A DNA stretch of 64,000 bases from Prosthecobacter dejongeii (lineage in GTDB: Bacteria > Verrucomicrobiota > Verrucomicrobiia > Verrucomicrobiales > Verrucomicrobiaceae). The stretch lies in the NCBI RefSeq assembly GCF_014203045.1, contig NZ_JACHIF010000004.1:1-64000 (forward strand), given 5' to 3'. Made by a program: the position numbers and the translations under genes. How positions within the stretch are numbered: position 1 is the stretch's first letter; each line of letters begins with the position of its first letter. Shown in pieces: positions 1 to 64,000 of this stretch. Under the pieces are notes generated by a model. The model made no database searches, was not told the origin of the DNA, and was given only the letters and a program-made list of their open reading frames with translations.

Positions 1-111
1 TTCACCATGAGGGTGAAGCATGCCATAGGTGTCAATCCCACACAGCGTCAATACCTTCGCTCACAACACCTCGCGCCTATTGCATCATCCGGGTTGAAAG
101 AGCCTGGAGTC
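1..111. other. Flank downstream of the alpha-2-macroglobulin gene
   Basis: No complete gene lies here. A leftward reading frame could begin at the ATG whose first base is position 26 and run off the window edge, which leaves too little to identify. TTCACC (1-6) can pair with GGTGAA (12-17), a weak hairpin. Bacterial alpha-2-macroglobulin genes are often followed by a penicillin-binding protein 1C gene, but the sequence shown cannot test this. Confidence 0.3.
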
Positions 112-3100
112 TTATTCCGTGATTCGCGCTTTCCACTCGTCCGAGTTGCCTTTCAGCTCCGGCGCATACATCGCCTCAATCTTCGTGGGCAGGGCGCTGA
201 AACGGCCAGGGATCTCGGCCTTCACGCGGTAGCTTAGGTTGTGCGTACCTTTGGGTAGCCGCTCGGCAAAGAAGGCCACTTTCTCATCGCGGAATTCCTG
301 ATAGGCAGGCAGGCCCTCGTAGGTCCAGCCGCTCTGCACTTTTACCGGTTCAAAACCGGCGGGCTTTAGGTCCTCAATCAGAACGTATTCGTAGTCGTTT
401 TTGCTTTCCACGGACAGCTCCACTTCGATGAGGTCTCCGCTCTTCAAGGGGCTATCGCTGGCGATTTCCTCGCGACGATATTTCAGCCCGGTCTGCGTCA
501 CCACCTGGCCGCGCCCGCCCGCCACTTTCTGCTCCGGCTTCTCCTCGATCAGCTTGTAAAACTTGCGCCGCGCCTTCACCTCCAACCCGGAGGCGGGGAT
601 GTTATCTTCTTGCGAGAAGACCGTCAGGTACGCATTCACATAAAGAGGGGATTCGCCCAGCTTGCGAATCTCCAGCGTGTGCTCGCCCGTGGTCAGGGCC
701 TCGCCCTCCAGCAGTAGGCTGCCATCAAAGGTGAAGAGCGTCTCCTTCGTGATCTCCACCTTCTTCAAAGACTTGCCGTCTAGGAGTACCTCCAGCGTCT
801 GCTGCGGGTTGGTTTCGCCGCTGGCCTTCGCATAGATGGCCAGGGCCTCGATGACCGCCGCCGTATCCTTCGTACTGTTCCAGTAGGTGCCGTTACGGCG
901 ATTGTTCAGCAGGTACTTGGCGATTCGTGGGGCCGTTTCGTCCTTCGGATTCGCTGCCACCAGCAGTCGCAGAAAGACCGCCTGAGTTTCGATCTGGTCC
1001 TCATACCAATACCACCACCAGCCTCCCTGTGGCAGATCCAGATAGGCCGTCTGGTTCTCCTCATCCTGTTTCAGGAACTGCCGCAAATTGCGCAGGCACA
1101 TGTCGCGGCGTTCATCCTCCTCCACCGCATCGCACGTTAGGCCCAGCAGGGCCACGCTGTAGCGGGAGAGCTTCTCACGCTGTTCATAAAGCTGGTCACG
1201 CATGGCCTTGTTGCCGGCTTTGTACTCCACCAGCACGCTGTGGATCAGCGCATCCAGATTGTCCGGGTAGCTTTTGCGGTCCTTGTGCTTCACAGGCAAA
1301 TTCAGCCGGCGCAGCTCCTCCGCCTCATGACGTGCCAGCCATTCCACCCCTTGGCGGATCAGGCCATCATTCAGGTCAAAGCCGATGCGCTCCGCCGCCT
1401 TCAGGCCGTGCATCACCACCGCCGTGATGTGGGGGGAGGACTCGCGCCCGCCGGGGAACCAGCCCCAGCCGCCGTCGCCATTGCGCATGGCCTCCAGCCG
1501 GGCCAGGCCCGTCTTCGCCATCTTCTTCACTTCGTCCTCATCAAAGACAGGCTCTTGGTTAGGCCGTCCCTTCCACTGCTTCGCACGCTCCTCCGGTTTG
1601 CCGATCTGCTGGGCATTCAGGTTCGTGAGTTTTTCCTTCACCGCTTTCAGGTCCACGCCCAGGTCCTTCAGCACACCCAGGGTGATCACCGTGGGGACAA
1701 AGCGGTTCAGCGTCTGCTCTGTGCAGCCATAGGGGTAGGCCACCAGATACGGCAGCGCATCCACCAGCGCCATCGCCAGCGTGGGGGAGTAGCGCACCTC
1801 CAGGCGGGACTGCTCCGGCTTGCGCTCCGCAGGCACCTTCAGCGTCAGCTTGCCACTGGCCTCATCCGGGCGCAGGGCCAGGCTCCAGGAGTCCGTCTTC
1901 AGCAGGCCGTGGGTGTAGGCCGGGAAGGTCATCTCCATGGCGTCGCTGTCCTTCTGCGCCAGCGCCTTCACGCGGATCTTCGCCTCGCCCTCGCCGGTGA
2001 CTTTCACCCGCCAGTCAAAGCGCTTTTCGCCATGCGCGCCGATGTCCGCCGCTGCCTGGGTGGCCTGCCCTTTCTCCAGAAATTCCAGCACGCCGCCCTC
2101 CAGCTCCAGCACCGCTTTCACACTCTGCGCCACGTCCATTTCATTGTGGACGTTGGCCGAGATCACCACCTCATCCTTTTCCACAAAGAAGCGCGGGGCC
2201 TGCAGCCGCACCATCAGGTTCTTCCGCGTGATGACCTCCACCGCCGCCTCCCCCACCTGCGTGGACGGGCCCATCACCCAGGAGCGCAGCTTCCACGTCG
2301 TAAGGTTGTCCGGCAGCGTGAAGTTAAACTCGCCCGCGCCCTGCGCATCCGTGGTGAAGTCTGCGATCCACACCGCACTGTCCGCTAGATTGCTGCGGAT
2401 CATCGGCTGCGGGCCTTCTTCTGCGTCAGCAGCAGCACCGCCTGCGGCAAAGGCATCTGCAGACATCTCTATGGCCATCGCCACAGGCGCAGGGGCCGCC
2501 ATCGGCGCACCGGGGGGGGGTGGGGGGGCCATCGCGAGACCTCCTTCAAACTTCATGCTCATCCGCCTGCTTGCCATGCCACCTGCCGCAGGTGCACCTC
2601 CAGAGGCAAAGGGATCGCCCGCATCATCCGCCACGCTGCCGCCAAAGATCCCCAGCGGACTCATCCAGCCCCCAAGGCCCGTTTCTAGCGCGTGGAGGGA
2701 ATCTGTTACCTGCGGGTAATGGCTGCGCTTCCAGCCCCAGAAAAAGGGACGGATGTCTTGCTGATTGCTGCCACCGGAGATGTACTCCAGCGCCTTGTCA
2801 TAGGCCGTCAGCACCACCTTGCCCACAAAGGGTTTTCCGTCCTGGTCCTTCACCAGCACCTTTACCTTCGATCCCTGGCCAGGCAGATAAGTCGCGCTGT
2901 CCGGCGTCAACTCCACCGTGGCGATGCGCTTCTTCGGCGGAACGATGATCTGGCGTGTCACTTGGTGTACCTTCGCCGCGCTCACAGTGTAGGCCTCCAG
3001 AAAAACATTCGGCTGGTCCGCCTCCGTCAGGTTGAAGCGGTGCGTCGTGCTCTTGCCCTCCAGCTTGATCCACACCGGGTCAGGATAGGTCCCGTTTTCG

Positions 3101-6100
3101 GTCCGCAAAAACAGCGCCACCGTGCTGCCGGGGCGGTTCGTGTTCAGCGTGATTTCCACCTCTTCTCCAGGCGCGTATTCATCCTTTTGAGTGATGAGTT
3201 CCAGGTCGTCAAAACGGTAGTCTTTGCCCTCCTCAAAGCCCTCGCCACGGGCCGTGGTGAAGCTGATGCCCTCGATCTCATGCCCCGCCTTGTCCTTCAG
3301 CTTGACCGAGACACGATACTGCCCGCCCTGCGCCAGGGTAAAGCGCGCCTTCACCATCGGCTCGCCCTCTTTCAGCGTCACCTCGGCGGTGTGCACAGCC
3401 TCTTCCGTCGGCTGGCCATCCTTGCCATACGTGATCCGATAAACGGTTAGGCCGCCTGTGGCCTGCACCTCGCGGCCATCCAGCGTGCGCGCATTCACCG
3501 TCGCCTCCGCCACTTCGCCTGTCTGGTAGTAGCCCTGGTTCAGCGAGACATAGACCTCAAACGGACGCCGCGCCGCCAGCACGCTGCCCGTGCCAAAGAT
3601 CGTGCGGCGGCTCTGGTCCGTCACCTGCGCCTCGATGGTGTAACGGTGATCTTCCTGGCCATGGAGTTCCTTCGCGAGTGCGGTATCCACCTGGATGGTG
3701 AAAGTGCCGTCCGCATTCAGCGGGGATTCGCCTTCGGCCACCAGCTCCGGCGGGTCCGAATGCCAGCGCACCCACGGGTAGCGCGGGATGCAGAAGCACC
3801 AGCGCTCCGCCCCTGGATACCAGTCATAATAACTCGCGCGCCAGCCATATCCCGCGCCGAAAAGCCAGTCCCACGGACCGATGGGAAACCAGCGCTCCGT
3901 ATGTGCGCTGCGCTGTACGTTGTACTTCACCTTCCCCTCCTTCACCGGACCACCAAAGTAGTAGTCCGCCTTCACCTTCACCTCAAAGCTATCGCCCAGC
4001 GCCACCGGTGTGGTGGGCGCCTCCACCTTCACTTCAAACTCCGGTTTCTTGTACTCCTCCACGCGGAAGTTGTGGTTCCCCACATGCTCCAGGGCTCTAC
4101 CTTTCCTCTGCGCTGCGAAGGTCATCACGTAGCTGCCTAGGGTGGCCTCATCCCCCAGCATCAGCACGTCGTTGATGGCCCCGGATTCATCGGCCTTGAA
4201 GGTCTTTTCCGTCACCTTTTCACCACGCGGATCCGTGATGGTCACCTTCATCATCGCATCGGCAAAGACATTGCTGTCCAGCTTTGGATCATAGCCCACC
4301 TGCCGTGCCCAGGCCTTCCACTTCACCTCCTGGCCCGGACGATAGACCGGACGGTCCGTGATGGTGTAAAGGCGGGTCTGCGCATCGTATCGGTCCCGCC
4401 CCTCATGAAAGTACAAACCCTGAAAGCCCAGGAACGCCAGCCGCCCGTCTGCCGCCTTGGCCTGGATCAGCCACTGGTAGTTATCCATCTTCGCCATGTC
4501 TGACTTCACCTGCCCCGCGGCATCGGAGGTCAGTTGCAGGTCCTTGAAAGTGTAGTGCATCTGGGGCCGGCGCAGGATCTTGCTCTCCTTCCACTCCTGA
4601 TGATAGCCAAAGAACCGCACCGTGGCGCCTTCGACAGGGGCGCCCGTGGCCGCATCGGCGATGAAGTAGTGCCCGCCCTTGGCCTGTTTCGTCTGCACGA
4701 TCACCAGACCCTCCAGCCACAGCAGTGCCTTGGTCACGTGTCCGCCTTCAAAACGTCCCTCTACCAGCCAGGCCCCGGCCTCCTTCAGTGGTGTGGGTAC
4801 CGTCACCCGGCGGTCCCAGTGGTTCTCACGTGGCTCCAACTTCTGCTCCCAGGTCACTGCATCTCCCATGAGATATTTCTTTCCATTGCCTTCCTCCAGC
4901 AGGCGCTGGCCGATGCTCTGGATATTCGCCCGCTGCCACTCAAACTCCTTGGGCGAGCTGCGCAGGTACGCCTCCGTATCCGCCAGCAGCTTGGCCACAT
5001 TCACCCGGCGGGCGGAAAAGGAAACCTGCGTCGCATTGCGAAACGTCAGCGACAGCTTCGCCTCACTGCCTGCAGCCTGGGCGAGCTGTGGATCCAGGTG
5101 GCCCTGGTTCGCAGTGATCTCCCAGAGGCTTGTGGACATCTCGGCGACCATGGAGCCTTCCGCCGTGCTGAAAGAATCTGCCCCGCCCACATCCGGCAGG
5201 AGATTGGACGAACTGGGCTTTAGCTTCTTTTCCAGCAGCTTTTGCTCTTTCTCCGTCAGCTTCGGCAGTACTGCGATGCCATTTTTCAGGGCCTCCACCG
5301 CCTTTGGATACTGGCGACGGTCCGTCCACTCATCCGCCAATACCTTCCAGATTTCCGCCCGTCTCATGGCGCTTTCCTCAGGATCATTCGCCCGGGCTTT
5401 CAGCAGTTCCATGAAGCTCCACTCAGGCGGCAGCGTGAGGCGCTTCGGCCCCGTGGCCAGCCGCACCACCGTTTCATCATCCTTCAGCGTGTGCAGCGCC
5501 GCGATGCCATCGCGCTTTGCCCCTTCCTTTTCATCCGCCTCAAAACGCAGCCCCAAGTCCTCCAAAGTGCGAACTGAGAACCACGCCTTCGCCAGCTCCG
5601 CCAAGATCCGCAGCGACTCCTTCATCTGCCCCGGGTGCAGTTTTCCTATCTCCTGCCACAGCCACAAAATGCGCTCGCCATCATTCCGGGCTGCTGCCCA
5701 GGACTCCGCCGCCTTGAAGTAAACAGGCTCGCCCTTTTCATCCACCGGGTAGCCCGTGGCCGGATCATCCAGCCCACTCTGCTCATCATAGTCCGGCAGC
5801 GGCCCCTGGATGTCGGTCAGGTGCAGCAGGCTCCACACCATCCCCGATTCGTAGAGACCGCTGCCATGGTAGGAATGACCAGGCATCAATCCTGAGGCCA
5901 GCAGGCTCATCACCGTGATCTTTTCCGCCACGGTCGCCTCCGCAGGTTGCGCCTTCCATGCCGCCTCCAGCAGTTGCAGCTCGCGATGGCGGTCGCGCTG
6001 CTGCGTTTGCACAAAGTTGCCCCCTCGGGCATAGCGGTAGGCTTGGCGCTGGAACTTCCCATCCACGATCTGCCCGCTGTGCTCCAACCTCCCAAAATCC

Positions 6101-6396
6101 ACCGCCGCCTGCAAAAGTAGGTTCCAGTTTTTCGGGTGAGTCTTCACCGTCATCTCCAGCACCTCCTCCTGCTCCGCCGGTGCATTCAGGCTGGCCAGTG
6201 CCTGAAAGGTGGCAGCTAGCAGCTCCGCCGTCGCATCCGCCCCCTTCAGTCCCGCCTTCCCCAGGTCCGCTGCCTCCCGGTGATTGCCCTGCTCAGTCAG
6301 GGCTTTCACTTTCTCCAAGGTCGCCTGGGCATCTTGGGCTGGGGTGGGGGTAGGCATGAGAAGGAAGACGAGGGGGAGCCAGAGAAAATATTTCAT
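112..6396 (-). CDS. Bacterial alpha-2-macroglobulin family protein (thioester type)
   Basis: A 2094-residue secreted or periplasmic protease-trapping protein. The N-terminus is a signal peptide (MKYFLWLPLVFLLM, then PTPTPAQ), followed by about 500 residues rich in helical TPR-like sequence. An MG2 region with DRPVYRPGQ lies near residues 680-690. A thioester motif, YGCTEQ, places its Cys near residue 1558. In this family the Cys-Gln thioester couples covalently to an attacking protease after bait cleavage. A low-complexity stretch rich in Ala, Pro, Gly and Met covers about residues 1250-1335, just before SAVWIADF, and could act as bait or linker. The protein is longer than the roughly 1650 residues of E. 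coli YfhM because of the N-terminal helical part. It is transcribed alone from the 6397-6750 spacer. Family assignment is secure; the protease target is unknown. Confidence 0.93.
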   Translation of the reverse strand: MKYFLWLPLVFLLMPTPTPAQDAQATLEKVKALTEQGNHREAADLGKAGLKGADATAELLAATFQALASLNAPAEQEEVLEMTVKTHPKNWNLLLQAAVDFGRLEHSGQIVDGKFQRQAYRYARGGNFVQTQQRDRHRELQLLEAAWKAQPAEATVAEKITVMSLLASGLMPGHSYHGSGLYESGMVWSLLHLTDIQGPLPDYDEQSGLDDPATGYPVDEKGEPVYFKAAESWAAARNDGERILWLWQEIGKLHPGQMKESLRILAELAKAWFSVRTLEDLGLRFEADEKEGAKRDGIAALHTLKDDETVVRLATGPKRLTLPPEWSFMELLKARANDPEESAMRRAEIWKVLADEWTDRRQYPKAVEALKNGIAVLPKLTEKEQKLLEKKLKPSSSNLLPDVGGADSFSTAEGSMVAEMSTSLWEITANQGHLDPQLAQAAGSEAKLSLTFRNATQVSFSARRVNVAKLLADTEAYLRSSPKEFEWQRANIQSIGQRLLEEGNGKKYLMGDAVTWEQKLEPRENHWDRRVTVPTPLKEAGAWLVEGRFEGGHVTKALLWLEGLVIVQTKQAKGGHYFIADAATGAPVEGATVRFFGYHQEWKESKILRRPQMHYTFKDLQLTSDAAGQVKSDMAKMDNYQWLIQAKAADGRLAFLGFQGLYFHEGRDRYDAQTRLYTITDRPVYRPGQEVKWKAWARQVGYDPKLDSNVFADAMMKVTITDPRGEKVTEKTFKADESGAINDVLMLGDEATLGSYVMTFAAQRKGRALEHVGNHNFRVEEYKKPEFEVKVEAPTTPVALGDSFEVKVKADYYFGGPVKEGKVKYNVQRSAHTERWFPIGPWDWLFGAGYGWRASYYDWYPGAERWCFCIPRYPWVRWHSDPPELVAEGESPLNADGTFTIQVDTALAKELHGQEDHRYTIEAQVTDQSRRTIFGTGSVLAARRPFEVYVSLNQGYYQTGEVAEATVNARTLDGREVQATGGLTVYRITYGKDGQPTEEAVHTAEVTLKEGEPMVKARFTLAQGGQYRVSVKLKDKAGHEIEGISFTTARGEGFEEGKDYRFDDLELITQKDEYAPGEEVEITLNTNRPGSTVALFLRTENGTYPDPVWIKLEGKSTTHRFNLTEADQPNVFLEAYTVSAAKVHQVTRQIIVPPKKRIATVELTPDSATYLPGQGSKVKVLVKDQDGKPFVGKVVLTAYDKALEYISGGSNQQDIRPFFWGWKRSHYPQVTDSLHALETGLGGWMSPLGIFGGSVADDAGDPFASGGAPAAGGMASRRMSMKFEGGLAMAPPPPPGAPMAAPAPVAMAIEMSADAFAAGGAAADAEEGPQPMIRSNLADSAVWIADFTTDAQGAGEFNFTLPDNLTTWKLRSWVMGPSTQVGEAAVEVITRKNLMVRLQAPRFFVEKDEVVISANVHNEMDVAQSVKAVLELEGGVLEFLEKGQATQAAADIGAHGEKRFDWRVKVTGEGEAKIRVKALAQKDSDAMEMTFPAYTHGLLKTDSWSLALRPDEASGKLTLKVPAERKPEQSRLEVRYSPTLAMALVDALPYLVAYPYGCTEQTLNRFVPTVITLGVLKDLGVDLKAVKEKLTNLNAQQIGKPEERAKQWKGRPNQEPVFDEDEVKKMAKTGLARLEAMRNGDGGWGWFPGGRESSPHITAVVMHGLKAAERIGFDLNDGLIRQGVEWLARHEAEELRRLNLPVKHKDRKSYPDNLDALIHSVLVEYKAGNKAMRDQLYEQREKLSRYSVALLGLTCDAVEEDERRDMCLRNLRQFLKQDEENQTAYLDLPQGGWWWYWYEDQIETQAVFLRLLVAANPKDETAPRIAKYLLNNRRNGTYWNSTKDTAAVIEALAIYAKASGETNPQQTLEVLLDGKSLKKVEITKETLFTFDGSLLLEGEALTTGEHTLEIRKLGESPLYVNAYLTVFSQEDNIPASGLEVKARRKFYKLIEEKPEQKVAGGRGQVVTQTGLKYRREEIASDSPLKSGDLIEVELSVESKNDYEYVLIEDLKPAGFEPVKVQSGWTYEGLPAYQEFRDEKVAFFAERLPKGTHNLSYRVKAEIPGRFSALPTKIEAMYAPELKGNSDEWKARITE
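2511..2528. repeat. Interrupted G-tract (G9-T-G7) inside the alpha-2-macroglobulin gene
   Basis: On the + strand nine G, one T and seven G follow one another. On the coding strand this gives a run of proline codons in the low-complexity segment ahead of the C-terminal half. Such homopolymers are prone to slippage and a one-base change would truncate the protein. The frame is open here as written. Confidence 0.8.
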
Positions 6397-6750
6397 ACCG
6401 CAGTGTGGGTTTTACCAAAGCGCATCACGAGAGACAAGCCCGCCTCTTGGGGTGTTCAGGATCTTTTTCGTCAAATTTGCGTCCCGCCATCTTCAAGAGA
6501 AACGAGAACCCACGATCCGCTCCCAGTGGAGTGCGGAGGCTCAAAGAGACGGGACTTGGCAAGTACTGCTCCTTGGGAGGAGGGAAGGCAGGCTTGTTAA
6601 AAGTAGGATGGACTGTTTTAATCAGCCAAGTGGCAGGTCCCAGGAGGCATGGCGAGTGACCGTTCTCCGTCATCGTAGCAGGGATAAGTGGGCTTTTGGA
6701 AAAGCCTTGGGATACCGCTGGGATTCGGTTAGTAGAAGTCACTTAGATTC
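6397..6750. other. 354-base intergenic region between divergent genes
   Basis: This spacer separates the leftward alpha-2-macroglobulin gene from the rightward Rhs-derived gene, so it should hold both promoters. I see no clear sigma70 pair or terminator. A short open frame (6405-6659, +) exists but has no recognisable product. The middle part (about 6540-6660) is purine-rich on the + strand. I make no functional call. Confidence 0.4.
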
Positions 6751-7767
6751 ATGAATCGGCTGCTTCTTTTCCTCTGCCTCTGGCTCACCGGTTTTGGTGG
6801 CCTGGAAGGACGAGCCTGGGGAGGGATGTTTCAGGGAGAAGAGACTGCCTTGCATGCCTACGACGAGGCGGAAATCGTAGTCGGTCTAAAGGGCACAGCT
6901 CCCCTGGAAAGCGCGGCTTCAGTTGCCCAGCAGCATGGGCCCGAAGATGCCTACGATGCGTGGCCATCCCAAGATTTCCATGCGCAGATCCATTGCCGGG
7001 GATGGATGCCAGATGGCCCCAATTTGTATGCCTATGTCCAGCAGAACCCTTGGACGAAGTTCGATCCGTTGGAGCTAGCTAGTGATTGGTCGTCTATACA
7101 CAGTGAGGCATGGGATATGGCTTCAGAAGAACTTTATAACGTCGCAGATTTTTTTAGTTTTGTAGATGGCCCAATAACTCAAGCTAGACACGAGAGGCAT
7201 AAGAAAGAAAACCCCACCAGCGCAAAAGTAATGGAATATTTGGTTTATGCCGCAAGTCAACCTGGTATGTTTGGGGGAATAAACGTCCCTAGAGTGCCAA
7301 AGGTGCCTAGTGTGCAAAAACTACCTAATGCACCAAAAGGGCCGAATCCCACCCCTTTGCCTAAGTCAGAACCCGTTCCGGCTGCTTTACCTGCGGCATC
7401 CCCAACAGCAACCGCTTCTGGCACGGTTGCTAATGCTGAAGCGGCTGTTGTAACTACAATGGATCCATCATTGATTAGATTTAGTCAAAATACTATATCT
7501 AACAATTTTAGCACTGGTGGGACTGTGAAAAGTTTGGCGGCTGACCTCCGCGCAGGGAAAGTGAATGCAACGAGCGTTCCACCCATAAGAATATTTGATA
7601 AAGATGGTTTGATGTTTACATTGGACAATCGGCGACTTGCTGCTTTCCAGAAGGCGGAAGTTAAAGTTCCATATCGAATCGCGACATCAGAAGAAGTCGC
7701 GAAAGATGCTAAGAAGTTTACGACCACGAATGAAGGGAAATCCGTCGAGTTTAAAAGAAATAAATGA
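6751..7767 (+). CDS. Short secreted Rhs-core remnant with C-terminal ParB-like toxin domain
   Basis: A 338-residue protein that looks like the last part of an Rhs polymorphic toxin. Residues 1-22 form a signal peptide. Residues 86-107 carry the hallmark end of the Rhs core (PDGPNLYAYVQQNPW, then TKFDP), with LELA in place of the usual LGLA. A Pro/Ala-rich linker covers about 180-235. The C-terminal domain (about 240-335) has RFSQNTISNNF, VPPIRIFDKDG and TLDNRRLAAF, a pattern I associate with ParB-like nuclease toxin tips of Rhs/YD proteins. The long YD-repeat shell is absent: only about 85 residues precede the core. Base composition becomes more AT-rich after about position 7080, consistent with an imported cassette. 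The next gene starts 3 bases later and is the likely immunity gene. It may be a functional mini-toxin or a deletion product. Confidence 0.65.
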   Translation: MNRLLLFLCLWLTGFGGLEGRAWGGMFQGEETALHAYDEAEIVVGLKGTAPLESAASVAQQHGPEDAYDAWPSQDFHAQIHCRGWMPDGPNLYAYVQQNPWTKFDPLELASDWSSIHSEAWDMASEELYNVADFFSFVDGPITQARHERHKKENPTSAKVMEYLVYAASQPGMFGGINVPRVPKVPSVQKLPNAPKGPNPTPLPKSEPVPAALPAASPTATASGTVANAEAAVVTTMDPSLIRFSQNTISNNFSTGGTVKSLAADLRAGKVNATSVPPIRIFDKDGLMFTLDNRRLAAFQKAEVKVPYRIATSEEVAKDAKKFTTTNEGKSVEFKRNK

Positions 7768-7770
7768 ATT

Positions 7771-8025
7771 ATGAGCGAATCAAAGCAGGACAAATCAATA
7801 TTCACTCGCAAAGACTTTGTCGTATTTATTCAAGGAATGGAGAAAGATTTTCGGACTAACCACGAAGATTGGGAAAATAAAGATATACCCAGCTTTTTGG
7901 ATGCATTAGGGAGGTGGGTTGAAGATATGGATGGCTATTATATGAATCATGGTCTGGAGGTCCCGAAAGAACTGACATGGAAAGTTTTATGTGACATATT
8001 TGATGCAGCAAAGATTTATGAGTAA
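7771..8025 (+). CDS. Small acidic protein, candidate immunity protein for the preceding toxin
   Basis: An 84-residue acidic protein with no signal peptide or membrane segment, so presumably cytoplasmic. Visible features are HEDWENKDIPSFLDAL, WVEDMDGYY, TWKVLCDIFDAAKIYE. This W-E-N...W-x-x-D-x-D-G-Y-Y...W-K...A-A-x-x-Y-E pattern resembles a small domain family that I believe is DUF7660. It starts 3 bases after the toxin stop, shares its AT-rich composition, and is followed by no other gene on this strand. Short acidic proteins placed directly after a toxin tip usually neutralise it. Function is inferred from position and composition only. Confidence 0.65.
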   Translation: MSESKQDKSIFTRKDFVVFIQGMEKDFRTNHEDWENKDIPSFLDALGRWVEDMDGYYMNHGLEVPKELTWKVLCDIFDAAKIYE

Positions 8026-8108
8026 TATCAAGGCGTGCCGCATTTGCTCGTAGCAGGAACTTTTTATTCTTTCGGGTTTGATCTCGGCATAGTGGGTCTT
8101 CAAGCCAT

Positions 8109-8125
8109 CCGCCGCGCTGCGGCGG
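8109..8125. other. Perfect 7-base inverted repeat downstream of the immunity gene
   Basis: CCGCCGC (8109-8115) and GCGGCGG (8119-8125) are separated by GCT. It lies between the immunity gene and the replication-protein fragment that ends from the other side. No T-run follows in either direction, so it is at best a weak stem. Confidence 0.35.
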
Positions 8126-8149
8126 AGCCGGGTCTAACAAGAGGTTAGG

Positions 8150-8758
8150 TCAAATCAAGCCTTGCTGGATGCCCCTTTGGATGGCCTGGATGAAGCCCGT
8201 CGCGTTGCAGATGAGGCGGATGCGGTCGAGGTGGCGGGCCTTGTAACGGGAGGGAGGGCGGAAGCCAGGGACGATGCTGGTGGCGGTGACGCCGTAACCG
8301 TAGCCGGGGGTGGTCCAGTAGAGGGAGCCTTCATACTCGACCTCTTCGCGGCCCATCCAGTGCCAGGCGCGGAGCCTGCGTGCGCCGCCATGAAATGCGC
8401 TCTTGAGCTGGCCCCAAAAGAGACGGTTGCCGAAGATGGAGGGGCATTTGGACAGGATGCCGTACTCTGGGCCTGGGGCGGGCTTGCGGGGGTTGACGTC
8501 CTTGAAGAAGAGGGACCAGCGGCGGTGGTTGATATCGTGCTCCATCTTTTTGCGGGCCAGACGGCGAACGCGGACCCACTGCTGGGGGGTAAGCTGGAGG
8601 ATGTGAAGCTCACCGACGGGAAGCCGGGTGCGGGCAAAGGTGCCCCAGTAGCGCCCGGTAAAATCACCCGGTCGGGTCTGGTCGGACTTGCCGAGGTAGG
8701 AGGCCAGATAGTTGATGAAACCTCCGTGGTGCTTGATGGGCTGCGGCCACCTCGCCTC
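8150..8758 (-). pseudogene. Truncated rolling-circle replication-associated (HUH-type) protein, C-terminal part
   Basis: An open leftward frame of about 200 codons with no start near its beginning. It opens at a stop codon inside the end of the PPC gene (8771-8773), and its first in-frame ATG is only at 8545. The peptide includes KHHGGFINYLASYLGK, DFTGRYWGTFAR and many basic and aromatic residues. This resembles the tail of phage or plasmid rolling-circle initiators, where a Y-L-x-x-Y-x-x-K segment follows the HUH motifs. The HUH metal-binding motifs and the first catalytic region are missing, so it is a 5'-truncated relic. Its first residues overlap the stop codon of the PPC gene, marking a probable recombination junction. 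The family call rests on weak pattern similarity. Confidence 0.42.
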
Positions 8759-10430
8759 ATTTCTTCTTTTCTACCAGCAACCACACAGCCGAGTTCCGGT
8801 CTCGCAGTGTGGTGCCGCGCACATCCTCGTTGCGTAAGGGGTAGTCGGCAGTCACGGTCGTCATTGGTTCCTGTAGGGGCCAAAGCTGAAACAGCAGAGG
8901 GGATTGGCTTGGCTCCGCGTTTGTGGCTGCCACCAGCTTCACTTCCACATCGCCGCCCTTTTCTGGCACTGGCACCTCTGCCGCTGCAACTCCGGGGGGC
9001 AATCCGCTGACGCGTAGCACCGTTGTTTGTTTGTAGCCGTTCAGGGGCTTCACATTCACCTTCACCACGGCAGTCTTGCCAGGGGCCAGCGCGATGGGCT
9101 TGCGCTCAGGCAGGGTCACGGCCACATCCGGAGCTGCCGGAGAGAGATCAATCACGTAATGATGGTTAGGCCCGCCTTGATGAAACTGGTCCTCCACGAT
9201 GATCTGGTATGCGCCGTCCGCTGCCGCTGTCCAGGTCGCGTTTGGGTCTGGCTGCTCGCCCTGGTCCACGGCGGTGGCCAGCACCTTGCCATCGGGCCCT
9301 TCGATGCGCAGTGTGGCATCCAGGGATAAACCGAGTTGTCGGGAATACAGGCGCGCCTGTCCCTTCTCGCCCTTTTTCAGGATTAGAGAGTAGCGGTCCA
9401 CATCGGCCTTGTCGGCGATTCCCCCTGCCAGCGTCAATGTGCCTGTAGGCACCGGAGTGGCCTGGGCGGTGGTATTGTTAGGCTCTTTTTCCATTAGGGC
9501 GGGCTTTTCCACCGCCAGCACCTGGATGGGCTGCAAGGCCCCTGCCACGAGGATCTGCCGCACTTTGTCACTGCTGTTGGGCAGCGTGGTTGCATCTACA
9601 GTTAGGCCAAGTTTTTTTGCATCCAGCCCGCTCCCCATCTGGGTGACTTCCGTCTTGCCTCTGGTGGCGAGCGCTGCGGGGTGCAGGTGCGTGACCACGG
9701 GACCGGTGCTGAGATGCAGGCGATAGACTACCGTGGGGCCGCCCGTGAAGCGCACATCAGCCAGAGGCGGATGGGCAAAACCTGCGAGCTGCACGGTGTA
9801 GTCCCCATCCTTCGGTGCGGTGTAAACCAGACGCGGATCCAGATTCCGCCCGTCGCTCACAGTCAGCACGCGCAGGCCCGCAGGATCCAGCACATGCGCC
9901 ATCACATCCACGGGAGATCCCAGCGCATAGGCCTCTACCAGTGCGTGCAGCGTCTGCCCCGTCTTCAGGGTCACGGTGTAGCCGTCCACATCGCCACTCT
10001 TGTCCAGGCGGGCATTCACACAGGTGGGCAGCTTGGCCACGGCCTGGCCTTTACCCACCATGTCGTTAGGCTCCGCCTCCGTGATTTCTGGGTGTTGGCC
10101 GATGCTGAAAACGCGCGGGTCTGAAATGCCGTCTGCATTCAGTGCCACGATGTGATGCAGCCCTGGCCGGGCCTGCGGAGACACCGTCACCTGCCACTCG
10201 CGTTTTTTGCCCGTCGGCGTGAGGTAAAGCCCCGGCGCATCCGTCCATAGACGTACCGTGTCATCCAGCTTGCCCGTGGCTGCGAGTGTGAAACTGCTGC
10301 CAATCTGTCCACCAGCAGGGAACAGTGCTTCTAGCTTGGGTGCCTCCGCCCACAACACCCCTGTGCCCAGGGCCATGGACAAAAGGAGACGGTGGGGCCA
10401 CACGTGCCGCAGTCGGGTCAAGGGCTTCAC
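8757..10430 (-). CDS. Secreted protein with prepeptidase-C-terminal (PPC) domains
   Basis: A 557-residue protein with an N-terminal signal (LLLSMALGTGVLWAE). Two similar modules are visible, each opened by an E-x-E-P-N motif: EAEPNDM near residue 118 and EKEPNNTT near 315. Each continues with a G/A-D-V-D-x-Y segment typical of PPC beta-sandwich domains. PPC domains in planctomycetes and verrucomicrobia occur in extracellular proteins and bind surfaces or assist secretion; no catalytic domain is seen here. The start codon overlaps the DUF1501 stop (ATGA, 10427-10430), so translation is coupled. DUF1501 and PPC proteins are common neighbours in these phyla. The 3' end abuts the replication-protein fragment. 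Confidence 0.8.
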   Translation of the reverse strand: MKPLTRLRHVWPHRLLLSMALGTGVLWAEAPKLEALFPAGGQIGSSFTLAATGKLDDTVRLWTDAPGLYLTPTGKKREWQVTVSPQARPGLHHIVALNADGISDPRVFSIGQHPEITEAEPNDMVGKGQAVAKLPTCVNARLDKSGDVDGYTVTLKTGQTLHALVEAYALGSPVDVMAHVLDPAGLRVLTVSDGRNLDPRLVYTAPKDGDYTVQLAGFAHPPLADVRFTGGPTVVYRLHLSTGPVVTHLHPAALATRGKTEVTQMGSGLDAKKLGLTVDATTLPNSSDKVRQILVAGALQPIQVLAVEKPALMEKEPNNTTAQATPVPTGTLTLAGGIADKADVDRYSLILKKGEKGQARLYSRQLGLSLDATLRIEGPDGKVLATAVDQGEQPDPNATWTAAADGAYQIIVEDQFHQGGPNHHYVIDLSPAAPDVAVTLPERKPIALAPGKTAVVKVNVKPLNGYKQTTVLRVSGLPPGVAAAEVPVPEKGGDVEVKLVAATNAEPSQSPLLFQLWPLQEPMTTVTADYPLRNEDVRGTTLRDRNSAVWLLVEKKK

Positions 10431-11767
10431 GCGAAGAGCTCTTTGATGGGCTTGCCGCCGTTCACGAGCTGCACCGGACGCCCCGTGTTCGAGTGGAGGA
10501 CCTGATGCGGATCAATGCCCAGCTTCGTGTAGAGGGAGACGGCAAAGTCTTCTGGCGAGTAGATATTCTCCGCCGCGTAGTAACCTTTAGGATCGGTCGC
10601 ACCGATGATCTGCCCTCCAGGAATGCCCGCGCCTGCCATCACCACACTCATCGCCCCTGGCCAGTGGTCGCGGCCCGAGTCTTTATTCACTTTTGGGGTG
10701 CGGCCAAATTCACCCAGACAGATCACAAGCGTGCTATCCAGCATGCCGCGCTGATCTAGGTCTGTGATGAGGCCACTCAGGCCTTGATCCAGCTTTGCTG
10801 CGTAGCCGTCTTTGAAGGTCTTAAAAATATCGCGATGATGGTCCCAGCCACCCCAGTAGGCGACGGTGAAGGACACGCCCACTTCAGCGAGGCGACGCGC
10901 CAGCAGCAGTCGCTGGCCAAAGTCATTTTCACCATACAGCTTGCGCGTGGCTTCAGGTTCTTTGCTCAATTCAAAGGCGGCTTGGGCAGTATCGGAAGTG
11001 ACCAGTTCCATGCCCTGCTGGTAAAATTGATCAAAACCCACCGTGGGATCTTCTGCGGCCTTGTGGTTGATACGCTTTAGGTTATCCAAAGAGGCGCGTA
11101 GGCTATTGCGACTGAGCGCCCGGCCTTCGCTGATATCTTGGGGAATGGCCAGATCGCGCACTCGAAAGGACTTGCTGCTCGGGTCGCCGCCGATGACGAA
11201 AGGTGCATGCTGCGCGCCGAGGAAATTCGGACCACCAGAGCGTGTCACACTGGGCAGGCTCATGTAGCCAGGCAGGCCACCCCGCACGCCGCGCTCATGT
11301 GAGACCATGGAGCCAAACGAGGGATGGAACGAGACAAAAGCCCCGCAGCCCACCGGCACCGGTGTGGGCGTGCCTGTCATCAAATAATGGTTCCCGCCGC
11401 CGTGGTTCGGGTCCTTGTGGCAGAGCGAACGCAGGACCGTGAACTTGTCGAAGCACTTCGCCAGCTTCGGCATGGTTTCACAGAAATGCACACCCGGCAC
11501 GCTGGTGGGGATGGATTTGAACTCGCCCCGGATCTCACGCGGCGCATCCGGCTTCGGATCGAAGGTTTCGTAGTGTGAGGGGCCACCGTCCAGCCAGACG
11601 AGGATGCAGTTGATCTCGTCTGGGCTCGCCTTGCCTCGCGCCTGGGCAGCTTGCGCCCGCATCGCTAAGATGTCTGAAAACGCGACCCCGCCGATGGCCC
11701 CGAAGCCGATCTGGAGGAAGTCGCGACGGCCCACGCCCGCGCAATTGTAATGAGAACCTGAATTCAC
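10427..11767 (-). CDS. DUF1501 family protein with Tat-type signal
   Basis: A 446-residue exported protein. The N-terminus has a twin-arginine motif (GRRDFLQIGFGAIGG) expected to send a folded protein through Tat. The body shows features of the DUF1501 sulfatase-like family: VWLDGGPSHYETFDPK near residue 55, CHKDPNHGGGNHYLMTG near 130, GGWDHH near 300 and LGEFGRTP near 350. The His/Asp residues fit an alkaline-phosphatase-like metal site. Exact substrates of DUF1501 proteins are not established. It starts 9 bases before the flippase stop and overlaps the PPC gene by 4 bases, so it sits inside a coupled leftward operon. Confidence 0.9.
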   Translation of the reverse strand: MNSGSHYNCAGVGRRDFLQIGFGAIGGVAFSDILAMRAQAAQARGKASPDEINCILVWLDGGPSHYETFDPKPDAPREIRGEFKSIPTSVPGVHFCETMPKLAKCFDKFTVLRSLCHKDPNHGGGNHYLMTGTPTPVPVGCGAFVSFHPSFGSMVSHERGVRGGLPGYMSLPSVTRSGGPNFLGAQHAPFVIGGDPSSKSFRVRDLAIPQDISEGRALSRNSLRASLDNLKRINHKAAEDPTVGFDQFYQQGMELVTSDTAQAAFELSKEPEATRKLYGENDFGQRLLLARRLAEVGVSFTVAYWGGWDHHRDIFKTFKDGYAAKLDQGLSGLITDLDQRGMLDSTLVICLGEFGRTPKVNKDSGRDHWPGAMSVVMAGAGIPGGQIIGATDPKGYYAAENIYSPEDFAVSLYTKLGIDPHQVLHSNTGRPVQLVNGGKPIKELFA

Positions 11768-11776
11768 TGCCCAAAC

Positions 11777-13327
11777 CTACGACGAAGCCGTGGGCGGTCT
11801 TGCGGCGGCTTTATTCCTTTTGAAAAGAACCTCAACCCCCATTTTAAACCAGGTGCGTTCGTCACGGCCCAGCAGACCCAGCATGAGGAGTGCGAAAAAG
11901 ATGACGGAGAGTGCCGTGATGGTCATGATGATGTGAAAATACGTCGCCTCCTGCAACCACTGACGCGCCAGGAAAAAAGCAGGGGCCATTAGGGCAGTGC
12001 TGCGGATAAGCGGTAACCACAGGCACTGCCAGGCCACGGTGCGCCAAGATAGCCCAACCTTGCTCACCACCAACCACGGCATGGCCACGCCATACACGAG
12101 ACTCATGACCACTAGGCTAGCGATCGCTGCGCCTGTGATGCCTTGATGCCGTACCAAGACGTAAGTCAGCAAGATATTTAAAATGATACCGACGAGGAAG
12201 GTTAGCGCCAAGGCGCGATGGCGAGCCAGGCTGATGAGCAGATGGCGGGCTGGGATCTGTGCTGCGCCCAGAACGTGAGGGAAGATGAGGGCTAACAAGA
12301 CTGGGGTAGCCTCGGCTGCCTGCTGAGGCACCCAACGGGTGAGAAACGCCGGACCGATAGCCCACAGAATGCCTCCACCAATGACGGCGACTTGAACAGA
12401 AATGCGAGATGCGGCGATAAAGCCACGCTCTAGCCCACTGCGATCGTCGGCCCCGTCCAATTGACTGAAGGCTGAAAGTAACTGAGCCCCTACAATGGAG
12501 TAAGCCACATCATAAAACATGATGGCAAATTTTTGACCCAAAGAATAAATGCCTGAGGCAGCACTGCTGATGACGGCGGCAAGGATGAAGATGTCTGTGC
12601 CGCTAAAGCTAATGCGCTCACTGGTGGTGAGGAGGTAACTCCAGCGAGAGAAAATAAGTAACTCCCGAGCCTTGTGCCGCTGAGTCCAGTGCCATCGAAC
12701 CAAAGGGAAGAATGCGCGGTCCATAAGCGCCATGAGGGCGAGTTCACCCAGGCCCCCGATGGTGTGGATCCAGGCTACGGTGACCAGCCCTTTGCCATGT
12801 CCCAGCGCCCAGGCCACCGCCACGGTGCAGAGGAGCACCCGAGTGATGGCTGCGATGGCGATGATGTCACGCCGCAACTGACTCTGGAGATGCACCAGGA
12901 TAGGTCGGACTAACCAAAAGGCTAACGAGCTGATGGTGAGGGCAACGACAACATGACGCGCTTCCTCCAACTCGTGGACTTCGGAAAGAAACCAGGGCAG
13001 GGTGAGCCAGGTGATCGCTCCGGCAATTTGAGCGATGACCCCAATAATCAGCATGCCCAGGGTGCCTGTACTCGCGGTGCGGCGGAGGTCATCCACGTCT
13101 CCATTGCCAATAGCCCGCGCTAGAAAGCGCGGCATGGAAGTGGATAGCCCCAGATCTAGGAGCAGGAACTGAGAAAAAATGCCTGCTAGGATGCCCCAAA
13201 GGCCAAAGCCATTCTCTCCCAGATAGTAAACCATCCGGGGGGTGATCCACAACCCACAGGCGAGCCGGACAACCTGCTCAATCACGTGCATCGCGGATCC
13301 GCGCACGATTTTGGGCATGAGGCTCAT
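11777..13327 (-). CDS. Polysaccharide (oligosaccharide) flippase-type membrane protein
   Basis: A 516-residue integral membrane protein with about 12-14 hydrophobic segments. It begins IVRGSAMHVIEQVVRLACG and has LVYGVAMPWLVV in the second half. This layout matches the Wzx/MATE-like polysaccharide transport family, which moves lipid-linked sugar units across the inner membrane. The start overlaps the stop of the SGNH gene (ATGA at 13324-13327). No glycosyltransferases are adjacent, so the exported glycan is unknown. Confidence 0.82.
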   Translation of the reverse strand: MSLMPKIVRGSAMHVIEQVVRLACGLWITPRMVYYLGENGFGLWGILAGIFSQFLLLDLGLSTSMPRFLARAIGNGDVDDLRRTASTGTLGMLIIGVIAQIAGAITWLTLPWFLSEVHELEEARHVVVALTISSLAFWLVRPILVHLQSQLRRDIIAIAAITRVLLCTVAVAWALGHGKGLVTVAWIHTIGGLGELALMALMDRAFFPLVRWHWTQRHKARELLIFSRWSYLLTTSERISFSGTDIFILAAVISSAASGIYSLGQKFAIMFYDVAYSIVGAQLLSAFSQLDGADDRSGLERGFIAASRISVQVAVIGGGILWAIGPAFLTRWVPQQAAEATPVLLALIFPHVLGAAQIPARHLLISLARHRALALTFLVGIILNILLTYVLVRHQGITGAAIASLVVMSLVYGVAMPWLVVSKVGLSWRTVAWQCLWLPLIRSTALMAPAFFLARQWLQEATYFHIIMTITALSVIFFALLMLGLLGRDERTWFKMGVEVLFKRNKAAARPPTASS

Positions 13328-14754
13328 GGTCGGGTCTTCTCCAGGCTGCCTGTTTTCGCATCGGAGAGATGTTTTGCAAGCAGTTCACCGATCAATCGTG
13401 AGCCTTCTTGATTGAGGTGCGTATCCAGGATACGATTATAAACGAGGCTGCCGCTTTCGGCGGAATTTCTTAAGACAGGGTAGGCGTTGATGAAGTGAAT
13501 GTTTTGGCGTGTACAGAGTTCCTGCATGTAAGTCGGCAAGGTGCCGGGCTGCCACTCGCGTAGCGTTGCCTCAGCATCCGGTGTGAAACGCACAAGGCCA
13601 TGATACGTGCGATTATTCGCCGGAATGTAGAGGAGCCAGGGCTCAAGCTCTAACCTCGTGCAAGTCTGTGCCCACTGATGGATGACATCGTCTAAAAGTG
13701 CTTTTTGAGCCGAGGAAAAAGACTCAGGATCCAGAGGCATGGGGGCACCACGGATGGTGATGGGTATCTCTGGGGTGGCAGTGGTCAGCCAAGCATTTTG
13801 ATAGCGAATGGCGGGAGTGCGAGAAATGAGGTGCTTCGCTACTTGGTAGGAAGCTTTGATCAATGAAGTCTGGGGCCGGGGTGTGCGATCTGGACGCCAG
13901 CCACTATCACGATATTGTTGGAGGTGGGACTGCTCCTCTTCGGTATCGAGGATGTCATTGCCTTCGTAAAAAGCCAGGATGGCTCGATGCGTGGAAGGTC
14001 CTTTGCCGAAGCGGCGTAGATACTCCAAATGGGCCAGGGTGCCAGTATTACAGACGCCTAGATTGCGGATGCTGGTGCCACTGCCTTGAGCCGCCACGGT
14101 GGTGAAAATCTGTTCGTAGGGTAAGGCTCCTGATTCGGTGAAGGAATCCCCCACCACGACCGCTTGCCAGTCTGTCTGATCGTTGGGATTACGGAAGCCA
14201 TTGGCATCATAATGAGCGGTGAATTCGGCTTCATCCTCATAAGCGCTATCTGTGCCGTGATTGATCTTTAGGAATGTGGAGAGAGGACGTCCTGTCCAGG
14301 TAAGTGGACCCGCCCGGGTAAAATAAATTTCTCCCAAGGGACGGTCGGGCATCCGCAGGCAGAGCGGATAGTGGGCGCGCGGGTCATCGGTCTGGCCTGT
14401 GAGATTATTGAAATTGACCCCTGCCAAACGAAAGCCTCCTTCAGCAAGGCCCAGCATCAGAGTAAAAACAATCAAGTTGCCCGTCAGCCAACCTACAAAA
14501 CGTAAAACCGGTCCCTGAGGTAGCCAAGCTGCTAAGCTGGCCCAAATTAGTCCCCCCAGGACGGCGATGACGCCTAACCAAAAGAGCAGAGATTGGGAAC
14601 TGGGCTGTAAAATCAATCCCAGGCCGCCACCCATTGCAGCTAAGGCTAACCCTGTGATAAGAGGCAGCCCGCGTTGGTAGTGTTTGGCGATTTTGTCCGA
14701 CCCTGTTTGATCCATGCGTGGTGCAGAATAGATGGGGGTAACAGGTATCGTCAA
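13324..14754 (-). CDS. Membrane-anchored SGNH/GDSL hydrolase-like protein
   Basis: A 476-residue protein with two or three N-terminal hydrophobic segments (LITGLALAAMGGGLGLIL; LLFWLGVIAVLGGLIW; LIVFTLMLGLAEGGF), then a soluble domain. VVVGDSFTESG near residue 200 is the block I Ser motif and DTHLNQEGSRL near 445 supplies the block V Asp-x-x-His, so the catalytic pair looks intact. Such proteins add or remove acyl groups on exported polysaccharides. Overlap with the flippase gene supports a shared glycan pathway. The specific reaction is unknown. Confidence 0.78.
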   Translation of the reverse strand: MTIPVTPIYSAPRMDQTGSDKIAKHYQRGLPLITGLALAAMGGGLGLILQPSSQSLLFWLGVIAVLGGLIWASLAAWLPQGPVLRFVGWLTGNLIVFTLMLGLAEGGFRLAGVNFNNLTGQTDDPRAHYPLCLRMPDRPLGEIYFTRAGPLTWTGRPLSTFLKINHGTDSAYEDEAEFTAHYDANGFRNPNDQTDWQAVVVGDSFTESGALPYEQIFTTVAAQGSGTSIRNLGVCNTGTLAHLEYLRRFGKGPSTHRAILAFYEGNDILDTEEEQSHLQQYRDSGWRPDRTPRPQTSLIKASYQVAKHLISRTPAIRYQNAWLTTATPEIPITIRGAPMPLDPESFSSAQKALLDDVIHQWAQTCTRLELEPWLLYIPANNRTYHGLVRFTPDAEATLREWQPGTLPTYMQELCTRQNIHFINAYPVLRNSAESGSLVYNRILDTHLNQEGSRLIGELLAKHLSDAKTGSLEKTRP

Positions 14755-14793
14755 GATAGGGCCGTGAATGACGACCGTGTTACTCGAATGGTG

Positions 14794-14818
14794 GGCTGGC
14801 GGTGATCAAAAGCCAGCC
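14794..14818 (-). terminator. Hairpin downstream of the TPR gene
   Basis: GGCTGGC (14794-14800) pairs with GCCAGCC (14812-14818) across an 11-base loop, just beyond the stop of the leftward TPR gene. No T-run follows on the minus strand, so it may be an mRNA-stabilising stem or a weak terminator. Confidence 0.4.
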
Positions 14819-14823
14819 TTCCA

Positions 14824-17307
14824 TTACATTCCGTAACGCGGATAACGCTCCTTCAGTAGTTTTCGAAACTCACCCGCTTTATCAGCTTGCCCGGCTTTCT
14901 CGAGAGCCTTGGCTGCTTTATCCATGGCTTCAGGAGTGACTTCCTCATCATCGAAGAACTGCGCGGGGAACATGAATTTGCCTGCGGCAGCCTTGTATTT
15001 TTCAAGAGCACCGGCTGCATTGCCAGCTTTTTCCAAGCTCTCTCCTGCAGCCAGAGCGACATCGCCTTCTAAGATCAACAGCAAAGCCTGAGGTTTACCA
15101 TCTTTGGCAAAGCCCAATCCTTCCTGAGCGATTTTTTCAGCTTCTTCAATTTTTCCCAGCCCTAATAACGCACGGCCTTTCGTCATGAGCGCGCGAGCTT
15201 TAACGGCGCTTTCTGGGGTAACGGCCAAAAAGTGATCGGTGGCTTTGATCGCAGACTCGTAGTCCTTGGTTTCTAAAAAGGCCATTCCAAGGTAATTCCA
15301 AACACGCGGGTCCGTGTTTTCGGGAGTGTCAGGAGTTGTGGCCAGATTCAGGTATTGGGCGGAGCGTGCGTAAAGCTTCGAATCGTAAAGTTTCAGCCCT
15401 AGCCAGGAAACTACGTTGGGGGGGATGTTTGCGTTCGGGTTGGCTTTGCGGTAGTTATCAATGGCTTTGCTGAGGCCATCTACGTTTTGCTGGGCGTAAG
15501 AGGCCAGCATCAGCATCTGACTTGCACGATCGAGGTTGGCGGCTTTATCGGTTTCAATGGCTTTTTCTAGAGCAGGGATGGCCTTGTCCCATTCTTTTTG
15601 ATCGAAGTAACCACGACCAATCCCATACCAAGCCTGGCCCGCAGCTTGGCTGCGCGGATACTTGTTCACGAGCATTTCAAAGGCCGCGACCATGGCTTTG
15701 GGGTCGCGCTGCTCCATCGCGATGAGTCCTAACTGCAAGTAAGCGATTTCTGCCGCTTCTGAGCTGGTAAATTCTTTGACCACACGCTGGAAGTCGCCGA
15801 CGGCTTTCGGCAAGTCTTTAGCTTCACGATAAGCTAAACCACGGCGTGCTAAGGCCTTGGGCTTAAACTCATGGGCGGGGTATTCCGCGAGGAATTGGGT
15901 AAACGCGCCGATGGCTTCCTGGTGACGTGTTGCTTCCGCTAGAGCCCAGCCTTTATTGAAGAGTGTGCCGGGTTGCAGCTTGATCGGCAGTTTATCAATC
16001 TGTACTTCCACGTAGCTATCAGCTGCTTTGCCATAGTCTGCTTTGTTGAAATAGAAATCAGCGCGGATGAGGCGAGCGAGATTGAGGAATTCATGCTGAG
16101 CGCGCTCTTGGAGGTGACGCTGAATGAAGGCATTGGCAAATTCGCCCAGATCCTTGTCATCAAGAAGATAAAAGCAGTAGAGTTTCCAATAGCCAGCTTC
16201 AAAAGCTTGGTCAGTTGTCGGGTATCCCTGTTCGATCATGAGATAAACCTCCACCGCTCGGGCATAGGCTTTCTTCATGCGATAGGCATTGCCCACGAGC
16301 AGAAGCATTTTCGGACGTGTTTCGCCTTCAGGAAGCACTCCTGAGTTGCGATTGTAGTTATCAATCACCCCATCGTAGTCGCCTTTAGCAAAAAGGGCCT
16401 GCACGACACCGACCAGCGAGATGCTGCGGTTAATCGGGGTTGTCTCTGGGTAGCTCAGAGCTTTTTCAAACAGAGGGACAGCCACTTCGGGTTTCCCCGT
16501 TTCTGCATAAAGGACGGCTGCTTTCACGCTGGCCTCTGAGAGCACGGCGTTGTCCTTGCTGAGTTTTAGCAATTCTTCGAAAAGGGGCAGCGCTTCCGCC
16601 TTTTTATCTTCAGCGAGATAAAGCGTGCCAAGCATGAGAAGGCCTGCTTCGCGATAGGGATTGTCGGTGGTAGTCGCCAGGACTGATTGCAGAGCTGCGC
16701 TTTGTCGTTTGCTATCACCCAGCATCTGATAGGCACGAGCACGATTGTATGCGGCAGCCAGACGCACCTGGGGAAGGGGGGACTTGGCCTCTGCAAAGGC
16801 AAACTGCTGGGCAGACTCTTCGAAATTTTTACCGTTGAAGCGCATGGCTCCGAGACGATAAGCCGCTGAAGGAGCACCTTCAGAATTCGGGTAGCGACTC
16901 ACGACCTCTGTGTAGTAGGCCTCGGCTACCTTCAGTTGGTTCTGCTTCATGTAGCACTCACCGATGCGGAAGAGTGCCAGAGGTACCTGAGCGCCTGAAG
17001 GGTAATTTTGTAAATACTGGCCGAAGGACTGAGCTGCAATGGCAAATTCCCCGCGATCATAGATCATGTTCGCGTAATCAATGAGATCCTGATCAGGGGA
17101 CTTCGGTTTTGCAGGGGCCGCTGGCTGGGCTGGAGCCGCAGGCTGCGCAGACATAGTGCTGGGATCCACCGGAATGGCACGCGGTATCGGCTTGGTGGGG
17201 GCCTCTTCGTCATCCACAGGGATGGCACGGGGCACAGCTTGACCCAAAAGGGCCGTAGCGCAAAGGCATGGCAGGAGGACTAAACGGGACAGTTTGTGGC
17301 GGCGCAT
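14824..17307 (-). CDS. Secreted tetratricopeptide-repeat protein linked to ExbB/ExbD
   Basis: An 827-residue protein. I chose the ATG at 17307, two bases after the exbD stop, because it gives MRRHKLSRLVLLPCLCATALL, a signal peptide; the longer frame only adds sequence overlapping exbD. After the signal come two copies of PRAIPVD, an Ala/Pro-rich linker, then TPR-type helix pairs over almost the whole length (for example GAQVPLALFRIGECYMKQ; AEIAYLQLGLIAMEQRD). The repeats resemble YbgF/CpoB and BamD. Proteins like this sit next to TolQ/ExbB-type motors and are thought to act as periplasmic scaffolds in envelope assembly or uptake. No TonB or TolA gene is adjacent. Confidence 0.85.
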   Translation of the reverse strand: MRRHKLSRLVLLPCLCATALLGQAVPRAIPVDDEEAPTKPIPRAIPVDPSTMSAQPAAPAQPAAPAKPKSPDQDLIDYANMIYDRGEFAIAAQSFGQYLQNYPSGAQVPLALFRIGECYMKQNQLKVAEAYYTEVVSRYPNSEGAPSAAYRLGAMRFNGKNFEESAQQFAFAEAKSPLPQVRLAAAYNRARAYQMLGDSKRQSAALQSVLATTTDNPYREAGLLMLGTLYLAEDKKAEALPLFEELLKLSKDNAVLSEASVKAAVLYAETGKPEVAVPLFEKALSYPETTPINRSISLVGVVQALFAKGDYDGVIDNYNRNSGVLPEGETRPKMLLLVGNAYRMKKAYARAVEVYLMIEQGYPTTDQAFEAGYWKLYCFYLLDDKDLGEFANAFIQRHLQERAQHEFLNLARLIRADFYFNKADYGKAADSYVEVQIDKLPIKLQPGTLFNKGWALAEATRHQEAIGAFTQFLAEYPAHEFKPKALARRGLAYREAKDLPKAVGDFQRVVKEFTSSEAAEIAYLQLGLIAMEQRDPKAMVAAFEMLVNKYPRSQAAGQAWYGIGRGYFDQKEWDKAIPALEKAIETDKAANLDRASQMLMLASYAQQNVDGLSKAIDNYRKANPNANIPPNVVSWLGLKLYDSKLYARSAQYLNLATTPDTPENTDPRVWNYLGMAFLETKDYESAIKATDHFLAVTPESAVKARALMTKGRALLGLGKIEEAEKIAQEGLGFAKDGKPQALLLILEGDVALAAGESLEKAGNAAGALEKYKAAAGKFMFPAQFFDDEEVTPEAMDKAAKALEKAGQADKAGEFRKLLKERYPRYGM

Positions 17308-17308
17308 C

Positions 17309-17746
17309 TTACTTCTGGGTTGCCGTCTCAGGCTTTTGCGTGGCAAAGGCGATGTTGTAGATACCTGCTTTTTGGCAGGCGTTGAGCACGTTGATGATGT
17401 ATTGGAAATTGGCCACCTGGTCACCTCTCAAGATCACCGCTTGGTCTTTGTAGATGGAGGTGATGTTCTTCAGCTTCACGAGCAGCTCTTCCTCGGTCAG
17501 GGTCTGCCCATTGACGATGATTTCGCCTTCGGATTTGATGTTGATGACGATCTCACCGACATTTCGAAGTTCTTCTTCCTTCTTTTCTTTCTCGTCTGCC
17601 GCGGGCACGCTGATGTCCAGCACCTGCTCATTTTTCGCATAGTGAGAAGTCACGGCGAAAAAGATCACCAGCAGGAACAGCACGTCCACCAGCGGGGCCA
17701 GCTGCATGGGGGTGGGTTCGATGGAATGCTGTTTGCGAAAGTTCAT
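17309..17746 (-). CDS. exbD: ExbD/TolR family motor protein
   Basis: A 145-residue protein with a short cytoplasmic head, one membrane helix and a periplasmic domain. The helix carries the conserved channel aspartate in LAPLVDVLFLLVIFF. The periplasmic part includes VNGQTLTEEELLVKL and VILRGDQVANFQ, typical of ExbD. With ExbB it forms a proton-driven motor. It starts 16 bases after the ExbB stop and ends 2 bases before the TPR start, so the three genes form one operon. Confidence 0.92.
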   Translation of the reverse strand: MNFRKQHSIEPTPMQLAPLVDVLFLLVIFFAVTSHYAKNEQVLDISVPAADEKEKKEEELRNVGEIVINIKSEGEIIVNGQTLTEEELLVKLKNITSIYKDQAVILRGDQVANFQYIINVLNACQKAGIYNIAFATQKPETATQK

Positions 17747-17762
17747 GGTGAGTCAAAGACTG

Positions 17763-18617
17763 TTATTCACCGCTGCGGTTCACGACTGCGCGAGCAGCCC
17801 GTTTGTATTGAACGGCCAGCAGGGCCATCAGGTGTGTGGTGGCAGCCTCCATCTCGCAAATGAGACGATTCACTTTACCGCGAAAGATGGCGTAGAAAAT
17901 GAGTGCCGGAATGCCAATCACCAAGCCGGAGGCCGTGCACAGAAGGGCTTCGGAAACACCTTGGGCCAAGCCCAACTGATTAGACCCACCGTATTCTTTG
18001 CCAGAAATAGCGTGGAAAGTGGTGATCATGCCCAGCGTGGTGCCTAACAATCCCAACATGGGTGCGACAGCTCCGACATCCCCCAGGTAAGCAATTCGGG
18101 CTAACAAGAGGCTCGACTGGCGATTGCCTTCGGCTTCGGTGACTTCCTTCACTTCTTCAAAGCTTGCGGTTGGGTTGCGTGTGGCAAAGTCCAGCGTTTT
18201 AGCGGTGATGCGGGCTATGCATTCATTGCGCCGATTGCACACGGCTAACAGGCCAAGGTAATCTTGTTTGCGAATAAGGGCGTCGGCAGAATTCATGAAG
18301 GCATCACTCACCACTGTTCCCTGCCTAACGGTAAAGGTGAATAGCACGATCAAAAAGGCGGTGACCATGGATAATATAATCAGTGGGTAGGCCATCACCC
18401 CAGTGCTTTTGATGAAACCTTTGAGGGTCAGCGCATTTGCAAATGGGTTTTCTGGATCTTCGCCCGCTGCTGCATTTGTCACTGGAGTGATGGTTTCACC
18501 CGGAAGCGTGACGGCGGAAGGTGGGGAGGATGCTGGAGTTTGGGCATGAGCCACAGGGGCCAACCACGTCATCAGGACAGTGAGGATGGCGAAAGCGAAA
18601 AAAGTAGGGCGATGCAT
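17763..18617 (-). CDS. exbB: MotA/TolQ/ExbB family proton channel protein
   Basis: I use the ATG at 18617 (MHRPTFFAFAILTVLM), which gives 284 residues with an N-terminal signal, rather than a longer frame that lacks a sensible N-terminus. Three membrane segments follow: VMAYPLIILSMVTAFLIVLF, a middle helix around VGAVAPMLGLLGTTLGM, and ALLCTASGLVIGIPALIFY. The VGAVAPMLGLLGTTLGMI block is the family signature. It pairs with the following exbD to convert proton flow into motion of a periplasmic partner. A periplasmic N-terminal extension ahead of the first channel helix is common in verrucomicrobial versions. Confidence 0.92.
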   Translation of the reverse strand: MHRPTFFAFAILTVLMTWLAPVAHAQTPASSPPSAVTLPGETITPVTNAAAGEDPENPFANALTLKGFIKSTGVMAYPLIILSMVTAFLIVLFTFTVRQGTVVSDAFMNSADALIRKQDYLGLLAVCNRRNECIARITAKTLDFATRNPTASFEEVKEVTEAEGNRQSSLLLARIAYLGDVGAVAPMLGLLGTTLGMITTFHAISGKEYGGSNQLGLAQGVSEALLCTASGLVIGIPALIFYAIFRGKVNRLICEMEAATTHLMALLAVQYKRAARAVVNRSGE

Positions 18618-18750
18618 GGGCGGGCGACAGTAGGCGCGAGGGTGAAGGATGCAAGAGGCGAGAACCGACGGATTTAGAAGCAGCATACGGGCAAAAAAAC
18701 TCACCCTTCACGAGGAAATTGGCTTTTCCTTGAAGAAAGTCTCCGCTTCC

Positions 18751-19623
18751 ATGGGGCTTCTTATGTTTTTTAGAATTGCACTTACTTTCACGGCTTTGGC
18801 CCTTGTCTTTAGCCCTCAGACGCAGGCTCAGGAAAAGAAATTCACTGCCAGTCCAGGACTCCAGCTCTACAGTCTTCGCTCAAGCTTCAAGCTGAAAGGC
18901 GTCAGCCGTACCTTAGATACTGTTAAATCCTTCGGTATCACGAATGTGGAACTGGCGGGCACCTACGATCTCAGTGCTGAAGCTTTTAAGCAAGAATTGA
19001 GCAGCCGTGGGCTGAAAGCTGTGAGCGCTCATTTTCCGTATGCACGTTGGAAAAAAGAGCCTGAGGCTGTGGCGCAAGAAGCTAAAGGTCTGGGCCTGGA
19101 ATATGCTGGTTGTGCCTGGGCTGACCACAAAGCGCCCATGGATGAGCCTCAGGCACGTGAAATCGCTGCTACTTTTAATAAGGCGGGTGAAGCGTTGGCT
19201 AAGGTCGGCATTAAGTTCTTTTATCACCTTCATGGTTTTGAATTCCAGCCATGGAAAGATGGGGAGACCCTGGCTGATCTGATTATCAAAGAGACCGACC
19301 CCACCAATGTGAAGTTCCAGATGGATGTCCTCTGGGTTGTGTTTCCGGGGCAAGACCCGGTCAAGCTACTGGAAAAATACGCTGGTCGCTGGGAATTGAT
19401 GCACCTCAAAGACCTCAAAAAAGGTGTCGCCACTGGAGATCTCTCCGGCAAGACCGATGTCGAAAACGATGTGACCCTGGGCACGGGGCAGATGAACTGG
19501 CCTGCCATTCTTTCCACCGCAGAAAAAGTGGGCGTGAAGTATTACTTCATCGAAGATGAAAGCTCCATTTCAGAGAAGCAGATTCCCGCGAGTGTCCAGT
19601 TTTTGGGCAGCGTGAAGTGGTAA
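18751..19623 (+). CDS. Secreted sugar phosphate isomerase/epimerase-like TIM-barrel protein
   Basis: 290 residues from the ATG at 18751 (alternative ATG at 18763). The signal peptide is followed by GLQLYSLRSSFKLKG, the usual opening of the xylose-isomerase-like TIM barrel. FYHLHGFEFQPW, FQMDVLWVVFPGQDP, WELMHLKDLKKG and YYFIEDES supply the His, Asp and Glu expected to bind a divalent metal. Related proteins isomerise or oxidise sugars or cleave cyclic polyols; the exact substrate is not visible. It is divergent from exbB and ends with a strong terminator shared with the opposing gene. Confidence 0.82.
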   Translation: MGLLMFFRIALTFTALALVFSPQTQAQEKKFTASPGLQLYSLRSSFKLKGVSRTLDTVKSFGITNVELAGTYDLSAEAFKQELSSRGLKAVSAHFPYARWKKEPEAVAQEAKGLGLEYAGCAWADHKAPMDEPQAREIAATFNKAGEALAKVGIKFFYHLHGFEFQPWKDGETLADLIIKETDPTNVKFQMDVLWVVFPGQDPVKLLEKYAGRWELMHLKDLKKGVATGDLSGKTDVENDVTLGTGQMNWPAILSTAEKVGVKYYFIEDESSISEKQIPASVQFLGSVKW

Positions 19624-19636
19624 TGAGATTTATTCG

Positions 19637-19662
19637 TGGGGAGGGGCATGAGTCCCTCCCCA
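19637..19662. terminator. Bidirectional terminator hairpin between convergent genes
   Basis: TGGGGAGGG (19637-19645) pairs perfectly with CCCTCCCCA (19654-19662) over an 8-base loop. It sits 14 bases after the isomerase stop and about 30 bases beyond the end of the opposing gene. A short T-rich run (ACTTT) follows on the + strand. Confidence 0.7.
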
Positions 19663-19694
19663 TACTTTAGGCAGTGTGGATGATCTGCTGCCTC

Positions 19695-21890
19695 TTAGTG
19701 ATTGAAAACAAATTCTGCGGAATTGATCAGAGCCCAGGTAAGGTCTTCAGTAGCTGTTTGTCGTGAGGTGCCTGGGCTGTTGTAGAACTTCAAAGCGGTC
19801 TGCAATTCATCGGCTTTAGGTAGGCGATTGTAGGCCGCGAGGTAAATTTCCTGGACGAGCTGGGGCTCGGTTAGATTGCTTTTTACCAGCGCGCTGATCT
19901 TGCCTTCTTTGGCATTCAGTTTGGCCTGGAGGTCATTGGAATTCATCAGATGCAGAGCCTGGATGACGCTGGATTTGCGTTCACGTTCACAGGGACATTC
20001 CATGCTGGCATTGGGACGACCAAAGGCATCGAGGAAGGTGCTGTCCAGTTTGTGATTCCAAGTCTGCACAGCACGGGAACCTGGGGGCAGACCACTGAAA
20101 GTTTCCCGTACGCCTGTGAGGTCACCTAGAGCATCCAGCAAAACCTCGGCACTGAGCCGGCGTTTGATAGAGCGGGAAAAGTTTTTCGTATCAGTGAGAT
20201 TGTGTTCGTTCGGTTGCGCGCTGAGTTGGTAGGTGCGGGAGGAAAGGATGGTGCGAATGAGGTGCTTCAGATCATAACCATGGGCGATGAAATCCTGTGC
20301 TAACCAGTCTAAAAGAGCCGGATTGGTGGGAGGGTTTGAAACGCGGAAATCGTCCACGGGATCCACAATCCCACGACCGAGAAATTCTGACCAGAGGCGG
20401 TTGACGATAGCTTTGGCAAAGAAGGGGTTGTCACTGCTCGCCATCCAGTCCGTCAACCGAGCGCGCGGGTCCTGACCTGCGACATAGGGCATTTCTGGGC
20501 CATCCGGCGGTTTGGGAACCATCACAGCTTCGGTGATGGGGTGCTGGACTTGCCCTTTGCCACTGTACCACCAGTATTCAGGCTCGCCCGAGATAGGGGC
20601 TGAGATCGCCTGGCCTTTGCGGCCCATCTGCCCAAAAAAAGCAGCGAGTTGATAGTAGTCTTCCTGGGTCCATTTTTCGCTGGGATGATGGTGACATTTG
20701 GCGCAGTCCAGACGCACTCCGAGAAAGATCTGAGAAACAAAGGCTGACGCATCTATTGCCTCGCGTTTGTCGCGAAAGATAGCCACAGGCCCATGCTCGT
20801 GCGTGCTGCCTTCGGCCGTGAGCAGTTGCTTCACCATCTCATCATAAGGCATGTTCTGGCGAAAGGCTTCACGCAGCCATTGGTCCAGAAGATAGACCGG
20901 TTTCACGCCCACTCGGGAAGGATTGGGGCGAATGAGATCTCCCCATTTGACGGCCCAGTGGTCTGCGTAGTTGGGATGTTCGAGAAGCTCACGGATGTAG
21001 AGATCGCGTTTATCGGGACGAGCGTCGGTGAGAAAAGCCTTGGCGCGCTCGGGCGTAGGTAGCAGGCCGATGGCATCCAACGATGCACGACGGATAAATT
21101 CCTCGTCAGTGCAAGTCTCTGAAGGAAGAAGGCCGAGTTTTTGATGACGAGCATGGACAAGACGATCCACTTCGTTATTGGCAGGAAGCTGGACGTACTT
21201 GTCGTTAGGTAGAAGTTTATCCGCCGGCACGGTGATGCGTGCCACATCCACATGACCCATGAACCGGACAAGCACGACGCCTTCGCCACTGGTGCTACCC
21301 ACCTCGACCAGACCATGTTCATCCACTTGAGCGATTTCCTTGTCCTGCGAAAGGAATTCAGTCAGGGCGGTGACATCTTGAGTTTTTCCACCGCTGTAAG
21401 TGGCGACTACTTTAAGCGGCTGTTTCTGGCCCTTTTTATAAATGCTTTCACGGGGTGTGACGGCGACCCTCAATAGCGTAGCTTCATCTGCCAATTTAGC
21501 GGGCGCTCCCTGCTGTAGCCAAGTGATGATAAGCTGATAAGGCAGGCTGCCTTTGGCAATGCGTGCGCCACCTTCATGAGGCACGCTGCCAGTGGCTTTT
21601 TTGAGCAGCAAACTTTCTTCAGGAGCGGCAAGGAAGACGCGACGGCCCCGGTCATCACGCATGATTTCGTGGTAATCGTTTGCTGGATCGTAGCCAAAAA
21701 CGGAGAGCTTAAAGTTATTTTGCCCTTCGGGTTTGGCGTGACAGTTGCCCGCCGCACAACCTGCCTTTTGCAGGTGAGGCATAACATCATGGATGAAGCT
21801 CACTGGGCGCTCACTGCCACTGGCAAAAAGTGCCAGGGTAAAGGGAGTGAGAATCAGTAAGCAAAGACGGAACATGGCCAAAATACGCAC
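19695..21890 (-). CDS. Planctomycete-type cytochrome c / DUF1549 / DUF1553 protein
   Basis: A 731-residue secreted protein with an N-terminal signal. GCAAGNCHAKPEG near residue 38 gives C-x-x-x-x-C-H, an altered haem motif, and CAKCHHHPSEKW near 395 gives a normal C-x-x-C-H. An Ig-like (Big2-type) part follows at about 145-225 (PLKVVATYSGGKTQDVTAL). DUF1549 runs about 240-450 (DEFIRRASLDAIGLLPTPE; NYADHWAVKWGDLIRPN) and DUF1553 about 485-725 (AIVNRLWSEFLGRGIVDP). These proteins are abundant in planctomycetes and verrucomicrobia; their role is not established, though redox steps in polysaccharide breakdown are proposed. Unlike many relatives it lies away from the DUF1501 gene of this window. 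Confidence 0.88.
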   Translation of the reverse strand: MRILAMFRLCLLILTPFTLALFASGSERPVSFIHDVMPHLQKAGCAAGNCHAKPEGQNNFKLSVFGYDPANDYHEIMRDDRGRRVFLAAPEESLLLKKATGSVPHEGGARIAKGSLPYQLIITWLQQGAPAKLADEATLLRVAVTPRESIYKKGQKQPLKVVATYSGGKTQDVTALTEFLSQDKEIAQVDEHGLVEVGSTSGEGVVLVRFMGHVDVARITVPADKLLPNDKYVQLPANNEVDRLVHARHQKLGLLPSETCTDEEFIRRASLDAIGLLPTPERAKAFLTDARPDKRDLYIRELLEHPNYADHWAVKWGDLIRPNPSRVGVKPVYLLDQWLREAFRQNMPYDEMVKQLLTAEGSTHEHGPVAIFRDKREAIDASAFVSQIFLGVRLDCAKCHHHPSEKWTQEDYYQLAAFFGQMGRKGQAISAPISGEPEYWWYSGKGQVQHPITEAVMVPKPPDGPEMPYVAGQDPRARLTDWMASSDNPFFAKAIVNRLWSEFLGRGIVDPVDDFRVSNPPTNPALLDWLAQDFIAHGYDLKHLIRTILSSRTYQLSAQPNEHNLTDTKNFSRSIKRRLSAEVLLDALGDLTGVRETFSGLPPGSRAVQTWNHKLDSTFLDAFGRPNASMECPCERERKSSVIQALHLMNSNDLQAKLNAKEGKISALVKSNLTEPQLVQEIYLAAYNRLPKADELQTALKFYNSPGTSRQTATEDLTWALINSAEFVFNH

Positions 21891-22032
21891 GTGGGCCAGA
21901 GTTCTTGCGGCTGGGCGGTAGAGGGCTCATGTCGTACCAAAGCTGCTGCACAGGGCATGGCCTATTCGAGAAGTGGCTAAAAGATAGGTTTTGGTGATGA
22001 GCGTATTAGGTGAGGTAGGAGTGCGTGCACGC

Positions 22033-22065
22033 AAAAAGCCGCGCTCCTCTTTGAGGTGCGCGGCT
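22033..22065 (-). terminator. Rho-independent terminator of the Gfo/Idh/MocA gene
   Basis: AGCCGCGC (22037-22044) pairs with GCGCGGCT (22058-22065). After one T-T mismatch the stem continues with CCTC/GAGG around a TTT loop. Read on the minus strand the stem runs into a U-run (AAAAA at 22033-22037 on the + strand). It lies about 30 bases beyond the stop of the leftward gene. Confidence 0.85.
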
Positions 22066-22096
22066 CTGTGGTAAGGGATCAAAAAACTTTGAATGA

Positions 22097-23224
22097 CTAT
22101 TGAGTAAAGGCCGGGAGCTTCACAATCTTGCCACCCGCAAGGGCAGATTCGTGTGCGCAAAGTCCCACGCAGGTCCAGTTCGCGGATTGTTTGGCATTGG
22201 GAAAAGGTGGGCGCCCTTCTGTGAGAGCTGTGGCGAATTCGTGTGCCAGATGAGGGTGGCTGCCGCCGTGGCCGCTGCCCTGGACAAAGCTAAGATGAGT
22301 CTTTTTCCCCAGGTCGTAAACACCTTTGGTGGTGAAGTCGCGGATGCTCTTCGGCAGGCGTTTGGCGTAGTCGGGGGCTTTGACCAGCTTGGGGATTTTG
22401 TGCTCTGGTAGCTTAGCGGTGTGCATTACCAAAGGCTCGTGTTCGACGAGTGGCCACTCAATGGAAGCTTTGTCTCCATAAACATCAATGCTTTCGCGAT
22501 ACTGGCGGGCGGTATCAAACAAGCTGCGGATGACACGGGCGCTGAGATCGCTGTCCTTAAACTTCACGTGAGCAGTTTCCACCGCAAAGGGGGAGCCATA
22601 TTCTTTGATAAGTTCTGGGCGGATGGTGCCTGAGCCGAAGCAGCTCACGTATTCTGCTGGAGTGCCTGCGAGGGCCGCGACGGGACCCACGCAGTGAGTG
22701 GCATACCACATGGGGGGGAGGCCTGGCCAATAATTGGGCCAGCCGTCCATGTCCTGCTGATGGCTGGACTGGAGGAATTGGAGCTTGCCTAGTTTACCTT
22801 TTTCGTACTGCTCCTTCATGAAAAGAAATTCGCGGGCATAGACGACAGTCTCCATCATCATGTAACTGAGACCGGTTTTTTTGACGAGGTCACAGATCGT
22901 TTTGCAGTCCTCAATGCTCGTCGCCATGGGGACAGTGCAGGCGACGTGCTTGCCGGCTTTAAGAGCTTCAATGGACATCCAGCCATGGTCCGGGATGGGG
23001 GAATTGATGTGCACGGCATCAATGGCCGGGTCTTTCAGCATCTCCCGATAATCTGTGTAACGGACATCTACACCGAAAGCATCGCCAATGGACTGAAGCT
23101 TTTTGGGGTCACGCTGGCAGATGGCATAACAAACAGTGTTAGGATGGCGCTGCCAGATGGGGATGAACTCGGCCCCGAATCCGAGACCGACGACGGCAAT
23201 GTTGAGCTTCTTTGGGCTTGGCAT
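22097..23224 (-). CDS. Gfo/Idh/MocA family NAD(P)-dependent oxidoreductase
   Basis: 375 residues from the ATG at 23224; the longer frame adds 15 unconvincing residues. The start KLNIAVVGLGFGAEFIPIW is a Rossmann NAD(P) site. VDAVHINSPIPDHGW-type sequence (AVHINSPIPDHGWMS) and EALKAGKHVACTVPMA follow, the latter matching the E-K-P block of the family with the Lys replaced. SGHGGSHPHLAHEFA near the C-terminus supplies the catalytic-region histidines. Members oxidise or reduce sugars, inositols and related polyols. There is no signal peptide, so it acts in the cytoplasm. It is monocistronic. Confidence 0.85.
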   Translation of the reverse strand: MPSPKKLNIAVVGLGFGAEFIPIWQRHPNTVCYAICQRDPKKLQSIGDAFGVDVRYTDYREMLKDPAIDAVHINSPIPDHGWMSIEALKAGKHVACTVPMATSIEDCKTICDLVKKTGLSYMMMETVVYAREFLFMKEQYEKGKLGKLQFLQSSHQQDMDGWPNYWPGLPPMWYATHCVGPVAALAGTPAEYVSCFGSGTIRPELIKEYGSPFAVETAHVKFKDSDLSARVIRSLFDTARQYRESIDVYGDKASIEWPLVEHEPLVMHTAKLPEHKIPKLVKAPDYAKRLPKSIRDFTTKGVYDLGKKTHLSFVQGSGHGGSHPHLAHEFATALTEGRPPFPNAKQSANWTCVGLCAHESALAGGKIVKLPAFTQ

Positions 23225-23427
23225 AGTGAGGTGGTTATAACGGGAAGTTAGGCCCAGTTTAAAGGACAATTTTTGGGGTTAATCGGACGTGCCGATCGCG
23301 TAAAGAGGACTCTTTTGGCACCCGAAATAGTGATACCCATGCAACCGACCAAAGGGGGGAGAGAGCTTTAGCATAAATTCAAAATCGCCCCATCTCTGCG
23401 GATGTGGTGATTTTACCTTTGACGCAC

Positions 23428-24372
23428 TTAGGCGTTAGGGTCACGAGTCCCCATGAGGCGATGAAGGAGGTCTTCTTCACTTGCCAGGCCGATGGGTTCA
23501 TTTTGTTCATTTAGGACTAGAACCAAAGTGCGGGCCCGCTTGCGCATGCGCTGGAGGGTTAGAAGGGCGCTGTCTTGTGCATGGACACTATCGAGTGTGC
23601 GCATGTGATGGCGGACGAGCCTATCTGGCGGGCAGTGAGGGGGCAGAGAGGCAAGATCTAGCACACCGACAAACTGACCCTTTTCCCCAATGACGGGAAG
23701 GGTCGTCGCTGCGTGTTCGCGCGCCATGATAAGGGCGGTCTCCAGCGGCAGATCTCCTGAAAGTGCAATGCTGCGCGTGAGAGGGCGCATGATGGCTGAG
23801 GTGCGTAACTGGCGGTAGCGCAGGGCGCTGTGAATCAAGCGTGCAGCGGCTGGACTGAGCTGATTTTGGCGGCTGAGCAGATCCGCCTGATGATGAAGGT
23901 CGTCGCGGCCTGCGGATTGGTCTGGGATCGTGACGGTGGCGGTGCGTGCTCCCGCCAACGACCGGAAGAGCGGACGGAAAAGCCCTACGCCAAGCACCAG
24001 AGGTGTGAGGCTGCGAATACTGCGAAAAGGATAACGCCGAAAAAGTTTTTTCGGCAGCACTTCTAAGCCAATAAGAAAGATGGGCAGCGCGATCACAAAC
24101 GCGAGGAAATGTCCCCAAGGACCAGAGAGACGAATGAGCTTCCAGGCTAGGATAAGAAAGGCGCTGAGATTGGTGATATGATTCGTGACGGTGATGGCAC
24201 CCAGGAGAGCATCGCGATCTTCGATGAGTGGAAGCAAGCGAATGGCTCGGCGATCTCCGGCACTTGCCGCATGCCGCACGCGTACGCGGCTGACGGAGAG
24301 GATGGCACTCTCTAGCCCTGAGAGAGCAAAGGAGAGAGCGAGCGAGAGGATAAGCAGGAAAACCCAGGTCAT
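23428..24372 (-). CDS. CNNM (DUF21) membrane protein with CBS pair, short form
   Basis: A 314-residue protein: an N-terminal CNNM/DUF21 transmembrane domain (VFLLILSLALSFALSGLESAIL; NHITNLSAFLILAW; FLAFVIALPIFLIGLEVLPK), then two CBS motifs (LETALIMAREHAATTLPVIG; LLTLQRMRKRARTLVLVLN). It lacks the C-terminal CorC/HlyC domain present in its neighbour. Family members affect Mg/Co ion homeostasis. Its start overlaps the neighbour's stop (23428 gene begins at 24372, inside 24369-24372), so the two are co-translated and may work as a heteromer. Confidence 0.87.
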   Translation of the reverse strand: MTWVFLLILSLALSFALSGLESAILSVSRVRVRHAASAGDRRAIRLLPLIEDRDALLGAITVTNHITNLSAFLILAWKLIRLSGPWGHFLAFVIALPIFLIGLEVLPKKLFRRYPFRSIRSLTPLVLGVGLFRPLFRSLAGARTATVTIPDQSAGRDDLHHQADLLSRQNQLSPAAARLIHSALRYRQLRTSAIMRPLTRSIALSGDLPLETALIMAREHAATTLPVIGEKGQFVGVLDLASLPPHCPPDRLVRHHMRTLDSVHAQDSALLTLQRMRKRARTLVLVLNEQNEPIGLASEEDLLHRLMGTRDPNA

Positions 24373-25631
24373 TTACTTGGGGCAGAGTCCTCCGCGAGTG
24401 GTTTTTTGAGTCGCAACTCCACCTGTTGGACGCGAGCGCGAACGACACGGCGAACTTTCAGGTCTGCATCCTCTAGCTGAACACGTTCACCAGGTTTTGG
24501 TAAGTGGCCCAAGAGGTTAAACACGAGGCCGCCGATGGTATCAAGACCATCGGCATCGGGCAGAGTGATAGGGAGAGCGGCGGTGACATCATCCAACCGT
24601 GTGCCGCCTTCGAGGAGGTAGCGGCCATTGCCCAGATCTCGGATTTCTGCACCCTCGCCCTGCCATGGGGCAGCTTCGTACAGCAGCCAATCCGCAATTT
24701 CATCCTGGCTGACCATGCCCTCTAAGCCGCCGTATTCATCCACGATCAGGAGGGGTTGAATGGTGGACTGGAGGTGCTGGTGAAGGGCATCCAGGACGGG
24801 CATCGTCTCTGGCACGAACTGCACAGGGCGCAGCATGTTTGCCCAAGCAGGACGGCCCGCAAGACGCCACGCAAGGGTATCAATGACGCCTTCGACCACA
24901 TCGGGAGTTTCTCCATAAACCACAACATGACGACCTGCGGATTGCTCTAAGGTTGCAGTGGTCTTTTCCGGTTTATCAAAAGCACTCATGAGCGTGAGAT
25001 CCACGCGGGGGACCATGCAATCGCGAACGGTCAAACCTTCGATCTCAAGAGCTTCACGGATCATCGCTGCCTCGGCCGGGTCGATCTGGCCTTGCTCTTC
25101 ACGCATTTCCACTAGGGTCTCAAATTCATCGCGGGTGATGGGCAGCCGTGGTTTGACCTTTTGTGGAATAAAGCGACGGATGAGGGCATCGGTGCTGCGA
25201 TCTGCAAAACTGGAGATGGGGTCTAATATGCTGCGCAGTGGATTCAGAAGACGCAAGCTACCCAGGAGAACGGCGGATGGTGAACGCGCAGCGAGGAATT
25301 TGGGAACCACATCTCCCACTAGGACGGTGCCGACAAAAAGAAATGACGCGGCTAACCAAGGGTTCCAGCCCAGGGTCATCATCGGCCCTGATACTAGATG
25401 CAAACCGAGCGCTGCGAGAGCGAGGTTAAGCGTGGCTGAGAGTAACAAGGTGCGGTGCAATTGAGCGAATGGATTCGCAGTGATCCTTCGCAATTTCCGT
25501 GCCACGCCCTCACGTGCCATGCCTGCCTGTGTGTCCAGATCCCTCGCCATATGAATGGCCGTCTCCGTAGCGGAGATGACTGCCAGAAGAAGCAGTAGGG
25601 CCAAATAAGAGATGACGGGAAGAACGGGCAC
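24369..25631 (-). CDS. CNNM/CBS/CorC-type hemolysin family protein, full length
   Basis: A 420-residue membrane protein. The DUF21 domain covers about residues 1-175 (LLLLLAVISATETAIHMA; FLFVGTVLVGDVVPKFLA). A CBS pair follows (LTVRDCMVPRVDL; PLLIVDEYGGLEGMVSQDE) and a C-terminal CorC_HlyC domain (GRYLLEGGTRLDDVTAALP; LGHLPKPGERV). These proteins take part in divalent cation transport or its control. A small 98-residue gene lies 19 bases upstream and a second CNNM gene overlaps downstream, forming a three-gene operon. Confidence 0.9.
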   Translation of the reverse strand: MPVLPVISYLALLLLLAVISATETAIHMARDLDTQAGMAREGVARKLRRITANPFAQLHRTLLLSATLNLALAALGLHLVSGPMMTLGWNPWLAASFLFVGTVLVGDVVPKFLAARSPSAVLLGSLRLLNPLRSILDPISSFADRSTDALIRRFIPQKVKPRLPITRDEFETLVEMREEQGQIDPAEAAMIREALEIEGLTVRDCMVPRVDLTLMSAFDKPEKTTATLEQSAGRHVVVYGETPDVVEGVIDTLAWRLAGRPAWANMLRPVQFVPETMPVLDALHQHLQSTIQPLLIVDEYGGLEGMVSQDEIADWLLYEAAPWQGEGAEIRDLGNGRYLLEGGTRLDDVTAALPITLPDADGLDTIGGLVFNLLGHLPKPGERVQLEDADLKVRRVVRARVQQVELRLKKPLAEDSAPSK

Positions 25632-25650
25632 GGCTGGTCAACGTGGGTTC

Positions 25651-25947
25651 TCAGTAATTGAATAGGTCTTTGCGCGTAAGTTCTCGCTCGGGCGGAGTGC
25701 CCTTGATGGTGAGTGCTTTGTTAAGCGCTGTGGCGATGCGCATTTGCATACGCGTGGTGAGGCGGCGGCCTTTGCGGGCGCGTTGCACAGCCTTGTGGGT
25801 GATGGGGGCGGTGCTGGCCAGAACAATGGCGTGATTGTCGAGCTCATGCTCCGTGAGGAGGGCATCGAGAGGCTGGGGACCGAAATTGCGCTCGATCGGG
25901 TTTTCGGCATCATTTTCTTCAGTCAGGGTGGTGGCGTTTTCAGTCAT
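25651..25947 (-). CDS. Small protein of unknown function ahead of the CNNM pair
   Basis: A 98-residue protein with an acidic N-terminal 30 residues and a basic C-terminal half (HKAVQRARKGRRLTTRMQMR, then IATALNKAL). The central part (PLDALLTEHELDNHAIVLA, then ITHKAVQRARKG) looks like a helical DNA-binding-like fold: A-x-x-x-x-I-T-H-K-x-V-x-x-A-x-x-G-R resembles the recognition part of a Cro-type helix-turn-helix. I do not recognise a named family. The gene spacing suggests co-expression with the CNNM genes. Confidence 0.65.
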   Translation of the reverse strand: MTENATTLTEENDAENPIERNFGPQPLDALLTEHELDNHAIVLASTAPITHKAVQRARKGRRLTTRMQMRIATALNKALTIKGTPPERELTRKDLFNY

Positions 25948-26000
25948 GTTAAAGATTTGGTTAGGCGGTATTTGGTAAGGTTAGGTGTGGTGCTGACTCA

Positions 26001-26984
26001 TCAAACCAAACGCAGGCGGGTGAGATCCTGTGTATCCACGAGGCCCACTGGGCGACCGAGATCGTCAATGACGACGATGTCATCTACCCGAGCCGTTTGA
26101 AGTGTGGAGAGAACTTCTGCGGCGAGTTTATCTGCCTGGATACTGATGGGACGCACAGTCATGTAACGGGACACAGGGTGCGCTGCGATGGCGTGATCTG
26201 CCTGAAAGGCACGAACGAAATCACCATGAGTAAAGACACCTGCGAGGCTGCCGTTTGCCTGCTGAACGATGGCGGCCCCTGCGCGAGCACGTGTCATGGC
26301 ATGCAGTGCTTCCTGGACAGTGGTCTCAGGTTGGATCAAGGCTAGTTGCTCGCCTTGGCGCATCACATCCGACACGCGTGTAAGGAGGGCACGTCCTAGT
26401 GAGCCTCCTGGGTGCAGGCGGGCAAAGTCTTCTTGGCGAAACCCGCGCGCTTCTAGCAATACCATGGCGAGGGCATCGCAAAGGACTAACATCGTAGTGG
26501 TGCTTGCCGTGGGGGCCAAATTCAAAGGGCAGGCTTCCTGGGTGACTGCCACGTCTAGAACGCAGTCCGCCTGGCGTGCCAAGGTAGAAGTGGCGACGCC
26601 GGTGATGCCGATCAATGGCAATCCCTGGCGTTTGAGATGGGGCAGGAGGTCGAGCAATTCAGTCGTTTCACCGCTATAACTGAGGAGGATGGCGAGATCG
26701 CCGGGATCAATCACGCCCAGGTCTCCATGCAGGGCATCACCTACATCTAGGCAGACGGTAGTGGCCCCTGTACTGTTAAGCGTGGCCGCTAGTTTCCTCC
26801 CGATGTTCCCGCTTTTACCAACACCACAAACGATGATCTTGCCTCGCGAGGTAAGGCAGGTGTGCAAGAGGCGGATGGCCTGGGTAAAGGCCTCGCCGAT
26901 GCGCTGGTGCAGCCGCTCCAGCTCCTCAATTTCGAGGCGGATGACGCGGCGTGCTTGTTCGGGGAAGTTCATGTGAGGGGCCAC
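26001..26984 (-). CDS. kdsD: KpsF/GutQ-type arabinose-5-phosphate isomerase
   Basis: Converts ribulose 5-phosphate to arabinose 5-phosphate, the first step to KDO for lipopolysaccharide. 327 residues, or 323 if the ATG at 26972 is used (MNFPEQARRVIRLEIEELE). The SIS domain (about 40-175) has IIVCGVGKSGNIGRKLAATL, DALHGDLGVI and LLSYSGETTELL. HPGGSLGRALLTRVSDVM links to two CBS domains (about 205-325: TTVQEALHAM; AGVFTHGDFVRAF; VIDDLGRPVGLVDTQDL). Length and order match the family. It sits between the cyclophilin and the small gene, all leftward with 40-55 base gaps. Confidence 0.92.
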   Translation of the reverse strand: MAPHMNFPEQARRVIRLEIEELERLHQRIGEAFTQAIRLLHTCLTSRGKIIVCGVGKSGNIGRKLAATLNSTGATTVCLDVGDALHGDLGVIDPGDLAILLSYSGETTELLDLLPHLKRQGLPLIGITGVATSTLARQADCVLDVAVTQEACPLNLAPTASTTTMLVLCDALAMVLLEARGFRQEDFARLHPGGSLGRALLTRVSDVMRQGEQLALIQPETTVQEALHAMTRARAGAAIVQQANGSLAGVFTHGDFVRAFQADHAIAAHPVSRYMTVRPISIQADKLAAEVLSTLQTARVDDIVVIDDLGRPVGLVDTQDLTRLRLV

Positions 26985-27026
26985 GGTCCAGAGAGTGGAC
27001 GGGTGGCAGTGGAGCCCACCGTCTTT

Positions 27027-27968
27027 TTACCAAACACGCTCAATGAACCGCTCAAAGAAGCCTTTAGCCGCAGCGGGTTTGGAATATTTGCGTGAGTCAC
27101 CGGTATCTTGCTGGGTGGCGTAAAGGGGGCCTTTGTGGTCAACGACCTTGAGGGATTTGATCTCAATACGGGCGATGGGGCAGTCGTTGCCATCCACGGG
27201 CATTTTGGAGATTTTTTCGAGAGTCTCGATGCCTGAGACGACTTGGCCAAAGACGGTGTATTTGCCGTCCATGGAAGAGTAGTTGCCCAGGGAGAAATAA
27301 AATTGATAACCGTTGGATTTGCGACCTGGATTGACTTTGTCACTGCGGCGACCCATGGCGACGGCCCCTTTTCGGTGGCTGCGTTTGATTTCAGCAGGGA
27401 TGGTCTTGGACTCACCTCCTGTTCCCCAGCGGTCACGTGCACCTTCATCGGAAGTGAGTGGATCACCCGTCTGGACAATAAAGTTTTCGATGGCGCGGTG
27501 GAAGGCCAGGCCGTTATAAGAACCCGTCTCGCAGTTGTCGAGAAAGTTGGAGACGGTCATGGGGGCGTCGTTGGCATAAAGCTCAAACATAACCGTTTCA
27601 ATGGCTCCACCGAAGCTGACCTCCATAACGGCCAGCTTTCGCTGTGAGTCTTTCGGCCAGCCTGCGGGATCTTCCACCTTTGGGGCGGCAAAGGTGGTCT
27701 TGCGGCCGGTAGTCGTCACAATAGGGCCGCCAGGGATGACCGTTGCAGTATTTGCACCCGTGCTGTTGCCGCGTTCCGCAGCCTCGAAAAGCTCCCTCTG
27801 GGCCTGCTCCGCCATTTTATCAATGGGCGTGATGGGGGTCACGGGAAAGCTAGGCGGAGAGACGGTGGCAGGTATGGTGGTGGTTGGCAGCGGGGGCGCA
27901 GCTTCCTGTGCAATGATGGGCTGACTGAGGCCAACGGCGAGCAGGAAAAGAGCAGGGAGGAGCTTCAC
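27027..27968 (-). CDS. Secreted cyclophilin-type peptidyl-prolyl isomerase
   Basis: A 313-residue protein with signal peptide (MKLLPALFLLAVGLSQPIIAQ), a Pro/Thr-rich linker to about residue 100, then a cyclophilin domain of about 165 residues. FHRAIENFIVQTGDP matches the family's FHR-x-I-x-x-F-x-x-Q-x-G-D active-site strand, and QFYFSLGNYSSMDGKYTVFGQV the later core strands. It should catalyse prolyl cis-trans isomerisation and help fold envelope proteins. The C-terminal 25 residues (YSKPAAAKGFFERFIERVW) are an extra tail. Confidence 0.92.
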   Translation of the reverse strand: MKLLPALFLLAVGLSQPIIAQEAAPPLPTTTIPATVSPPSFPVTPITPIDKMAEQAQRELFEAAERGNSTGANTATVIPGGPIVTTTGRKTTFAAPKVEDPAGWPKDSQRKLAVMEVSFGGAIETVMFELYANDAPMTVSNFLDNCETGSYNGLAFHRAIENFIVQTGDPLTSDEGARDRWGTGGESKTIPAEIKRSHRKGAVAMGRRSDKVNPGRKSNGYQFYFSLGNYSSMDGKYTVFGQVVSGIETLEKISKMPVDGNDCPIARIEIKSLKVVDHKGPLYATQQDTGDSRKYSKPAAAKGFFERFIERVW

Positions 27969-28019
27969 GGGAGATTGGGCGATTTTGAAAAAGTGGCGCA
28001 GAGAAACTGGCCGGGAGGT

Positions 28020-28322
28020 TTAGCGCAGGGCGGGATCCAGAGGCACGGGTTTGATGTCTGGTGGCGGTGTATTCAGCACTTCGCGCGGTGGGGCACTGGG
28101 CGCGGAAGAGGCGGCTGGGGCACCGTAAGTGGGAGTGGGCGCGCTATACTGATAGGTGCGCTTAGGGGCACCACGTGAGGTGCGTGCAGGCAGTCCCCAC
28201 TGGGTGTCCAAGCGATCTAACTCGGCTACCGTGGGGTAACTGGCATCCACGCGGCCACCGGTTCCACAGGAAGCGAGGGTGAGGGCAGCACTGGCGGCGA
28301 GGAGTAGGCACGAGAGTCTCAT
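28020..28322 (-). CDS. Small putative lipoprotein
   Basis: 100 residues from the ATG at 28322, which gives a type II signal peptide with lipobox LASC. The mature part is Pro/Ser/Thr-rich (RTYQYSAPTPTYGAP; PPPDIKPVPLDPALR) with no known domain and looks unstructured. It precedes the cyclophilin gene by 51 bases. I recognise no family. Confidence 0.6.
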   Translation of the reverse strand: MRLSCLLLAASAALTLASCGTGGRVDASYPTVAELDRLDTQWGLPARTSRGAPKRTYQYSAPTPTYGAPAASSAPSAPPREVLNTPPPDIKPVPLDPALR

Positions 28323-28454
28323 GAGGAAAGGCAGAGCAATTTTTGAATTGAAGAGTGATTCTAGCCACGTCACGGCGCACAAGCAACCCGGAATCAGCCT
28401 GTCTCAGGCAGCCCTCCCGAGGGCGTTGGGGCGGACTAAAGGGTGGAAGATTTT

Positions 28455-29057
28455 TTACCGAGGTCGTTTCATTTCAAACATTGCCGTGGTGCGACAATAC
28501 CAGTTGGGAGACTGCATGCGGCCAACGGGAAGGTAGGTGCCAGGCTGAATGAGCCATGTTTCGGGGTCGAAAATGCCGTCTCGGACATGAATGCGAAGGA
28601 CCTCGCCAATGATGAGCCGATTATCTCCAATCTCGAGGATACTGTGGCTGCGGCACTCCAGGCTGGCTGGCGCTTCGGCGATGCGGGGTGGTTTGACGAT
28701 GGTCGAGGGGAGGGGGGTAAGACCAGCGTGGATGAGTTCATTTTCACCTGGCTCTAGGCTAGCAGCGCAAAGATTCATTTTCTCGGCGATGGATTCATCG
28801 ACCAAATTAATGACGAATTCATGCGTCAGGCGGATGTTGCGTGCCGTGTCTTTGGGAATGCCAGGGCTGCGGTCGCCCGGGCAAAAACCGACGATGGGTG
28901 GGCTATCACCCAAAACATTGAAGAAACTGAACGGAGCCGCATTGATGCGCCCCTCGGGGTCCACCGTGGTCGTGAGAGCGATGGGGCGCGGGGTGACAAG
29001 GCCCGAGAGCATGCGATAGGCATCTTCCCGGAGAGGGCCAGTGAGATCTATTTCCAT
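28455..29057 (-). CDS. Flavin reductase-like (DIM6/NTAB) protein
   Basis: 200 residues from the ATG at 29057; upstream codons are low quality. MLSGLVTPRPIALTTTVDPE and NAAPFSFFNVLGDSPPIVGF match the FMN-binding split-barrel fold of flavin reductases, with RNIRLTHEFVINLVD after it. These bind FMN and reduce it with NAD(P)H or supply it to a partner oxygenase. No partner monooxygenase is adjacent. The gene is divergent from aat. Confidence 0.85.
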   Translation of the reverse strand: MEIDLTGPLREDAYRMLSGLVTPRPIALTTTVDPEGRINAAPFSFFNVLGDSPPIVGFCPGDRSPGIPKDTARNIRLTHEFVINLVDESIAEKMNLCAASLEPGENELIHAGLTPLPSTIVKPPRIAEAPASLECRSHSILEIGDNRLIIGEVLRIHVRDGIFDPETWLIQPGTYLPVGRMQSPNWYCRTTAMFEMKRPR

Positions 29058-29187
29058 AATAGCAAGTGAACGCCCCCACCCTGGCACAGGGCACGAGAAA
29101 ATACAAAGGAGAGCAGAGGAGTGGGATTTGCTACACGGGTAAGTTGCAAATGAGCCGGGCATCCCTATCGCTAAGGTTCTTCATGCT

Positions 29188-29790
29188 ATGTTAGATCCTG
29201 TCCAACTCCTCAGCGCCTATTGTGAAGGTGCCTTTCCTATGGGAGATGAGAGTGGGCGTATTTCTTGGTTTCGGCCCCCCTATCGAGGCATCTTACCGAT
29301 CGGAGATTTTCATGTGCCCCGGCGATTCGCGCGGTATCTTAAAGACCACCCCTTTGAAGTGCGGTGGAACACGGCTTTTGGTGACGTGATGCGCGGTTGT
29401 GCGGATCGCCCAGAGACATGGATCACGGACACGATTTTAGATAGCTATGAGGCGCTGCATCGGCTGGGGTTTGCCCACTGCGTCGAGGTTTGGCGAGGAG
29501 GAAGGCTGGTGGGTGGGGTGTATGGCGTCGCCATCGGGGGCGCTTTTTTTGGTGAAAGCATGTTCAGTCGGGAGACTCAGGCCTCCAAGGTGGCGCTCAC
29601 TCACCTGCAATGGCGATTGAAGGAGCGCGGCTACATCGTCCACGATACGCAGTGGACTACCCCCCACCTCGCAAGCCTAGGAGGCTATGAGATCCCTTGC
29701 TCTCAATACCTGGACCTTCTCGATCGCGCCATTCGGCTTCCCGTCACCTTCGATGAGCGGCCTTTAGGCGCCCAGATGGTATTTCGTTGA
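29188..29790 (+). CDS. aat: Leucyl/phenylalanyl-tRNA-protein transferase
   Basis: Transfers Leu or Phe from aminoacyl-tRNA to the N-terminus of proteins with basic N-terminal residues, marking them for ClpAP (N-degron pathway). 200 residues with family hallmarks: YCEGAFPMGDE, ISWFRPPYRGILP, CADRPETWIT, GGVYGVAIGGAFFGESMFS (GESMFS is the donor-site motif), WTTPHLASLGGYEI. Length is slightly short of the E. coli 234 residues but complete. It begins a rightward run; the DUF1826-like gene follows after 12 bases. Confidence 0.95.
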   Translation: MLDPVQLLSAYCEGAFPMGDESGRISWFRPPYRGILPIGDFHVPRRFARYLKDHPFEVRWNTAFGDVMRGCADRPETWITDTILDSYEALHRLGFAHCVEVWRGGRLVGGVYGVAIGGAFFGESMFSRETQASKVALTHLQWRLKERGYIVHDTQWTTPHLASLGGYEIPCSQYLDLLDRAIRLPVTFDERPLGAQMVFR

Positions 29791-29802
29791 AATTTGTCTC
29801 CC

Positions 29803-30513
29803 ATGGATTTTCCCCAGCCAATATCCAGCAACCCGAGCATACGTTGGGTGAGTAGCTTTGAGGAGTTGCAAACCACCCCCTTTCAGGGGAGCGTGAATGC
29901 GCTGTGCTGGCAACGGGAACTCAAGGGGGACTTTGAAGAAGTCGTGCGCTGTCTGGGGGCTAGGGAGGGAATACTGGCCCTGGATGAGGCGTTGCTAAGG
30001 GGCTTGCCTTTGTCTGAATCAGGTCGGTTAGCGGTTGAAATGATGGTGGAGGATCTGCAGCGATTGCGGGATCTGGGACGCGGGCCGGAGCTTAATTGCA
30101 TCCATGCCTATCCCCGGGATGACGAACCCATCGGCGTACGGACGGATGTGTATTCATTCCACGCCGACAGTGCGACGGTGGAGGCAGATACCTTTCTGTG
30201 TACTTATCACGGTGCTCCGAGTGAAGGCATCCGCAATGAAGAGGTGATCCGGCATGTGGATGAGCCAAAGATAAGGGCGGAATTGCTGGAACTTTACGGT
30301 GGTGAGGATGGCGAGGGATTTTTGGAGTTCCTGAGCGAAAATTGCTTTGATTTGCATTACGCACCGCTGCCGGGGGCAAAACCTTACTCTTTTGGGCTGG
30401 CGAATTTGTGGCGGATTGCGGTGCAGTATCCAGGTTGTGAGGTGCCTCCTTGTGTGCATCGGGCTCCTGAAACGGCTCCAGGTGATACAGCTCGCCTTTT
30501 GTTGATCAGTTGA
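29803..30513 (+). CDS. DUF1826-like protein
   Basis: 236 residues from the ATG at 29803; a TTG at 29794 is an alternative. Central motifs are TDVYSFHADSATVEADTFLC, then TYHGAPSEGI, and near the end VHRAPETAPGDTARLLL. The spaced His residues (FHAD, CVHRAP) and the closing G-D-x-x-R-L-L-L fit DUF1826, a cupin-like family often found near metal-handling genes such as CobW GTPases; its activity is not established. Here the next gene, 16 bases on, is a CbiX-type chelatase, which fits a metal-related role. Confidence 0.65.
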   Translation: MDFPQPISSNPSIRWVSSFEELQTTPFQGSVNALCWQRELKGDFEEVVRCLGAREGILALDEALLRGLPLSESGRLAVEMMVEDLQRLRDLGRGPELNCIHAYPRDDEPIGVRTDVYSFHADSATVEADTFLCTYHGAPSEGIRNEEVIRHVDEPKIRAELLELYGGEDGEGFLEFLSENCFDLHYAPLPGAKPYSFGLANLWRIAVQYPGCEVPPCVHRAPETAPGDTARLLLIS

Positions 30514-30529
30514 GCCGATAAATTTTTTA

Positions 30530-32083
30530 ATGGGAGTTGTGTGGGTCTGTGCTTTGAGTGGTGGCGTATATCATCCCGCTTTGAACTCTCCCTATTCCCA
30601 AGCTGCTCTCATTATTGTTGGTCATGGTTCCACCCTGAATCCTGATTCCAGTGCGCCCACACATCGGCATGCAGATGAGATCCGCCGTCGGGGGATTTTT
30701 CGAGAGGTGGCGTGCTGCTTTTGGAAAGAGGAGCCTTCCATGCGTGAAGTCTTTGAGTCTGTGGACAGTGGGGTGATCTACATTGTGCCCAATTTCATCA
30801 GCGAAGGTTATTTCTGCCAGCAGGTACTGCCGCGAGAGTTGCGTTTGACTGGGCCGACGACCCAGCGGGACGGGCGGACTATCTTTTATTGTGACCCTGT
30901 GGGCATTCATCCGAACATGACCCGCCTTCTCCTCCAGCGGGCCGATGAGGTAGCTCCGGGTGTGCCGAGAGGCGAGACCAGCCTCATCATCGTCGGACAT
31001 GGGACAAACCTAAATGACAATTCAACCAAGGCGATCCAGGAACAAGTGCGGTTGATCCGGGACGGCGGCTATGGTTTTGCTGAAGTGGTGGATGCCTACA
31101 TGGAAGAGGCCCCGCTGGTGTCTGACTGGGTAAATATGACAACGGCAGCTCATGTGGTGGTGGTGCCGTTTTTCATTGCCGATGGGTTGCACAGTTTTCA
31201 AGACATCCCCGTATTGCTCGGGATGGAAAAGGAACCCGGGAAAGCTCTGAGTGAGATGGAGGTCTTCCGGCAAAACCCAATCGCGATGCATGGTCGGCAA
31301 CTGTATTACAGCAGTGCCATCGGGACGGAGCCTCTCATGGCAGAAGTTATTCTCGATCAGGTGCATGATTTTGATACCAAGCATGGCATTCAGGATTCGG
31401 TGAGAACGGCAGCGTCATCGGAAGTTCTTAAAACGGGACTCGAACGCTGGATTCAAGAAGGGCGAGATGTCATTGGGGAAGTTCACTTCGCCGCTGACGC
31501 GTCAGGTTTTACCCTCCGTCACCTGGCGGATGTGGGCGTGTCTCTGGCTGATTTGACTGCGTATGAAGGAGCGGTGGCTGCACGGGAGATCGCCCGATGT
31601 GATGAAGCGGGTGCATTTCGCGCGATCAAAACCGCCGCGACTTTGCGCCGGGGATGGATTGTTCGGGTTATGGACGTTAGCGAGTTGCTCCTAGCTCTGG
31701 AATTCTTTTATCCCGCTGCCGTGGGCATGGCGTTAGCCGAGGAGCGCGGGGCGCTGGAGCCGGTGCCTTTACGCAGTCTTTTGGGCAGACAGACGGGTAT
31801 GTATCGTTTTGCCAATGGAATTACCGATGCGCAGGCAGGAGAGATCATCGGTGGTTTTTGTGCGGGTGAATCAAAATGCCTGAGGCGGATCGTTTTCAAG
31901 CTGGATGCGGTGCAACCTCTCGGTGGTAGTGCCGAGCTGAAGCTGGGGCCTCAGGCAGGGCAGGTGCCCGGGATGGACGCCGCACGCTGTGTACCGCTAC
32001 TATGCATGGAGGCCTGCAATCACATCGTTTCCGTGGCGCGTAAAGTGTCTCGGGAAAACAATGATGCGAAGGCCAAGGGGTGA
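30530..32083 (+). CDS. cbiX: CbiX-type chelatase fused to DR2241-type iron-sulfur domain
   Basis: A 517-residue cytoplasmic protein. The N-terminal half has two CbiX repeats, each opening with the same motif: ALIIVGHGSTLNPDS near residue 26 and SLIIVGHGTNLNDNS near 151. The His of GHG is the metal-insertion residue for Co or Ni/Fe into sirohydrochlorin. HVVVVPFFIADGLHS matches a second conserved block. The C-terminal part (about 290-510) resembles the DR2241 domain, with Cys in GFCAGESKCLRR and CVPLLCMEACN positioned for a 4Fe-4S cluster. No other cobalamin or sirohaem genes are nearby. Confidence 0.85.
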   Translation: MGVVWVCALSGGVYHPALNSPYSQAALIIVGHGSTLNPDSSAPTHRHADEIRRRGIFREVACCFWKEEPSMREVFESVDSGVIYIVPNFISEGYFCQQVLPRELRLTGPTTQRDGRTIFYCDPVGIHPNMTRLLLQRADEVAPGVPRGETSLIIVGHGTNLNDNSTKAIQEQVRLIRDGGYGFAEVVDAYMEEAPLVSDWVNMTTAAHVVVVPFFIADGLHSFQDIPVLLGMEKEPGKALSEMEVFRQNPIAMHGRQLYYSSAIGTEPLMAEVILDQVHDFDTKHGIQDSVRTAASSEVLKTGLERWIQEGRDVIGEVHFAADASGFTLRHLADVGVSLADLTAYEGAVAAREIARCDEAGAFRAIKTAATLRRGWIVRVMDVSELLLALEFFYPAAVGMALAEERGALEPVPLRSLLGRQTGMYRFANGITDAQAGEIIGGFCAGESKCLRRIVFKLDAVQPLGGSAELKLGPQAGQVPGMDAARCVPLLCMEACNHIVSVARKVSRENNDAKAKG

Positions 32084-32148
32084 GGCAGAGCAGATTACGT
32101 CTTTGACGGACCTGTTGACGTAAAGCTTCCTGACGGGTTTATTTCTCC

Positions 32149-32826
32149 ATGAAAGCTTTTCTTTGGCTAGGTTGTTTCGCCGCATTTCTGCCCAATTTGG
32201 CAGTGGCAGAGTTGGCGCTTGAGATCCCCTTGATTGAGCTGAAGCCGAAGCCCGAAGATGAATCCATCACGACGACTTTTGTTTTTCACAACAAAGGCAG
32301 CAAGCCAGTGAAGGTGCTGAATATCGAAAGTGCGTGCAGTTGCTTGAGTGCCTCGCTGGACAAAGCCGTGTATGCGCCGGGCGAAATGGGCACCGGAAAA
32401 GCAGAGTTTAAAGTCTCCAGCTTTGTGGGAAGACAGGAGAAGAGTGTGCATGTCCAGACAGATGATCCTGAGCAAGCGGAGTGGGTGATTCCCTTTGTGC
32501 TGGAGGTGCCAGAGGTCATTAAGATTGAGCCCAAGACTTTGCAATGGTGGTTAGGTGATGAGGCAGCGAAGAAAACCACGCGTGTTACCATGACGGGCAG
32601 CGGGCCGATGAAGATCAAGAACATCACCTCCACCCGGGAGAATGTGGAGTTTGAGTGGAAGGAGATCGAGCCGGGGCGTGTCTATGAAGTTTCAGTCAAA
32701 CCCAAAACCACGGCAGAGGTGATGCTAGGTGCACTGCGGATAGAGACGGACAGCACCATCCCCAAATACCAGCGGCAGATGGCGTTTTTCTCGGTTTATC
32801 GCAAACCTAGCTCTCAGCAGCCATGA
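32149..32826 (+). CDS. DUF1573 domain protein, secreted
   Basis: A 225-residue exported protein: a signal peptide (LGCFAAFLPNLAVAE), then a DUF1573 Ig-like domain with FVFHNKGSKPVKVLNIESAC, then SCLSASLDKAVYAPGE and FVLEVPEVIKIEPKTLQWW. The short Cys cluster (S-A-C-S-C) is typical. DUF1573 proteins occur on cell surfaces of Bacteroidota, planctomycetes and verrucomicrobia; their role is not known. Its stop overlaps the start of the rhodanese gene (ATGA), so the two are translationally coupled. Confidence 0.85.
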   Translation: MKAFLWLGCFAAFLPNLAVAELALEIPLIELKPKPEDESITTTFVFHNKGSKPVKVLNIESACSCLSASLDKAVYAPGEMGTGKAEFKVSSFVGRQEKSVHVQTDDPEQAEWVIPFVLEVPEVIKIEPKTLQWWLGDEAAKKTTRVTMTGSGPMKIKNITSTRENVEFEWKEIEPGRVYEVSVKPKTTAEVMLGALRIETDSTIPKYQRQMAFFSVYRKPSSQQP

Positions 32827-33257
32827 AGTCCGTGATCCAGGCTGGTTTTCTGCTGTTGATGGCGGCTGTCGCTGCGGGAGTGACGCGTGAGATCCATCCC
32901 CGCGCGCCCGCTTTGCACCTTAGTGAAGCACCTCGAATGAAAGATGAGGTCAATCTTAAAGACATTCAGGAAAGATGGCAGGGGAAGGTGCTGTGGATTG
33001 ATGCGCGACCTGCTGAAGCCTATGAAAAAGGTCACATTCCAAAAGCGATGCTGCTAAATGAGCAAGGTTTTATGGATCAGGTGTTGGAACTGATGGAGGT
33101 GCTACAAAGGACGACTCTGCCTGTGATCATTTACTGTGGCGGTGAAAAGTGTGAGGCCAGTCGAAAGGTGAAGGAACGTCTTTTAGAGCTGGTGCCATTG
33201 GATGATTGTTATGTGCTCAAGGGCGGCTGGCCTGCGTGGCAAGCCGCTCAAAAGTGA
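32823..33257 (+). CDS. Exported rhodanese-like protein
   Basis: A 144-residue protein with an N-terminal hydrophobic segment (VIQAGFLLLMAAVAAGV) that acts as a signal or anchor. The rhodanese fold covers about residues 45-140: KVLWIDARPAEAYEKGHIP, VIIYCGGEKCEASRKV and GWPAWQA. The active Cys sits in Y-C-G-G-E-K-C, so a persulfide could form; a second Cys within the loop could resolve it. Coupling to the DUF1573 gene is conserved-looking and suggests envelope redox work. Confidence 0.87.
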   Translation: MKSVIQAGFLLLMAAVAAGVTREIHPRAPALHLSEAPRMKDEVNLKDIQERWQGKVLWIDARPAEAYEKGHIPKAMLLNEQGFMDQVLELMEVLQRTTLPVIIYCGGEKCEASRKVKERLLELVPLDDCYVLKGGWPAWQAAQK

Positions 33258-33275
33258 GGTGTTTTTCTAAAACCA

Positions 33276-34046
33276 ATGTCTTTGCTTCCTCTGCATGCGG
33301 CTCACAGTTACCGCGTCTTGATCCAGCGATGGCGAGCCTTGGCGCGCCGATTAGGCGTGAAGCTGAAGACTTTGGCCGTGGTGGATGGGGTTTCAGTATT
33401 CTGGCTAGAAACGAAAAACTCTTTCGCCGTGGAGGCCATTTACCTTTCTTCAGGGGTGCATGGGGACGAACCTGCTGCGGCCTGGGGATTGCTCGTCTGG
33501 GCTGAAGAAAATGAGGATCGTCTGCGTGCGGGAAATTTCGTCTTCTTTCCCTGCCTTAATCCCCATGGGCTGATGCTCAATACACGGGCGGATTATCAAG
33601 GCCAGGATCTGAATCGCCGCTTCCATTTGCAGGAGGATGTTGTGTGTGGCCCTTGGCAGAAAATCGTGACGTGCCGGCGCCTAAAGGTGGCCATTTGCCT
33701 TCACGAAGACTACGACGGGCAGGGCTGCTATGTTTATGAATTGGGACGACGTGGTGCCCCCAAGTTAGCGCCTGACATGCTGGCGGGGGTAAGTGCTATC
33801 CCCCCAGATGGGCGTAAACGCATTGATGAAAGTCGCGCCCAGGGAGGAGTCATCCGCCGGAGCCGAGTGCCGAAGCACCTCCCCGGCTTGCCAGAAGCTG
33901 TGGTGCTGCATGAACTCGGTTGTGGGCTGACTTTGACGTTTGAAACACCGTCGGAGTTCGGCCTCGATCTTCGGGTCAGGGCTCAGGTGGAGTTTGTGAA
34001 TGCGGTCTTGTCAGCGACAGAGATCGCGGGAAATACTGCGGCATGA
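33276..34046 (+). CDS. M14-type (AstE/AspA-like) zinc carboxypeptidase or deacylase
   Basis: A 256-residue cytoplasmic protein. YLSSGVHGDEPAAAWGLL gives the H-x-x-E zinc pair, DLNRRFH the substrate-binding Asn-Arg motif, AICLHEDYDGQG the third zinc His, and LTFETPSEFG the general-base Glu. This set matches the succinylglutamate desuccinylase/aspartoacylase branch of M14. The substrate is unknown; a link to peptidoglycan or acyl-amino-acid recycling is possible. It overlaps the lipoprotein hydrolase by 4 bases. Confidence 0.82.
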   Translation: MSLLPLHAAHSYRVLIQRWRALARRLGVKLKTLAVVDGVSVFWLETKNSFAVEAIYLSSGVHGDEPAAAWGLLVWAEENEDRLRAGNFVFFPCLNPHGLMLNTRADYQGQDLNRRFHLQEDVVCGPWQKIVTCRRLKVAICLHEDYDGQGCYVYELGRRGAPKLAPDMLAGVSAIPPDGRKRIDESRAQGGVIRRSRVPKHLPGLPEAVVLHELGCGLTLTFETPSEFGLDLRVRAQVEFVNAVLSATEIAGNTAA

Positions 34047-35026
34047 CCAACCTTGTCTGCCGGTGGCTGGCGCTGTGTGCGCTTGGGCTGGTGATTTTTT
34101 TAGCCTCTTGCTCATCTCTTCCAAGAGGGGGCGCTTCTCCAGAGCTCAGGCCTGGCTCCTGGGTGAGCTATGACGGAAAGATCATGCCATGGCAAGAATG
34201 GCCTGTCGCGGTGGGGACAAAACCCAAGGGCATCGTCATCGCCGTGCACGGGCTGAGTGGGGCAGCTTCTGACTTTTGGTTCATTGGGGATAAATTGCCT
34301 CCGCAAGGGTATGCGGTTTATGCCTATGATCTGCGGGGGCAGGGCAAAGATCCGGTGAAGGAGGCGCGGGGGGACATTGGCTCTGCTAAACAGTGGATAC
34401 GTGATTTAGAAACGTTTCATCTGCTGGTGCGCAAACGGAATCCCGGCGTCCCGATTTTCTGGTATGGAGAAAGTCTGGGTAGCCTGATTTGTCTGCACAC
34501 CGCGGCCAGCCGTTTGAATATAAGACAAGACCCCGTGGGCATTGTTTTAGCCTCCCCTGTGGCGGGGCTGCGGGTGACGGTATCAGGCTTCCGTCGGTTT
34601 TTACTGGAGGCGGCGGCTACTCTTTCGCCCCGGTCACGCTATTCGTTAGGGGATTTAGCTGGGGTGGATGAAAAGAAGATCCAGGTGACGAGCCAAACCA
34701 CACATGGGGCGCAAATGGCGGTGACGGAACATCATATCAATAGCTTCACCTTGAGACTGCTAACGGAAATCGGCCGATTGCTGGATCAAAACCCAGACTC
34801 AGCCAAACGCCTGCGTATGCCGGTGTTATTCTTAGCCTCTCCCAATGACATTCTGTCCTCCCCAGATCAGGTGCAGGGACTCTTCGGTCAGGTGCGTTCT
34901 CCGAAAAAGCGCCTGCTGTGGTACACGCGAAGTTATCACCTGCTGCTTCATGATGTGCAGCGTGCCGAAGTGACTGAGGACCTTGCCCAGTGGCTGGACA
35001 AGAATGGTCGGACGGTGAAGCGCTAG
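34043..35026 (+). CDS. Alpha/beta-hydrolase lipoprotein (monoacylglycerol lipase-like)
   Basis: A 327-residue lipoprotein with lipobox LASC in LVIFLASCSSLPR. The hydrolase fold shows GIVIAVHGLSGAASDFW (oxyanion hole), AYDLRGQGKDP, and nucleophile Ser in YGESLGS near residue 150. LASPNDILSSPDQ supplies the Asp and SYHLLLHD the His of the triad. Related proteins cleave lipid esters. It starts within the stop of the M14-like gene, so the two are coupled. Its end overlaps the convergent pseudouridine synthase by 4 bases. Confidence 0.85.
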   Translation: MTNLVCRWLALCALGLVIFLASCSSLPRGGASPELRPGSWVSYDGKIMPWQEWPVAVGTKPKGIVIAVHGLSGAASDFWFIGDKLPPQGYAVYAYDLRGQGKDPVKEARGDIGSAKQWIRDLETFHLLVRKRNPGVPIFWYGESLGSLICLHTAASRLNIRQDPVGIVLASPVAGLRVTVSGFRRFLLEAAATLSPRSRYSLGDLAGVDEKKIQVTSQTTHGAQMAVTEHHINSFTLRLLTEIGRLLDQNPDSAKRLRMPVLFLASPNDILSSPDQVQGLFGQVRSPKKRLLWYTRSYHLLLHDVQRAEVTEDLAQWLDKNGRTVKR

Positions 35027-35907
35027 AGTTTCGTCATGGGTACCAGACGCACAAGCTCCTGGGGAAGGGGAGAGTGAAAAGTGAGCTCACGCTCGTCTTC
35101 CGGGTGCAGCAGTTTGAGGTCACTGGCGTGTAGGGCGATGCGTTTAACTGGATCGCTCTTAGCACCGTATTTTTCATCTCCCACGATGGGGTGGCCGATG
35201 GATGCAAGTTGGACACGGATCTGGTGCCGGCGACCGGTTTCGAGCGTGACCTCCAGCAGGCTGCGCCCATACCCGGTGCTGAGGACTCGATAATGCGTGG
35301 TGGCCTCACGGGCGGTGGGGCTAGCGTGACTGGTGGAGAAAACGCGGTGGGGCTGAGTTTCGTCAATGTAAGTAACGATCTTGCCTGAAGGATTGGGGAC
35401 GATGCCCTCGACGATGGCTTGATAACGCTTGTCCATGCGGGCCCAGTTTTCTTGGAGCCAGGTCTTGGAATCTTCGCTCTTGGCCAGAACGAGCAGCCCT
35501 GAGGTTTCGCGGTCTAGGCGATGGACGATCCAGAGACGATCCTGGCGACCATGGCTGCTTTCGCGCAAGTAGTCGGTCATGATACGGAAGGCGGTTTTGT
35601 CCCGTTCCGTATCTGTGGCGATGGTGAGAAGGTTGACCGGTTTACGGATCACCAACAATTCATCATCCTCGTGGACGATGCTCAGGCCTGCTGGCAGGGG
35701 TGTGGTCTTGGGGGGGGCTTTTTGGGGTTGGATGCTGACGACATCTCCAGGTTGCAGAGAGTGATCATGCTGGGTCACCGTGCGCCCATTGATCTTGACT
35801 GCGTCAAAGCGGAGCCATTGTTTAATCTTGGTTCGTTTGACCTCGGGCCATCGGGCAATGAGGAAGGGCAAAAGGAGGGCTTTTTCGGTAGCGGTTTTGG
35901 ATGTCAT
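35023..35907 (-). CDS. RluA-family 23S rRNA/tRNA pseudouridine synthase
   Basis: 294 residues from the ATG at 35907, which overlaps the AraC gene's stop (ATGA). The N-terminal S4-like domain is KRTKIKQWLRFDAVKINGRT. The catalytic core has IVHRLDRETSGLLVLAKS, where the Asp is the nucleophile for uridine isomerisation, and LLEVTLETGRRHQIRVQLAS. It isomerises a uridine in rRNA or tRNA; which site cannot be told. The gene is co-oriented with AraC and SirB1. Confidence 0.92.
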   Translation of the reverse strand: MTSKTATEKALLLPFLIARWPEVKRTKIKQWLRFDAVKINGRTVTQHDHSLQPGDVVSIQPQKAPPKTTPLPAGLSIVHEDDELLVIRKPVNLLTIATDTERDKTAFRIMTDYLRESSHGRQDRLWIVHRLDRETSGLLVLAKSEDSKTWLQENWARMDKRYQAIVEGIVPNPSGKIVTYIDETQPHRVFSTSHASPTAREATTHYRVLSTGYGRSLLEVTLETGRRHQIRVQLASIGHPIVGDEKYGAKSDPVKRIALHASDLKLLHPEDERELTFHSPLPQELVRLVPMTKL

Positions 35908-36668
35908 TCTCCGGTTTTTCTGACGAGGCGAAACTGGCGCTGATACTTCAGCGGAGTGATGCCGATGTGGCGGTGGAAATGCTGGGTGAAGCTGCTTTGA
36001 TCGCAAAAGCCCAGGGCTGTGGCGACTTCGATGATCTGCGCATCCTCTTGCTGGAGGGCATCGCAGGCTGCCTGGATGCGCAATTTCATGATGAACGTCT
36101 GGGGGCTAAAGCCAAAGGTTTCAACAAATTTCCGATGTAGCTGGCGGGTGGAGAGGTGGACCATAGAGGCAAGTTCCTCCACGGTGATGCGTTCACGGAA
36201 ATGCTCGCGAATGTATGCCAGCGCCCGCTCGATGTGGCGATAGGGGTGAACCGTCTGCGAGGCATGGCTATAACTCTGCGTCGTGCCCATGATGCCAATG
36301 AGGCGTCCCTGGCGATCTCGCACAGGCAACTTGTTGGTGATGAACCAGTCTGGGATCCCTTGTGAGTTAAAGAAAAGTTCGACGAGGTTAAGACGTGCTT
36401 CTCCACTGGTGAGTACCTCTTCATCGTCTCGACGAAAGTTTTCCGCTAAGCGGAGGGGAAACAGATCAAAGTCTTCTTTGCCGATGAGATCCGCCTCATT
36501 CTGATGACCCACACTTTCGACAAAGTGCTGATTGGCACAGACGATCTGGAACCGGCTATTTTTCGCAAAAAATGAGATGCCCGGAAGATGATCAAGCAAG
36601 CGGTAAAACTGGCTCTCGGGTGCGAGGGCGCGGAGGAATCGATCTCGAAGTTGTTCAGGGCTGGGCAT
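35904..36668 (-). CDS. PAS-AraC family transcriptional regulator
   Basis: 254 residues from the ATG at 36668; a TTG at 36716, overlapping the SirB1 stop, is an alternative. The N-terminal half is a PAS domain (about 25-130): FRFLRALAPESQFYRLLD-like start (FLRALAPESQFYRLLDHLPG) and PVRDRQGRLIGIMGTTQSYS. The C-terminal AraC domain has two helix-turn-helix motifs: RITVEELASMVHLSTRQLHR and IIEVATALGFCDQSSFTQHF. No sugar-binding cupin is present, so the signal is probably a small ligand or cofactor sensed by PAS. Neighbours do not reveal the target. Confidence 0.85.
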   Translation of the reverse strand: MPSPEQLRDRFLRALAPESQFYRLLDHLPGISFFAKNSRFQIVCANQHFVESVGHQNEADLIGKEDFDLFPLRLAENFRRDDEEVLTSGEARLNLVELFFNSQGIPDWFITNKLPVRDRQGRLIGIMGTTQSYSHASQTVHPYRHIERALAYIREHFRERITVEELASMVHLSTRQLHRKFVETFGFSPQTFIMKLRIQAACDALQQEDAQIIEVATALGFCDQSSFTQHFHRHIGITPLKYQRQFRLVRKTGE

Positions 36669-36712
36669 GAGGCAGCGTCGTGGTGAGGGATGGCCCTTTG
36701 GCGACGTGGAGA

Positions 36713-37555
36713 TCAATCTTCCATGAGCTTGATGGCTAAGGAGCGCATGGTTTGCCGGTAGATGGTGTGGTCGAGGCGATCAAAAGCCTCGTCCAGGTTC
36801 CGCAAGATCCGCAGAAGAATGGCGTCCGTGCTGGCAGGGGTGCGGACGACTTCTTCGATGGAAGGATTGGCCGCAGGATGGTGCCGGGCGACATCGCTCG
36901 AAAGCATGAATCGGCCGCGGTTAAAGCAATCGACGAGCCAGGTGCGTTCCCCGTGTTCTACCTGAGCCAGGAAATGCCCAGGAAAATTGCATCCATGGAT
37001 TTCAATGCCAAATCTCTGGCCTAACAAACGATAGAGGCAGCAAAGGCTGATAGGATTGCCAAATCCAGTTTCCAATACCCAAAGCAGGTTGCTATTACTC
37101 GGGGTGTAGTAGTCCTTACTATTACCGCGAAAACGAATGCTGCCATTGCGCATGGTGAAGAGCCACTCTGCCAATTCTCGAGCATCCATACGGCCCTGTT
37201 CTTGGAAGGCCTCTTCGGCCAGTTGATCCAGCCGCTTGGCCAGCTCTCCAGGTTGGGTTCGCCAGCTATGCAGGTAGGCTGAAATTTGCGCAATGCCCTC
37301 CTCCAACTGGGTTGTGGGATTATCCAGCCAGCGCCAGCGCATCCAGGTTTCTTCGAGCTCGACCCTGCGCGCGGGTTCCAGCAGGCGGCTCATGTGGCTT
37401 TCTTCGGACTCTGTTAAGGGCCGATCCATCAAGGCGAGTCTTTCTGGCAGATCCTGACGGATGCTCCACAGCTCTTTTTGCACAGCTTCCTGAACGACCT
37501 GAGAGTCATCGTCCAGGAGGGAGATGAGATGATCGAGTTTGGTGAGTCCAGGCAT
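36713..37555 (-). CDS. SirB1 / transglutaminase-like family protein
   Basis: A 280-residue cytoplasmic protein. The N-terminal third is helical (HLISLLDDDSQVVQEAVQ). The core shows GNPISLCCLYRLLGQRFGI, FPGHFLAQV and TWLVDCFNRGRFM, which supply Cys, His and Asp in the order of the papain-like SirB1 family. SirB1 proteins are widespread; their activity is unproven. It heads a leftward operon with the regulator and the pseudouridine synthase, joined by 4-base overlaps. Confidence 0.85.
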   Translation of the reverse strand: MPGLTKLDHLISLLDDDSQVVQEAVQKELWSIRQDLPERLALMDRPLTESEESHMSRLLEPARRVELEETWMRWRWLDNPTTQLEEGIAQISAYLHSWRTQPGELAKRLDQLAEEAFQEQGRMDARELAEWLFTMRNGSIRFRGNSKDYYTPSNSNLLWVLETGFGNPISLCCLYRLLGQRFGIEIHGCNFPGHFLAQVEHGERTWLVDCFNRGRFMLSSDVARHHPAANPSIEEVVRTPASTDAILLRILRNLDEAFDRLDHTIYRQTMRSLAIKLMED

Positions 37556-37604
37556 GAGGATGTTTTAGCAGAGAGGGGGCGGGATCAAAGGCGAAAGTGA
37601 AGAA

Positions 37605-37628
37605 TGAGGCCGCCTCAAAGTTTTTTTT
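37605..37628 (+). terminator. Terminator-like hairpin with no rightward gene before it
   Basis: TGAGG (37605-37609) and CCTCA (37613-37617) pair over CCG; AAG and eight T follow (37621-37628). It fits a short + strand terminator, but the nearest + gene upstream ends at 35026. It may stop antisense or readthrough transcription before the amidase gene. Confidence 0.45.
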
Positions 37629-37746
37629 GGTGGGTAGCGGTCCTGACGCCACAGGGGGTGCGTGTAAGAAGAGCGCTTTTCTCAAAGGAGAATGCCGATC
37701 TATTTTTGGGTTTCATTGTGCCTGAATTTTAAGTAAGATTAATTAA

Positions 37747-38352
37747 ATGGCTTTTTCGCCCCCATTCTGCCGTTGGTTCGTCTGTTTTTTTTGGCTGGGT
37801 CTTGTCGCTCAGTTGCAGGCGCTTTCCTTCAACACGGTGGTTTTGGATGCCGGGCATGGTGGACACGATGGTGGGGCTGTGTGGTACGGGTTGGTTGAAA
37901 AAAAGCTCTGTTTAGATGTGACCCAGCGGGTAGAACGAATCTTAAAAGCCAAAGGAATGAAGGTGATCATGACGAGGCGGAGCGACTCGTTTGTCGCCTT
38001 GGATTCGAGGGCGAGCATTGCTAACCGTCACTCCAAGTCTGTGTTCGTGAGCATTCACTTCAATGCGAACCGGAAAACGAGCATTCATGGAATGGAGGGA
38101 TACTATCGAAGTGCTTCGGGAAAAACATTGGCCCGCAGCATCCTCCGCAGCATGGATCGGCGGGTCACAGGCACTAATCGTGGGGTTTTTAACCGGAATT
38201 TCAAAGTCCTCCGAAGTACAAATATGCCTGCTACGGTCATCGAATGCGGCTACCTGAGCAACCGAACGGAATCCAAGCGATGTGCCAGCCCGGCACACCG
38301 TCAGGCGATCGCGGAGGGAATCGCTGCTGGCATCCTGGCGACTCGAGGATGA
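37747..38352 (+). CDS. N-acetylmuramoyl-L-alanine amidase (amidase_3)
   Basis: A 201-residue secreted enzyme with N-terminal signal (FCRWFVCFFWLGLVAQLQA). The amidase_3 fold shows VVLDAGHGGHDGGAVW (zinc His), LVEKKLCLDV (zinc Glu), VFVSIHFNAN (zinc His) and TVIECGYLSNRTES (catalytic Glu). It cleaves the bond between MurNAc and L-Ala, releasing stem peptides from glycan. There is no SPOR, LysM or AMIN domain, so it is a minimal form that needs partners for septal targeting. The run of Ts and the AT-rich block at 37730-37746 probably hold its promoter. Confidence 0.92.
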   Translation: MAFSPPFCRWFVCFFWLGLVAQLQALSFNTVVLDAGHGGHDGGAVWYGLVEKKLCLDVTQRVERILKAKGMKVIMTRRSDSFVALDSRASIANRHSKSVFVSIHFNANRKTSIHGMEGYYRSASGKTLARSILRSMDRRVTGTNRGVFNRNFKVLRSTNMPATVIECGYLSNRTESKRCASPAHRQAIAEGIAAGILATRG

Positions 38353-38416
38353 TGAGGTCGATCGTGGAGGACGAAGTGACGTTTGAGGATTTCAAAAATG
38401 GTGGGATGAATGCAGG

Positions 38417-38692
38417 ATGGAGGAGATGACTCAACTGATCGTGCGTGTCACACCCAATGCACGTAAGTCCGAGCTAGCTGGCTGGGGCATGGATGAAAAA
38501 GGGCGCTCGGTCTTGCTCATGAAGCTGGGCGCTCCTCCTGTGGAGGGGAAGGCGAATGTGGAATTGATCGCCTTTCTGGCCAAGACCTTAGGCTGCGCCA
38601 AGAGTGAAGTGACTTTGTTGCGCGGGGAAGGGAGCCGACAAAAGACTCTGGAACTGCCTCTGAGCGCCTATACCCGGCTGCCTCTGAAGTGA
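38417..38692 (+). CDS. DUF167 (YggU-like) protein
   Basis: 91 residues of the small DUF167 family. Typical segments are IVRVTPNARKSELAGW, MKLGAPPVEGKANVELIAFL and VTLLRGEGSRQKTLEL. The fold is known from E. coli YggU, but a function is not established. It begins 64 bases after the amidase stop and may be read with it. Confidence 0.88.
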   Translation: MEEMTQLIVRVTPNARKSELAGWGMDEKGRSVLLMKLGAPPVEGKANVELIAFLAKTLGCAKSEVTLLRGEGSRQKTLELPLSAYTRLPLK

Positions 38693-38747
38693 GCTCTGAG
38701 AGGGCGGCTGGATGGACCTAACATGAAGTATGTTTCTCGCCACCTCG

Positions 38748-39410
38748 TCATGGCAGAGATAGCTTGACGCCGATATCGGCAGCTTTGATCACAGGGATGG
38801 GGCGGTAGAGGAAATCCACGTCGTCGAAATGCCACCATTCACCTGGGAGAGCCTTGAAACCAGCGGTAGTCATTGCCTCATGCAGCACACTCAGATGGCG
38901 GCGAATGGTCGGATCTTTTGACACTTGGTGGCTAGAGGCGCGATGGAGGTCTTCATCAAAGTGGGTCGGCATGGGCAATTCTTGGCCGTATTTGTCCACC
39001 AAGGTGGCATCAACGGAGATACCACCACAGTGACGTGACCACCCTCGATTGGGATCTAGGAACATGCCCGTGCCTGCACCTTGCCTGTATAAACGCTGGT
39101 GCACCTCCGTGGGCCGCCACGCATCCCAGATTTTCAGGCCATAGCCTTGGGAGCGTAGTCGTCGTTGGGCTTTCTTCAGCTTTTGAGCTGTGGAGGCGCG
39201 CAGTAGGCAGGGCATGTCGGGCGGGTAGAGGGCGTGCCCGGTGAGATTGTCAGTAGTGCCATAACGTAGATCTACGACGACATTGGGAACCACACGGCGG
39301 ACATCTACCAAGCCTTTTTTCGAAGGTTGCGGAGAAGCACAATTTGTCATCAGTAGCCCGACAACGAGCCCAAGAAGGCAGGGAAGGAACAGCCGACAGA
39401 TGCGTGACAT
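38748..39410 (-). CDS. D-Ala-D-Ala dipeptidase (VanX/DdpX-like) lipoprotein
   Basis: 220 residues from the ATG at 39410, with a lipoprotein signal (LLMTNCASP). The M15D motif set is present: WDAWRPTEVHQRLYRQG, SRHCGGISVDATLVD (zinc His and Asp), and LPGEWWHFDDVDF (catalytic Glu and zinc His). It should hydrolyse D-Ala-D-Ala or similar dipeptides in the periplasm, for peptidoglycan recycling. No VanHA genes are nearby, so a role in glycopeptide resistance is not supported. It is divergent from the prepilin peptidase. Confidence 0.9.
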   Translation of the reverse strand: MSRICRLFLPCLLGLVVGLLMTNCASPQPSKKGLVDVRRVVPNVVVDLRYGTTDNLTGHALYPPDMPCLLRASTAQKLKKAQRRLRSQGYGLKIWDAWRPTEVHQRLYRQGAGTGMFLDPNRGWSRHCGGISVDATLVDKYGQELPMPTHFDEDLHRASSHQVSKDPTIRRHLSVLHEAMTTAGFKALPGEWWHFDDVDFLYRPIPVIKAADIGVKLSLP

Positions 39411-39486
39411 TGTGCTTTTTTTGCTTCCTCTAGTGCCTTTGGCAAGGCAAGTTTCCGCCACTTCGTCTTTTCCCTCTTTTTGTCCG

Positions 39487-40650
39487 ATGATGCGCTACCA
39501 GATTCTCAATGCCTTGCTGCATGTTTTGTTTTTCTTCATTGGGGCGGGCATTGGCTCGTTTCTGAATGTGGTCATCTATCGCCTGCCTCGGGGCATCTCC
39601 GTCAATAAGCCTCGACGTTCCTTTTGCCCGGGTTGTGAATATCAAATCCCTTGGTATCACAACATCCCTCTGGTGAGTTGGCTGCTGTTAGGAGGAAAGT
39701 GTGCTAATTGTAAAACGAGTATTTCCCCACGCTATTTAGGGGTGGAGCTATTCACGGCGCTGATGTTTTACGCCGTCTTTTGGACGTTTAAGGGAGACTG
39801 GGCGACGATTGCGCTATGGGGGCCTCAGGTGCTGTGTTTGTGGGTTTTAATGAGCCTGCTCATTGCAGGCACTTTCATTGACATCGAACATTATCTTTTG
39901 CCTGCGGAGATCACCTTTTACGGGACGATTGCCGGGGTGCTGGCCTCGCTCTGGGTGCCTAGTCTTCAAGGGGAGGCTGTGTGGTGGGTCAGTGGGTTGA
40001 TGTCGCTGGCCAGTGCTGCGGTAGGGTTTGGTGGGCTAAGGCTGGTGGTGGAGTTAGGCAAACTCGCCTTTGGTCGCAAGAAAATCGTCTTTGAGAAGCC
40101 TGAGGCGTGGAACGTGAGTCAACCCGTGGAGACGGAGCCTCCCATCGTCACCATGGGGGAAGATAAGATCGAATGGGTGGACCTCTTTGGCATGCAGCGG
40201 CCGACGGATCGCCTTTTGGTGACCAGCCCGACTTTAAGGGTGAATGAGCGCACCTTTAAAGATGTGAACGTGGAGCTGTATGTGGAAAGCATGAAGGTCA
40301 CCGATGCTTCTGGCAAAGTGGAAACCTTCGATCTAGAAGGCGTCACACGCCTGGAAGGAACGGCCACCGGGGTACAGATTCCGCGGGAAGCCATGGGGCT
40401 AGGCGATGTTCACTTTTTGATGATGATCGGTGCTTTCCTGGGGTGGAAAGCGGTCCTGTTCACCATCTTTGCGGCCAGTGTGCTGGGCACCTTAGTCTCA
40501 GGATTTACCCGACTGACGGGACGTGCCCAGTGGGGAACGAAATTACCCTTTGGTCCCTATCTTGCTGCTGGGGCTGCTTTGTGGGTCTTTTACGGGCCTC
40601 AGGTCATGTCTTGGTATCTCAGTAAGGTAACCCGTGGAGGTGATTTTTAA
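39487..40650 (+). CDS. Prepilin peptidase (type IV) with inserted cytoplasmic domain
   Basis: 387 residues from the ATG at 39487 (39490 also possible); the longer frame overlaps the opposite gene. IGAGIGSFLNVVIYRLPRG opens the family. The Cys domain reads CPGCEYQIPWYHNIPLVSWL, then C-A-N-C. The aspartyl catalytic pair is GTFIDIEHYLLP near residue 133 and GLGDVHFLMM near 306. Between them about 105 residues (about 195-303; KKIVFEKPEAW...VQIPREAMG) are inserted that ordinary PilD proteins lack. It processes type IV prepilins and pseudopilins. No pilin gene is adjacent. Confidence 0.9.
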   Translation: MMRYQILNALLHVLFFFIGAGIGSFLNVVIYRLPRGISVNKPRRSFCPGCEYQIPWYHNIPLVSWLLLGGKCANCKTSISPRYLGVELFTALMFYAVFWTFKGDWATIALWGPQVLCLWVLMSLLIAGTFIDIEHYLLPAEITFYGTIAGVLASLWVPSLQGEAVWWVSGLMSLASAAVGFGGLRLVVELGKLAFGRKKIVFEKPEAWNVSQPVETEPPIVTMGEDKIEWVDLFGMQRPTDRLLVTSPTLRVNERTFKDVNVELYVESMKVTDASGKVETFDLEGVTRLEGTATGVQIPREAMGLGDVHFLMMIGAFLGWKAVLFTIFAASVLGTLVSGFTRLTGRAQWGTKLPFGPYLAAGAALWVFYGPQVMSWYLSKVTRGGDF

Positions 40651-40694
40651 CCGCAGGCTTCAGTCTCCTCTTTAGCCTTCCACTTTTGTTACGG

Positions 40695-41144
40695 ATGCCT
40701 GCTTTAGCTTATCTTCTGGTAGATGGTCACAGTGTGATGCATGCCTGGCCGGAACTGAAGAAGGATCAGAGAAGCGCTGGTCGGCGGCACTTGGCCCGAC
40801 TGGAACTGATGAAACGACTGCGCACTTACCAGGACATGAGTGGTAAGCAGGTGGTAGTGGTGTTCGATGGTACTCACTCCCAGCGGAGTGAGGAACGAGA
40901 GCCCGAAGGGCTTCAAGTGATCTATGCTGAAGCTGCAACCACGGCCGATGCCATTTTGGAACGTCTAGCCAATCGATATGCTAAGCAGCACCCGATGCAG
41001 GTGGTCTCTGCGGATGGTATGGTACGTGAAACCATCCTGGCCTGTGGGGCCGACTGGACTAGCCCTGAGGTTCTGAAAACTCTCTGTGAGGATGCTGAGC
41101 GGACTCTAGGGGAAGCAATCAAAAAGCGTTCCTCCGGTAAATGA
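40695..41144 (+). CDS. NYN (YacP-like) ribonuclease-fold protein
   Basis: 149 residues from the ATG at 40695, preferred to an upstream TTG at 40686. Signatures are YLLVDGHSVMHAWPEL (acidic metal site), VVVVFDGTHSQRSEE and MQVVSADGMVRETILACGAD, matching the PIN/NYN nuclease fold of YacP. The acidic residues suggest metal-dependent RNA cleavage. It sits 44 bases after the prepilin peptidase stop. Confidence 0.85.
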   Translation: MPALAYLLVDGHSVMHAWPELKKDQRSAGRRHLARLELMKRLRTYQDMSGKQVVVVFDGTHSQRSEEREPEGLQVIYAEAATTADAILERLANRYAKQHPMQVVSADGMVRETILACGADWTSPEVLKTLCEDAERTLGEAIKKRSSGK

Positions 41145-41184
41145 CTGAGTGTGCATCCCAAATGAAATCTTAACCTAACAAACG

Positions 41185-41823
41185 ATGAAGAAGGAAGATT
41201 TTGAGTTGGTTCGAACGAAAAGCGGTGATGAATTGGCTGCGGTGGTGGAAACCTTGACAACGGCCGGGGTGCCGCATCGTGTGTCCAGCAGCCAAGCCGC
41301 ATTTGACATCACCGAGGTAGGCAGAGGTGATTACCCGGCTGATATGATGGTCATGGTGAGCCGGGCAGACCTTCATGCGGCTCGTTTAGCCTTGGAGGGG
41401 TCATTTGCAGAGACGGAATTACCCGCAGACCATTTCCTGCACACAGCCTCTGATGAAGAAATTTTAGAGATCCTTTCTGTCCCTGCGGACTGGGATCCTT
41501 TTGTGGTCGTGCATGCACGGCGTTTAGCCGCAGACCGGGACATTAAGCCTGCCGAAATTACGGTGAAATCAGCCGAGCAAATTCAGGCTTTAGAAATGGG
41601 CAGACCTGCAGCTCGGTGGCACTTGGTGTTGGGCTGGTTTTCTGTGCTACTCGGGGGCATCGTCGGCATGGGCATTGGCTACTCTCTGGCCTACATGAAG
41701 GAGTCTCATGCAGAAGGGGAGTTTTACACTTATGACCTCCGCACCCGTGAGATTGGCCGTTGGATGATGTGGTCCGGCGTTGTGATGTTAGTCGTGTGGC
41801 GTTTTATTTTGGCCTCACGCTAG
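41185..41823 (+). CDS. DUF2007-like protein with two C-terminal membrane helices
   Basis: A 212-residue protein. The first 75 residues (FELVRTKSGDELAAVVETL; GVPHRVSSS; VMVSRADLHAARLAL) resemble the small alpha-beta DUF2007 signal-transducing domain. A helical middle follows, then two membrane segments (WFSVLLGGIVGMGIGYSLAY; MMWSGVVMLVVWRFILAS). No enzymatic motif is visible. The role is unknown; a membrane-tethered sensor or protein-interaction module is one idea. Confidence 0.65.
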   Translation: MKKEDFELVRTKSGDELAAVVETLTTAGVPHRVSSSQAAFDITEVGRGDYPADMMVMVSRADLHAARLALEGSFAETELPADHFLHTASDEEILEILSVPADWDPFVVVHARRLAADRDIKPAEITVKSAEQIQALEMGRPAARWHLVLGWFSVLLGGIVGMGIGYSLAYMKESHAEGEFYTYDLRTREIGRWMMWSGVVMLVVWRFILASR

Positions 41824-41838
41824 CCTCCTTGCCTCACT

Positions 41839-43128
41839 TCATTCAGTGGCTATGTCTTCCGTGTATTCAAGACGGTAAAGCGCCCCATCTTGAGAAAGAA
41901 GAATGGGCTCTCCATGGGCATCAGGCGTGATGAGGGTGGGATTGAGTTTGGTTGCTTCTGGTCGGCGGTAGAGAGTAAGACGGCGTACCGCACGTTCATT
42001 CACGGTATCCATCTGTAGGGCCCAGATCGTGCCGTAACCCCAGTCTGCAAAGAGATACATACCCTGTAGTGCAGGCATTTTTTCTCCCCGGTAAGTGTGA
42101 CCGCCGACGATGCACAGCCCTTCGCCCCGCTGGCGTGTGTAGGCATGAACGGGATCGGTTGTCGCTGTGCCAGGGATGAGCGGTGTGGGATGAAAAGTCG
42201 CGTCCGTGGGGCCATCCCGATCACTCCATCCATAATTGGCACCTTTTTTGACGATGTTGATTTCCTCCCAAAGGTCTTGACCCACGTCTGCACACCAGAG
42301 GTGACCTGTGTGCGTATCAAAGGCAAGTCCCCAAGGATTTCTGAAGCCTAAGGCGAAAATCTCAGGCCGCACGGTTTGTTCGTTGGCGAAGGGATTATCG
42401 GCAGGAATGGCATAGGGCAGTTTGCCACTGCGGCTATTTACATCCAAACGCAGGATCTTCCCATGGAGCACCCATGGGTTTTGGGCGAGACGGTAGGGAT
42501 CACTGCGGAGGCCTCCATCCCCCAGTGCAATGTAAAGCTGCCCATCGGGTCCAAAAGTGATGTGGCCACCCCAATGATCGGCAAGCGGTTGTGGGATCTC
42601 AAGCAGGATGCGCTCCGTCTCCGGGAGCGCGGATGGCGATTCTCCGTCTGTTGCCCGCATTTCGCTAATGACAGTGCGGCGCGGTTCATTTTGGGTGTAG
42701 CTCAGGTAAAAGAGACGGTTCTTTTCAAATTGTGGATGTAGGGCGATCCCGTGCACCCCTTCCTCAAAAAGAACGATTCCAGACATTCGCTCACGAAAAT
42801 CAAGGAAAGACCGCCATTCACCACTGCCATCCAGTTTGATGGCGCAAAATTCACCTCGTTGTAGCGCGACGATTTGCTCCCCCTCTGGCCCGGGTAAGGC
42901 TGAACTCAAGGCAACAGGTGAATCAAATTCACGAGGGAATTTCAGGCGGCTAAGTCCGATCCCATGCAGAGTATCTTCAGGAATTTCGAGTGGCGGCACT
43001 GGTCGTACGAGAGGGCTCGCTGGCACTACCTCTTTTTCGGCCACTTCTTCCGGCACGCCATTAGCTACGCCACTGATCAGATGGAGGAGAGCCAAAGTGA
43101 AGTATGGAATGGGCTGAAAACGTGACAT
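41839..43128 (-). CDS. Secreted PQQ-dependent sugar dehydrogenase-like protein
   Basis: A 429-residue exported protein with signal peptide (PYFTLALLHLISGVANG). The beta-propeller of the glucose/sorbosone dehydrogenase family is evident: GVHGIALHPQFEKNRLFYLS, WGGHITFGPDGQLYIALGDG, GFRNPWGLAFDTHTGHLWCA, then DVGQDLWEEINIVKKGANYG. The repeated G-D-G-G and W-x-D motifs supply Ca and PQQ contacts in relatives. It probably oxidises aldose sugars in the periplasm. It is transcribed toward, and converges with, the DUF2007-like gene with 15 bases between stops. Confidence 0.88.
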   Translation of the reverse strand: MSRFQPIPYFTLALLHLISGVANGVPEEVAEKEVVPASPLVRPVPPLEIPEDTLHGIGLSRLKFPREFDSPVALSSALPGPEGEQIVALQRGEFCAIKLDGSGEWRSFLDFRERMSGIVLFEEGVHGIALHPQFEKNRLFYLSYTQNEPRRTVISEMRATDGESPSALPETERILLEIPQPLADHWGGHITFGPDGQLYIALGDGGLRSDPYRLAQNPWVLHGKILRLDVNSRSGKLPYAIPADNPFANEQTVRPEIFALGFRNPWGLAFDTHTGHLWCADVGQDLWEEINIVKKGANYGWSDRDGPTDATFHPTPLIPGTATTDPVHAYTRQRGEGLCIVGGHTYRGEKMPALQGMYLFADWGYGTIWALQMDTVNERAVRRLTLYRRPEATKLNPTLITPDAHGEPILLSQDGALYRLEYTEDIATE

Positions 43129-43285
43129 AGCAGAGGAAGATGTAATATTCTCTGCATGGATTGTGCCATTTGACCTTCATTGCGACGGGGAAGTTAAATT
43201 TTATTGAAAGAATGTGAAAGAAGTCACGGGGTAACGAAATTGTTACCCATTCGCTCCTCTCAAATCACCAGCCGACGCAAAACCG

Positions 43286-43358
43286 TGGAGCTAAGGGGAT
43301 TCGAACCCCTGACCTTCTCATTGCGAACGAGACGCTCTACCAACTGAGCTATAGCCCC
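43286..43358 (-). tRNA. tRNA-Ala, anticodon CGC
   Basis: The minus strand folds into a full cloverleaf of 73 nt. The acceptor stem GGGGCTA pairs with TAGCTCC and includes the G3-U70 wobble that identifies alanine. The D stem is GCTC/GAGC, the anticodon loop TTCGCAA gives CGC, and the T arm has GGTTCGAATCC. CCA is not encoded (the next bases are CGG). Confidence 0.97.
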
Positions 43359-43551
43359 GGTACGGCTTAGGGTTAACCAAGTTTAAAATAATGCAGGTGT
43401 GATGTCCAGTGCGCTTTTATTCCTCTTAAAATGGCTGGTAGCGTGGTTGGTTAGGTCTGGTACATCCATTCTTATTTCCCAAGACGAATTTATGAAGGCC
43501 GCCTCCAACCACGGTTAAGTGCGTGCGGTGAATTTTAACCCCAGGATTTTT

Positions 43552-44013
43552 ATGAAACACCCTATTTTTTGTTATGCTGGATTGGTGGCGATTCAGGGAG
43601 CATTGTTAGCACAAGTTCCTTCCAATACAACGGCAGTTCCTACCGGGACCGTTGCTCAGCCTCAAGTGGCGCTGATCAGCCAAGAGGCTGCTTGGTGGCT
43701 GGCAAATCCCCAGGCTTTATTTCAGCAATTGGATGTGGATAAAGATGGATTGCTTAACTACAACGAGTTTTCTCGTGTGGGGGTCTTGAGCACCCAGGTA
43801 GCAGTGCCAGCAAACTCCAATGGAAGGAATGGTGTCTATGCCCCTAACGCCGGGGTGCCTGCCAACAATGGACTTTCTCCAGCACCTGGAGTGAAGCCTA
43901 TGACAGGTCCTCAGGGAACTTACACTCCACCCACGGGTGTGCCACCAGTGAGTCAAAACGGGGGCTCTTACGTGCCAACGAGTCCTCCGCCACCGGTTAG
44001 GCCTGGACCCTAA
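43552..44013 (+). CDS. Secreted EF-hand protein with proline-rich tail
   Basis: 153 residues from the ATG at 43552, giving a signal peptide (HPIFCYAGLVAIQGALLAQ). One EF-hand loop is complete: DVDKDGLLNYNEF has D, D, D, L, Y/N and E at calcium-ligand positions. The C-terminal half is rich in Pro, Gly, Thr and Asn and looks disordered. It is the first of two tandem EF-hand genes. Function is unknown; a calcium-binding surface or matrix role is possible. Confidence 0.78.
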   Translation: MKHPIFCYAGLVAIQGALLAQVPSNTTAVPTGTVAQPQVALISQEAAWWLANPQALFQQLDVDKDGLLNYNEFSRVGVLSTQVAVPANSNGRNGVYAPNAGVPANNGLSPAPGVKPMTGPQGTYTPPTGVPPVSQNGGSYVPTSPPPPVRPGP

Positions 44014-44058
44014 TGTTAGTTAGGCCTTTGTGCAGTTGTCGATTAAAATCCAAATCTT

Positions 44059-44583
44059 ATGAAACACTCATTCGTCAAAACCATCATAATCGCCGGAGTG
44101 GCGATGGCCCCTGTGATTGCCCAAGCTCAGTCCAAAGGTGCCGCAACGCCTGAAACCACTAATCCACCGCTTGTCAATAAAGCGCGGGAGGATAAAGAAA
44201 GACGCGTTGCACGCCAGGATCCAGAAACTCGAGCTCGTAACCTCGCAACAATGTTTGATCGGCTGGATGCAGATTCAAACGGTAGTCTTAGTCGCGAAGA
44301 GTTTGTGAAAATGGGCACGCGCCAACCACGCAAGAATATGGAACGTAAAGGCAAACGTGAACCTCGCGATGCGGAAGCGAAGGAAATGAAGAAACCTGAA
44401 GCCGAAAAAGATCAAGAAACCAAAAGAGCGGCTGATGATACAGCGGCGGCTGACAAAGAGGCGGCAGCTAAAGCGACGGAAAAAAATCGCACCACCGGGA
44501 CCACGGGTGGTACAGGTAGTAGTGCCAGTGGCAGTAACGCAGATGGCAGCGCCAACACTGGCACCGTGGCTCCACGTCCTTAA
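44059..44583 (+). CDS. Secreted EF-hand protein with charged and Gly/Ser tail
   Basis: A 174-residue protein with signal peptide (VKTIIIAGVAMAPVIAQAQ). The EF-hand loop is DADSNGSLSREEF, with all usual ligands. A Lys/Glu/Ala-rich helical stretch follows (residues about 95-145) and then a Gly/Ser/Thr tail. The two EF-hand genes share layout (signal, single EF-hand, low-complexity tail) but not tails, which suggests duplication then divergence. The pair is 45 bases apart and ends in a strong terminator. Confidence 0.78.
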   Translation: MKHSFVKTIIIAGVAMAPVIAQAQSKGAATPETTNPPLVNKAREDKERRVARQDPETRARNLATMFDRLDADSNGSLSREEFVKMGTRQPRKNMERKGKREPRDAEAKEMKKPEAEKDQETKRAADDTAAADKEAAAKATEKNRTTGTTGGTGSSASGSNADGSANTGTVAPRP

Positions 44584-44614
44584 TCCACAGATATAACAAT
44601 TCTTGATCGTTGAT

Positions 44615-44650
44615 AAACCCTGCTGATCTCTTGAGACGGCAGGGTTTTTT
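44615..44650 (+). terminator. Rho-independent terminator after the EF-hand genes
   Basis: AAACCCTGC (44615-44623) pairs with GCAGGGTTT (44639-44647), with a short inner CTC/GAG, followed by further T residues to 44650. It lies 31 bases past the stop. Confidence 0.85.
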
Positions 44651-45063
44651 GATTTTAGACTGGATTAAACCTTAATTGGCTTAGCCATCAAAATTACAGT
44701 AGGAAAGAGGGTTTCGATGCAGCAAAAATTAAAGCCATTTTTTTGAAGTGGGTTAGAGGCCAGAGCGTTCAGTTGAGCTGTGATTAATGCTTTTATTTTG
44801 ATGCTGATAGTTTCCTTGGGGCGGGGGACTGGAACAGAGGTGGAAAAGCCGCCTTCAGGAAAATTACTGGAGAGTCAATCTCTGAAGGTGAACGGAAAGG
44901 AAGTGGCGAGGCTCTTTTTGATCTTGAGCTCGTAGTCACAGGCGAGATGATTTCTTTTGATGGACCGCTAGGAGGGGACATGAGGCATGCTATAAAATGG
45001 GTGGTAGATCGTCTCTATTTGCAGGCTTGCAGTGAGAGTGATTCCACCGTTGTTTTTTTGGAT
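44651..45063. other. AT-rich intergenic stretch before the cupin gene
   Basis: About 410 bases with no confident gene. Frames here are short or broken (the ATG at 44787 meets a stop after four codons). A TATAAA at 44992-44997 could be a -10 box for the cupin gene; I could not match a -35 box. If the cupin starts at 44947 instead of 45064, the last part is coding. Confidence 0.4.
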
Positions 45064-45393
45064 ATGTTCCAATACATCGCCTTAGCGAACGAAAAGCACT
45101 GGCAGCCCGGTCCTTATGCAGGAGTGGAGTTAAAGATTTTGCATAAAAACGACACAACAGGGGGCGTCGTAGTGCTGCGCAAATTTCATGCGGGAATCAG
45201 CGTTCCTGCTCATACTCACCCCGCAGCCAATGAGTGGGCGTGGGTGCTTTCCGGTGAATGGGAAGAGGACGGCGTTACTTACACTCCAGGCACCCTTTTT
45301 TACGCTCCCAAAGGGCAGTCTCATGGACCGCACGTCGCGAAAACTGAAGTGATCAGCCTGACGATGTTTGACGGTCCGTTGACAGTTATTTAA
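45064..45393 (+). CDS. Single-domain cupin protein (ChrR-like)
   Basis: 109 residues from the ATG at 45064, chosen because FQYIALANEKHWQPGPYAGV begins the cupin fold; an ATG at 44947 would add 39 residues with no recognisable sequence. The metal site is given by SVPAHTHPAANEWAWVLSGE (His, His, Glu) and APKGQSHGPH (His). The layout resembles the anti-sigma ChrR cupin family and small cupin dioxygenases, without the zinc-binding anti-sigma half. No sigma factor is adjacent, so regulation by binding is not supported. Function unknown. Confidence 0.75.
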   Translation: MFQYIALANEKHWQPGPYAGVELKILHKNDTTGGVVVLRKFHAGISVPAHTHPAANEWAWVLSGEWEEDGVTYTPGTLFYAPKGQSHGPHVAKTEVISLTMFDGPLTVI

Positions 45394-45409
45394 TCTGTGA
45401 ACAACCTTT

Positions 45410-46705
45410 ATGTTAGTCCAATCCGTGCGTGTTCTGACAACTCTCCTGCTGCTTTCTTGTGCTTTTTCCGGTAACGCCGAAGAGGCAAAGGGTCTGGCCC
45501 AAAAATTCCCAGATGGGGAAGTGTCTTCTCGTTCCTTTGTGGATCAGTCTGCCCTCATCAGCCAGTTCACAGTGGAGCAGTATGCTCACCAATCCTCCCT
45601 TCGCATCGTGCAGGGCATCGGTTACGCGGTTTACCAGTGCAATGAAAAGACGCCAGATGAAAACAAGGCTGGGCAGGTGGCGCGCATGGCCGTCTTTAAC
45701 ATCCTGAATCCCACGGCCACCGCCCGCTGGGTGGATATTGCCTCAGCCGGGGAGGCCTCGAATGGCATCACCCTCGGCGGCACTTTTGTCTCCGCTCCCA
45801 TGCTGCATGTGCGGGATGACAAGGTGCTGCGCATCTTCTTCACCGCGCGGTTAGCCGAGGATAAGGTACCCGCCTATCGAGCCTTCTACAAAGATTACGA
45901 CATCGCCACGGGTAAGCTCTCCGGCCTGCATGCGATGCGCTGCACCATCGCCAAAGACCCCGCGCAGGTGATGGACCTGGCCGTGCCTGCGATCCAAAAG
46001 CATCTCGACTTCCTCCACGGTCCCGGCTTTGGCGCCCAGTTCGCCAAGGGCATCAGCACCGCCGGGGATTTCCTCGTGTTCGACGGCCAACTCTACAGCA
46101 CCATCCAGATCAAAAACTCCACCGATGGCGTGACCCGGCTACTCACCAATGTGCTTATGCGTAGCGCCGATGGCGGTACAATATGGGAGCTTCTAGGTGC
46201 GCCCGACCCCCGCTTGCTGACTACCGAAGTCAAAATCCTGGCAGAGCCTGCCATGACCCAGGACAGCAAGCATGTGTATCTGCACCTTCGCACCAATGTG
46301 GTGGAGGGAGGCTACGTCCTTTGCAAAGCCAAAAAGTCCGATCTCTACAGTTTTGATGCCCCGGTGAAAAAATGGACTTATGGCATCGGCCGTCCCACCA
46401 TCGTAGATTATGGCAAGCCCATCGGTATCGTGGCCATGTTTACAGCCCCAAGCGTCAGCATGGGTGGTGCGCAGATGTCCCGAAACAAGTGCGACGTGGT
46501 GCTGATTGATCCCAGCTACAGCCGCTACACCCGCGCCTTTTCCATCGTGGATTACAATGCCGTGAACACCCCCTTCCTCTGCCTTTACCGGGATGAAGGC
46601 TATGTCACCTACTCCACAGGCCAGCGTCGTCTCCTGCCGAAGTTTGGCACTTCAGAAATCGTCTTCAGCAAACTTCGGCGCGAGTTCTTCGTGCCAGGGC
46701 AATGA
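45410..46705 (+). CDS. Secreted protein of unknown function, possible beta-propeller
   Basis: A 431-residue protein with signal peptide (VRVLTTLLLLSCAFSGNAE). The sequence is beta-rich with repeated YxV/F-D-x-x-P/G-type turns and several aromatic-Asp pairs (GDFLVFDGQLYSTIQIKN; VLMRSADGGTIWELLG), the latter close to the Asp-box S-x-D-x-G-x-x-W of sialidases. Only one such box is clear, so a sialidase-like six-blade propeller is a guess. It begins 16 bases after the cupin stop. I do not recognise a named family. Confidence 0.6.
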   Translation: MLVQSVRVLTTLLLLSCAFSGNAEEAKGLAQKFPDGEVSSRSFVDQSALISQFTVEQYAHQSSLRIVQGIGYAVYQCNEKTPDENKAGQVARMAVFNILNPTATARWVDIASAGEASNGITLGGTFVSAPMLHVRDDKVLRIFFTARLAEDKVPAYRAFYKDYDIATGKLSGLHAMRCTIAKDPAQVMDLAVPAIQKHLDFLHGPGFGAQFAKGISTAGDFLVFDGQLYSTIQIKNSTDGVTRLLTNVLMRSADGGTIWELLGAPDPRLLTTEVKILAEPAMTQDSKHVYLHLRTNVVEGGYVLCKAKKSDLYSFDAPVKKWTYGIGRPTIVDYGKPIGIVAMFTAPSVSMGGAQMSRNKCDVVLIDPSYSRYTRAFSIVDYNAVNTPFLCLYRDEGYVTYSTGQRRLLPKFGTSEIVFSKLRREFFVPGQ

Positions 46706-46723
46706 TGCAGGATTCAGGTTTTT

Positions 46724-47725
46724 TTACGCCGGCACAATCTGCGGTTTGATCACTGCGACGTTCATGGGTTCTAGAGCTACCTGCAGCCGCTGAAACATGG
46801 CCTCGTCCTCATAGGTGCCCACGATGGCCCCGCCACTACCGGTGAATTTGGCGCTGGCACCACAGTCGCGGGCGGCCTCCACCATGTCTAGATTGCCTTG
46901 GCCCAATTTGTACAGGCGACGGCGCAGGTCGAAGTTTTCATTCAGCAAGGGGCCGATCTCATGCCCCCGCTTTTCCAACAGCAGGTCGCGCACTCGCTGG
47001 GCAAGGTTGGCCCACTGATACATCGCGCTCACGATTTCCCGCTCGCCGCGGTTCCAGCGACCACGGATGTCATTGTGGAAGACTTCAGTGCCTTCGCTTA
47101 GCTTAGCTGTATAGGCGACATAAACGGGCGGCAGCAGGGCGGGGTCAATTTCTTCATAGATGCCATAGCCAAGCTTTTCGATCGAGGCCCGGTTGAAGTC
47201 CATGTACACCACCCCCTCATAAGCCTGGATCACTCGGTCCTGCAGGCCTGCGGGGATGCAGAGTTCGTCATTTTCCACGCTCAGGACCAGGCTGGGCAGC
47301 ACGTGCTTGGGGATCTCCACATGGTAAAAAGCCATCAACGCCCGCCAGCAGGCCGTGATGATGGCGCTGCTGCCCGCCATGCCCACCTGCGGCGGCACAT
47401 TGCTGTGGTAGCGCAGGGTAAAGTTCCGCCCATGCAGCTGCAGCCCTTGCTTGGTGCAGTAATCAAAGAAACGCTTCACGCTGGCCTTCAGCAGGCGGAT
47501 GCCGCCGTAGTAGCCATTTTGGCGCACATCGCGGGCCAGTTCCTCGATGCTGCCGAAAACGGAATGGTCCCGTTGATTCGGCTCAATGGTCAGCTCTGGC
47601 GTCTCGAACAAGGTGATCTCCGCCGCAAAGTTGCGGATGATGAAGGAGATCGTCTTGCCAAAGTAGCCGTCCGAAGGGTTGCCCACCAAACCGGCGCGGG
47701 CATAGGCTTTCGTGGTGATGAGCAT
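46724..47725 (-). CDS. GHMP-family sugar kinase (glucuronokinase-like)
   Basis: A 333-residue cytoplasmic kinase. The start ARAGLVGNPSDGYFGKTISF fits the substrate-binding strand of GHMP kinases, PPQVGMAGSSAIITACW is the ATP-binding P-x-x-x-G-L/M-x-S-S-A motif, and KFTGSGGAIVGTYEDE is the C-terminal G-S-G-G motif. G-N-P-S-D-G-Y and the overall length resemble plant and bacterial glucuronokinase more than galactokinase or mevalonate kinase. It is divergent from rpmI. Confidence 0.82.
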   Translation of the reverse strand: MLITTKAYARAGLVGNPSDGYFGKTISFIIRNFAAEITLFETPELTIEPNQRDHSVFGSIEELARDVRQNGYYGGIRLLKASVKRFFDYCTKQGLQLHGRNFTLRYHSNVPPQVGMAGSSAIITACWRALMAFYHVEIPKHVLPSLVLSVENDELCIPAGLQDRVIQAYEGVVYMDFNRASIEKLGYGIYEEIDPALLPPVYVAYTAKLSEGTEVFHNDIRGRWNRGEREIVSAMYQWANLAQRVRDLLLEKRGHEIGPLLNENFDLRRRLYKLGQGNLDMVEAARDCGASAKFTGSGGAIVGTYEDEAMFQRLQVALEPMNVAVIKPQIVPA

Positions 47726-47998
47726 GAGGTCGGGAGAAAAAGGAAGGTCTGAAAGCTAAGAGGCAGCGGCGAAACTGGCAACCTGAATGGCATTGTTTCC
47801 GTACCTGGGCACGATTTAGCTCCAAGGTGCTTTCGGGTAGCTCGGTCCCTGGAGGCCTCCGTTTTTGCCCCTTGGGCGGTTTTTCGCAGGCTGCCGCCTT
47901 CCAATCCACGTAGAAATCGCCTAAATCTGCTCCCTTATTCACATCTCGGCTAAAAAAACCTTGCCGTTTGTGCATTTGCCGCCACCTTCGCGGCCCCT
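47726..47998. other. Intergenic region upstream of rpmI
   Basis: 273 bases between the leftward kinase and rpmI. It holds promoters for both. No strong Shine-Dalgarno precedes the rpmI ATG at 47999 (the last bases are CGCGGCCCCT). I see no convincing terminator or riboswitch here. Confidence 0.35.
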
Positions 47999-48217
47999 AT
48001 GTCCAAAAACGCTGGTATAGCAAAAACGAGAAAAGCTTACTCTAAACGGTTCAAAGTAACTGCAACAGGTAAGGTGCTCCGCCGTAAACAAGGCAAGCGC
48101 CACATCTTGCAGAACAAGAGCCGCAAACGTAAGCGTAACCTCGGTAAAGTCGCCCTCGTGGCAGAAGTGGATAAAGCAGGTGTGCTGGCAAATATGCCAT
48201 TCTCACATCGCGGTTAA
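47999..48217 (+). CDS. rpmI: Ribosomal protein bL35
   Basis: A 72-residue basic protein of the large ribosomal subunit. KTRKAYSKRFKVTATGKVL and RRKQGKRHILQNKSRKRK, then R-N-L, are hallmark segments. It is next to rplT as usual, but infC, which often precedes rpmI, is not in the preceding region. Confidence 0.97.
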   Translation: MSKNAGIAKTRKAYSKRFKVTATGKVLRRKQGKRHILQNKSRKRKRNLGKVALVAEVDKAGVLANMPFSHRG

Positions 48218-48222
48218 TCCAC

Positions 48223-48239
48223 GGTCCCCTAGCGGGACC
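48223..48239 (+). other. Hairpin just after the rpmI stop
   Basis: GGTCCC (48223-48228) pairs with GGGACC (48234-48239) over a CTAGC loop. No T-run follows, so it is not a terminator. It is the first of several stems in the rpmI-rplT spacer. Confidence 0.6.
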
Positions 48240-48240
48240 A

Positions 48241-48300
48241 TGATGCTCCGGTCTGGTTTCACGCGTGTGAAAGCCTCAGATCAGGTGAGGCCGGTCATCA
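48241..48300 (+). promoter_or_regulatory. Foldable multi-branch RNA element before rplT
   Basis: The spacer can form an outer stem, TGATG (48241-48245) with CATCA (48296-48300) and CCGG (48248-48251) with CCGG (48291-48294). Inside it are two hairpins: TTTCAC/GTGAAA (48257-48262 with 48267-48272) and GCCTCA/TGAGGC (48273-48278 with 48286-48291); one base is shared between the last stem and the outer one. Ribosomal protein L20 is known to repress its own operon by binding mRNA that imitates 23S rRNA, so this may be such a site. The fold is read by eye and not tested. Confidence 0.5.
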
Positions 48301-48335
48301 AATCCATAACAACAGCCTGCTCAGAGAAATAGAAA

Positions 48336-48722
48336 ATGCCAAGAGCCACCAACGCCCCCGCTAGCCGCAAACGCCGCAAGCGCACACTCGCTAAAGCCAA
48401 AGGCTTTCGCGGTTTCCGTTCCACCCATTTCCGTTATGCCAAGGACGCTGTCCGCAAGGCAATGACGTATTCCTACCGTGACCGTAAGGTCCGTAAGCGC
48501 ACCTTCCGCAACCTGTGGATCCAGCGTATTAACGCCGCTGCGCGTAACGTTGGCATCACCTACAGCCGTCTCATGGAAGGTCTGAAGTTTGCCGGAATCG
48601 AAATCGACCGCAAAGTGCTGTCCGACATCGCCATCAAGGATGAGGCCGCCTTCGTCGCCCTCGCCAACCAGGCGAAAGCAGCGATGGAGAAGAAAAACGA
48701 GCGGGTCAAAGCTGCTGCTTAA
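48336..48722 (+). CDS. rplT: Ribosomal protein bL20
   Basis: A 128-residue protein needed early in large-subunit assembly. [20 protein letters not shown], then [20 protein letters not shown] and [19 protein letters not shown] are family-defining. The C-terminal tail is slightly longer than in E. coli (118 residues). It can also act as a translational repressor of its operon in other bacteria. Confidence 0.97.
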
Positions 48723-48750
48723 TTCTCAATCTACGATTCTTTAACCCAGA

Positions 48751-48785
48751 CAGCCGGAGCTCACGCTCCGGCTGTTTTGTTTTTT
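48751..48785 (+). terminator. Strong Rho-independent terminator after rplT
   Basis: CAGCCGGAGC (48751-48760) pairs perfectly with GCTCCGGCTG (48765-48774) over a TCAC loop, followed by TTTTG and seven T. It ends the rpmI-rplT unit. Confidence 0.93.
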
Positions 48786-48842
48786 TGGGGGACCGCTGGC
48801 CTTAGCGGTGGATTTGCCTGCCCGTTGTTTTAGTGTCAGGCC

Positions 48843-49601
48843 ATGATTTTGGACACCATTCACGGATTGATCGAAAGAAGGGTGCTACTCAATTACCGGA
48901 TTGCCCCAGACATCCTCTCTCAGGTGCTGCCCAGGCCCTTTCGTCCGAAGCTGTATTCAGGTCACGGAGTGGGAGGTGTGTGCATGATCCGTTTTGGCCA
49001 GCTCCGTCCTCGTCTGCTACCCTCATGGCTCGGAATGGCCTCGGAAAATGCTGCGCACCGCATTGCAGTGGAATGGGACCAGGATGGCACCGTGCAAGAA
49101 GGCGTTTACATCCCCAGGCGTGATACGAATTCCTTGTTCAACAAGACCTTGGGGGGAGTGGTTTTCCCTGGCATCTTCCAGCGCAGCCAATTCCAGGTTC
49201 AAGAATCTAAAACCCATCTTTCACTCTCGGTTCTGCGCCAGGATGGCGGCACGGAAATCGCGTTCAGAGGGAGTCTTGCCGGGGCCTTGCCCGCGCAAAG
49301 CATCTTCCCGTCCCTCGCGGAGGCTGCCGGATTCTTTTCTTTGGGGGCCACTGGCTACTCCGCCACGCATTCTCCTGGCCACTATCACGGCATGGAGCTT
49401 CGCTCTCACGACTGGACGATTGCTCCACTGTCCGTGGATTCCGCCCAATCATGCGTCTTTGACGATCCACAGTATTTCCCAGCAGGTTCTGCGGAAGTGG
49501 ATTGTGCCCTTCTGATGCGTGGCATCTCTCATGAATGGCATAGTCGCCCAGATCTATATCTCTCCGTGGACGGTGATTCGCTAACGAGCCGGAAACCATA
49601 A
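48843..49601 (+). CDS. DUF2071 / acetoacetate decarboxylase-like protein
   Basis: A 252-residue protein. GLIERRVLLNYRIAPDILSQ, then VLPRPFRPKLY, GVGGVCMIRFGQLRP and SPGHYHGMELRSHDW match the DUF2071 family, a fold related to acetoacetate decarboxylase. No catalytic Lys of the decarboxylase is evident, and the function of DUF2071 proteins is not established. It is convergent with the aldo/keto reductase, separated by a hairpin. Confidence 0.82.
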   Translation: MILDTIHGLIERRVLLNYRIAPDILSQVLPRPFRPKLYSGHGVGGVCMIRFGQLRPRLLPSWLGMASENAAHRIAVEWDQDGTVQEGVYIPRRDTNSLFNKTLGGVVFPGIFQRSQFQVQESKTHLSLSVLRQDGGTEIAFRGSLAGALPAQSIFPSLAEAAGFFSLGATGYSATHSPGHYHGMELRSHDWTIAPLSVDSAQSCVFDDPQYFPAGSAEVDCALLMRGISHEWHSRPDLYLSVDGDSLTSRKP

Positions 49602-49628
49602 AAAAGCCACGCCCTTTCAGGCGTGGCT
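49600..49628 (-). terminator. Terminator of the leftward redox operon
   Basis: AGCCACGCC (49605-49613) pairs with GGCGTGGCT (49620-49628) over a 6-base loop. On the minus strand it is followed by U residues (A-run at 49600-49605 on the + strand). It lies 24 bases past the aldo/keto reductase stop. Confidence 0.85.
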
Positions 49629-49651
49629 GGGTAGGAGTCGAAGCCTCTGCT

Positions 49652-50686
49652 TCACTTCACGGGAAACGGGTTCCGCTCATCGAAACCGACCTGGTGCCAG
49701 TAGGGGTAGGTCTTCGGTTTGTCGCTGGCGGCGTCCAGTTTCGCCACCTGCTCGGTGGTGAGGTTCCAGCCGACGGCACCCAGATTCTGGCGCAGTTGTT
49801 CCTCATTGCGGGCACCGATGATCACCGTGGAGACGGTGGGGCGCTGCAGCAGCCAGTTCAGCGCCACCTGGGGCACGGACTTGCCGGTTTCCCCGGCCAC
49901 TTCGTCCAGTGCATCCACCACCGTGTAAAGGTACTCGTCATCCACCTGCGGGCCATACTGGTTGCTCAGCGTGTAGTTCAGGCGGCTCGTCTCAGGCCGT
50001 GGCTGATTGCGGCGGATCTTGCCGGTCAGGCGGCCCCAGCCCAGAGGGCTCCAGACAACGGCACCGATCTTCTGGTCCAGGCCCAGGGGCATCAACTCCC
50101 ACTCGTAATCGCGGCCGATCAGCGAGTAGTAAGTCTGGTTCGCCACATGGCGGGAAAGGTTGAACTTCTCCGCATAAGCCTGCGCCTTCATGAGCTGCCA
50201 GCCGGAGAAATTGGAGGCCCCGATGTAGCGGATCTTGCCCGCGCGCACCAGGTCATCCAGCGTGTTCATCACCTCTTCCACCGGAGTCATGGCATCGAAG
50301 CCGTGGAGTTGGTAGAGGTCAATGTAGTCGGTGCCCAGGCGCTTCAGACTGTTTTCCACGGAGCGGATGAGGTGCCAGCGGGAGGAGCCCACATTGTTTG
50401 GTCCTTCGCCCAGGCGAAAGGTGCCTTTGGTGGAGATCAGCACTTGGTCGCGCCGTCCCTTGATGGCAGCACCCAGGATCTCTTCGGCCATGCCGTCGGA
50501 GTAGATGTCCGCTGTGTCAAACATGGTTAGGCCATTTTCCAGGCTGATGTCAATGAGGCGGGAGGCTTCGGCCACATCGGACGCGCCCCACTCTTTGAAG
50601 AATTCCGTGCCGCCGCCAAAGGTGCCTGTGCCGAGGGTAAGGGCGGGGACTTTGAAGCCGGAACCGCCGAGTTGTCTGTATTCCAT
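49652..50686 (-). CDS. Aldo/keto reductase
   Basis: A 344-residue NADPH-dependent reductase. The opening YRQLGGSGFKVPALTLGTGT, FDTADIYSDGMAEEILG (Asp, Tyr of the catalytic tetrad), VLISTKGTF (Lys), DLYQLHGFD (His) and IIGARNEEQLRQNLG are standard. It lies third in an operon after the old-yellow-enzyme and luciferase-like genes. The family reduces carbonyl compounds; substrates cannot be told. Confidence 0.92.
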   Translation of the reverse strand: MEYRQLGGSGFKVPALTLGTGTFGGGTEFFKEWGASDVAEASRLIDISLENGLTMFDTADIYSDGMAEEILGAAIKGRRDQVLISTKGTFRLGEGPNNVGSSRWHLIRSVENSLKRLGTDYIDLYQLHGFDAMTPVEEVMNTLDDLVRAGKIRYIGASNFSGWQLMKAQAYAEKFNLSRHVANQTYYSLIGRDYEWELMPLGLDQKIGAVVWSPLGWGRLTGKIRRNQPRPETSRLNYTLSNQYGPQVDDEYLYTVVDALDEVAGETGKSVPQVALNWLLQRPTVSTVIIGARNEEQLRQNLGAVGWNLTTEQVAKLDAASDKPKTYPYWHQVGFDERNPFPVK

Positions 50687-50719
50687 AATCGTCTTGTTGT
50701 GTTTTTAGTTAGGGGGAAG

Positions 50720-51739
50720 TCAGGCGCGTGCTTTTTGCAGATCTTGGAAGACCTTGGCCGCAATTTCAAACGAGTGCAGCCGGGCCTGCGGATCGTGAAT
50801 GTGTGCCGTCGCTATGATTTCATCGGCTTCGGTTTCGTCCAGCAGGGATTCGATCTGGAAGCGCAGGGATTCCGGGCTGCCCACGGCAGAGCAGCGGGTC
50901 ATTCGGCTCACCTGCGCCTCCTCCACCGGATTCCACAGCGCATCAATGTCATCCACTGGTGGTTGCAGTTGCTTCGGCCAGCCCCGGATCAGATGCAGAA
51001 AGACCTGCTGCAGAGAACTGAAGAGCCGGGTGGCCTCCTCATCCGAATCGGCGGCAAAGACATTCAGACCCACCATGACATGAGGCTTGGCCAGGGTGGC
51101 TGACGGGCGGAAATGGGTGCGGTAGATGCCGATGGCCTGATGCAGCATCTCGGGGGCAAAGTGGGAGGCAAAGGCAAAAGGCAGGCCCAGCTCTGCCGCC
51201 AAACTGGCGCTGAATGTGCTGCTGCCTAACAAATAAAGCGGCACGTTCAATCCCTGGCCGGGAATGGCCCGCACTTTTTGCCCCGGCAGGGCAGGGGAGA
51301 AGAAGCCTTGCAGTTCCTGCACATCTCCCGGGAAGGTATCGCCACTGCTGCCTAAGCCCCGGCGCAGGGCGCGGGCAGCGCTCTGATCTCCACCCGGCGC
51401 ACGGCCCAGCCCCAGGTCAATGCGCCCTGGATACAGGGACTCTAGCGTCCCAAACTGCTCGGCAATCACCAACGGCGCATGGTTTGGCAGCATGATGCCG
51501 CCTGAGCCTACACGGATGGTGGACGTGCCGCCCGCGATGTAGCCGATGACCACGGAGGTGGCCGCACTGGCCACACCGGGGATGTTGTGATGCTCCGCCA
51601 GCCAAAAGCGGTGATAACCCCATTTCTCCACCTGCTGTGCCAGCTTTAGCGAATGGCGGAAGGAATCTGCCGCCGTCTCACCCTGCAAAATGGGGGCAAG
51701 ATCCAGCACGGAATAAAGCAGGCCGGAGGAAGTCTTCAT
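50720..51739 (-). CDS. LLM-class flavin-dependent oxidoreductase (luciferase-like)
   Basis: A 339-residue FMN/F420-type TIM barrel. Signatures: [73 protein letters not shown]. Overlap with the OYE stop (ATGA, 51736-51739) shows coupling. The family covers alkanal monooxygenases and flavin-dependent reductases; without a partner the reaction is unknown. Start chosen as the first ATG. Confidence 0.9.
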
Positions 51740-52785
51740 AACACAGGGTAATCGGTGTAGCCCACCGGGCCGTCCGCATAGAACGTCGTCGGGTCTGCGG
51801 GATTCAGCTCGGCTCCTTGGGCAAAACGTTCTGGGAGGTCCGGATTGGCGATGTAGGGGACTCCGAAGGCGACGGCATCGGCATCACCAGCGGCCAGGAT
51901 CTCATTGCTGGATTCCAGGGTGAATTTTTCATTCGCCACATAGAGGCCACCAAAAGCTTTCTTTAGCGCCGGTCCGATGCTGTCTGGGCCCTGACGCTCA
52001 CGCGCACAGATGAATGCGATCTTCCGCTGTCCCAGCTCACGGGCGACATAACCAAAAGTTTCGAGCGGGTTTGCATCCCCCATGTCATGGGCATCGCAGC
52101 GCGGGGCCAGGTGCATGCCTACACGATCTGCGCCCCAGACTGAGATCACGGCATCGGTCACCTCCAGCATCAGCCGCGCACGGTTTTCCACGGAGCCACC
52201 GTAGTCGTCCGTGCGTTGGTTCGTGCTCGTCTGTAGGAATTGATCCAGAAGGTAGCCATTGGCCCCATGAATCTCCACGCCGTCAAAACCAGCCTCCAGG
52301 GCATTTTGTGCGCCTTTACGATAGGCTTCGATGATGCCTGGCAGCTCGGCCAGTTCCAGCGCACGAGGTGTGACAAAGGGCTTTTCAGGCCGCACCAGGC
52401 TCACGTGGCCTGCGGGACGCACGGCACTCGGGGCCACAGGTAGGGCACCATCCAGAAAGATCGGGTCTGAGACACGGCCCACATGCCAAAGCTGCAAAAA
52501 GATGCGTCCGCCAGCCTCATGGACTGCCTGGGTCACCAGTTTCCATCCGGCTACCTGGGCAGCGGACCAGATGCCCGGTGTGTTGGCATAGCCGACCCCC
52601 ATGGGAGTCACAGAGGTGGCCTCGCTGAGGATCAGGCCAGCGCTGGCACGCTGGCGGTAGTATTTGGCCATCAGCGCATTCGGCACGCGCTGGCTGCCCG
52701 CCCGGCTGCGGGTAAGGGGAGCCATAAAAATGCGGTTGGGCAGGAGCAGGGGACCGACTTGGAGCGAATCAAAAAGTGTAGGCAT
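51736..52785 (-). CDS. Old yellow enzyme-type alkene reductase
   Basis: 349 residues from the ATG at 52785, preceded by AAAGGA at a suitable distance; a TTG at 52806 is an alternative. It belongs to the NemA/OYE family: [70 protein letters not shown] (FMN and substrate contacts). It reduces activated alkenes, nitro compounds and quinones with NAD(P)H. It is first of three flavin/NADPH enzymes in one operon. Confidence 0.93.
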
Positions 52786-52800
52786 AGGGTTTGTTCCTTT

Positions 52801-52855
52801 GTTCAAGAATACGGAACTAAAGAATCATTGAACTGCAAGCAAAATTGTGTAGAAT
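52801..52855. promoter_or_regulatory. Operator and promoter between the redox operon and the ArsR-type gene
   Basis: GTTCAA (52801-52806) and TTGAAC (52828-52833) form an inverted repeat 21 bases apart. On the + strand TTGAAC also serves as a -35 with TAGAAT (52850-52855) as -10, 16 bases away, predicting a start of transcription near 52862. A dyad over a divergent promoter next to an ArsR-type gene is the expected position for repressor binding. Read by eye. Confidence 0.5.
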
Positions 52856-52861
52856 GTTTTT

Positions 52862-53194
52862 ATCAGACCTCTCCACCATCCTCCCGTTGAAAGCATCACC
52901 GTCGCAGGCGTCCTTCATGCCCTGTCAGATCCGGTGCGTCTCAGCATCGTGGCGGAGCTGCGCAAGGCCGAGGACGGCCTGAACTGTGTGGAGACCACAA
53001 GCCGTCTAAAGTGCCCCATGCCGAAGTCCACCTGCTCCCAGCATTACCGCATTCTGCGGGAATCGGGCGTCATCCACAGCGAGCGGCGCGGGGTGGAGCT
53101 GACCAGCCGTGTGCGGCGCAAGGAACTCGACAGCCGCTTTCCCGGCCTGCTGGACTCCATCTTAAAGGCCTGGAAAAAAGAGCACGAAGTTTAA
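52862..53194 (+). CDS. ArsR-type winged-helix regulator (start codon uncertain)
   Basis: A small DNA-binding repressor. The frame from 52862 encodes RPLHHPPVES, ITVAGVLHALSDPVRLSIVA and a wHTH body (KSTCSQHYRILRESGVI). Relatives of this type begin close to M-x-R-P-L-x-H-P, so the conserved N-terminus starts where only ATC is available (52862). The first ordinary start, GTG at 52934, would remove about 24 conserved residues including ALSDP. An ATG at 52854 is out of frame by one base after five T. So the start is non-canonical, or a base is missing in the T-run. It is divergent from the OYE operon and followed 6 bases later by the exporter, and probably controls both. Confidence 0.7.
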   Translation: MRPLHHPPVESITVAGVLHALSDPVRLSIVAELRKAEDGLNCVETTSRLKCPMPKSTCSQHYRILRESGVIHSERRGVELTSRVRRKELDSRFPGLLDSILKAWKKEHEV

Positions 53195-53200
53195 AGTTTC

Positions 53201-54655
53201 ATGACACCTGAGACCGCGCCCTCTGCTGCCTCATTGGCCGCCCCTTCGCCGTCTCTGGCCATTCTGCCCTGGCTTGTTGCCGTGGCTCTGTTCATGGAAA
53301 ATTTGGATGCCACCATCCTGAACACGGCGGTCCCCACCATGTCTGCCAGCCTCGGTGTGGAGCCATTGAGCCTGAAGTCCGTCCTCACCAGCTACACCCT
53401 CAGCCTCGCTGTCTTTATTCCTGTCAGTGGCTGGATGGCGGACCGCTTTGGCACCAAACGGGTGTTCTCCCTGGCCATCGTGCTTTTCACCATCGGCTCG
53501 CTGCTCTGTGCCGTAGCCTATAATCCGCCCATGCTGGTCGTCTCCCGCATCATCCAGGGCATGGGTGGGGCCATGATGATGCCGGTGGGCCGCATCGCCC
53601 TAGTGCGTTCCTTTCCCCGCTCGGAGATGCTACGCATCACCACCTACGTCATCATCCCGGCGCTCATCGGTCCCTTGATTGGTCCTTCACTCGGAGGGGC
53701 CATTATTCACTGGTTTTCCTGGCGCATCATCTTTCTGCTGAATGTGCCCTTTGCCATCGTGGGCCTCTGGCTGGCGCACCGCCACATGCCGGACTTTAAG
53801 GATACCCAGGCCCCGCCTTTGGACCGTGCGGGCTTCGTGCTTTTCGGAGCTGGCATTGCCCTTCTTTCCTATGTGCTGGAAGTCTTTGGCGAGCACTCTC
53901 AGCCGCCCCTCGTGCTTGCAGGAATGACCCTTGTCTCGGCCATCCTTCTCACAGCCTACTGCCGTCATTCCCGCCGCGTGGCCAGGCCCCTCCTGGCCGT
54001 GCACCTCTTTACCATCCGCACCTTTCGTCTCTCTGTGCTTGGTGGCTTCATCACCCGCCTGGGCGTCGGCGGCATGCCCTTTCTGCTGCCCTTGCTGTAC
54101 CAAATAGGCCTCGGCTTTCCCCCGTGGCAGGCTGGTTTGCTCACCATCCCACTGGCCTTGGCCGCCATTGGCATGAAGGTCATCAGCCGTCCACTGCTGG
54201 CGCGTTTTGGTCATCGCACCGTGCTCATCGTAAACACCGTTTTGTTAGGCCTCACCATCACCGTCTTCACGCAGGTGGGGCCTGGCACCTCCATCGCGAT
54301 GATCATCCCTCTCAGCTTCGCCCAGGGTTTCTTGTCCTCACTCCAGTTCACCAGCATGAACACCCTCATCTTTGCAGATGTGGATGATCGCGAAGCCAGT
54401 AAGGCCAGCAGTCTCGCCAGCACCGGTCAGCAGATGTCTGCCAGCTTTGGCGTGGCCCTCGCCTCCATGCTCACTGCCTGGTTTCTAGGCGGGCTGAATC
54501 AGACCGACCCCGCCCAGACGGTGCCAGCCCTGCATCGTGCCTTCCTAACAATGGGCATGCTCACCATGCTTTCCTCCTTCACATTCTGGGGCCTGAAAAG
54601 TAGCGATGGCGACAACGTCAGCCTCCACCATTCCCCCTCCCAGCCTGAGGCCTAA
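53201..54655 (+). CDS. DHA2-family (EmrB/QacA-like) MFS drug exporter
   Basis: A 484-residue membrane protein with about 14 hydrophobic segments. MENLDATILNTAVPTM is the DHA2 motif D1 region, SGWMADRFGTKRVF is motif A, and RIIQGMGGAMMMPVGR is motif C-like. It should pump hydrophobic compounds out in exchange for protons. Coupling with the ArsR-type gene suggests induction by the same electrophile or drug that drives the divergent reductases. Confidence 0.93.
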   Translation: MTPETAPSAASLAAPSPSLAILPWLVAVALFMENLDATILNTAVPTMSASLGVEPLSLKSVLTSYTLSLAVFIPVSGWMADRFGTKRVFSLAIVLFTIGSLLCAVAYNPPMLVVSRIIQGMGGAMMMPVGRIALVRSFPRSEMLRITTYVIIPALIGPLIGPSLGGAIIHWFSWRIIFLLNVPFAIVGLWLAHRHMPDFKDTQAPPLDRAGFVLFGAGIALLSYVLEVFGEHSQPPLVLAGMTLVSAILLTAYCRHSRRVARPLLAVHLFTIRTFRLSVLGGFITRLGVGGMPFLLPLLYQIGLGFPPWQAGLLTIPLALAAIGMKVISRPLLARFGHRTVLIVNTVLLGLTITVFTQVGPGTSIAMIIPLSFAQGFLSSLQFTSMNTLIFADVDDREASKASSLASTGQQMSASFGVALASMLTAWFLGGLNQTDPAQTVPALHRAFLTMGMLTMLSSFTFWGLKSSDGDNVSLHHSPSQPEA

Positions 54656-54675
54656 CGATCATTTGCAGCCGCTTC

Positions 54676-56784
54676 TCAGCGCCAGATCTCACCTTTGGCA
54701 GGGTCCCCAATTATGTCCAGCACCTGGACTTTGCTGATGCTGGTGAATCGGGCATGGTCGGTAAACTGGCGGACGATTTTTTTCTGCTCGTCCAGCTCGA
54801 AAAATTGAGCGGTGGTGCTCAGGTAGCCATGGCCAAGCCAGTTGATGACGATCGTATGACCATCGGGCAGACGCTGAAAGCCGCTGATTAGCCGGAGCGG
54901 GTTGTTGGGCACTTCCTCAGTTCCGATTTTCCACACGGTCTTGCCTTCACGATCCAATTCGATGAGAGCCTCACCCTCGCCGCAGGCGATGAGAAGATGG
55001 CCATTTGGAAGCTCCAGCACTTCATGCGGATCTCCGGGGGTTTTGATTTCCCGAAGAAGTTTTCCTTCTGCACTGAGTTCGAGAACTGCACGGTCGCCTT
55101 TGGCGCTGATGAGATAGCGGCCATCCGGTGTGCGGCGGGAACCACGCATCTGATCATGCGTGTTCTGGGTCTTCAGCGGCACGGGAATCTCACGAGCGAT
55201 TTTACCGTCACGCGCGACTTCAATGAGTCGCTGAGTGCCGCATTCGACGACCATGACAGATCCATCAGGAAGAGGCTGGCAGCCATGAACTTCCGTTCTC
55301 TTTGGGCTGATGTATTCCCAGACGACTTTTTTCCCTAACGTCACTTCACGTGCTCCACGAAGATGGCTAAAGAGGATGTTACCATTGGCCAGCATCCACA
55401 CATCCTGGGGCTTCTCAGCCGGGTGCTCCCACTCCACGCGTCCGTCCGCAGCTATGATGGAAATCTTGTCGCCGCCGTAATCACTGACGAGCACCCTTCG
55501 ACCAAAAGGTGGCACATTGGCTGGCTCTGTGTGCAGGGCATCGCTAAGGTGATTGCGATTGTTACGCATGAGGGGTGGCTCAGGTTTTTCCCAGCCTGTC
55601 GGCGCACCAAAAATGACGACTGGTTTTCCTGTATTGTCGTGGATGCGGAGATTGTCATGGATGATGCCGTTCTTTGAGTGGCGCCAGCAGTGAATGGCAT
55701 TGCCCCCGCTTTGAATGACATTCCCGATCACTTCATAACCATCAAGGTTGAAGTTAGGCTCGATGGCGGTCACGGCCGTCTCCATGTAGTTGTGGTTGCA
55801 CTTCACTTGGCGCAAATGGCCACGAAAAGAGGGGTGCCCTAGTAGGTAGCCCGCACCGTTAGGATTTAGGGTGCGAGTGCGATGGATGGTGATGTTTTCG
55901 GCATCGAAAGACTCACCTGGAGTCACTTCACCCCCTGGAAGAAAACGGCCACTGTGCTCCCCATAGCACATCACAGAGCGGTTCGTGTCAGTCATTGTGA
56001 TGCCTTCAACGATGACATCGCGCACGCGCCCATGGATGAGAACGCACGCGTTGATGTCCTTGACCAGGAAACCTGGTTGCACGTTATGCGTGGCATTCAT
56101 GTCAATCGTGCCTTTGCCAGTGATGCGCACATTTTCAATGTAATCAGGCTGCCGACCATGACCGATGCGGATGCCATAGGCTTCCAGTCCATCATAGGTT
56201 ATAAACCAGCGACTGCCTTTATTGTGGCCAGTCTGGCTGCCAAAGCGAATTTTCACCCCGTGCTCCAGTTCCTGCCAGTCTCCGGTGATGCTAACTTTCT
56301 TGTGTGGTGTTTCACCGAACTTGCTTTCGGACGTGGCTAGCTTCGTTGTTCCCTCTGGGTTATCCACGTTGTGAAACACTCCCCAGGCGAACGTGTCTGG
56401 CTGCCCGTCACGGCCTTCGGAGTCAGTCACAATCGTGAAGATGGATGGACGTAGGAGATCAAATTGGCCACCTACCTCCATATCATCCAGCTTCTTCCCC
56501 GCATCTTGATCCGTGGTAATTTCGGGGGCTGCTTCGAGCTTGGTCGCTCTGTCAGCCAGCTTGAGCACGGCGCCTTCTTTCAGTTCGATCTCGACGGATT
56601 TGTCCACATACAACAGCGCACGATGCTTGACTGGAAGATGCCGATGTTCGCCGGGGAGAAACACGAGTCGATCCCCCGGCACTGCGCGGTCCATGATGGC
56701 TTGAGGATTGTCGCCAGGTTGGATGCGGTGCTCGGCGGCATAGACAAGCGGTGCAAGAACCAGCAAGCTGAGGAAGGTGCGCAT
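54676..56784 (-). CDS. Secreted beta-helix plus beta-propeller fusion protein
   Basis: 702 residues from the ATG at 56784 (signal MRTFLSLLVLAPLVYA); the longer frame overlaps the upstream gene's region. Residues about 20-400 look like a parallel beta-helix of the pectate-lyase type: RIQPGDNPQAIMDRAVPGD, HGRVRDVIVEGITMTDTNRS and NYMETAVTAIEPNFNLDG. Residues about 430-700 form a propeller with repeats such as WMLANGNILFSH, QPLPDGSVMVVE, ELPNGHLLIACGEG. Such fusions are not a common architecture. A carbohydrate-acting role is plausible, but catalytic residues cannot be assigned. It follows the SDR gene by 17 bases. Confidence 0.75.
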   Translation of the reverse strand: MRTFLSLLVLAPLVYAAEHRIQPGDNPQAIMDRAVPGDRLVFLPGEHRHLPVKHRALLYVDKSVEIELKEGAVLKLADRATKLEAAPEITTDQDAGKKLDDMEVGGQFDLLRPSIFTIVTDSEGRDGQPDTFAWGVFHNVDNPEGTTKLATSESKFGETPHKKVSITGDWQELEHGVKIRFGSQTGHNKGSRWFITYDGLEAYGIRIGHGRQPDYIENVRITGKGTIDMNATHNVQPGFLVKDINACVLIHGRVRDVIVEGITMTDTNRSVMCYGEHSGRFLPGGEVTPGESFDAENITIHRTRTLNPNGAGYLLGHPSFRGHLRQVKCNHNYMETAVTAIEPNFNLDGYEVIGNVIQSGGNAIHCWRHSKNGIIHDNLRIHDNTGKPVVIFGAPTGWEKPEPPLMRNNRNHLSDALHTEPANVPPFGRRVLVSDYGGDKISIIAADGRVEWEHPAEKPQDVWMLANGNILFSHLRGAREVTLGKKVVWEYISPKRTEVHGCQPLPDGSVMVVECGTQRLIEVARDGKIAREIPVPLKTQNTHDQMRGSRRTPDGRYLISAKGDRAVLELSAEGKLLREIKTPGDPHEVLELPNGHLLIACGEGEALIELDREGKTVWKIGTEEVPNNPLRLISGFQRLPDGHTIVINWLGHGYLSTTAQFFELDEQKKIVRQFTDHARFTSISKVQVLDIIGDPAKGEIWR

Positions 56785-56801
56785 GGTGGGTAGGTTTGGA
56801 G

Positions 56802-57542
56802 TTAGAGTTGAATCATCGGCTGTACTATCGGCCAGAGCTTGATCTCCTCCGCAACGAGGTGAGGTGGCATACAAGCGGTCTGAACGATGAGCTGGCCGAG
56901 GTCTGAAGGGGAGATGCACTGAGCGAGGATGACTGGATCGCGCGGGGGAAGGTTTACGGCTTCCGTAAACTCAGTCTGGCCCCATGAGGGTAAAACGGAA
57001 GTGACCCGCACACCATAAGGCCGTAACTCTGTGAGCAGACACCGTGTGAACATGAGTAGCCCCGCTTTGGCGGCCGAATAGATGCTCCATCCTGGCCAAG
57101 CATGTGTCGAGCAGGCACTGCCAATGTTGATGATGAGGCCGCTTCTTTGAGATTGCATGATCGCCGCCGCACGACGGCAGCCTAGCATCGCACCCGTGAG
57201 GTTACTGGCCAGGCTGCGAGCGATGGCTTCGTCCGTCTGGTCACTTGCCTGGCAGACTTTGACTCCTTCTCCCGCATTGTTCACCAGCACATCTAGCCTA
57301 CCTGTGTGTTGGATGACCTCTTCCATGAGTCTATCCCAGGCATAACCATCGGCAACATCGGCGGTAAAAGGAATCGCCCCGATATTCTGCGCGGTCGTTT
57401 GCAGTCTTTCCTGATCACGGCCCGTGATCCAGACACGGGCTCCTGCTTTGACAAAAGCTTCAGCAATGCCCGCGCCATAACCGCGTGAACCGCCTGTGAC
57501 GATAACCGAAGTATTCGTTAATTTTGATATGAGGGACTGCAT
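56802..57542 (-). CDS. Short-chain dehydrogenase/reductase (SDR)
   Basis: 246 residues from the ATG at 57542. VIVTGGSRGYGAGIAEAF is the NAD(P) loop, LDVLVNNAGEG follows, and the catalytic Ser-Tyr-Lys is in GSACSTHAWPGWSIYSAAKA. It oxidises or reduces an alcohol, probably a sugar acid or sugar. It starts divergently from the IclR regulator and is followed by the beta-helix protein, which suggests one regulated catabolic unit. Confidence 0.9.
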   Translation of the reverse strand: MQSLISKLTNTSVIVTGGSRGYGAGIAEAFVKAGARVWITGRDQERLQTTAQNIGAIPFTADVADGYAWDRLMEEVIQHTGRLDVLVNNAGEGVKVCQASDQTDEAIARSLASNLTGAMLGCRRAAAIMQSQRSGLIINIGSACSTHAWPGWSIYSAAKAGLLMFTRCLLTELRPYGVRVTSVLPSWGQTEFTEAVNLPPRDPVILAQCISPSDLGQLIVQTACMPPHLVAEEIKLWPIVQPMIQL

Positions 57543-57585
57543 TTGAAATGAAAGACAACATTCAAACGGTCGAAACCTGTGTTTG

Positions 57586-57606
57586 CAATCAAGAATCTTG
57601 TTTGAT
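57586..57606. promoter_or_regulatory. Dyad in the IclR/SDR divergent spacer, likely IclR operator
   Basis: CAAG-AAT-CTTG (57590-57600) is a perfect dyad nested in ATCAA...TTGAT (57588-57606). It lies 12 bases before the IclR start and about 45 bases from the SDR start. IclR regulators usually bind such palindromes between divergent genes. Assignment is by position and symmetry. Confidence 0.5.
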
Positions 57607-57617
57607 ATAAAAAACAC

Positions 57618-58427
57618 ATGCCTGCGGACCGTCGAGCCCCCCCCAACCCATTGAACCGATACCGGGTTCCGATTCTGGATCGCACGCTCGATCTTTTGGA
57701 GCTGCTCTCGCAGCATCCAGAGGGGCTCACTTTGACCGCAGTGACTGAGCGGCTGGCTATGCCTAAGAACTCCGTTTTCCGCATCCTTACCACGCTCACC
57801 CTGCGCGGTTATGCAGAGCGTGATGAGCCCACCAAGGCCTATCGTCTGAGCCGCAAGCTCCTATCTGTGAGTCACGGCGCCATCGGTGGCAGGCGTCTGT
57901 TGCAGGCTGCCAGTGGCATTCTCACCGCGCTGCGTGATGCCACAGGTGAAACGGCTCTGCTTGGAACTTTATCGGGTTCTCAGGGGGTTGTGTTGGATCA
58001 GGTGGTATCCTCATATCCAGTGAAAGTGGTGGTGGAGGTAGGTCACGCATTCCCACTGCACACAGCCGCACCTGCAAAAGCCATGCTGGCATTCATGCCG
58101 GAAGACAAACGGAATGCCCTGATCAAGGGGATCCATTTTACCAAACACACTAAAACTACCCTCACCTCAACCAAGGCTTTCGTAGCTGAACTCTCAGAGG
58201 TAAACAACAACGGTTATGCTCTTGATCGCTGTGAGGAGAGTGAAGCTTACGCTTGCGCAGCGGCCCCAGTATTTGATGCCAGAGAAGAGGTTATCGCTGC
58301 GATATGGATCAGCGGACCGAGTGATCGTCTGCCTCTCTCCAAACTGCCCGCTGTGGGTAAGATTGTCGCCGCTCATGCGGTAAAACTTTCTACTTCAATG
58401 GGCAGTCTTGATGCTCACTGCGGATGA
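57618..58427 (+). CDS. IclR-family transcriptional regulator
   Basis: A 269-residue regulator with N-terminal helix-turn-helix (LDLLELLSQHPEGLTLTAVT, then ERLAMPKNSVFRILTTL) and a C-terminal effector domain (HTAAPAKAMLAFMPEDKRNA; GYALDRCEESEAYACAAAPV, then FDAREEVIAAIWISGP). Family members sense small metabolites such as sugar acids or aromatic compounds. The divergent SDR and the beta-helix protein are the likely targets. Confidence 0.92.
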   Translation: MPADRRAPPNPLNRYRVPILDRTLDLLELLSQHPEGLTLTAVTERLAMPKNSVFRILTTLTLRGYAERDEPTKAYRLSRKLLSVSHGAIGGRRLLQAASGILTALRDATGETALLGTLSGSQGVVLDQVVSSYPVKVVVEVGHAFPLHTAAPAKAMLAFMPEDKRNALIKGIHFTKHTKTTLTSTKAFVAELSEVNNNGYALDRCEESEAYACAAAPVFDAREEVIAAIWISGPSDRLPLSKLPAVGKIVAAHAVKLSTSMGSLDAHCG

Positions 58428-58560
58428 CTGGATGATTTGCGCCAGAGGCCTTTTTACACACGCTCCGGCAAAGGCAAAATCATGGCTCTGACAGTCGTGT
58501 TCGATGAGCTGGAAAAAAGCACGCGCAGCAGCGTCATCCTGTGCGCGTTCTCCCCCCCAC

Positions 58561-59121
58561 CTACCTTTTCACCTCATATCGCAGCGCCACCGCGCCCGAC
58601 TTAAACTCCCGCCGCCCCACCAGCCTCAGATCGATCCCCTTCGGCAGTCCTGCAAACAGTGTCGGCCCATGCCCCGCCAGCCTCGGTTGCACCACGAATT
58701 CGTATTCATCGATCAAACCGAGTTCCGCCAGCGCCAGCGGCAGCTTTACCCCTCCCAAGAACAGCCCCTCGCCCGGCTCCCGCTTCAGTCGCTCCACAGC
58801 CGCCGCCAGATCCCCGCGTACCAGCTCTGCATTCCAATCCACCTCTGCCAGCGTCGTCGAGACCACATACTTCTTCGCCGCATCAATGGTTCGCGCAAAG
58901 GGCAGCATCCAGTCCGCCATCCACTGCGGCTTCTCGCCCGTCTGCCCCGGTAGCCGCCACGCCTGCTCCATCATTTCGTAGGTCACTCGGCCAAAGAGTA
59001 GCGCATCGGCCCCCGCCAGCTTCTCCGCCCAGTAGCGGTGCTGTTCCTCATCCGTAGAGCCCTCCCGATGATCGCAACAGCCGTCCAGGGTGATGTTGAT
59101 GGCATATCGAAGGGGTCTCAT
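58561..59121 (-). CDS. Dihydrofolate reductase-like (RibD C-terminal) protein
   Basis: A 186-residue protein of the RibD_C/DHFR-like fold. RYAINITLDGCCDHREG, ADALLFGRVTYEMMEQAW, KYVVSTTLAEVDWNAEL and LPLALAELGLIDEYEFVVQP are family features. These proteins bind NADPH; a substrate is unknown outside riboflavin synthesis. It is not next to riboflavin genes. Confidence 0.88.
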   Translation of the reverse strand: MRPLRYAINITLDGCCDHREGSTDEEQHRYWAEKLAGADALLFGRVTYEMMEQAWRLPGQTGEKPQWMADWMLPFARTIDAAKKYVVSTTLAEVDWNAELVRGDLAAAVERLKREPGEGLFLGGVKLPLALAELGLIDEYEFVVQPRLAGHGPTLFAGLPKGIDLRLVGRREFKSGAVALRYEVKR

Positions 59122-59302
59122 AAAAGGTTAGGGCGTGGTTTTGTCGGAAATCAAAGGCAGCTCATTTCAGGGAATAAGGTGCCGCTCATATCTTCGACGA
59201 ATGAGCGAGCCGATGCAGGACACCCCATCGCTTTTTTTCATTAAAAACCTGCCCGCTTCAGCGGCCGTGGCCTCAGCCCACAGCCGCCCTACCAGCATCC
59301 AC

Positions 59303-60901
59303 TCACTCCTTCTTCGGCCCATCTGGGGCAGGGGATTTCTCCTTCTTCTCCACCCCCACCGTCGGCGCAGGCAGCTCCGCCACCAGAACCGCCGTGTCCG
59401 GGGCCTTGCCCGAGTAGAAGGAAACATAGTGCCTGTCGCCCATCACCGTCGCGTTCGCATTGCCCGCATCCCACATCACCTTGCTTCCCGTGCCCACCAC
59501 CTCAGAGGCAGGCCACTCCAGCGGATGGTCAAACACTTGGTTAGGCTCCACCACACGCCGCCGCAGCACTCCCTTGCCACGATGGTAGTAGTATTGGCTC
59601 AGTAGCCCCGTCTTCGCATCCAGCACCAGGCTCGGGGTCGATCCCGCCACATCCCCGATATTCGTCGGCCTGCGCACCCACGTCTTCCCGTAGTCCGTGG
59701 ATACGATCTGAAACTGCACCGGACCCGTCTCCGTCCGGGCGATCGCCAAAATCCGCCCCTCACCCAGAGACACCGCTGCCGCCTCCGTCGGCCACTGCGG
59801 CTTCGTTAGCCCCATCTCCATCGGCGTCTGCGTCCACGTCGCACCATCATCGCTACTCGTCACGATGCCCCACCCATTCGTCGGCTTGTCCCCATAGTCA
59901 CCGGAGAACCACAGCGCCATCAGCCCCACCGTCGGCACGGCAAAAACATCCGTGATCTGCATCGGCTGCACCGCCAGCTTCGGCGTCGCCAAAAGTGTAA
60001 ACGTCACCCCATCCGTGCTGCGGTACAGGTCGTGGTTCCACTCCTTCCCGATCCTCCGCACCCACAGCAGCATCGCCCCCGTCGAGTCCAAGCCCTTGCC
60101 CACCTCCACCTCCCCGTAGTTCGGCGTATTCGCCACCACCGTCTCCCGCGTCCACGTCTCGCCACCGTCCGTCGAGGTCCGTGCATACACCGCCCGCTCA
60201 TCATCGTTGATCGTGTGCGCCTTGCCCCGGCTATACACGCACACCAGCTTATCACCCAGGGCCTGGATCATCGGCCACGAATTGTAGCCGCCCCCATCCT
60301 GCACCACGTGCGTCTTCCCCGGCGCATCCACCGGTGTCACCTTCACCATCACCAGCCCCGTCGGGCGCGTAAACGTATCCCCCGCCTCACCCGGCTCCCG
60401 CTGGATCCTCACCCACAGCGGCGCATCCTCCACCACCTCGTAGTACGACTCCAGCAGGATCGTCCGGGAATGAAACGGCCCCGCAGGCAGCACCGTCCGC
60501 ACCGGAGTCCCCAGCACATACCGCGACATCAAAGGCGCACCCTCCACCAACTGCGACAGGTGCACCCGATACACATCCGCAAACTCCGCACTCGTCGCCG
60601 CGTCCGAAGTCGTCACCACGATCTCCACCTTCACCGCCTTGCACCCCCTCGGCAGCCCGCCCACCACCCCCGCCACCGACTGTCCCACCGTGCCCCCAGA
60701 AAGCGACCACACCGGCACATGCATCGATCCACTCGACATCAGCACCCGCGAAGGCTCACCCGTCGCGATGGATAAATCATTCGCCGTCAGGTAAACCGAG
60801 TCCCTCCCTCCCTTCGCCTCCGCAGGCAGGGCAACATCACTCGCCCCAAAGCAGGACAGATCACAGGCAAAAAAGGCAAAAGAGAGGCGATGAAAAAGCA
60901 T
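59303..60901 (-). CDS. Sialidase-like (BNR/Asp-box) secreted protein
   Basis: 532 residues from the ATG at 60901, where a signal-like segment (FHRLSFAFFACDLSCFGA) begins; a TTG at 60940 gives a longer form. Three Asp boxes are seen: TSTDGGETW, SSDDGATW and STDYGKTW. They sit in a six-bladed propeller fold of exo-sialidases. The N-terminal 200 residues look like a beta-sandwich. It may cleave terminal sugars or only bind them, since catalytic Tyr/Glu/Arg are not assigned. Codon use is very C-rich on the + strand, i.e. G-rich in the gene, unlike the neighbours. Confidence 0.82.
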   Translation of the reverse strand: MLFHRLSFAFFACDLSCFGASDVALPAEAKGGRDSVYLTANDLSIATGEPSRVLMSSGSMHVPVWSLSGGTVGQSVAGVVGGLPRGCKAVKVEIVVTTSDAATSAEFADVYRVHLSQLVEGAPLMSRYVLGTPVRTVLPAGPFHSRTILLESYYEVVEDAPLWVRIQREPGEAGDTFTRPTGLVMVKVTPVDAPGKTHVVQDGGGYNSWPMIQALGDKLVCVYSRGKAHTINDDERAVYARTSTDGGETWTRETVVANTPNYGEVEVGKGLDSTGAMLLWVRRIGKEWNHDLYRSTDGVTFTLLATPKLAVQPMQITDVFAVPTVGLMALWFSGDYGDKPTNGWGIVTSSDDGATWTQTPMEMGLTKPQWPTEAAAVSLGEGRILAIARTETGPVQFQIVSTDYGKTWVRRPTNIGDVAGSTPSLVLDAKTGLLSQYYYHRGKGVLRRRVVEPNQVFDHPLEWPASEVVGTGSKVMWDAGNANATVMGDRHYVSFYSGKAPDTAVLVAELPAPTVGVEKKEKSPAPDGPKKE

Positions 60902-60940
60902 GGTTTCCAAAAGACCTACTTCGCCAAACCCCCAATTCAA

Positions 60941-61169
60941 TCAGCCATCTTCCGCTTCGCCTAGAAATGAACCGTTGAGTTGTTAAATGTTATGTGGAGC
61001 TCCGATTTGAATGAGCTAATGTCCTATTATATGTGGAAAATCATCAGTGAATTTGGGGCGGCGGTGGTTTATGTGTTACATACATAGTTCCCCTGTATGG
61101 TCAGTGAGACTCATAGGAGTCATATCAGTCTGATCAATAACAGCTAAATAAAACACTATATCCTACCCA
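60941..61169. other. AT-rich intergenic region before the Gabija-type locus
   Basis: This 229-base stretch is visibly more AT-rich than the sialidase gene. It contains two dyads, CATACA (61079-61084) with TGTATG (61094-61099) and GACTC with GAGTC around 61108-61121. No ORF of note. A promoter for gajA should be here, but no clear sigma70 pair stands out. Confidence 0.4.
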
Positions 61170-63272
61170 ATGCCAATTCAAAAAGTCAGAGTGGAAGGAT
61201 TCCGGCTGCTGCAAGATGTGGAAATCCTACTGGAGTCCGTCTCAACCGTGATCGTGGGCCGGAACAACAGCGGCAAGACATCATTGACCGATGTATTCGA
61301 TCGATTCACGAGCGAGCGAAATACTCGTTTCCGGCTCGAAGACTTCTCGGCCGGAATCAGGCCGAAGTTCTTGGAAGCCAAGCGGCTTCGGGAATCAGGT
61401 GCTAATACGGTGGAGGTGCTTGATGCACTGCCGAAAATCGCTCTCACCTTGACTTTCGGCTATGACCCCAAAGCGACGGACTTGGGGCCTTTATCCCAGT
61501 TCATTATCGACCTAGACGCAGCGTCCACCATCGCCGTCGTGAAAGTCGAATATGCTCCCACCTTGGCATCCCTACACGCATTGTTCGATGTGCAGTCGCC
61601 AGCCGAAGGAGTAGACGCTGGATTGCATTTTTTGCGCGGCATTCGTGAGACGCTATCAAAAGCGTATACCGTCCAAGTCTCGGCAATCGACCCTACGGAT
61701 CCAACTAATAGGCGCCAGTTTGAAGGTTCATCAGCACTCTATAGCTTGATGCAGTGTGATTTTGTACGAGCTCAGAGGACGTTGGATCATGCTTCCCAAG
61801 GAGAAGCCGACGTGATCGGAAAGTTGCTAAGCACACTTTTTAAAACCGCACCGGCACCGACGGCCGCTGCCGCTGACCAGGAGCTTGCCGCGCAGCTCAA
61901 GACTTCGGTGGAGCGCATTGAAAGGAACGTACAAGGAGGCTTCGACGAAATGTTGAAGGGGTTGCTTCCAGCCATGGATGTGCTGGGTTTCCCAGGACTG
62001 AATGACACCGAGCTTCGACCTGAGACTTCGCTCAATGTAGAGGCATTATTATCCGACCACACTAAGATTGTATATACTGGAGCGGACGGCGTGCACTTGC
62101 CGGAAGGTTACAATGGCCTCGGAACGCGAAATTTGATCTATATGTTGTTGCAGTTGGAAAGCTACCACAAAGCATTCAGGGGCAAAGCAACCCGACCGGT
62201 GACACACCTGATCTTCATTGAAGAACCGGAAGCCCACCTTCATCCCCAGATGCAGGAAGTATTCATCAGCCAACTCAACGCCGCAGTAACCAAGTTGTCC
62301 GCTCACTATCCGGAAGAAGCCGCATGGAAGGTGCAGTTTGTAATAACAACCCACTCCTCGCATGTCGCAAATGCAGCCGCTTTCGAGGCAGTGCGGTATT
62401 TCCTCAACGAATCACCGCAGGGAACAGCAACACGACGCACTAAGATCAAGGATTTCAAGAAGGGCTTGAATCTCATTCCTCCCGACGATCAAGACTTCCT
62501 GCACCAGTATATGACGTTGACAAAGTGTGACCTCTATTTTGCCGACAAAGCGATCCTGGTTGAGGGAACCACCGAAAGGCTCCTGATGCCCAGGCTGCTC
62601 AACATCGTGGACCGTTCGCTGGACGAAAGCCGGAAATTGTGCAGACAATATGTGACGACCATCGAAGTGGGAGGCGCTTACGCTCACCTTTTCTATACTC
62701 TGTTGGATTTCTTGGAATTGAAGACCTTGGTAATCACTGACATTGATTCGGTGCGTGCTGCAACCACGATGGACAGGAATGGGAAATCCGTTACCAAGTG
62801 GGAGAAATGTCCCGTGGCACTCGGCGAGCGAACCTCCAACACCGCGATTAGAGAATGGTTCCGTCCGAAGGAGCAGACGAAGGAAGATGGCCAGCAGAAT
62901 GAGCCGGCTCCGGTCATTACCCCCGCTGAGTTGGCGGCGAAAACAGCTGACGACAAACAGGACGGCTTCCGCAGGCTGGCTTATCAGATTCCAGAGACGG
63001 ACGGCACGTCTGTCTGTGCCCGGAGCTACGAGGATGCGCTGGTCCTTGCAAATCCTGACAGATTCGAATGGCCAATGGAAGAGGATGAAGCAACCGAGGC
63101 GTGGTACATCGCAAAGGATCTACCCAAGGCTGAGACGGCTCTTCGCTTTGCGATTCGGGAAGCCGACTGGACTGTGCCGCGCTATATTCGCGAAGGATTG
63201 ATTTGGCTCGCTGAGCCACCTCCTCCCAAATCTGAGATTCCTCCAATTCAAACCGCTGAGGCAACCCGATGA
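61170..63272 (+). CDS. gajA: OLD-family nuclease GajA (Gabija-type, ATPase plus TOPRIM)
   Basis: A 700-residue protein with an N-terminal ABC/AAA ATPase domain and a C-terminal TOPRIM nuclease domain. Walker A is VGRNNSGKTSLTDVF near residues 30-44; the Walker B region is LIFIEEPEAHLHPQMQEV near 350; TTHSSHVANA is the switch His. TOPRIM has AILVEGTTERLL near 460 (catalytic Glu) and LVITDIDSVRA near 523 (Asp-x-Asp). Its UvrD-like partner overlaps the stop by 4 bases, matching class 2 OLD pairs, i.e. Gabija, which cuts DNA when nucleotides fall during phage attack. It is longer than the roughly 580-residue GajA of Bacillus. Confidence 0.85.
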   Translation: MPIQKVRVEGFRLLQDVEILLESVSTVIVGRNNSGKTSLTDVFDRFTSERNTRFRLEDFSAGIRPKFLEAKRLRESGANTVEVLDALPKIALTLTFGYDPKATDLGPLSQFIIDLDAASTIAVVKVEYAPTLASLHALFDVQSPAEGVDAGLHFLRGIRETLSKAYTVQVSAIDPTDPTNRRQFEGSSALYSLMQCDFVRAQRTLDHASQGEADVIGKLLSTLFKTAPAPTAAAADQELAAQLKTSVERIERNVQGGFDEMLKGLLPAMDVLGFPGLNDTELRPETSLNVEALLSDHTKIVYTGADGVHLPEGYNGLGTRNLIYMLLQLESYHKAFRGKATRPVTHLIFIEEPEAHLHPQMQEVFISQLNAAVTKLSAHYPEEAAWKVQFVITTHSSHVANAAAFEAVRYFLNESPQGTATRRTKIKDFKKGLNLIPPDDQDFLHQYMTLTKCDLYFADKAILVEGTTERLLMPRLLNIVDRSLDESRKLCRQYVTTIEVGGAYAHLFYTLLDFLELKTLVITDIDSVRAATTMDRNGKSVTKWEKCPVALGERTSNTAIREWFRPKEQTKEDGQQNEPAPVITPAELAAKTADDKQDGFRRLAYQIPETDGTSVCARSYEDALVLANPDRFEWPMEEDEATEAWYIAKDLPKAETALRFAIREADWTVPRYIREGLIWLAEPPPPKSEIPPIQTAEATR

Positions 63273-64000
63273 CCTCCGGCGCATTAAACCCGATTGTTGC
63301 AAATCCAGCCATTACCGCTGCGGAGGCTGCTCAGACTAAGGTAAACTCATGTTTGGAGGCAGGGCGTAGCTTTCGATTGGAGGCCGGTGCCGGAGCTGGC
63401 AAGACTTATTCGCTTGTTGCCGCGTTGAAGCGGCTTATTGCCGAAAAGGGGGAAGCGTTGATCAGAACAGGACAGAAGGTGGCTTGCATCACGTATACCG
63501 AGGCTGGTAGAGATGAAATTGCACAGGAGATCGAAGATCATCCTGCAATTCTTGTGGAGACAATCCATGCCTTTTCGTGGGGATTACTCAGACAGTTTCA
63601 GAAATCTCTTCGGGATATCGTGAACATGATGGAAGACAGGCGTCAAAAGATCGAGGCAGGGGGCGGTGTCGAGTCCAAGCTTGTGGACTACGATCTGGGT
63701 TTTTTTGGAGTGGACGATAAGCGGATCACCTTGGATCACGACGACATTCCACTGTTCATGGCGAAGCTGCTGAAAAACACTAAGTTTCAGCGACTTTTAA
63801 CTCAGCAATTCCCCGTTATTTTCATCGATGAATACCAAGATACGGATCGTGATTTCATGCAGGCGATCACCGATAACTTCTTGAGCACTGGTGACGGGCC
63901 GCTGATAGGTCTTTTTGGAGACCATTGGCAAACGATTTATCGCAGTGAATATGAACTCGCAGATTATCCAGTCGAAGAAATCGCCAAGGGCTCCAATTTT
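63269..64000 (+). CDS. gajB: UvrD-like helicase GajB, cut by the window end
   Basis: The first 244 residues of a superfamily 1 helicase that runs off the window. Seen motifs are FRLEAGAGAGKTYSLVAAL (motif I, Walker A), VACITYTEAGRDEI (motif Ia), VIFIDEYQDTDRDF (motif II, D-E-x-Q) and GLFGDHWQTIYR (motif III). The start overlaps the gajA stop (ATGA), so the two are translationally coupled. In Gabija the helicase partner couples ATP to the nuclease complex. The remaining motifs IV-VI lie beyond the window. Confidence 0.85.
   Translation, partial: MTSGALNPIVANPAITAAEAAQTKVNSCLEAGRSFRLEAGAGAGKTYSLVAALKRLIAEKGEALIRTGQKVACITYTEAGRDEIAQEIEDHPAILVETIHAFSWGLLRQFQKSLRDIVNMMEDRRQKIEAGGGVESKLVDYDLGFFGVDDKRITLDHDDIPLFMAKLLKNTKFQRLLTQQFPVIFIDEYQDTDRDFMQAITDNFLSTGDGPLIGLFGDHWQTIYRSEYELADYPVEEIAKGSNF

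What the first reader, a model, noticed from the sequence alone, without database searches (positions are those of the whole stretch)
61170..64000. Gabija-type defence pair in a Verrucomicrobiota chromosome
The OLD-type ATPase/TOPRIM protein keeps its catalytic Glu and Asp-x-Asp and is coupled by 4 bases to a UvrD-like helicase with intact motifs I-III. The nuclease is about 120 residues longer than the known GajA. It lies next to an AT-rich spacer and the window end, so more defence genes may follow.
Basis: partly seen in the sequence, partly recalled or inferred. Interest (0 to 1): 0.55.

Follow-up and report, generated by a model that had tools for sequence, protein, structure and literature searches.

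The report
Complete Gabija anti-phage gene pair
The end of this window carries an intact two-gene Gabija system, a common bacterial defence against viruses, probably gained by gene transfer and lying in a variable spot where close relatives carry other genes, some of them defence genes.

Summary
gajA (61170-63272, 700 aa) overlaps gajB by 4 bases. gajB is cut by the window end but complete in the genome: 63269-65035, 588 aa, all SF1 helicase motifs. PADLOC names both over nearly their full length (GajA 4.7e-278, GajB 1.6e-240). The TOPRIM Glu and Asp-x-Asp align with E379, D432 and D434 of solved Bacillus cereus GajA. The extra ~120 residues are ordinary for this branch: relatives 73-75% identical occur in Proteobacteria, and 18 of 19 relative loci examined have the helicase next door. 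The pair is a low-GC cassette (60973-65199). In the nearest relative this interval holds a BsuBI/PstI-type restriction-modification pair between 94% identical stretches of 1.7 and 4.1 kb; beyond these, gene order differs. Beside the same DUF1552 operon two further relatives carry a different Gabija pair and a SLATT-domain gene. The spot may be a small defence-exchange site, or simply variable. That more defence genes follow directly is not supported. Ordinary member of a known system; modest interest.

The parts
61170..63272 (+). gajA: ABC-ATPase plus TOPRIM (class 2 OLD) nuclease, 700 aa; Walker A about 30-38, E351/E352 Walker B, H395, TOPRIM E465/E469, G501-G502, D524/D526, K653 (motif names recalled or)
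   Evidence: fold search top hits are B. cereus GajA
63269..64000 (+). gajB, first 244 codons; the gene runs on to C4:65035 (588 aa), UvrD-like SF1 helicase
60973..61169 (+). AT-rich leader (39% GC) between the left cassette boundary and gajA; presumed to hold the promoter (the simple sigma-70 scan found no site on + in C4:60900-65500)
60972..60973 (.). left boundary of the exchanged cassette; 59287-60972 is 94.0% identical to the nearest relative G033. The right boundary lies outside the window at C4:65199/65200 (65200-69255 is 93.9% identical)

Best explanation
This is a complete, probably active Gabija anti-phage system gained by horizontal transfer. By analogy with B. cereus GajAB, GajA (ATPase plus TOPRIM nuclease) forms a tetramer on which GajB docks; GajB, an SF1A ATPase/helicase, acts on DNA ends or single strands, and the TOPRIM site of GajA nicks or degrades the invading DNA with metal ions. 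Shown here: intact genes, catalytic residues, motifs, overlap, family membership, foreign composition, other genes in the same interval of a close relative. Inferred: complex formation, nuclease activity, phage restriction, and the trigger. For the trigger I favour unprotected linear DNA ends (as proposed for P. aeruginosa PA14 Gabija; about 0.55) over nucleotide depletion (as proposed for B. cereus; about 0.3).
For: PADLOC GajA 4.7e-278 (residues 1-696) and GajB 1.6e-240 (11-578). Pfam AAA_15, OLD-like_TOPRIM and UvrD-helicase above their cut-offs. The profile aligns E465, E469, D524 and D526 with E379, E383, D432 and D434 of solved GajA (my count on the printed alignment; roles from passages of PMC10781630, and PMC10822852). 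Top fold matches are GajA chains: Foldseek 8x5i_B E 4.5e-18, VIA-align 8x5i_D Z 16.1 over 458 residues, rmsd 8.8. Helicase partner in 18 of 19 relative loci. Few homologues in kin: 4 of 115 genomes searched match at 1e-20, the own genome among them, the best other identity being 38%, while Proteobacteria have 73-75%. GC3 is 0.59 and 0.50 against 0.81 and 0.79 in the two genes that follow.
Against: No activity is shown; a model name is not a function test. A single-sequence search of PDB with GajA found three sequences at 1e-3 (an OLD protein, the retron Eco8 nuclease and an AAA ATPase of a retron complex) and no GajA; GajB found none. GajA and GajB of B. cereus appear only with profiles, so the distance to the tested system is large. 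UvrD_C is under its cut-off. NCBIfam has no model over its cut-off. The GajA model is of middling confidence (pLDDT 68.7), with Foldseek TM 0.36 and rmsd 18, and MukB heads nearly tie in Z (15.4) on the ATPase half. The GajB model failed (pLDDT 50.6). RecC, part of the enzyme in the PA14 model, had no match in this genome.
Confidence: 0.9

Rival explanations
1. A host DNA-repair pair (OLD-like nuclease with UvrD-like helicase) that processes broken chromosomal DNA and is not chiefly a defence system.
For: The ATPase half resembles RecF/Rad50/SMC heads, and the helicase is closest in PDB to UvrD and PcrA. A non-defence class of archaeal OLD ATPases is described (PMC12796447, start of abstract seen).
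Against: Sporadic: 4 of 115 genomes searched, own included, none of the others closer than 38%. Foreign GC, and restriction-modification genes in its place in the nearest relative. Relatives on conjugative plasmids and in a filamentous phage.
Confidence: 0.05
2. A mobile-element competition module that mainly excludes plasmids or rival elements, phage restriction being secondary.
For: 393 plasmid records carry relatives, 222 of them typed conjugative; a Pf phage carries a GajAB pair.
Against: Here the pair is on a 500-kb contig; none of the eight flanking genes scanned with Pfam is an integrase, transposase or conjugation gene. Plasmid carriage also fits a defence gene that travels on plasmids.
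Confidence: 0.15
3. An inactive remnant: intact frames but no expression or a broken partner interface.
For: No sigma-70-like promoter match on + in the scan (one promoter type only). Gene order around the pair differs from the nearest relative on both sides.
Against: Both frames are complete and the catalytic columns are kept.
Confidence: 0.07

Closest known systems
Gabija, branch of PADLOC PDLC00063 (GajA, 679 positions) and PDLC00113 (GajB, 579 positions)
   Same: Both proteins match over nearly the whole model; same order as in L011-L015 and the Rhizobium phaseoli plasmid, where the annotated genes also overlap by 4 bases.
   Different: GajA is 65-74% identical to its seven closest aligned rows. 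The three other GajA found in its own genus and family are 26-38% identical.
Gabija of Bacillus cereus VD045 (PDB 8sm3, 8jqb, 8x5i)
   Same: Two genes; ABC-ATPase plus TOPRIM with E379/D432/D434 kept; SF1A helicase partner.
   Different: GajA 700 against 578 aa; by the alignment about 63 of the extra residues lie before Walker B, about 23 more before the TOPRIM Glu, the rest after it. GajB 588 against chains of 493-499 aa.
Gabija of Pseudomonas aeruginosa PA14
   Same: OLD-like nuclease and UvrD-like helicase, both needed for defence (PMC12407980: abstract, Discussion and passages).
   Different: Sequence not compared here. PA14 Gabija acts in a RecBCD host; no RecC family match was found in this genome.
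Class 1 OLD, retron Eco8 effector, PARIS AriA
   Same: Shared ATPase and, for OLD and Eco8, TOPRIM kinship.
   Different: Much weaker scores: Old 98.7 bits, AriA 151 bits, Eco8 effector 53.8 bits with cut-off 250. That none pairs with a UvrD-like helicase is recalled, partly from PMC10781630 and PMC10568477.

Membership tests
Gabija | GajA: N-terminal ABC ATPase with Walker A, Walker B and H-loop | tested here: met
   AAA_15 4.3e-42; G30, G35-K36-T37, E351-E352 and H395 invariant in 18 rows
Gabija | GajA: TOPRIM with catalytic Glu and Asp-x-Asp | tested here: met
   OLD-like_TOPRIM 3.3e-15; E465, D524, D526 invariant and aligned with E379, D432, D434
Gabija | GajA: later residues D511 and K541 of B. 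cereus (alanine mutants inactive) | tested here: inconclusive
   E621/D622 and K653 are likely counterparts by spacing; E621 and K653 are invariant, but the alignment to B. cereus GajA stops at residue 442
Gabija | GajB: SF1A UvrD-like helicase with all motifs | tested here: met
   UvrD-helicase 4.7e-18; motif columns I to VI in the alignment (motif names recalled). UvrD_C is under its cut-off (22.0 against 25.6 bits)
Gabija | gajA and gajB adjacent, same strand | tested here: met
   4-base overlap; partner present in 18 of 19 relative loci, the exception being a 452-aa fragment beside an IS element
Gabija | Falls with GajA rather than stand-alone OLD | tested here: met
   23 of the 25 best PADLOC models shown are GajA, of 112 that match; Old 98.7 bits against 922.4
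Gabija | 4:4 GajA-GajB complex | not testable with these tools
   needs purified proteins; the known interface residues lie in parts that one search did not align
Gabija | Protection against phages that needs both genes | not testable with these tools
   experiment

The most novel reading that the evidence does not exclude
The interval upstream of the DUF1552-DUF1592 operon is a defence-exchange slot in this lineage. Four close genomes carry four unlike cassettes there (Gabija, a BsuBI/PstI-type restriction-modification pair, a second, very different Gabija pair, and a SLATT-domain gene with a DUF2971 gene), with no integrase seen among the genes scanned at the site, as if swapped by recombination in short conserved flanks.
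Probability: 0.35. Interest if true: 0.35.

Novelty: new member of a known kind. Interest (0 to 1): 0.17.

Why it matters
It adds a complete case of the long GajA branch in a host unlike those where Gabija was tested, with a close relative that marks both cassette boundaries. If the slot is a true exchange site, one address could be searched for further defence genes in this lineage.

Tried and rejected
Rejected: that more defence genes follow directly. After gajB come DUF1552 and DUF1592 proteins and two T2SSE ATPases (PF00437); PADLOC gave nothing for the first two and 18-29 bits for the T2SSE pair. Rejected: that the extra length is a new domain; aligned relatives of this branch share it.

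Led nowhere: close relatives in viral contigs (none; a search by short peptide patterns that finds close relatives only, as is); Rfam in the cassette (none at gathering score); repeats at the cassette ends that could be attachment sites (only short pairs); a second copy in the genome of the C-rich stretch before DUF1552 (one copy); a promoter scan (1 site, shuffles 3.9). The GajB model was too poor and no fold search was made with it. Absence of a fold from the lists is not used as evidence.

Weak points of the slot idea. Only G033 shares a stretch on both sides, 1.7 kb and 4.1 kb long. Beyond them gene order differs: 54678-58402 lies about 13.7 kb further off in G033, behind ORFs that do not look like defence genes (by eye, not scanned), and 45064-54656, which is left of the cassette here, lies on the other side in G033. 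For G042 and G041 only the DUF1552 side is shared. The next genome, G018, has DabA, an antiporter-like subunit and a LysR regulator there. Of 34 slots listed (three of 37 fetched places were left out as too short or without DUF1552, and one listed slot had no ORF), 3 were scanned as cassettes and 10 proteins from 7 others as a control: 1 of 10 had a weak match, an HNH protein of G009, 25.8 bits. The other 24 were judged by eye only. The SLATT gene of G041 matches reverse-transcriptase-associated models; I saw no such partner by eye but did not search for one. Its DUF2971 neighbour matches a candidate model weakly (30.6 bits).

Full report
Observation. One search lists a 700-aa ORF at 61170-63272 (+) and an ORF from 63269 that runs off the window. 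The own contig gives the rest: 63269-65035, 588 aa. Stop and start share ATGA.

Identity. PADLOC places the first protein with GajA PDLC00063 at 4.7e-278 over residues 1-696 and the second with GajB PDLC00113 at 1.6e-240 over 11-578. Of the 25 best models shown, 23 are GajA for the first (the others AriA and Old) and 24 are GajB for the second (the other RTasHel). Pfam gives AAA_15, OLD-like_TOPRIM and UvrD-helicase. NCBIfam has no model above its cut-off. A single-sequence PDB search misses B. cereus GajA and GajB at 1e-3; profiles of the alignments find both (GajA from 3.2e-15, GajB from 8e-16). On the printed alignment, by my count, E465, E469, D524 and D526 stand opposite E379, E383, D432 and D434, G501 opposite G409, K36 opposite K35, and H395 opposite H320. 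The roles of these residues come from passages of PMC10781630, PMC8136825 and PMC10822852. All but G501 (nearly invariant) are invariant in 18 aligned rows.

Helicase. Motif columns are invariant or nearly so in 16 aligned GajB rows: GAGAGKT (40-46), T75/T77, DEYQDT (187-192), GD...Q.I (217-223), N243/R245, T487...KG (492-493), YVSxSR (540-545); the letters are those of the window protein, and motif names are recalled. One row (L018) has no residues in the last block.

Structure. Foldseek ranks GajA chains first (8x5i_B, E 4.5e-18, TM 0.36, rmsd 18); VIA-align gives 8x5i_D Z 16.1, 458 residues, rmsd 8.8, over model 1-683. MukB heads reach Z 15.4 over the ATPase half, so only the span over both domains is telling. 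The GajB model failed (pLDDT 50.6).

Relatives and transfer. One search, which finds close relatives only, gave six loci, the best 75% identical, all Proteobacteria by their titles. In plasmids 393 records match, 73 over at least 80% of the query; in phages 8, one over 80%; in E. coli 20 of 5426 genomes at DNA level, none over 80%. I fetched 8 plasmid, 1 phage and 1 E. coli places. In 18 of 19 relative loci (6, 3, 10) a GajB-like helicase lies beside it; the exception is a 452-aa fragment beside an IS element. Among 115 genomes searched, 4 match at 1e-20, the own genome among them; the best other is 38% identical. In the tree of 18 GajA rows the window lies among proteobacterial sequences, and the copies from its own genus and family lie elsewhere; the fork at the window is open (90/97). 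In the GajB tree of 16 rows the window lies in a nine-row group with Proteobacteria (100/99), while G042 has a very long branch whose place is unsure. GC is 53% and 48% in the two genes against 62-63% in the host genes beside them, and GC3 0.59 and 0.50 against about 0.8. This supports horizontal gain; the donor is not identified.

The interval. In G033, the nearest relative by these flanks, 59287-60972 is 94.0% and 65200-69255 is 93.9% identical, with nothing alike between. Its interval of 3131 bases holds a BsuBI/PstI endonuclease (PF06616 1e-58) and an Eco57I-type methylase (PADLOC MTase_II 2.6e-164); a third ORF of 134 aa has no Pfam match. Outside these two stretches the order differs: 54678-58402 follows in G033 only after about 13.7 kb of other DNA, and 45064-54656 lies on the opposite side. 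The genes in those extra stretches of G033 do not look like defence genes (by eye). G042 shares the DUF1552 side and carries another Gabija pair there (GajA PDLC00093 3.8e-241, GajB PDLC00111 4.4e-204; 26-28% and 23-27% identical to the window's). G041 carries a SLATT_5 gene (2.2e-43) and a DUF2971 gene (2.5e-9). G018 carries DabA, an antiporter-like subunit and a LysR-type gene, without PADLOC matches. A DUF1592 homologue was found in 44 of 48 genus genomes; 37 places were fetched and 34 slots listed. Of 10 proteins scanned from 7 of the other genomes 1 had a weak match; 24 slots were judged by eye only. The slot idea is plausible, not shown, and the rearranged surroundings weaken it.

Mechanism. 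For B. cereus, GajA forms a tetramer with GajB docked on it, and mutations of their interface weaken defence. Two triggers are proposed: nucleotide depletion with abortive infection (reviewed in PMC10568477, its section 3), and attack on linear DNA not protected by RecBCD (PMC12407980, abstract and Discussion). A GajA of lactic acid bacteria degrades linear DNA without sequence preference (PMC13304284, passages). I favour the second trigger because it explains how self DNA is spared; the first has published support too. This genome has no RecC match and one 948-aa protein with a PDDEXK_1 domain that I read as AddB-like from its layout only, so the protecting enzyme here would have to be another one.

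Verdict. A complete Gabija system, probably active, of a known and widespread branch; the extra length is ordinary. The added finding is the cassette interval and the unlike genes, three of the sets defence-like, that close relatives carry there. Paper searches for Gabija with Verrucomicrobia (7 papers listed, none opened) and for a defence hotspot in that phylum (none) showed no description of this slot in titles or abstracts; that is a weak negative.

Noticed in passing
L010:15932-19515 (own contig C4:95932-99515): A two-gene candidate defence system, PADLOC PDC-M65A (8.6e-35) and PDC-M65B (3.4e-127), with no Pfam match at 0.001, about 31 kb beyond the Gabija pair.
   Followed up: partly
L073:7992-12246 (G042): A second, very different Gabija pair (GajA 758 aa, helicase 658 aa from the start used) beside the DUF1552 gene of a same-genus genome.
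   Followed up: yes
L072:6640-9115 (G033): BsuBI/PstI-type restriction-modification pair in the interval that holds Gabija here.
   Followed up: yes
window 45064-58402 and C4:65200-69255 against G033:C6:275486-320755: Gene order around the cassette is rearranged between the two close genomes, with about 13.7 kb extra in G033 on one side and a moved block on the other.
   Followed up: partly
L009:5285-5410 (C4:65285-65410): C-rich stretch with repeated CCCCA motifs and an ATCCCC-AAAT-GGGGAT palindrome before the DUF1552 gene; kept in G033 and, at 73%, in G042; one copy in the genome. Role unknown.
   Followed up: partly
own genome contig C10, about 55-129 kb: Several AAA_15 ATPase matches (C10:55300, 80150, 121440) and a PDDEXK_1 match in a 302-aa frame (C10:128499), with one of equal length at C3:171582; C10 may hold a defence island.
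   Followed up: no
L027 (Pseudomonas phage PfAC02b): A filamentous phage carries an annotated GajA-GajB pair, 29% identical in GajA.
   Followed up: partly
L075 (G018): The DUF1592 gene of G018 is listed with 3 in-frame stops over the match, while intact copies exist in relatives.
   Followed up: no
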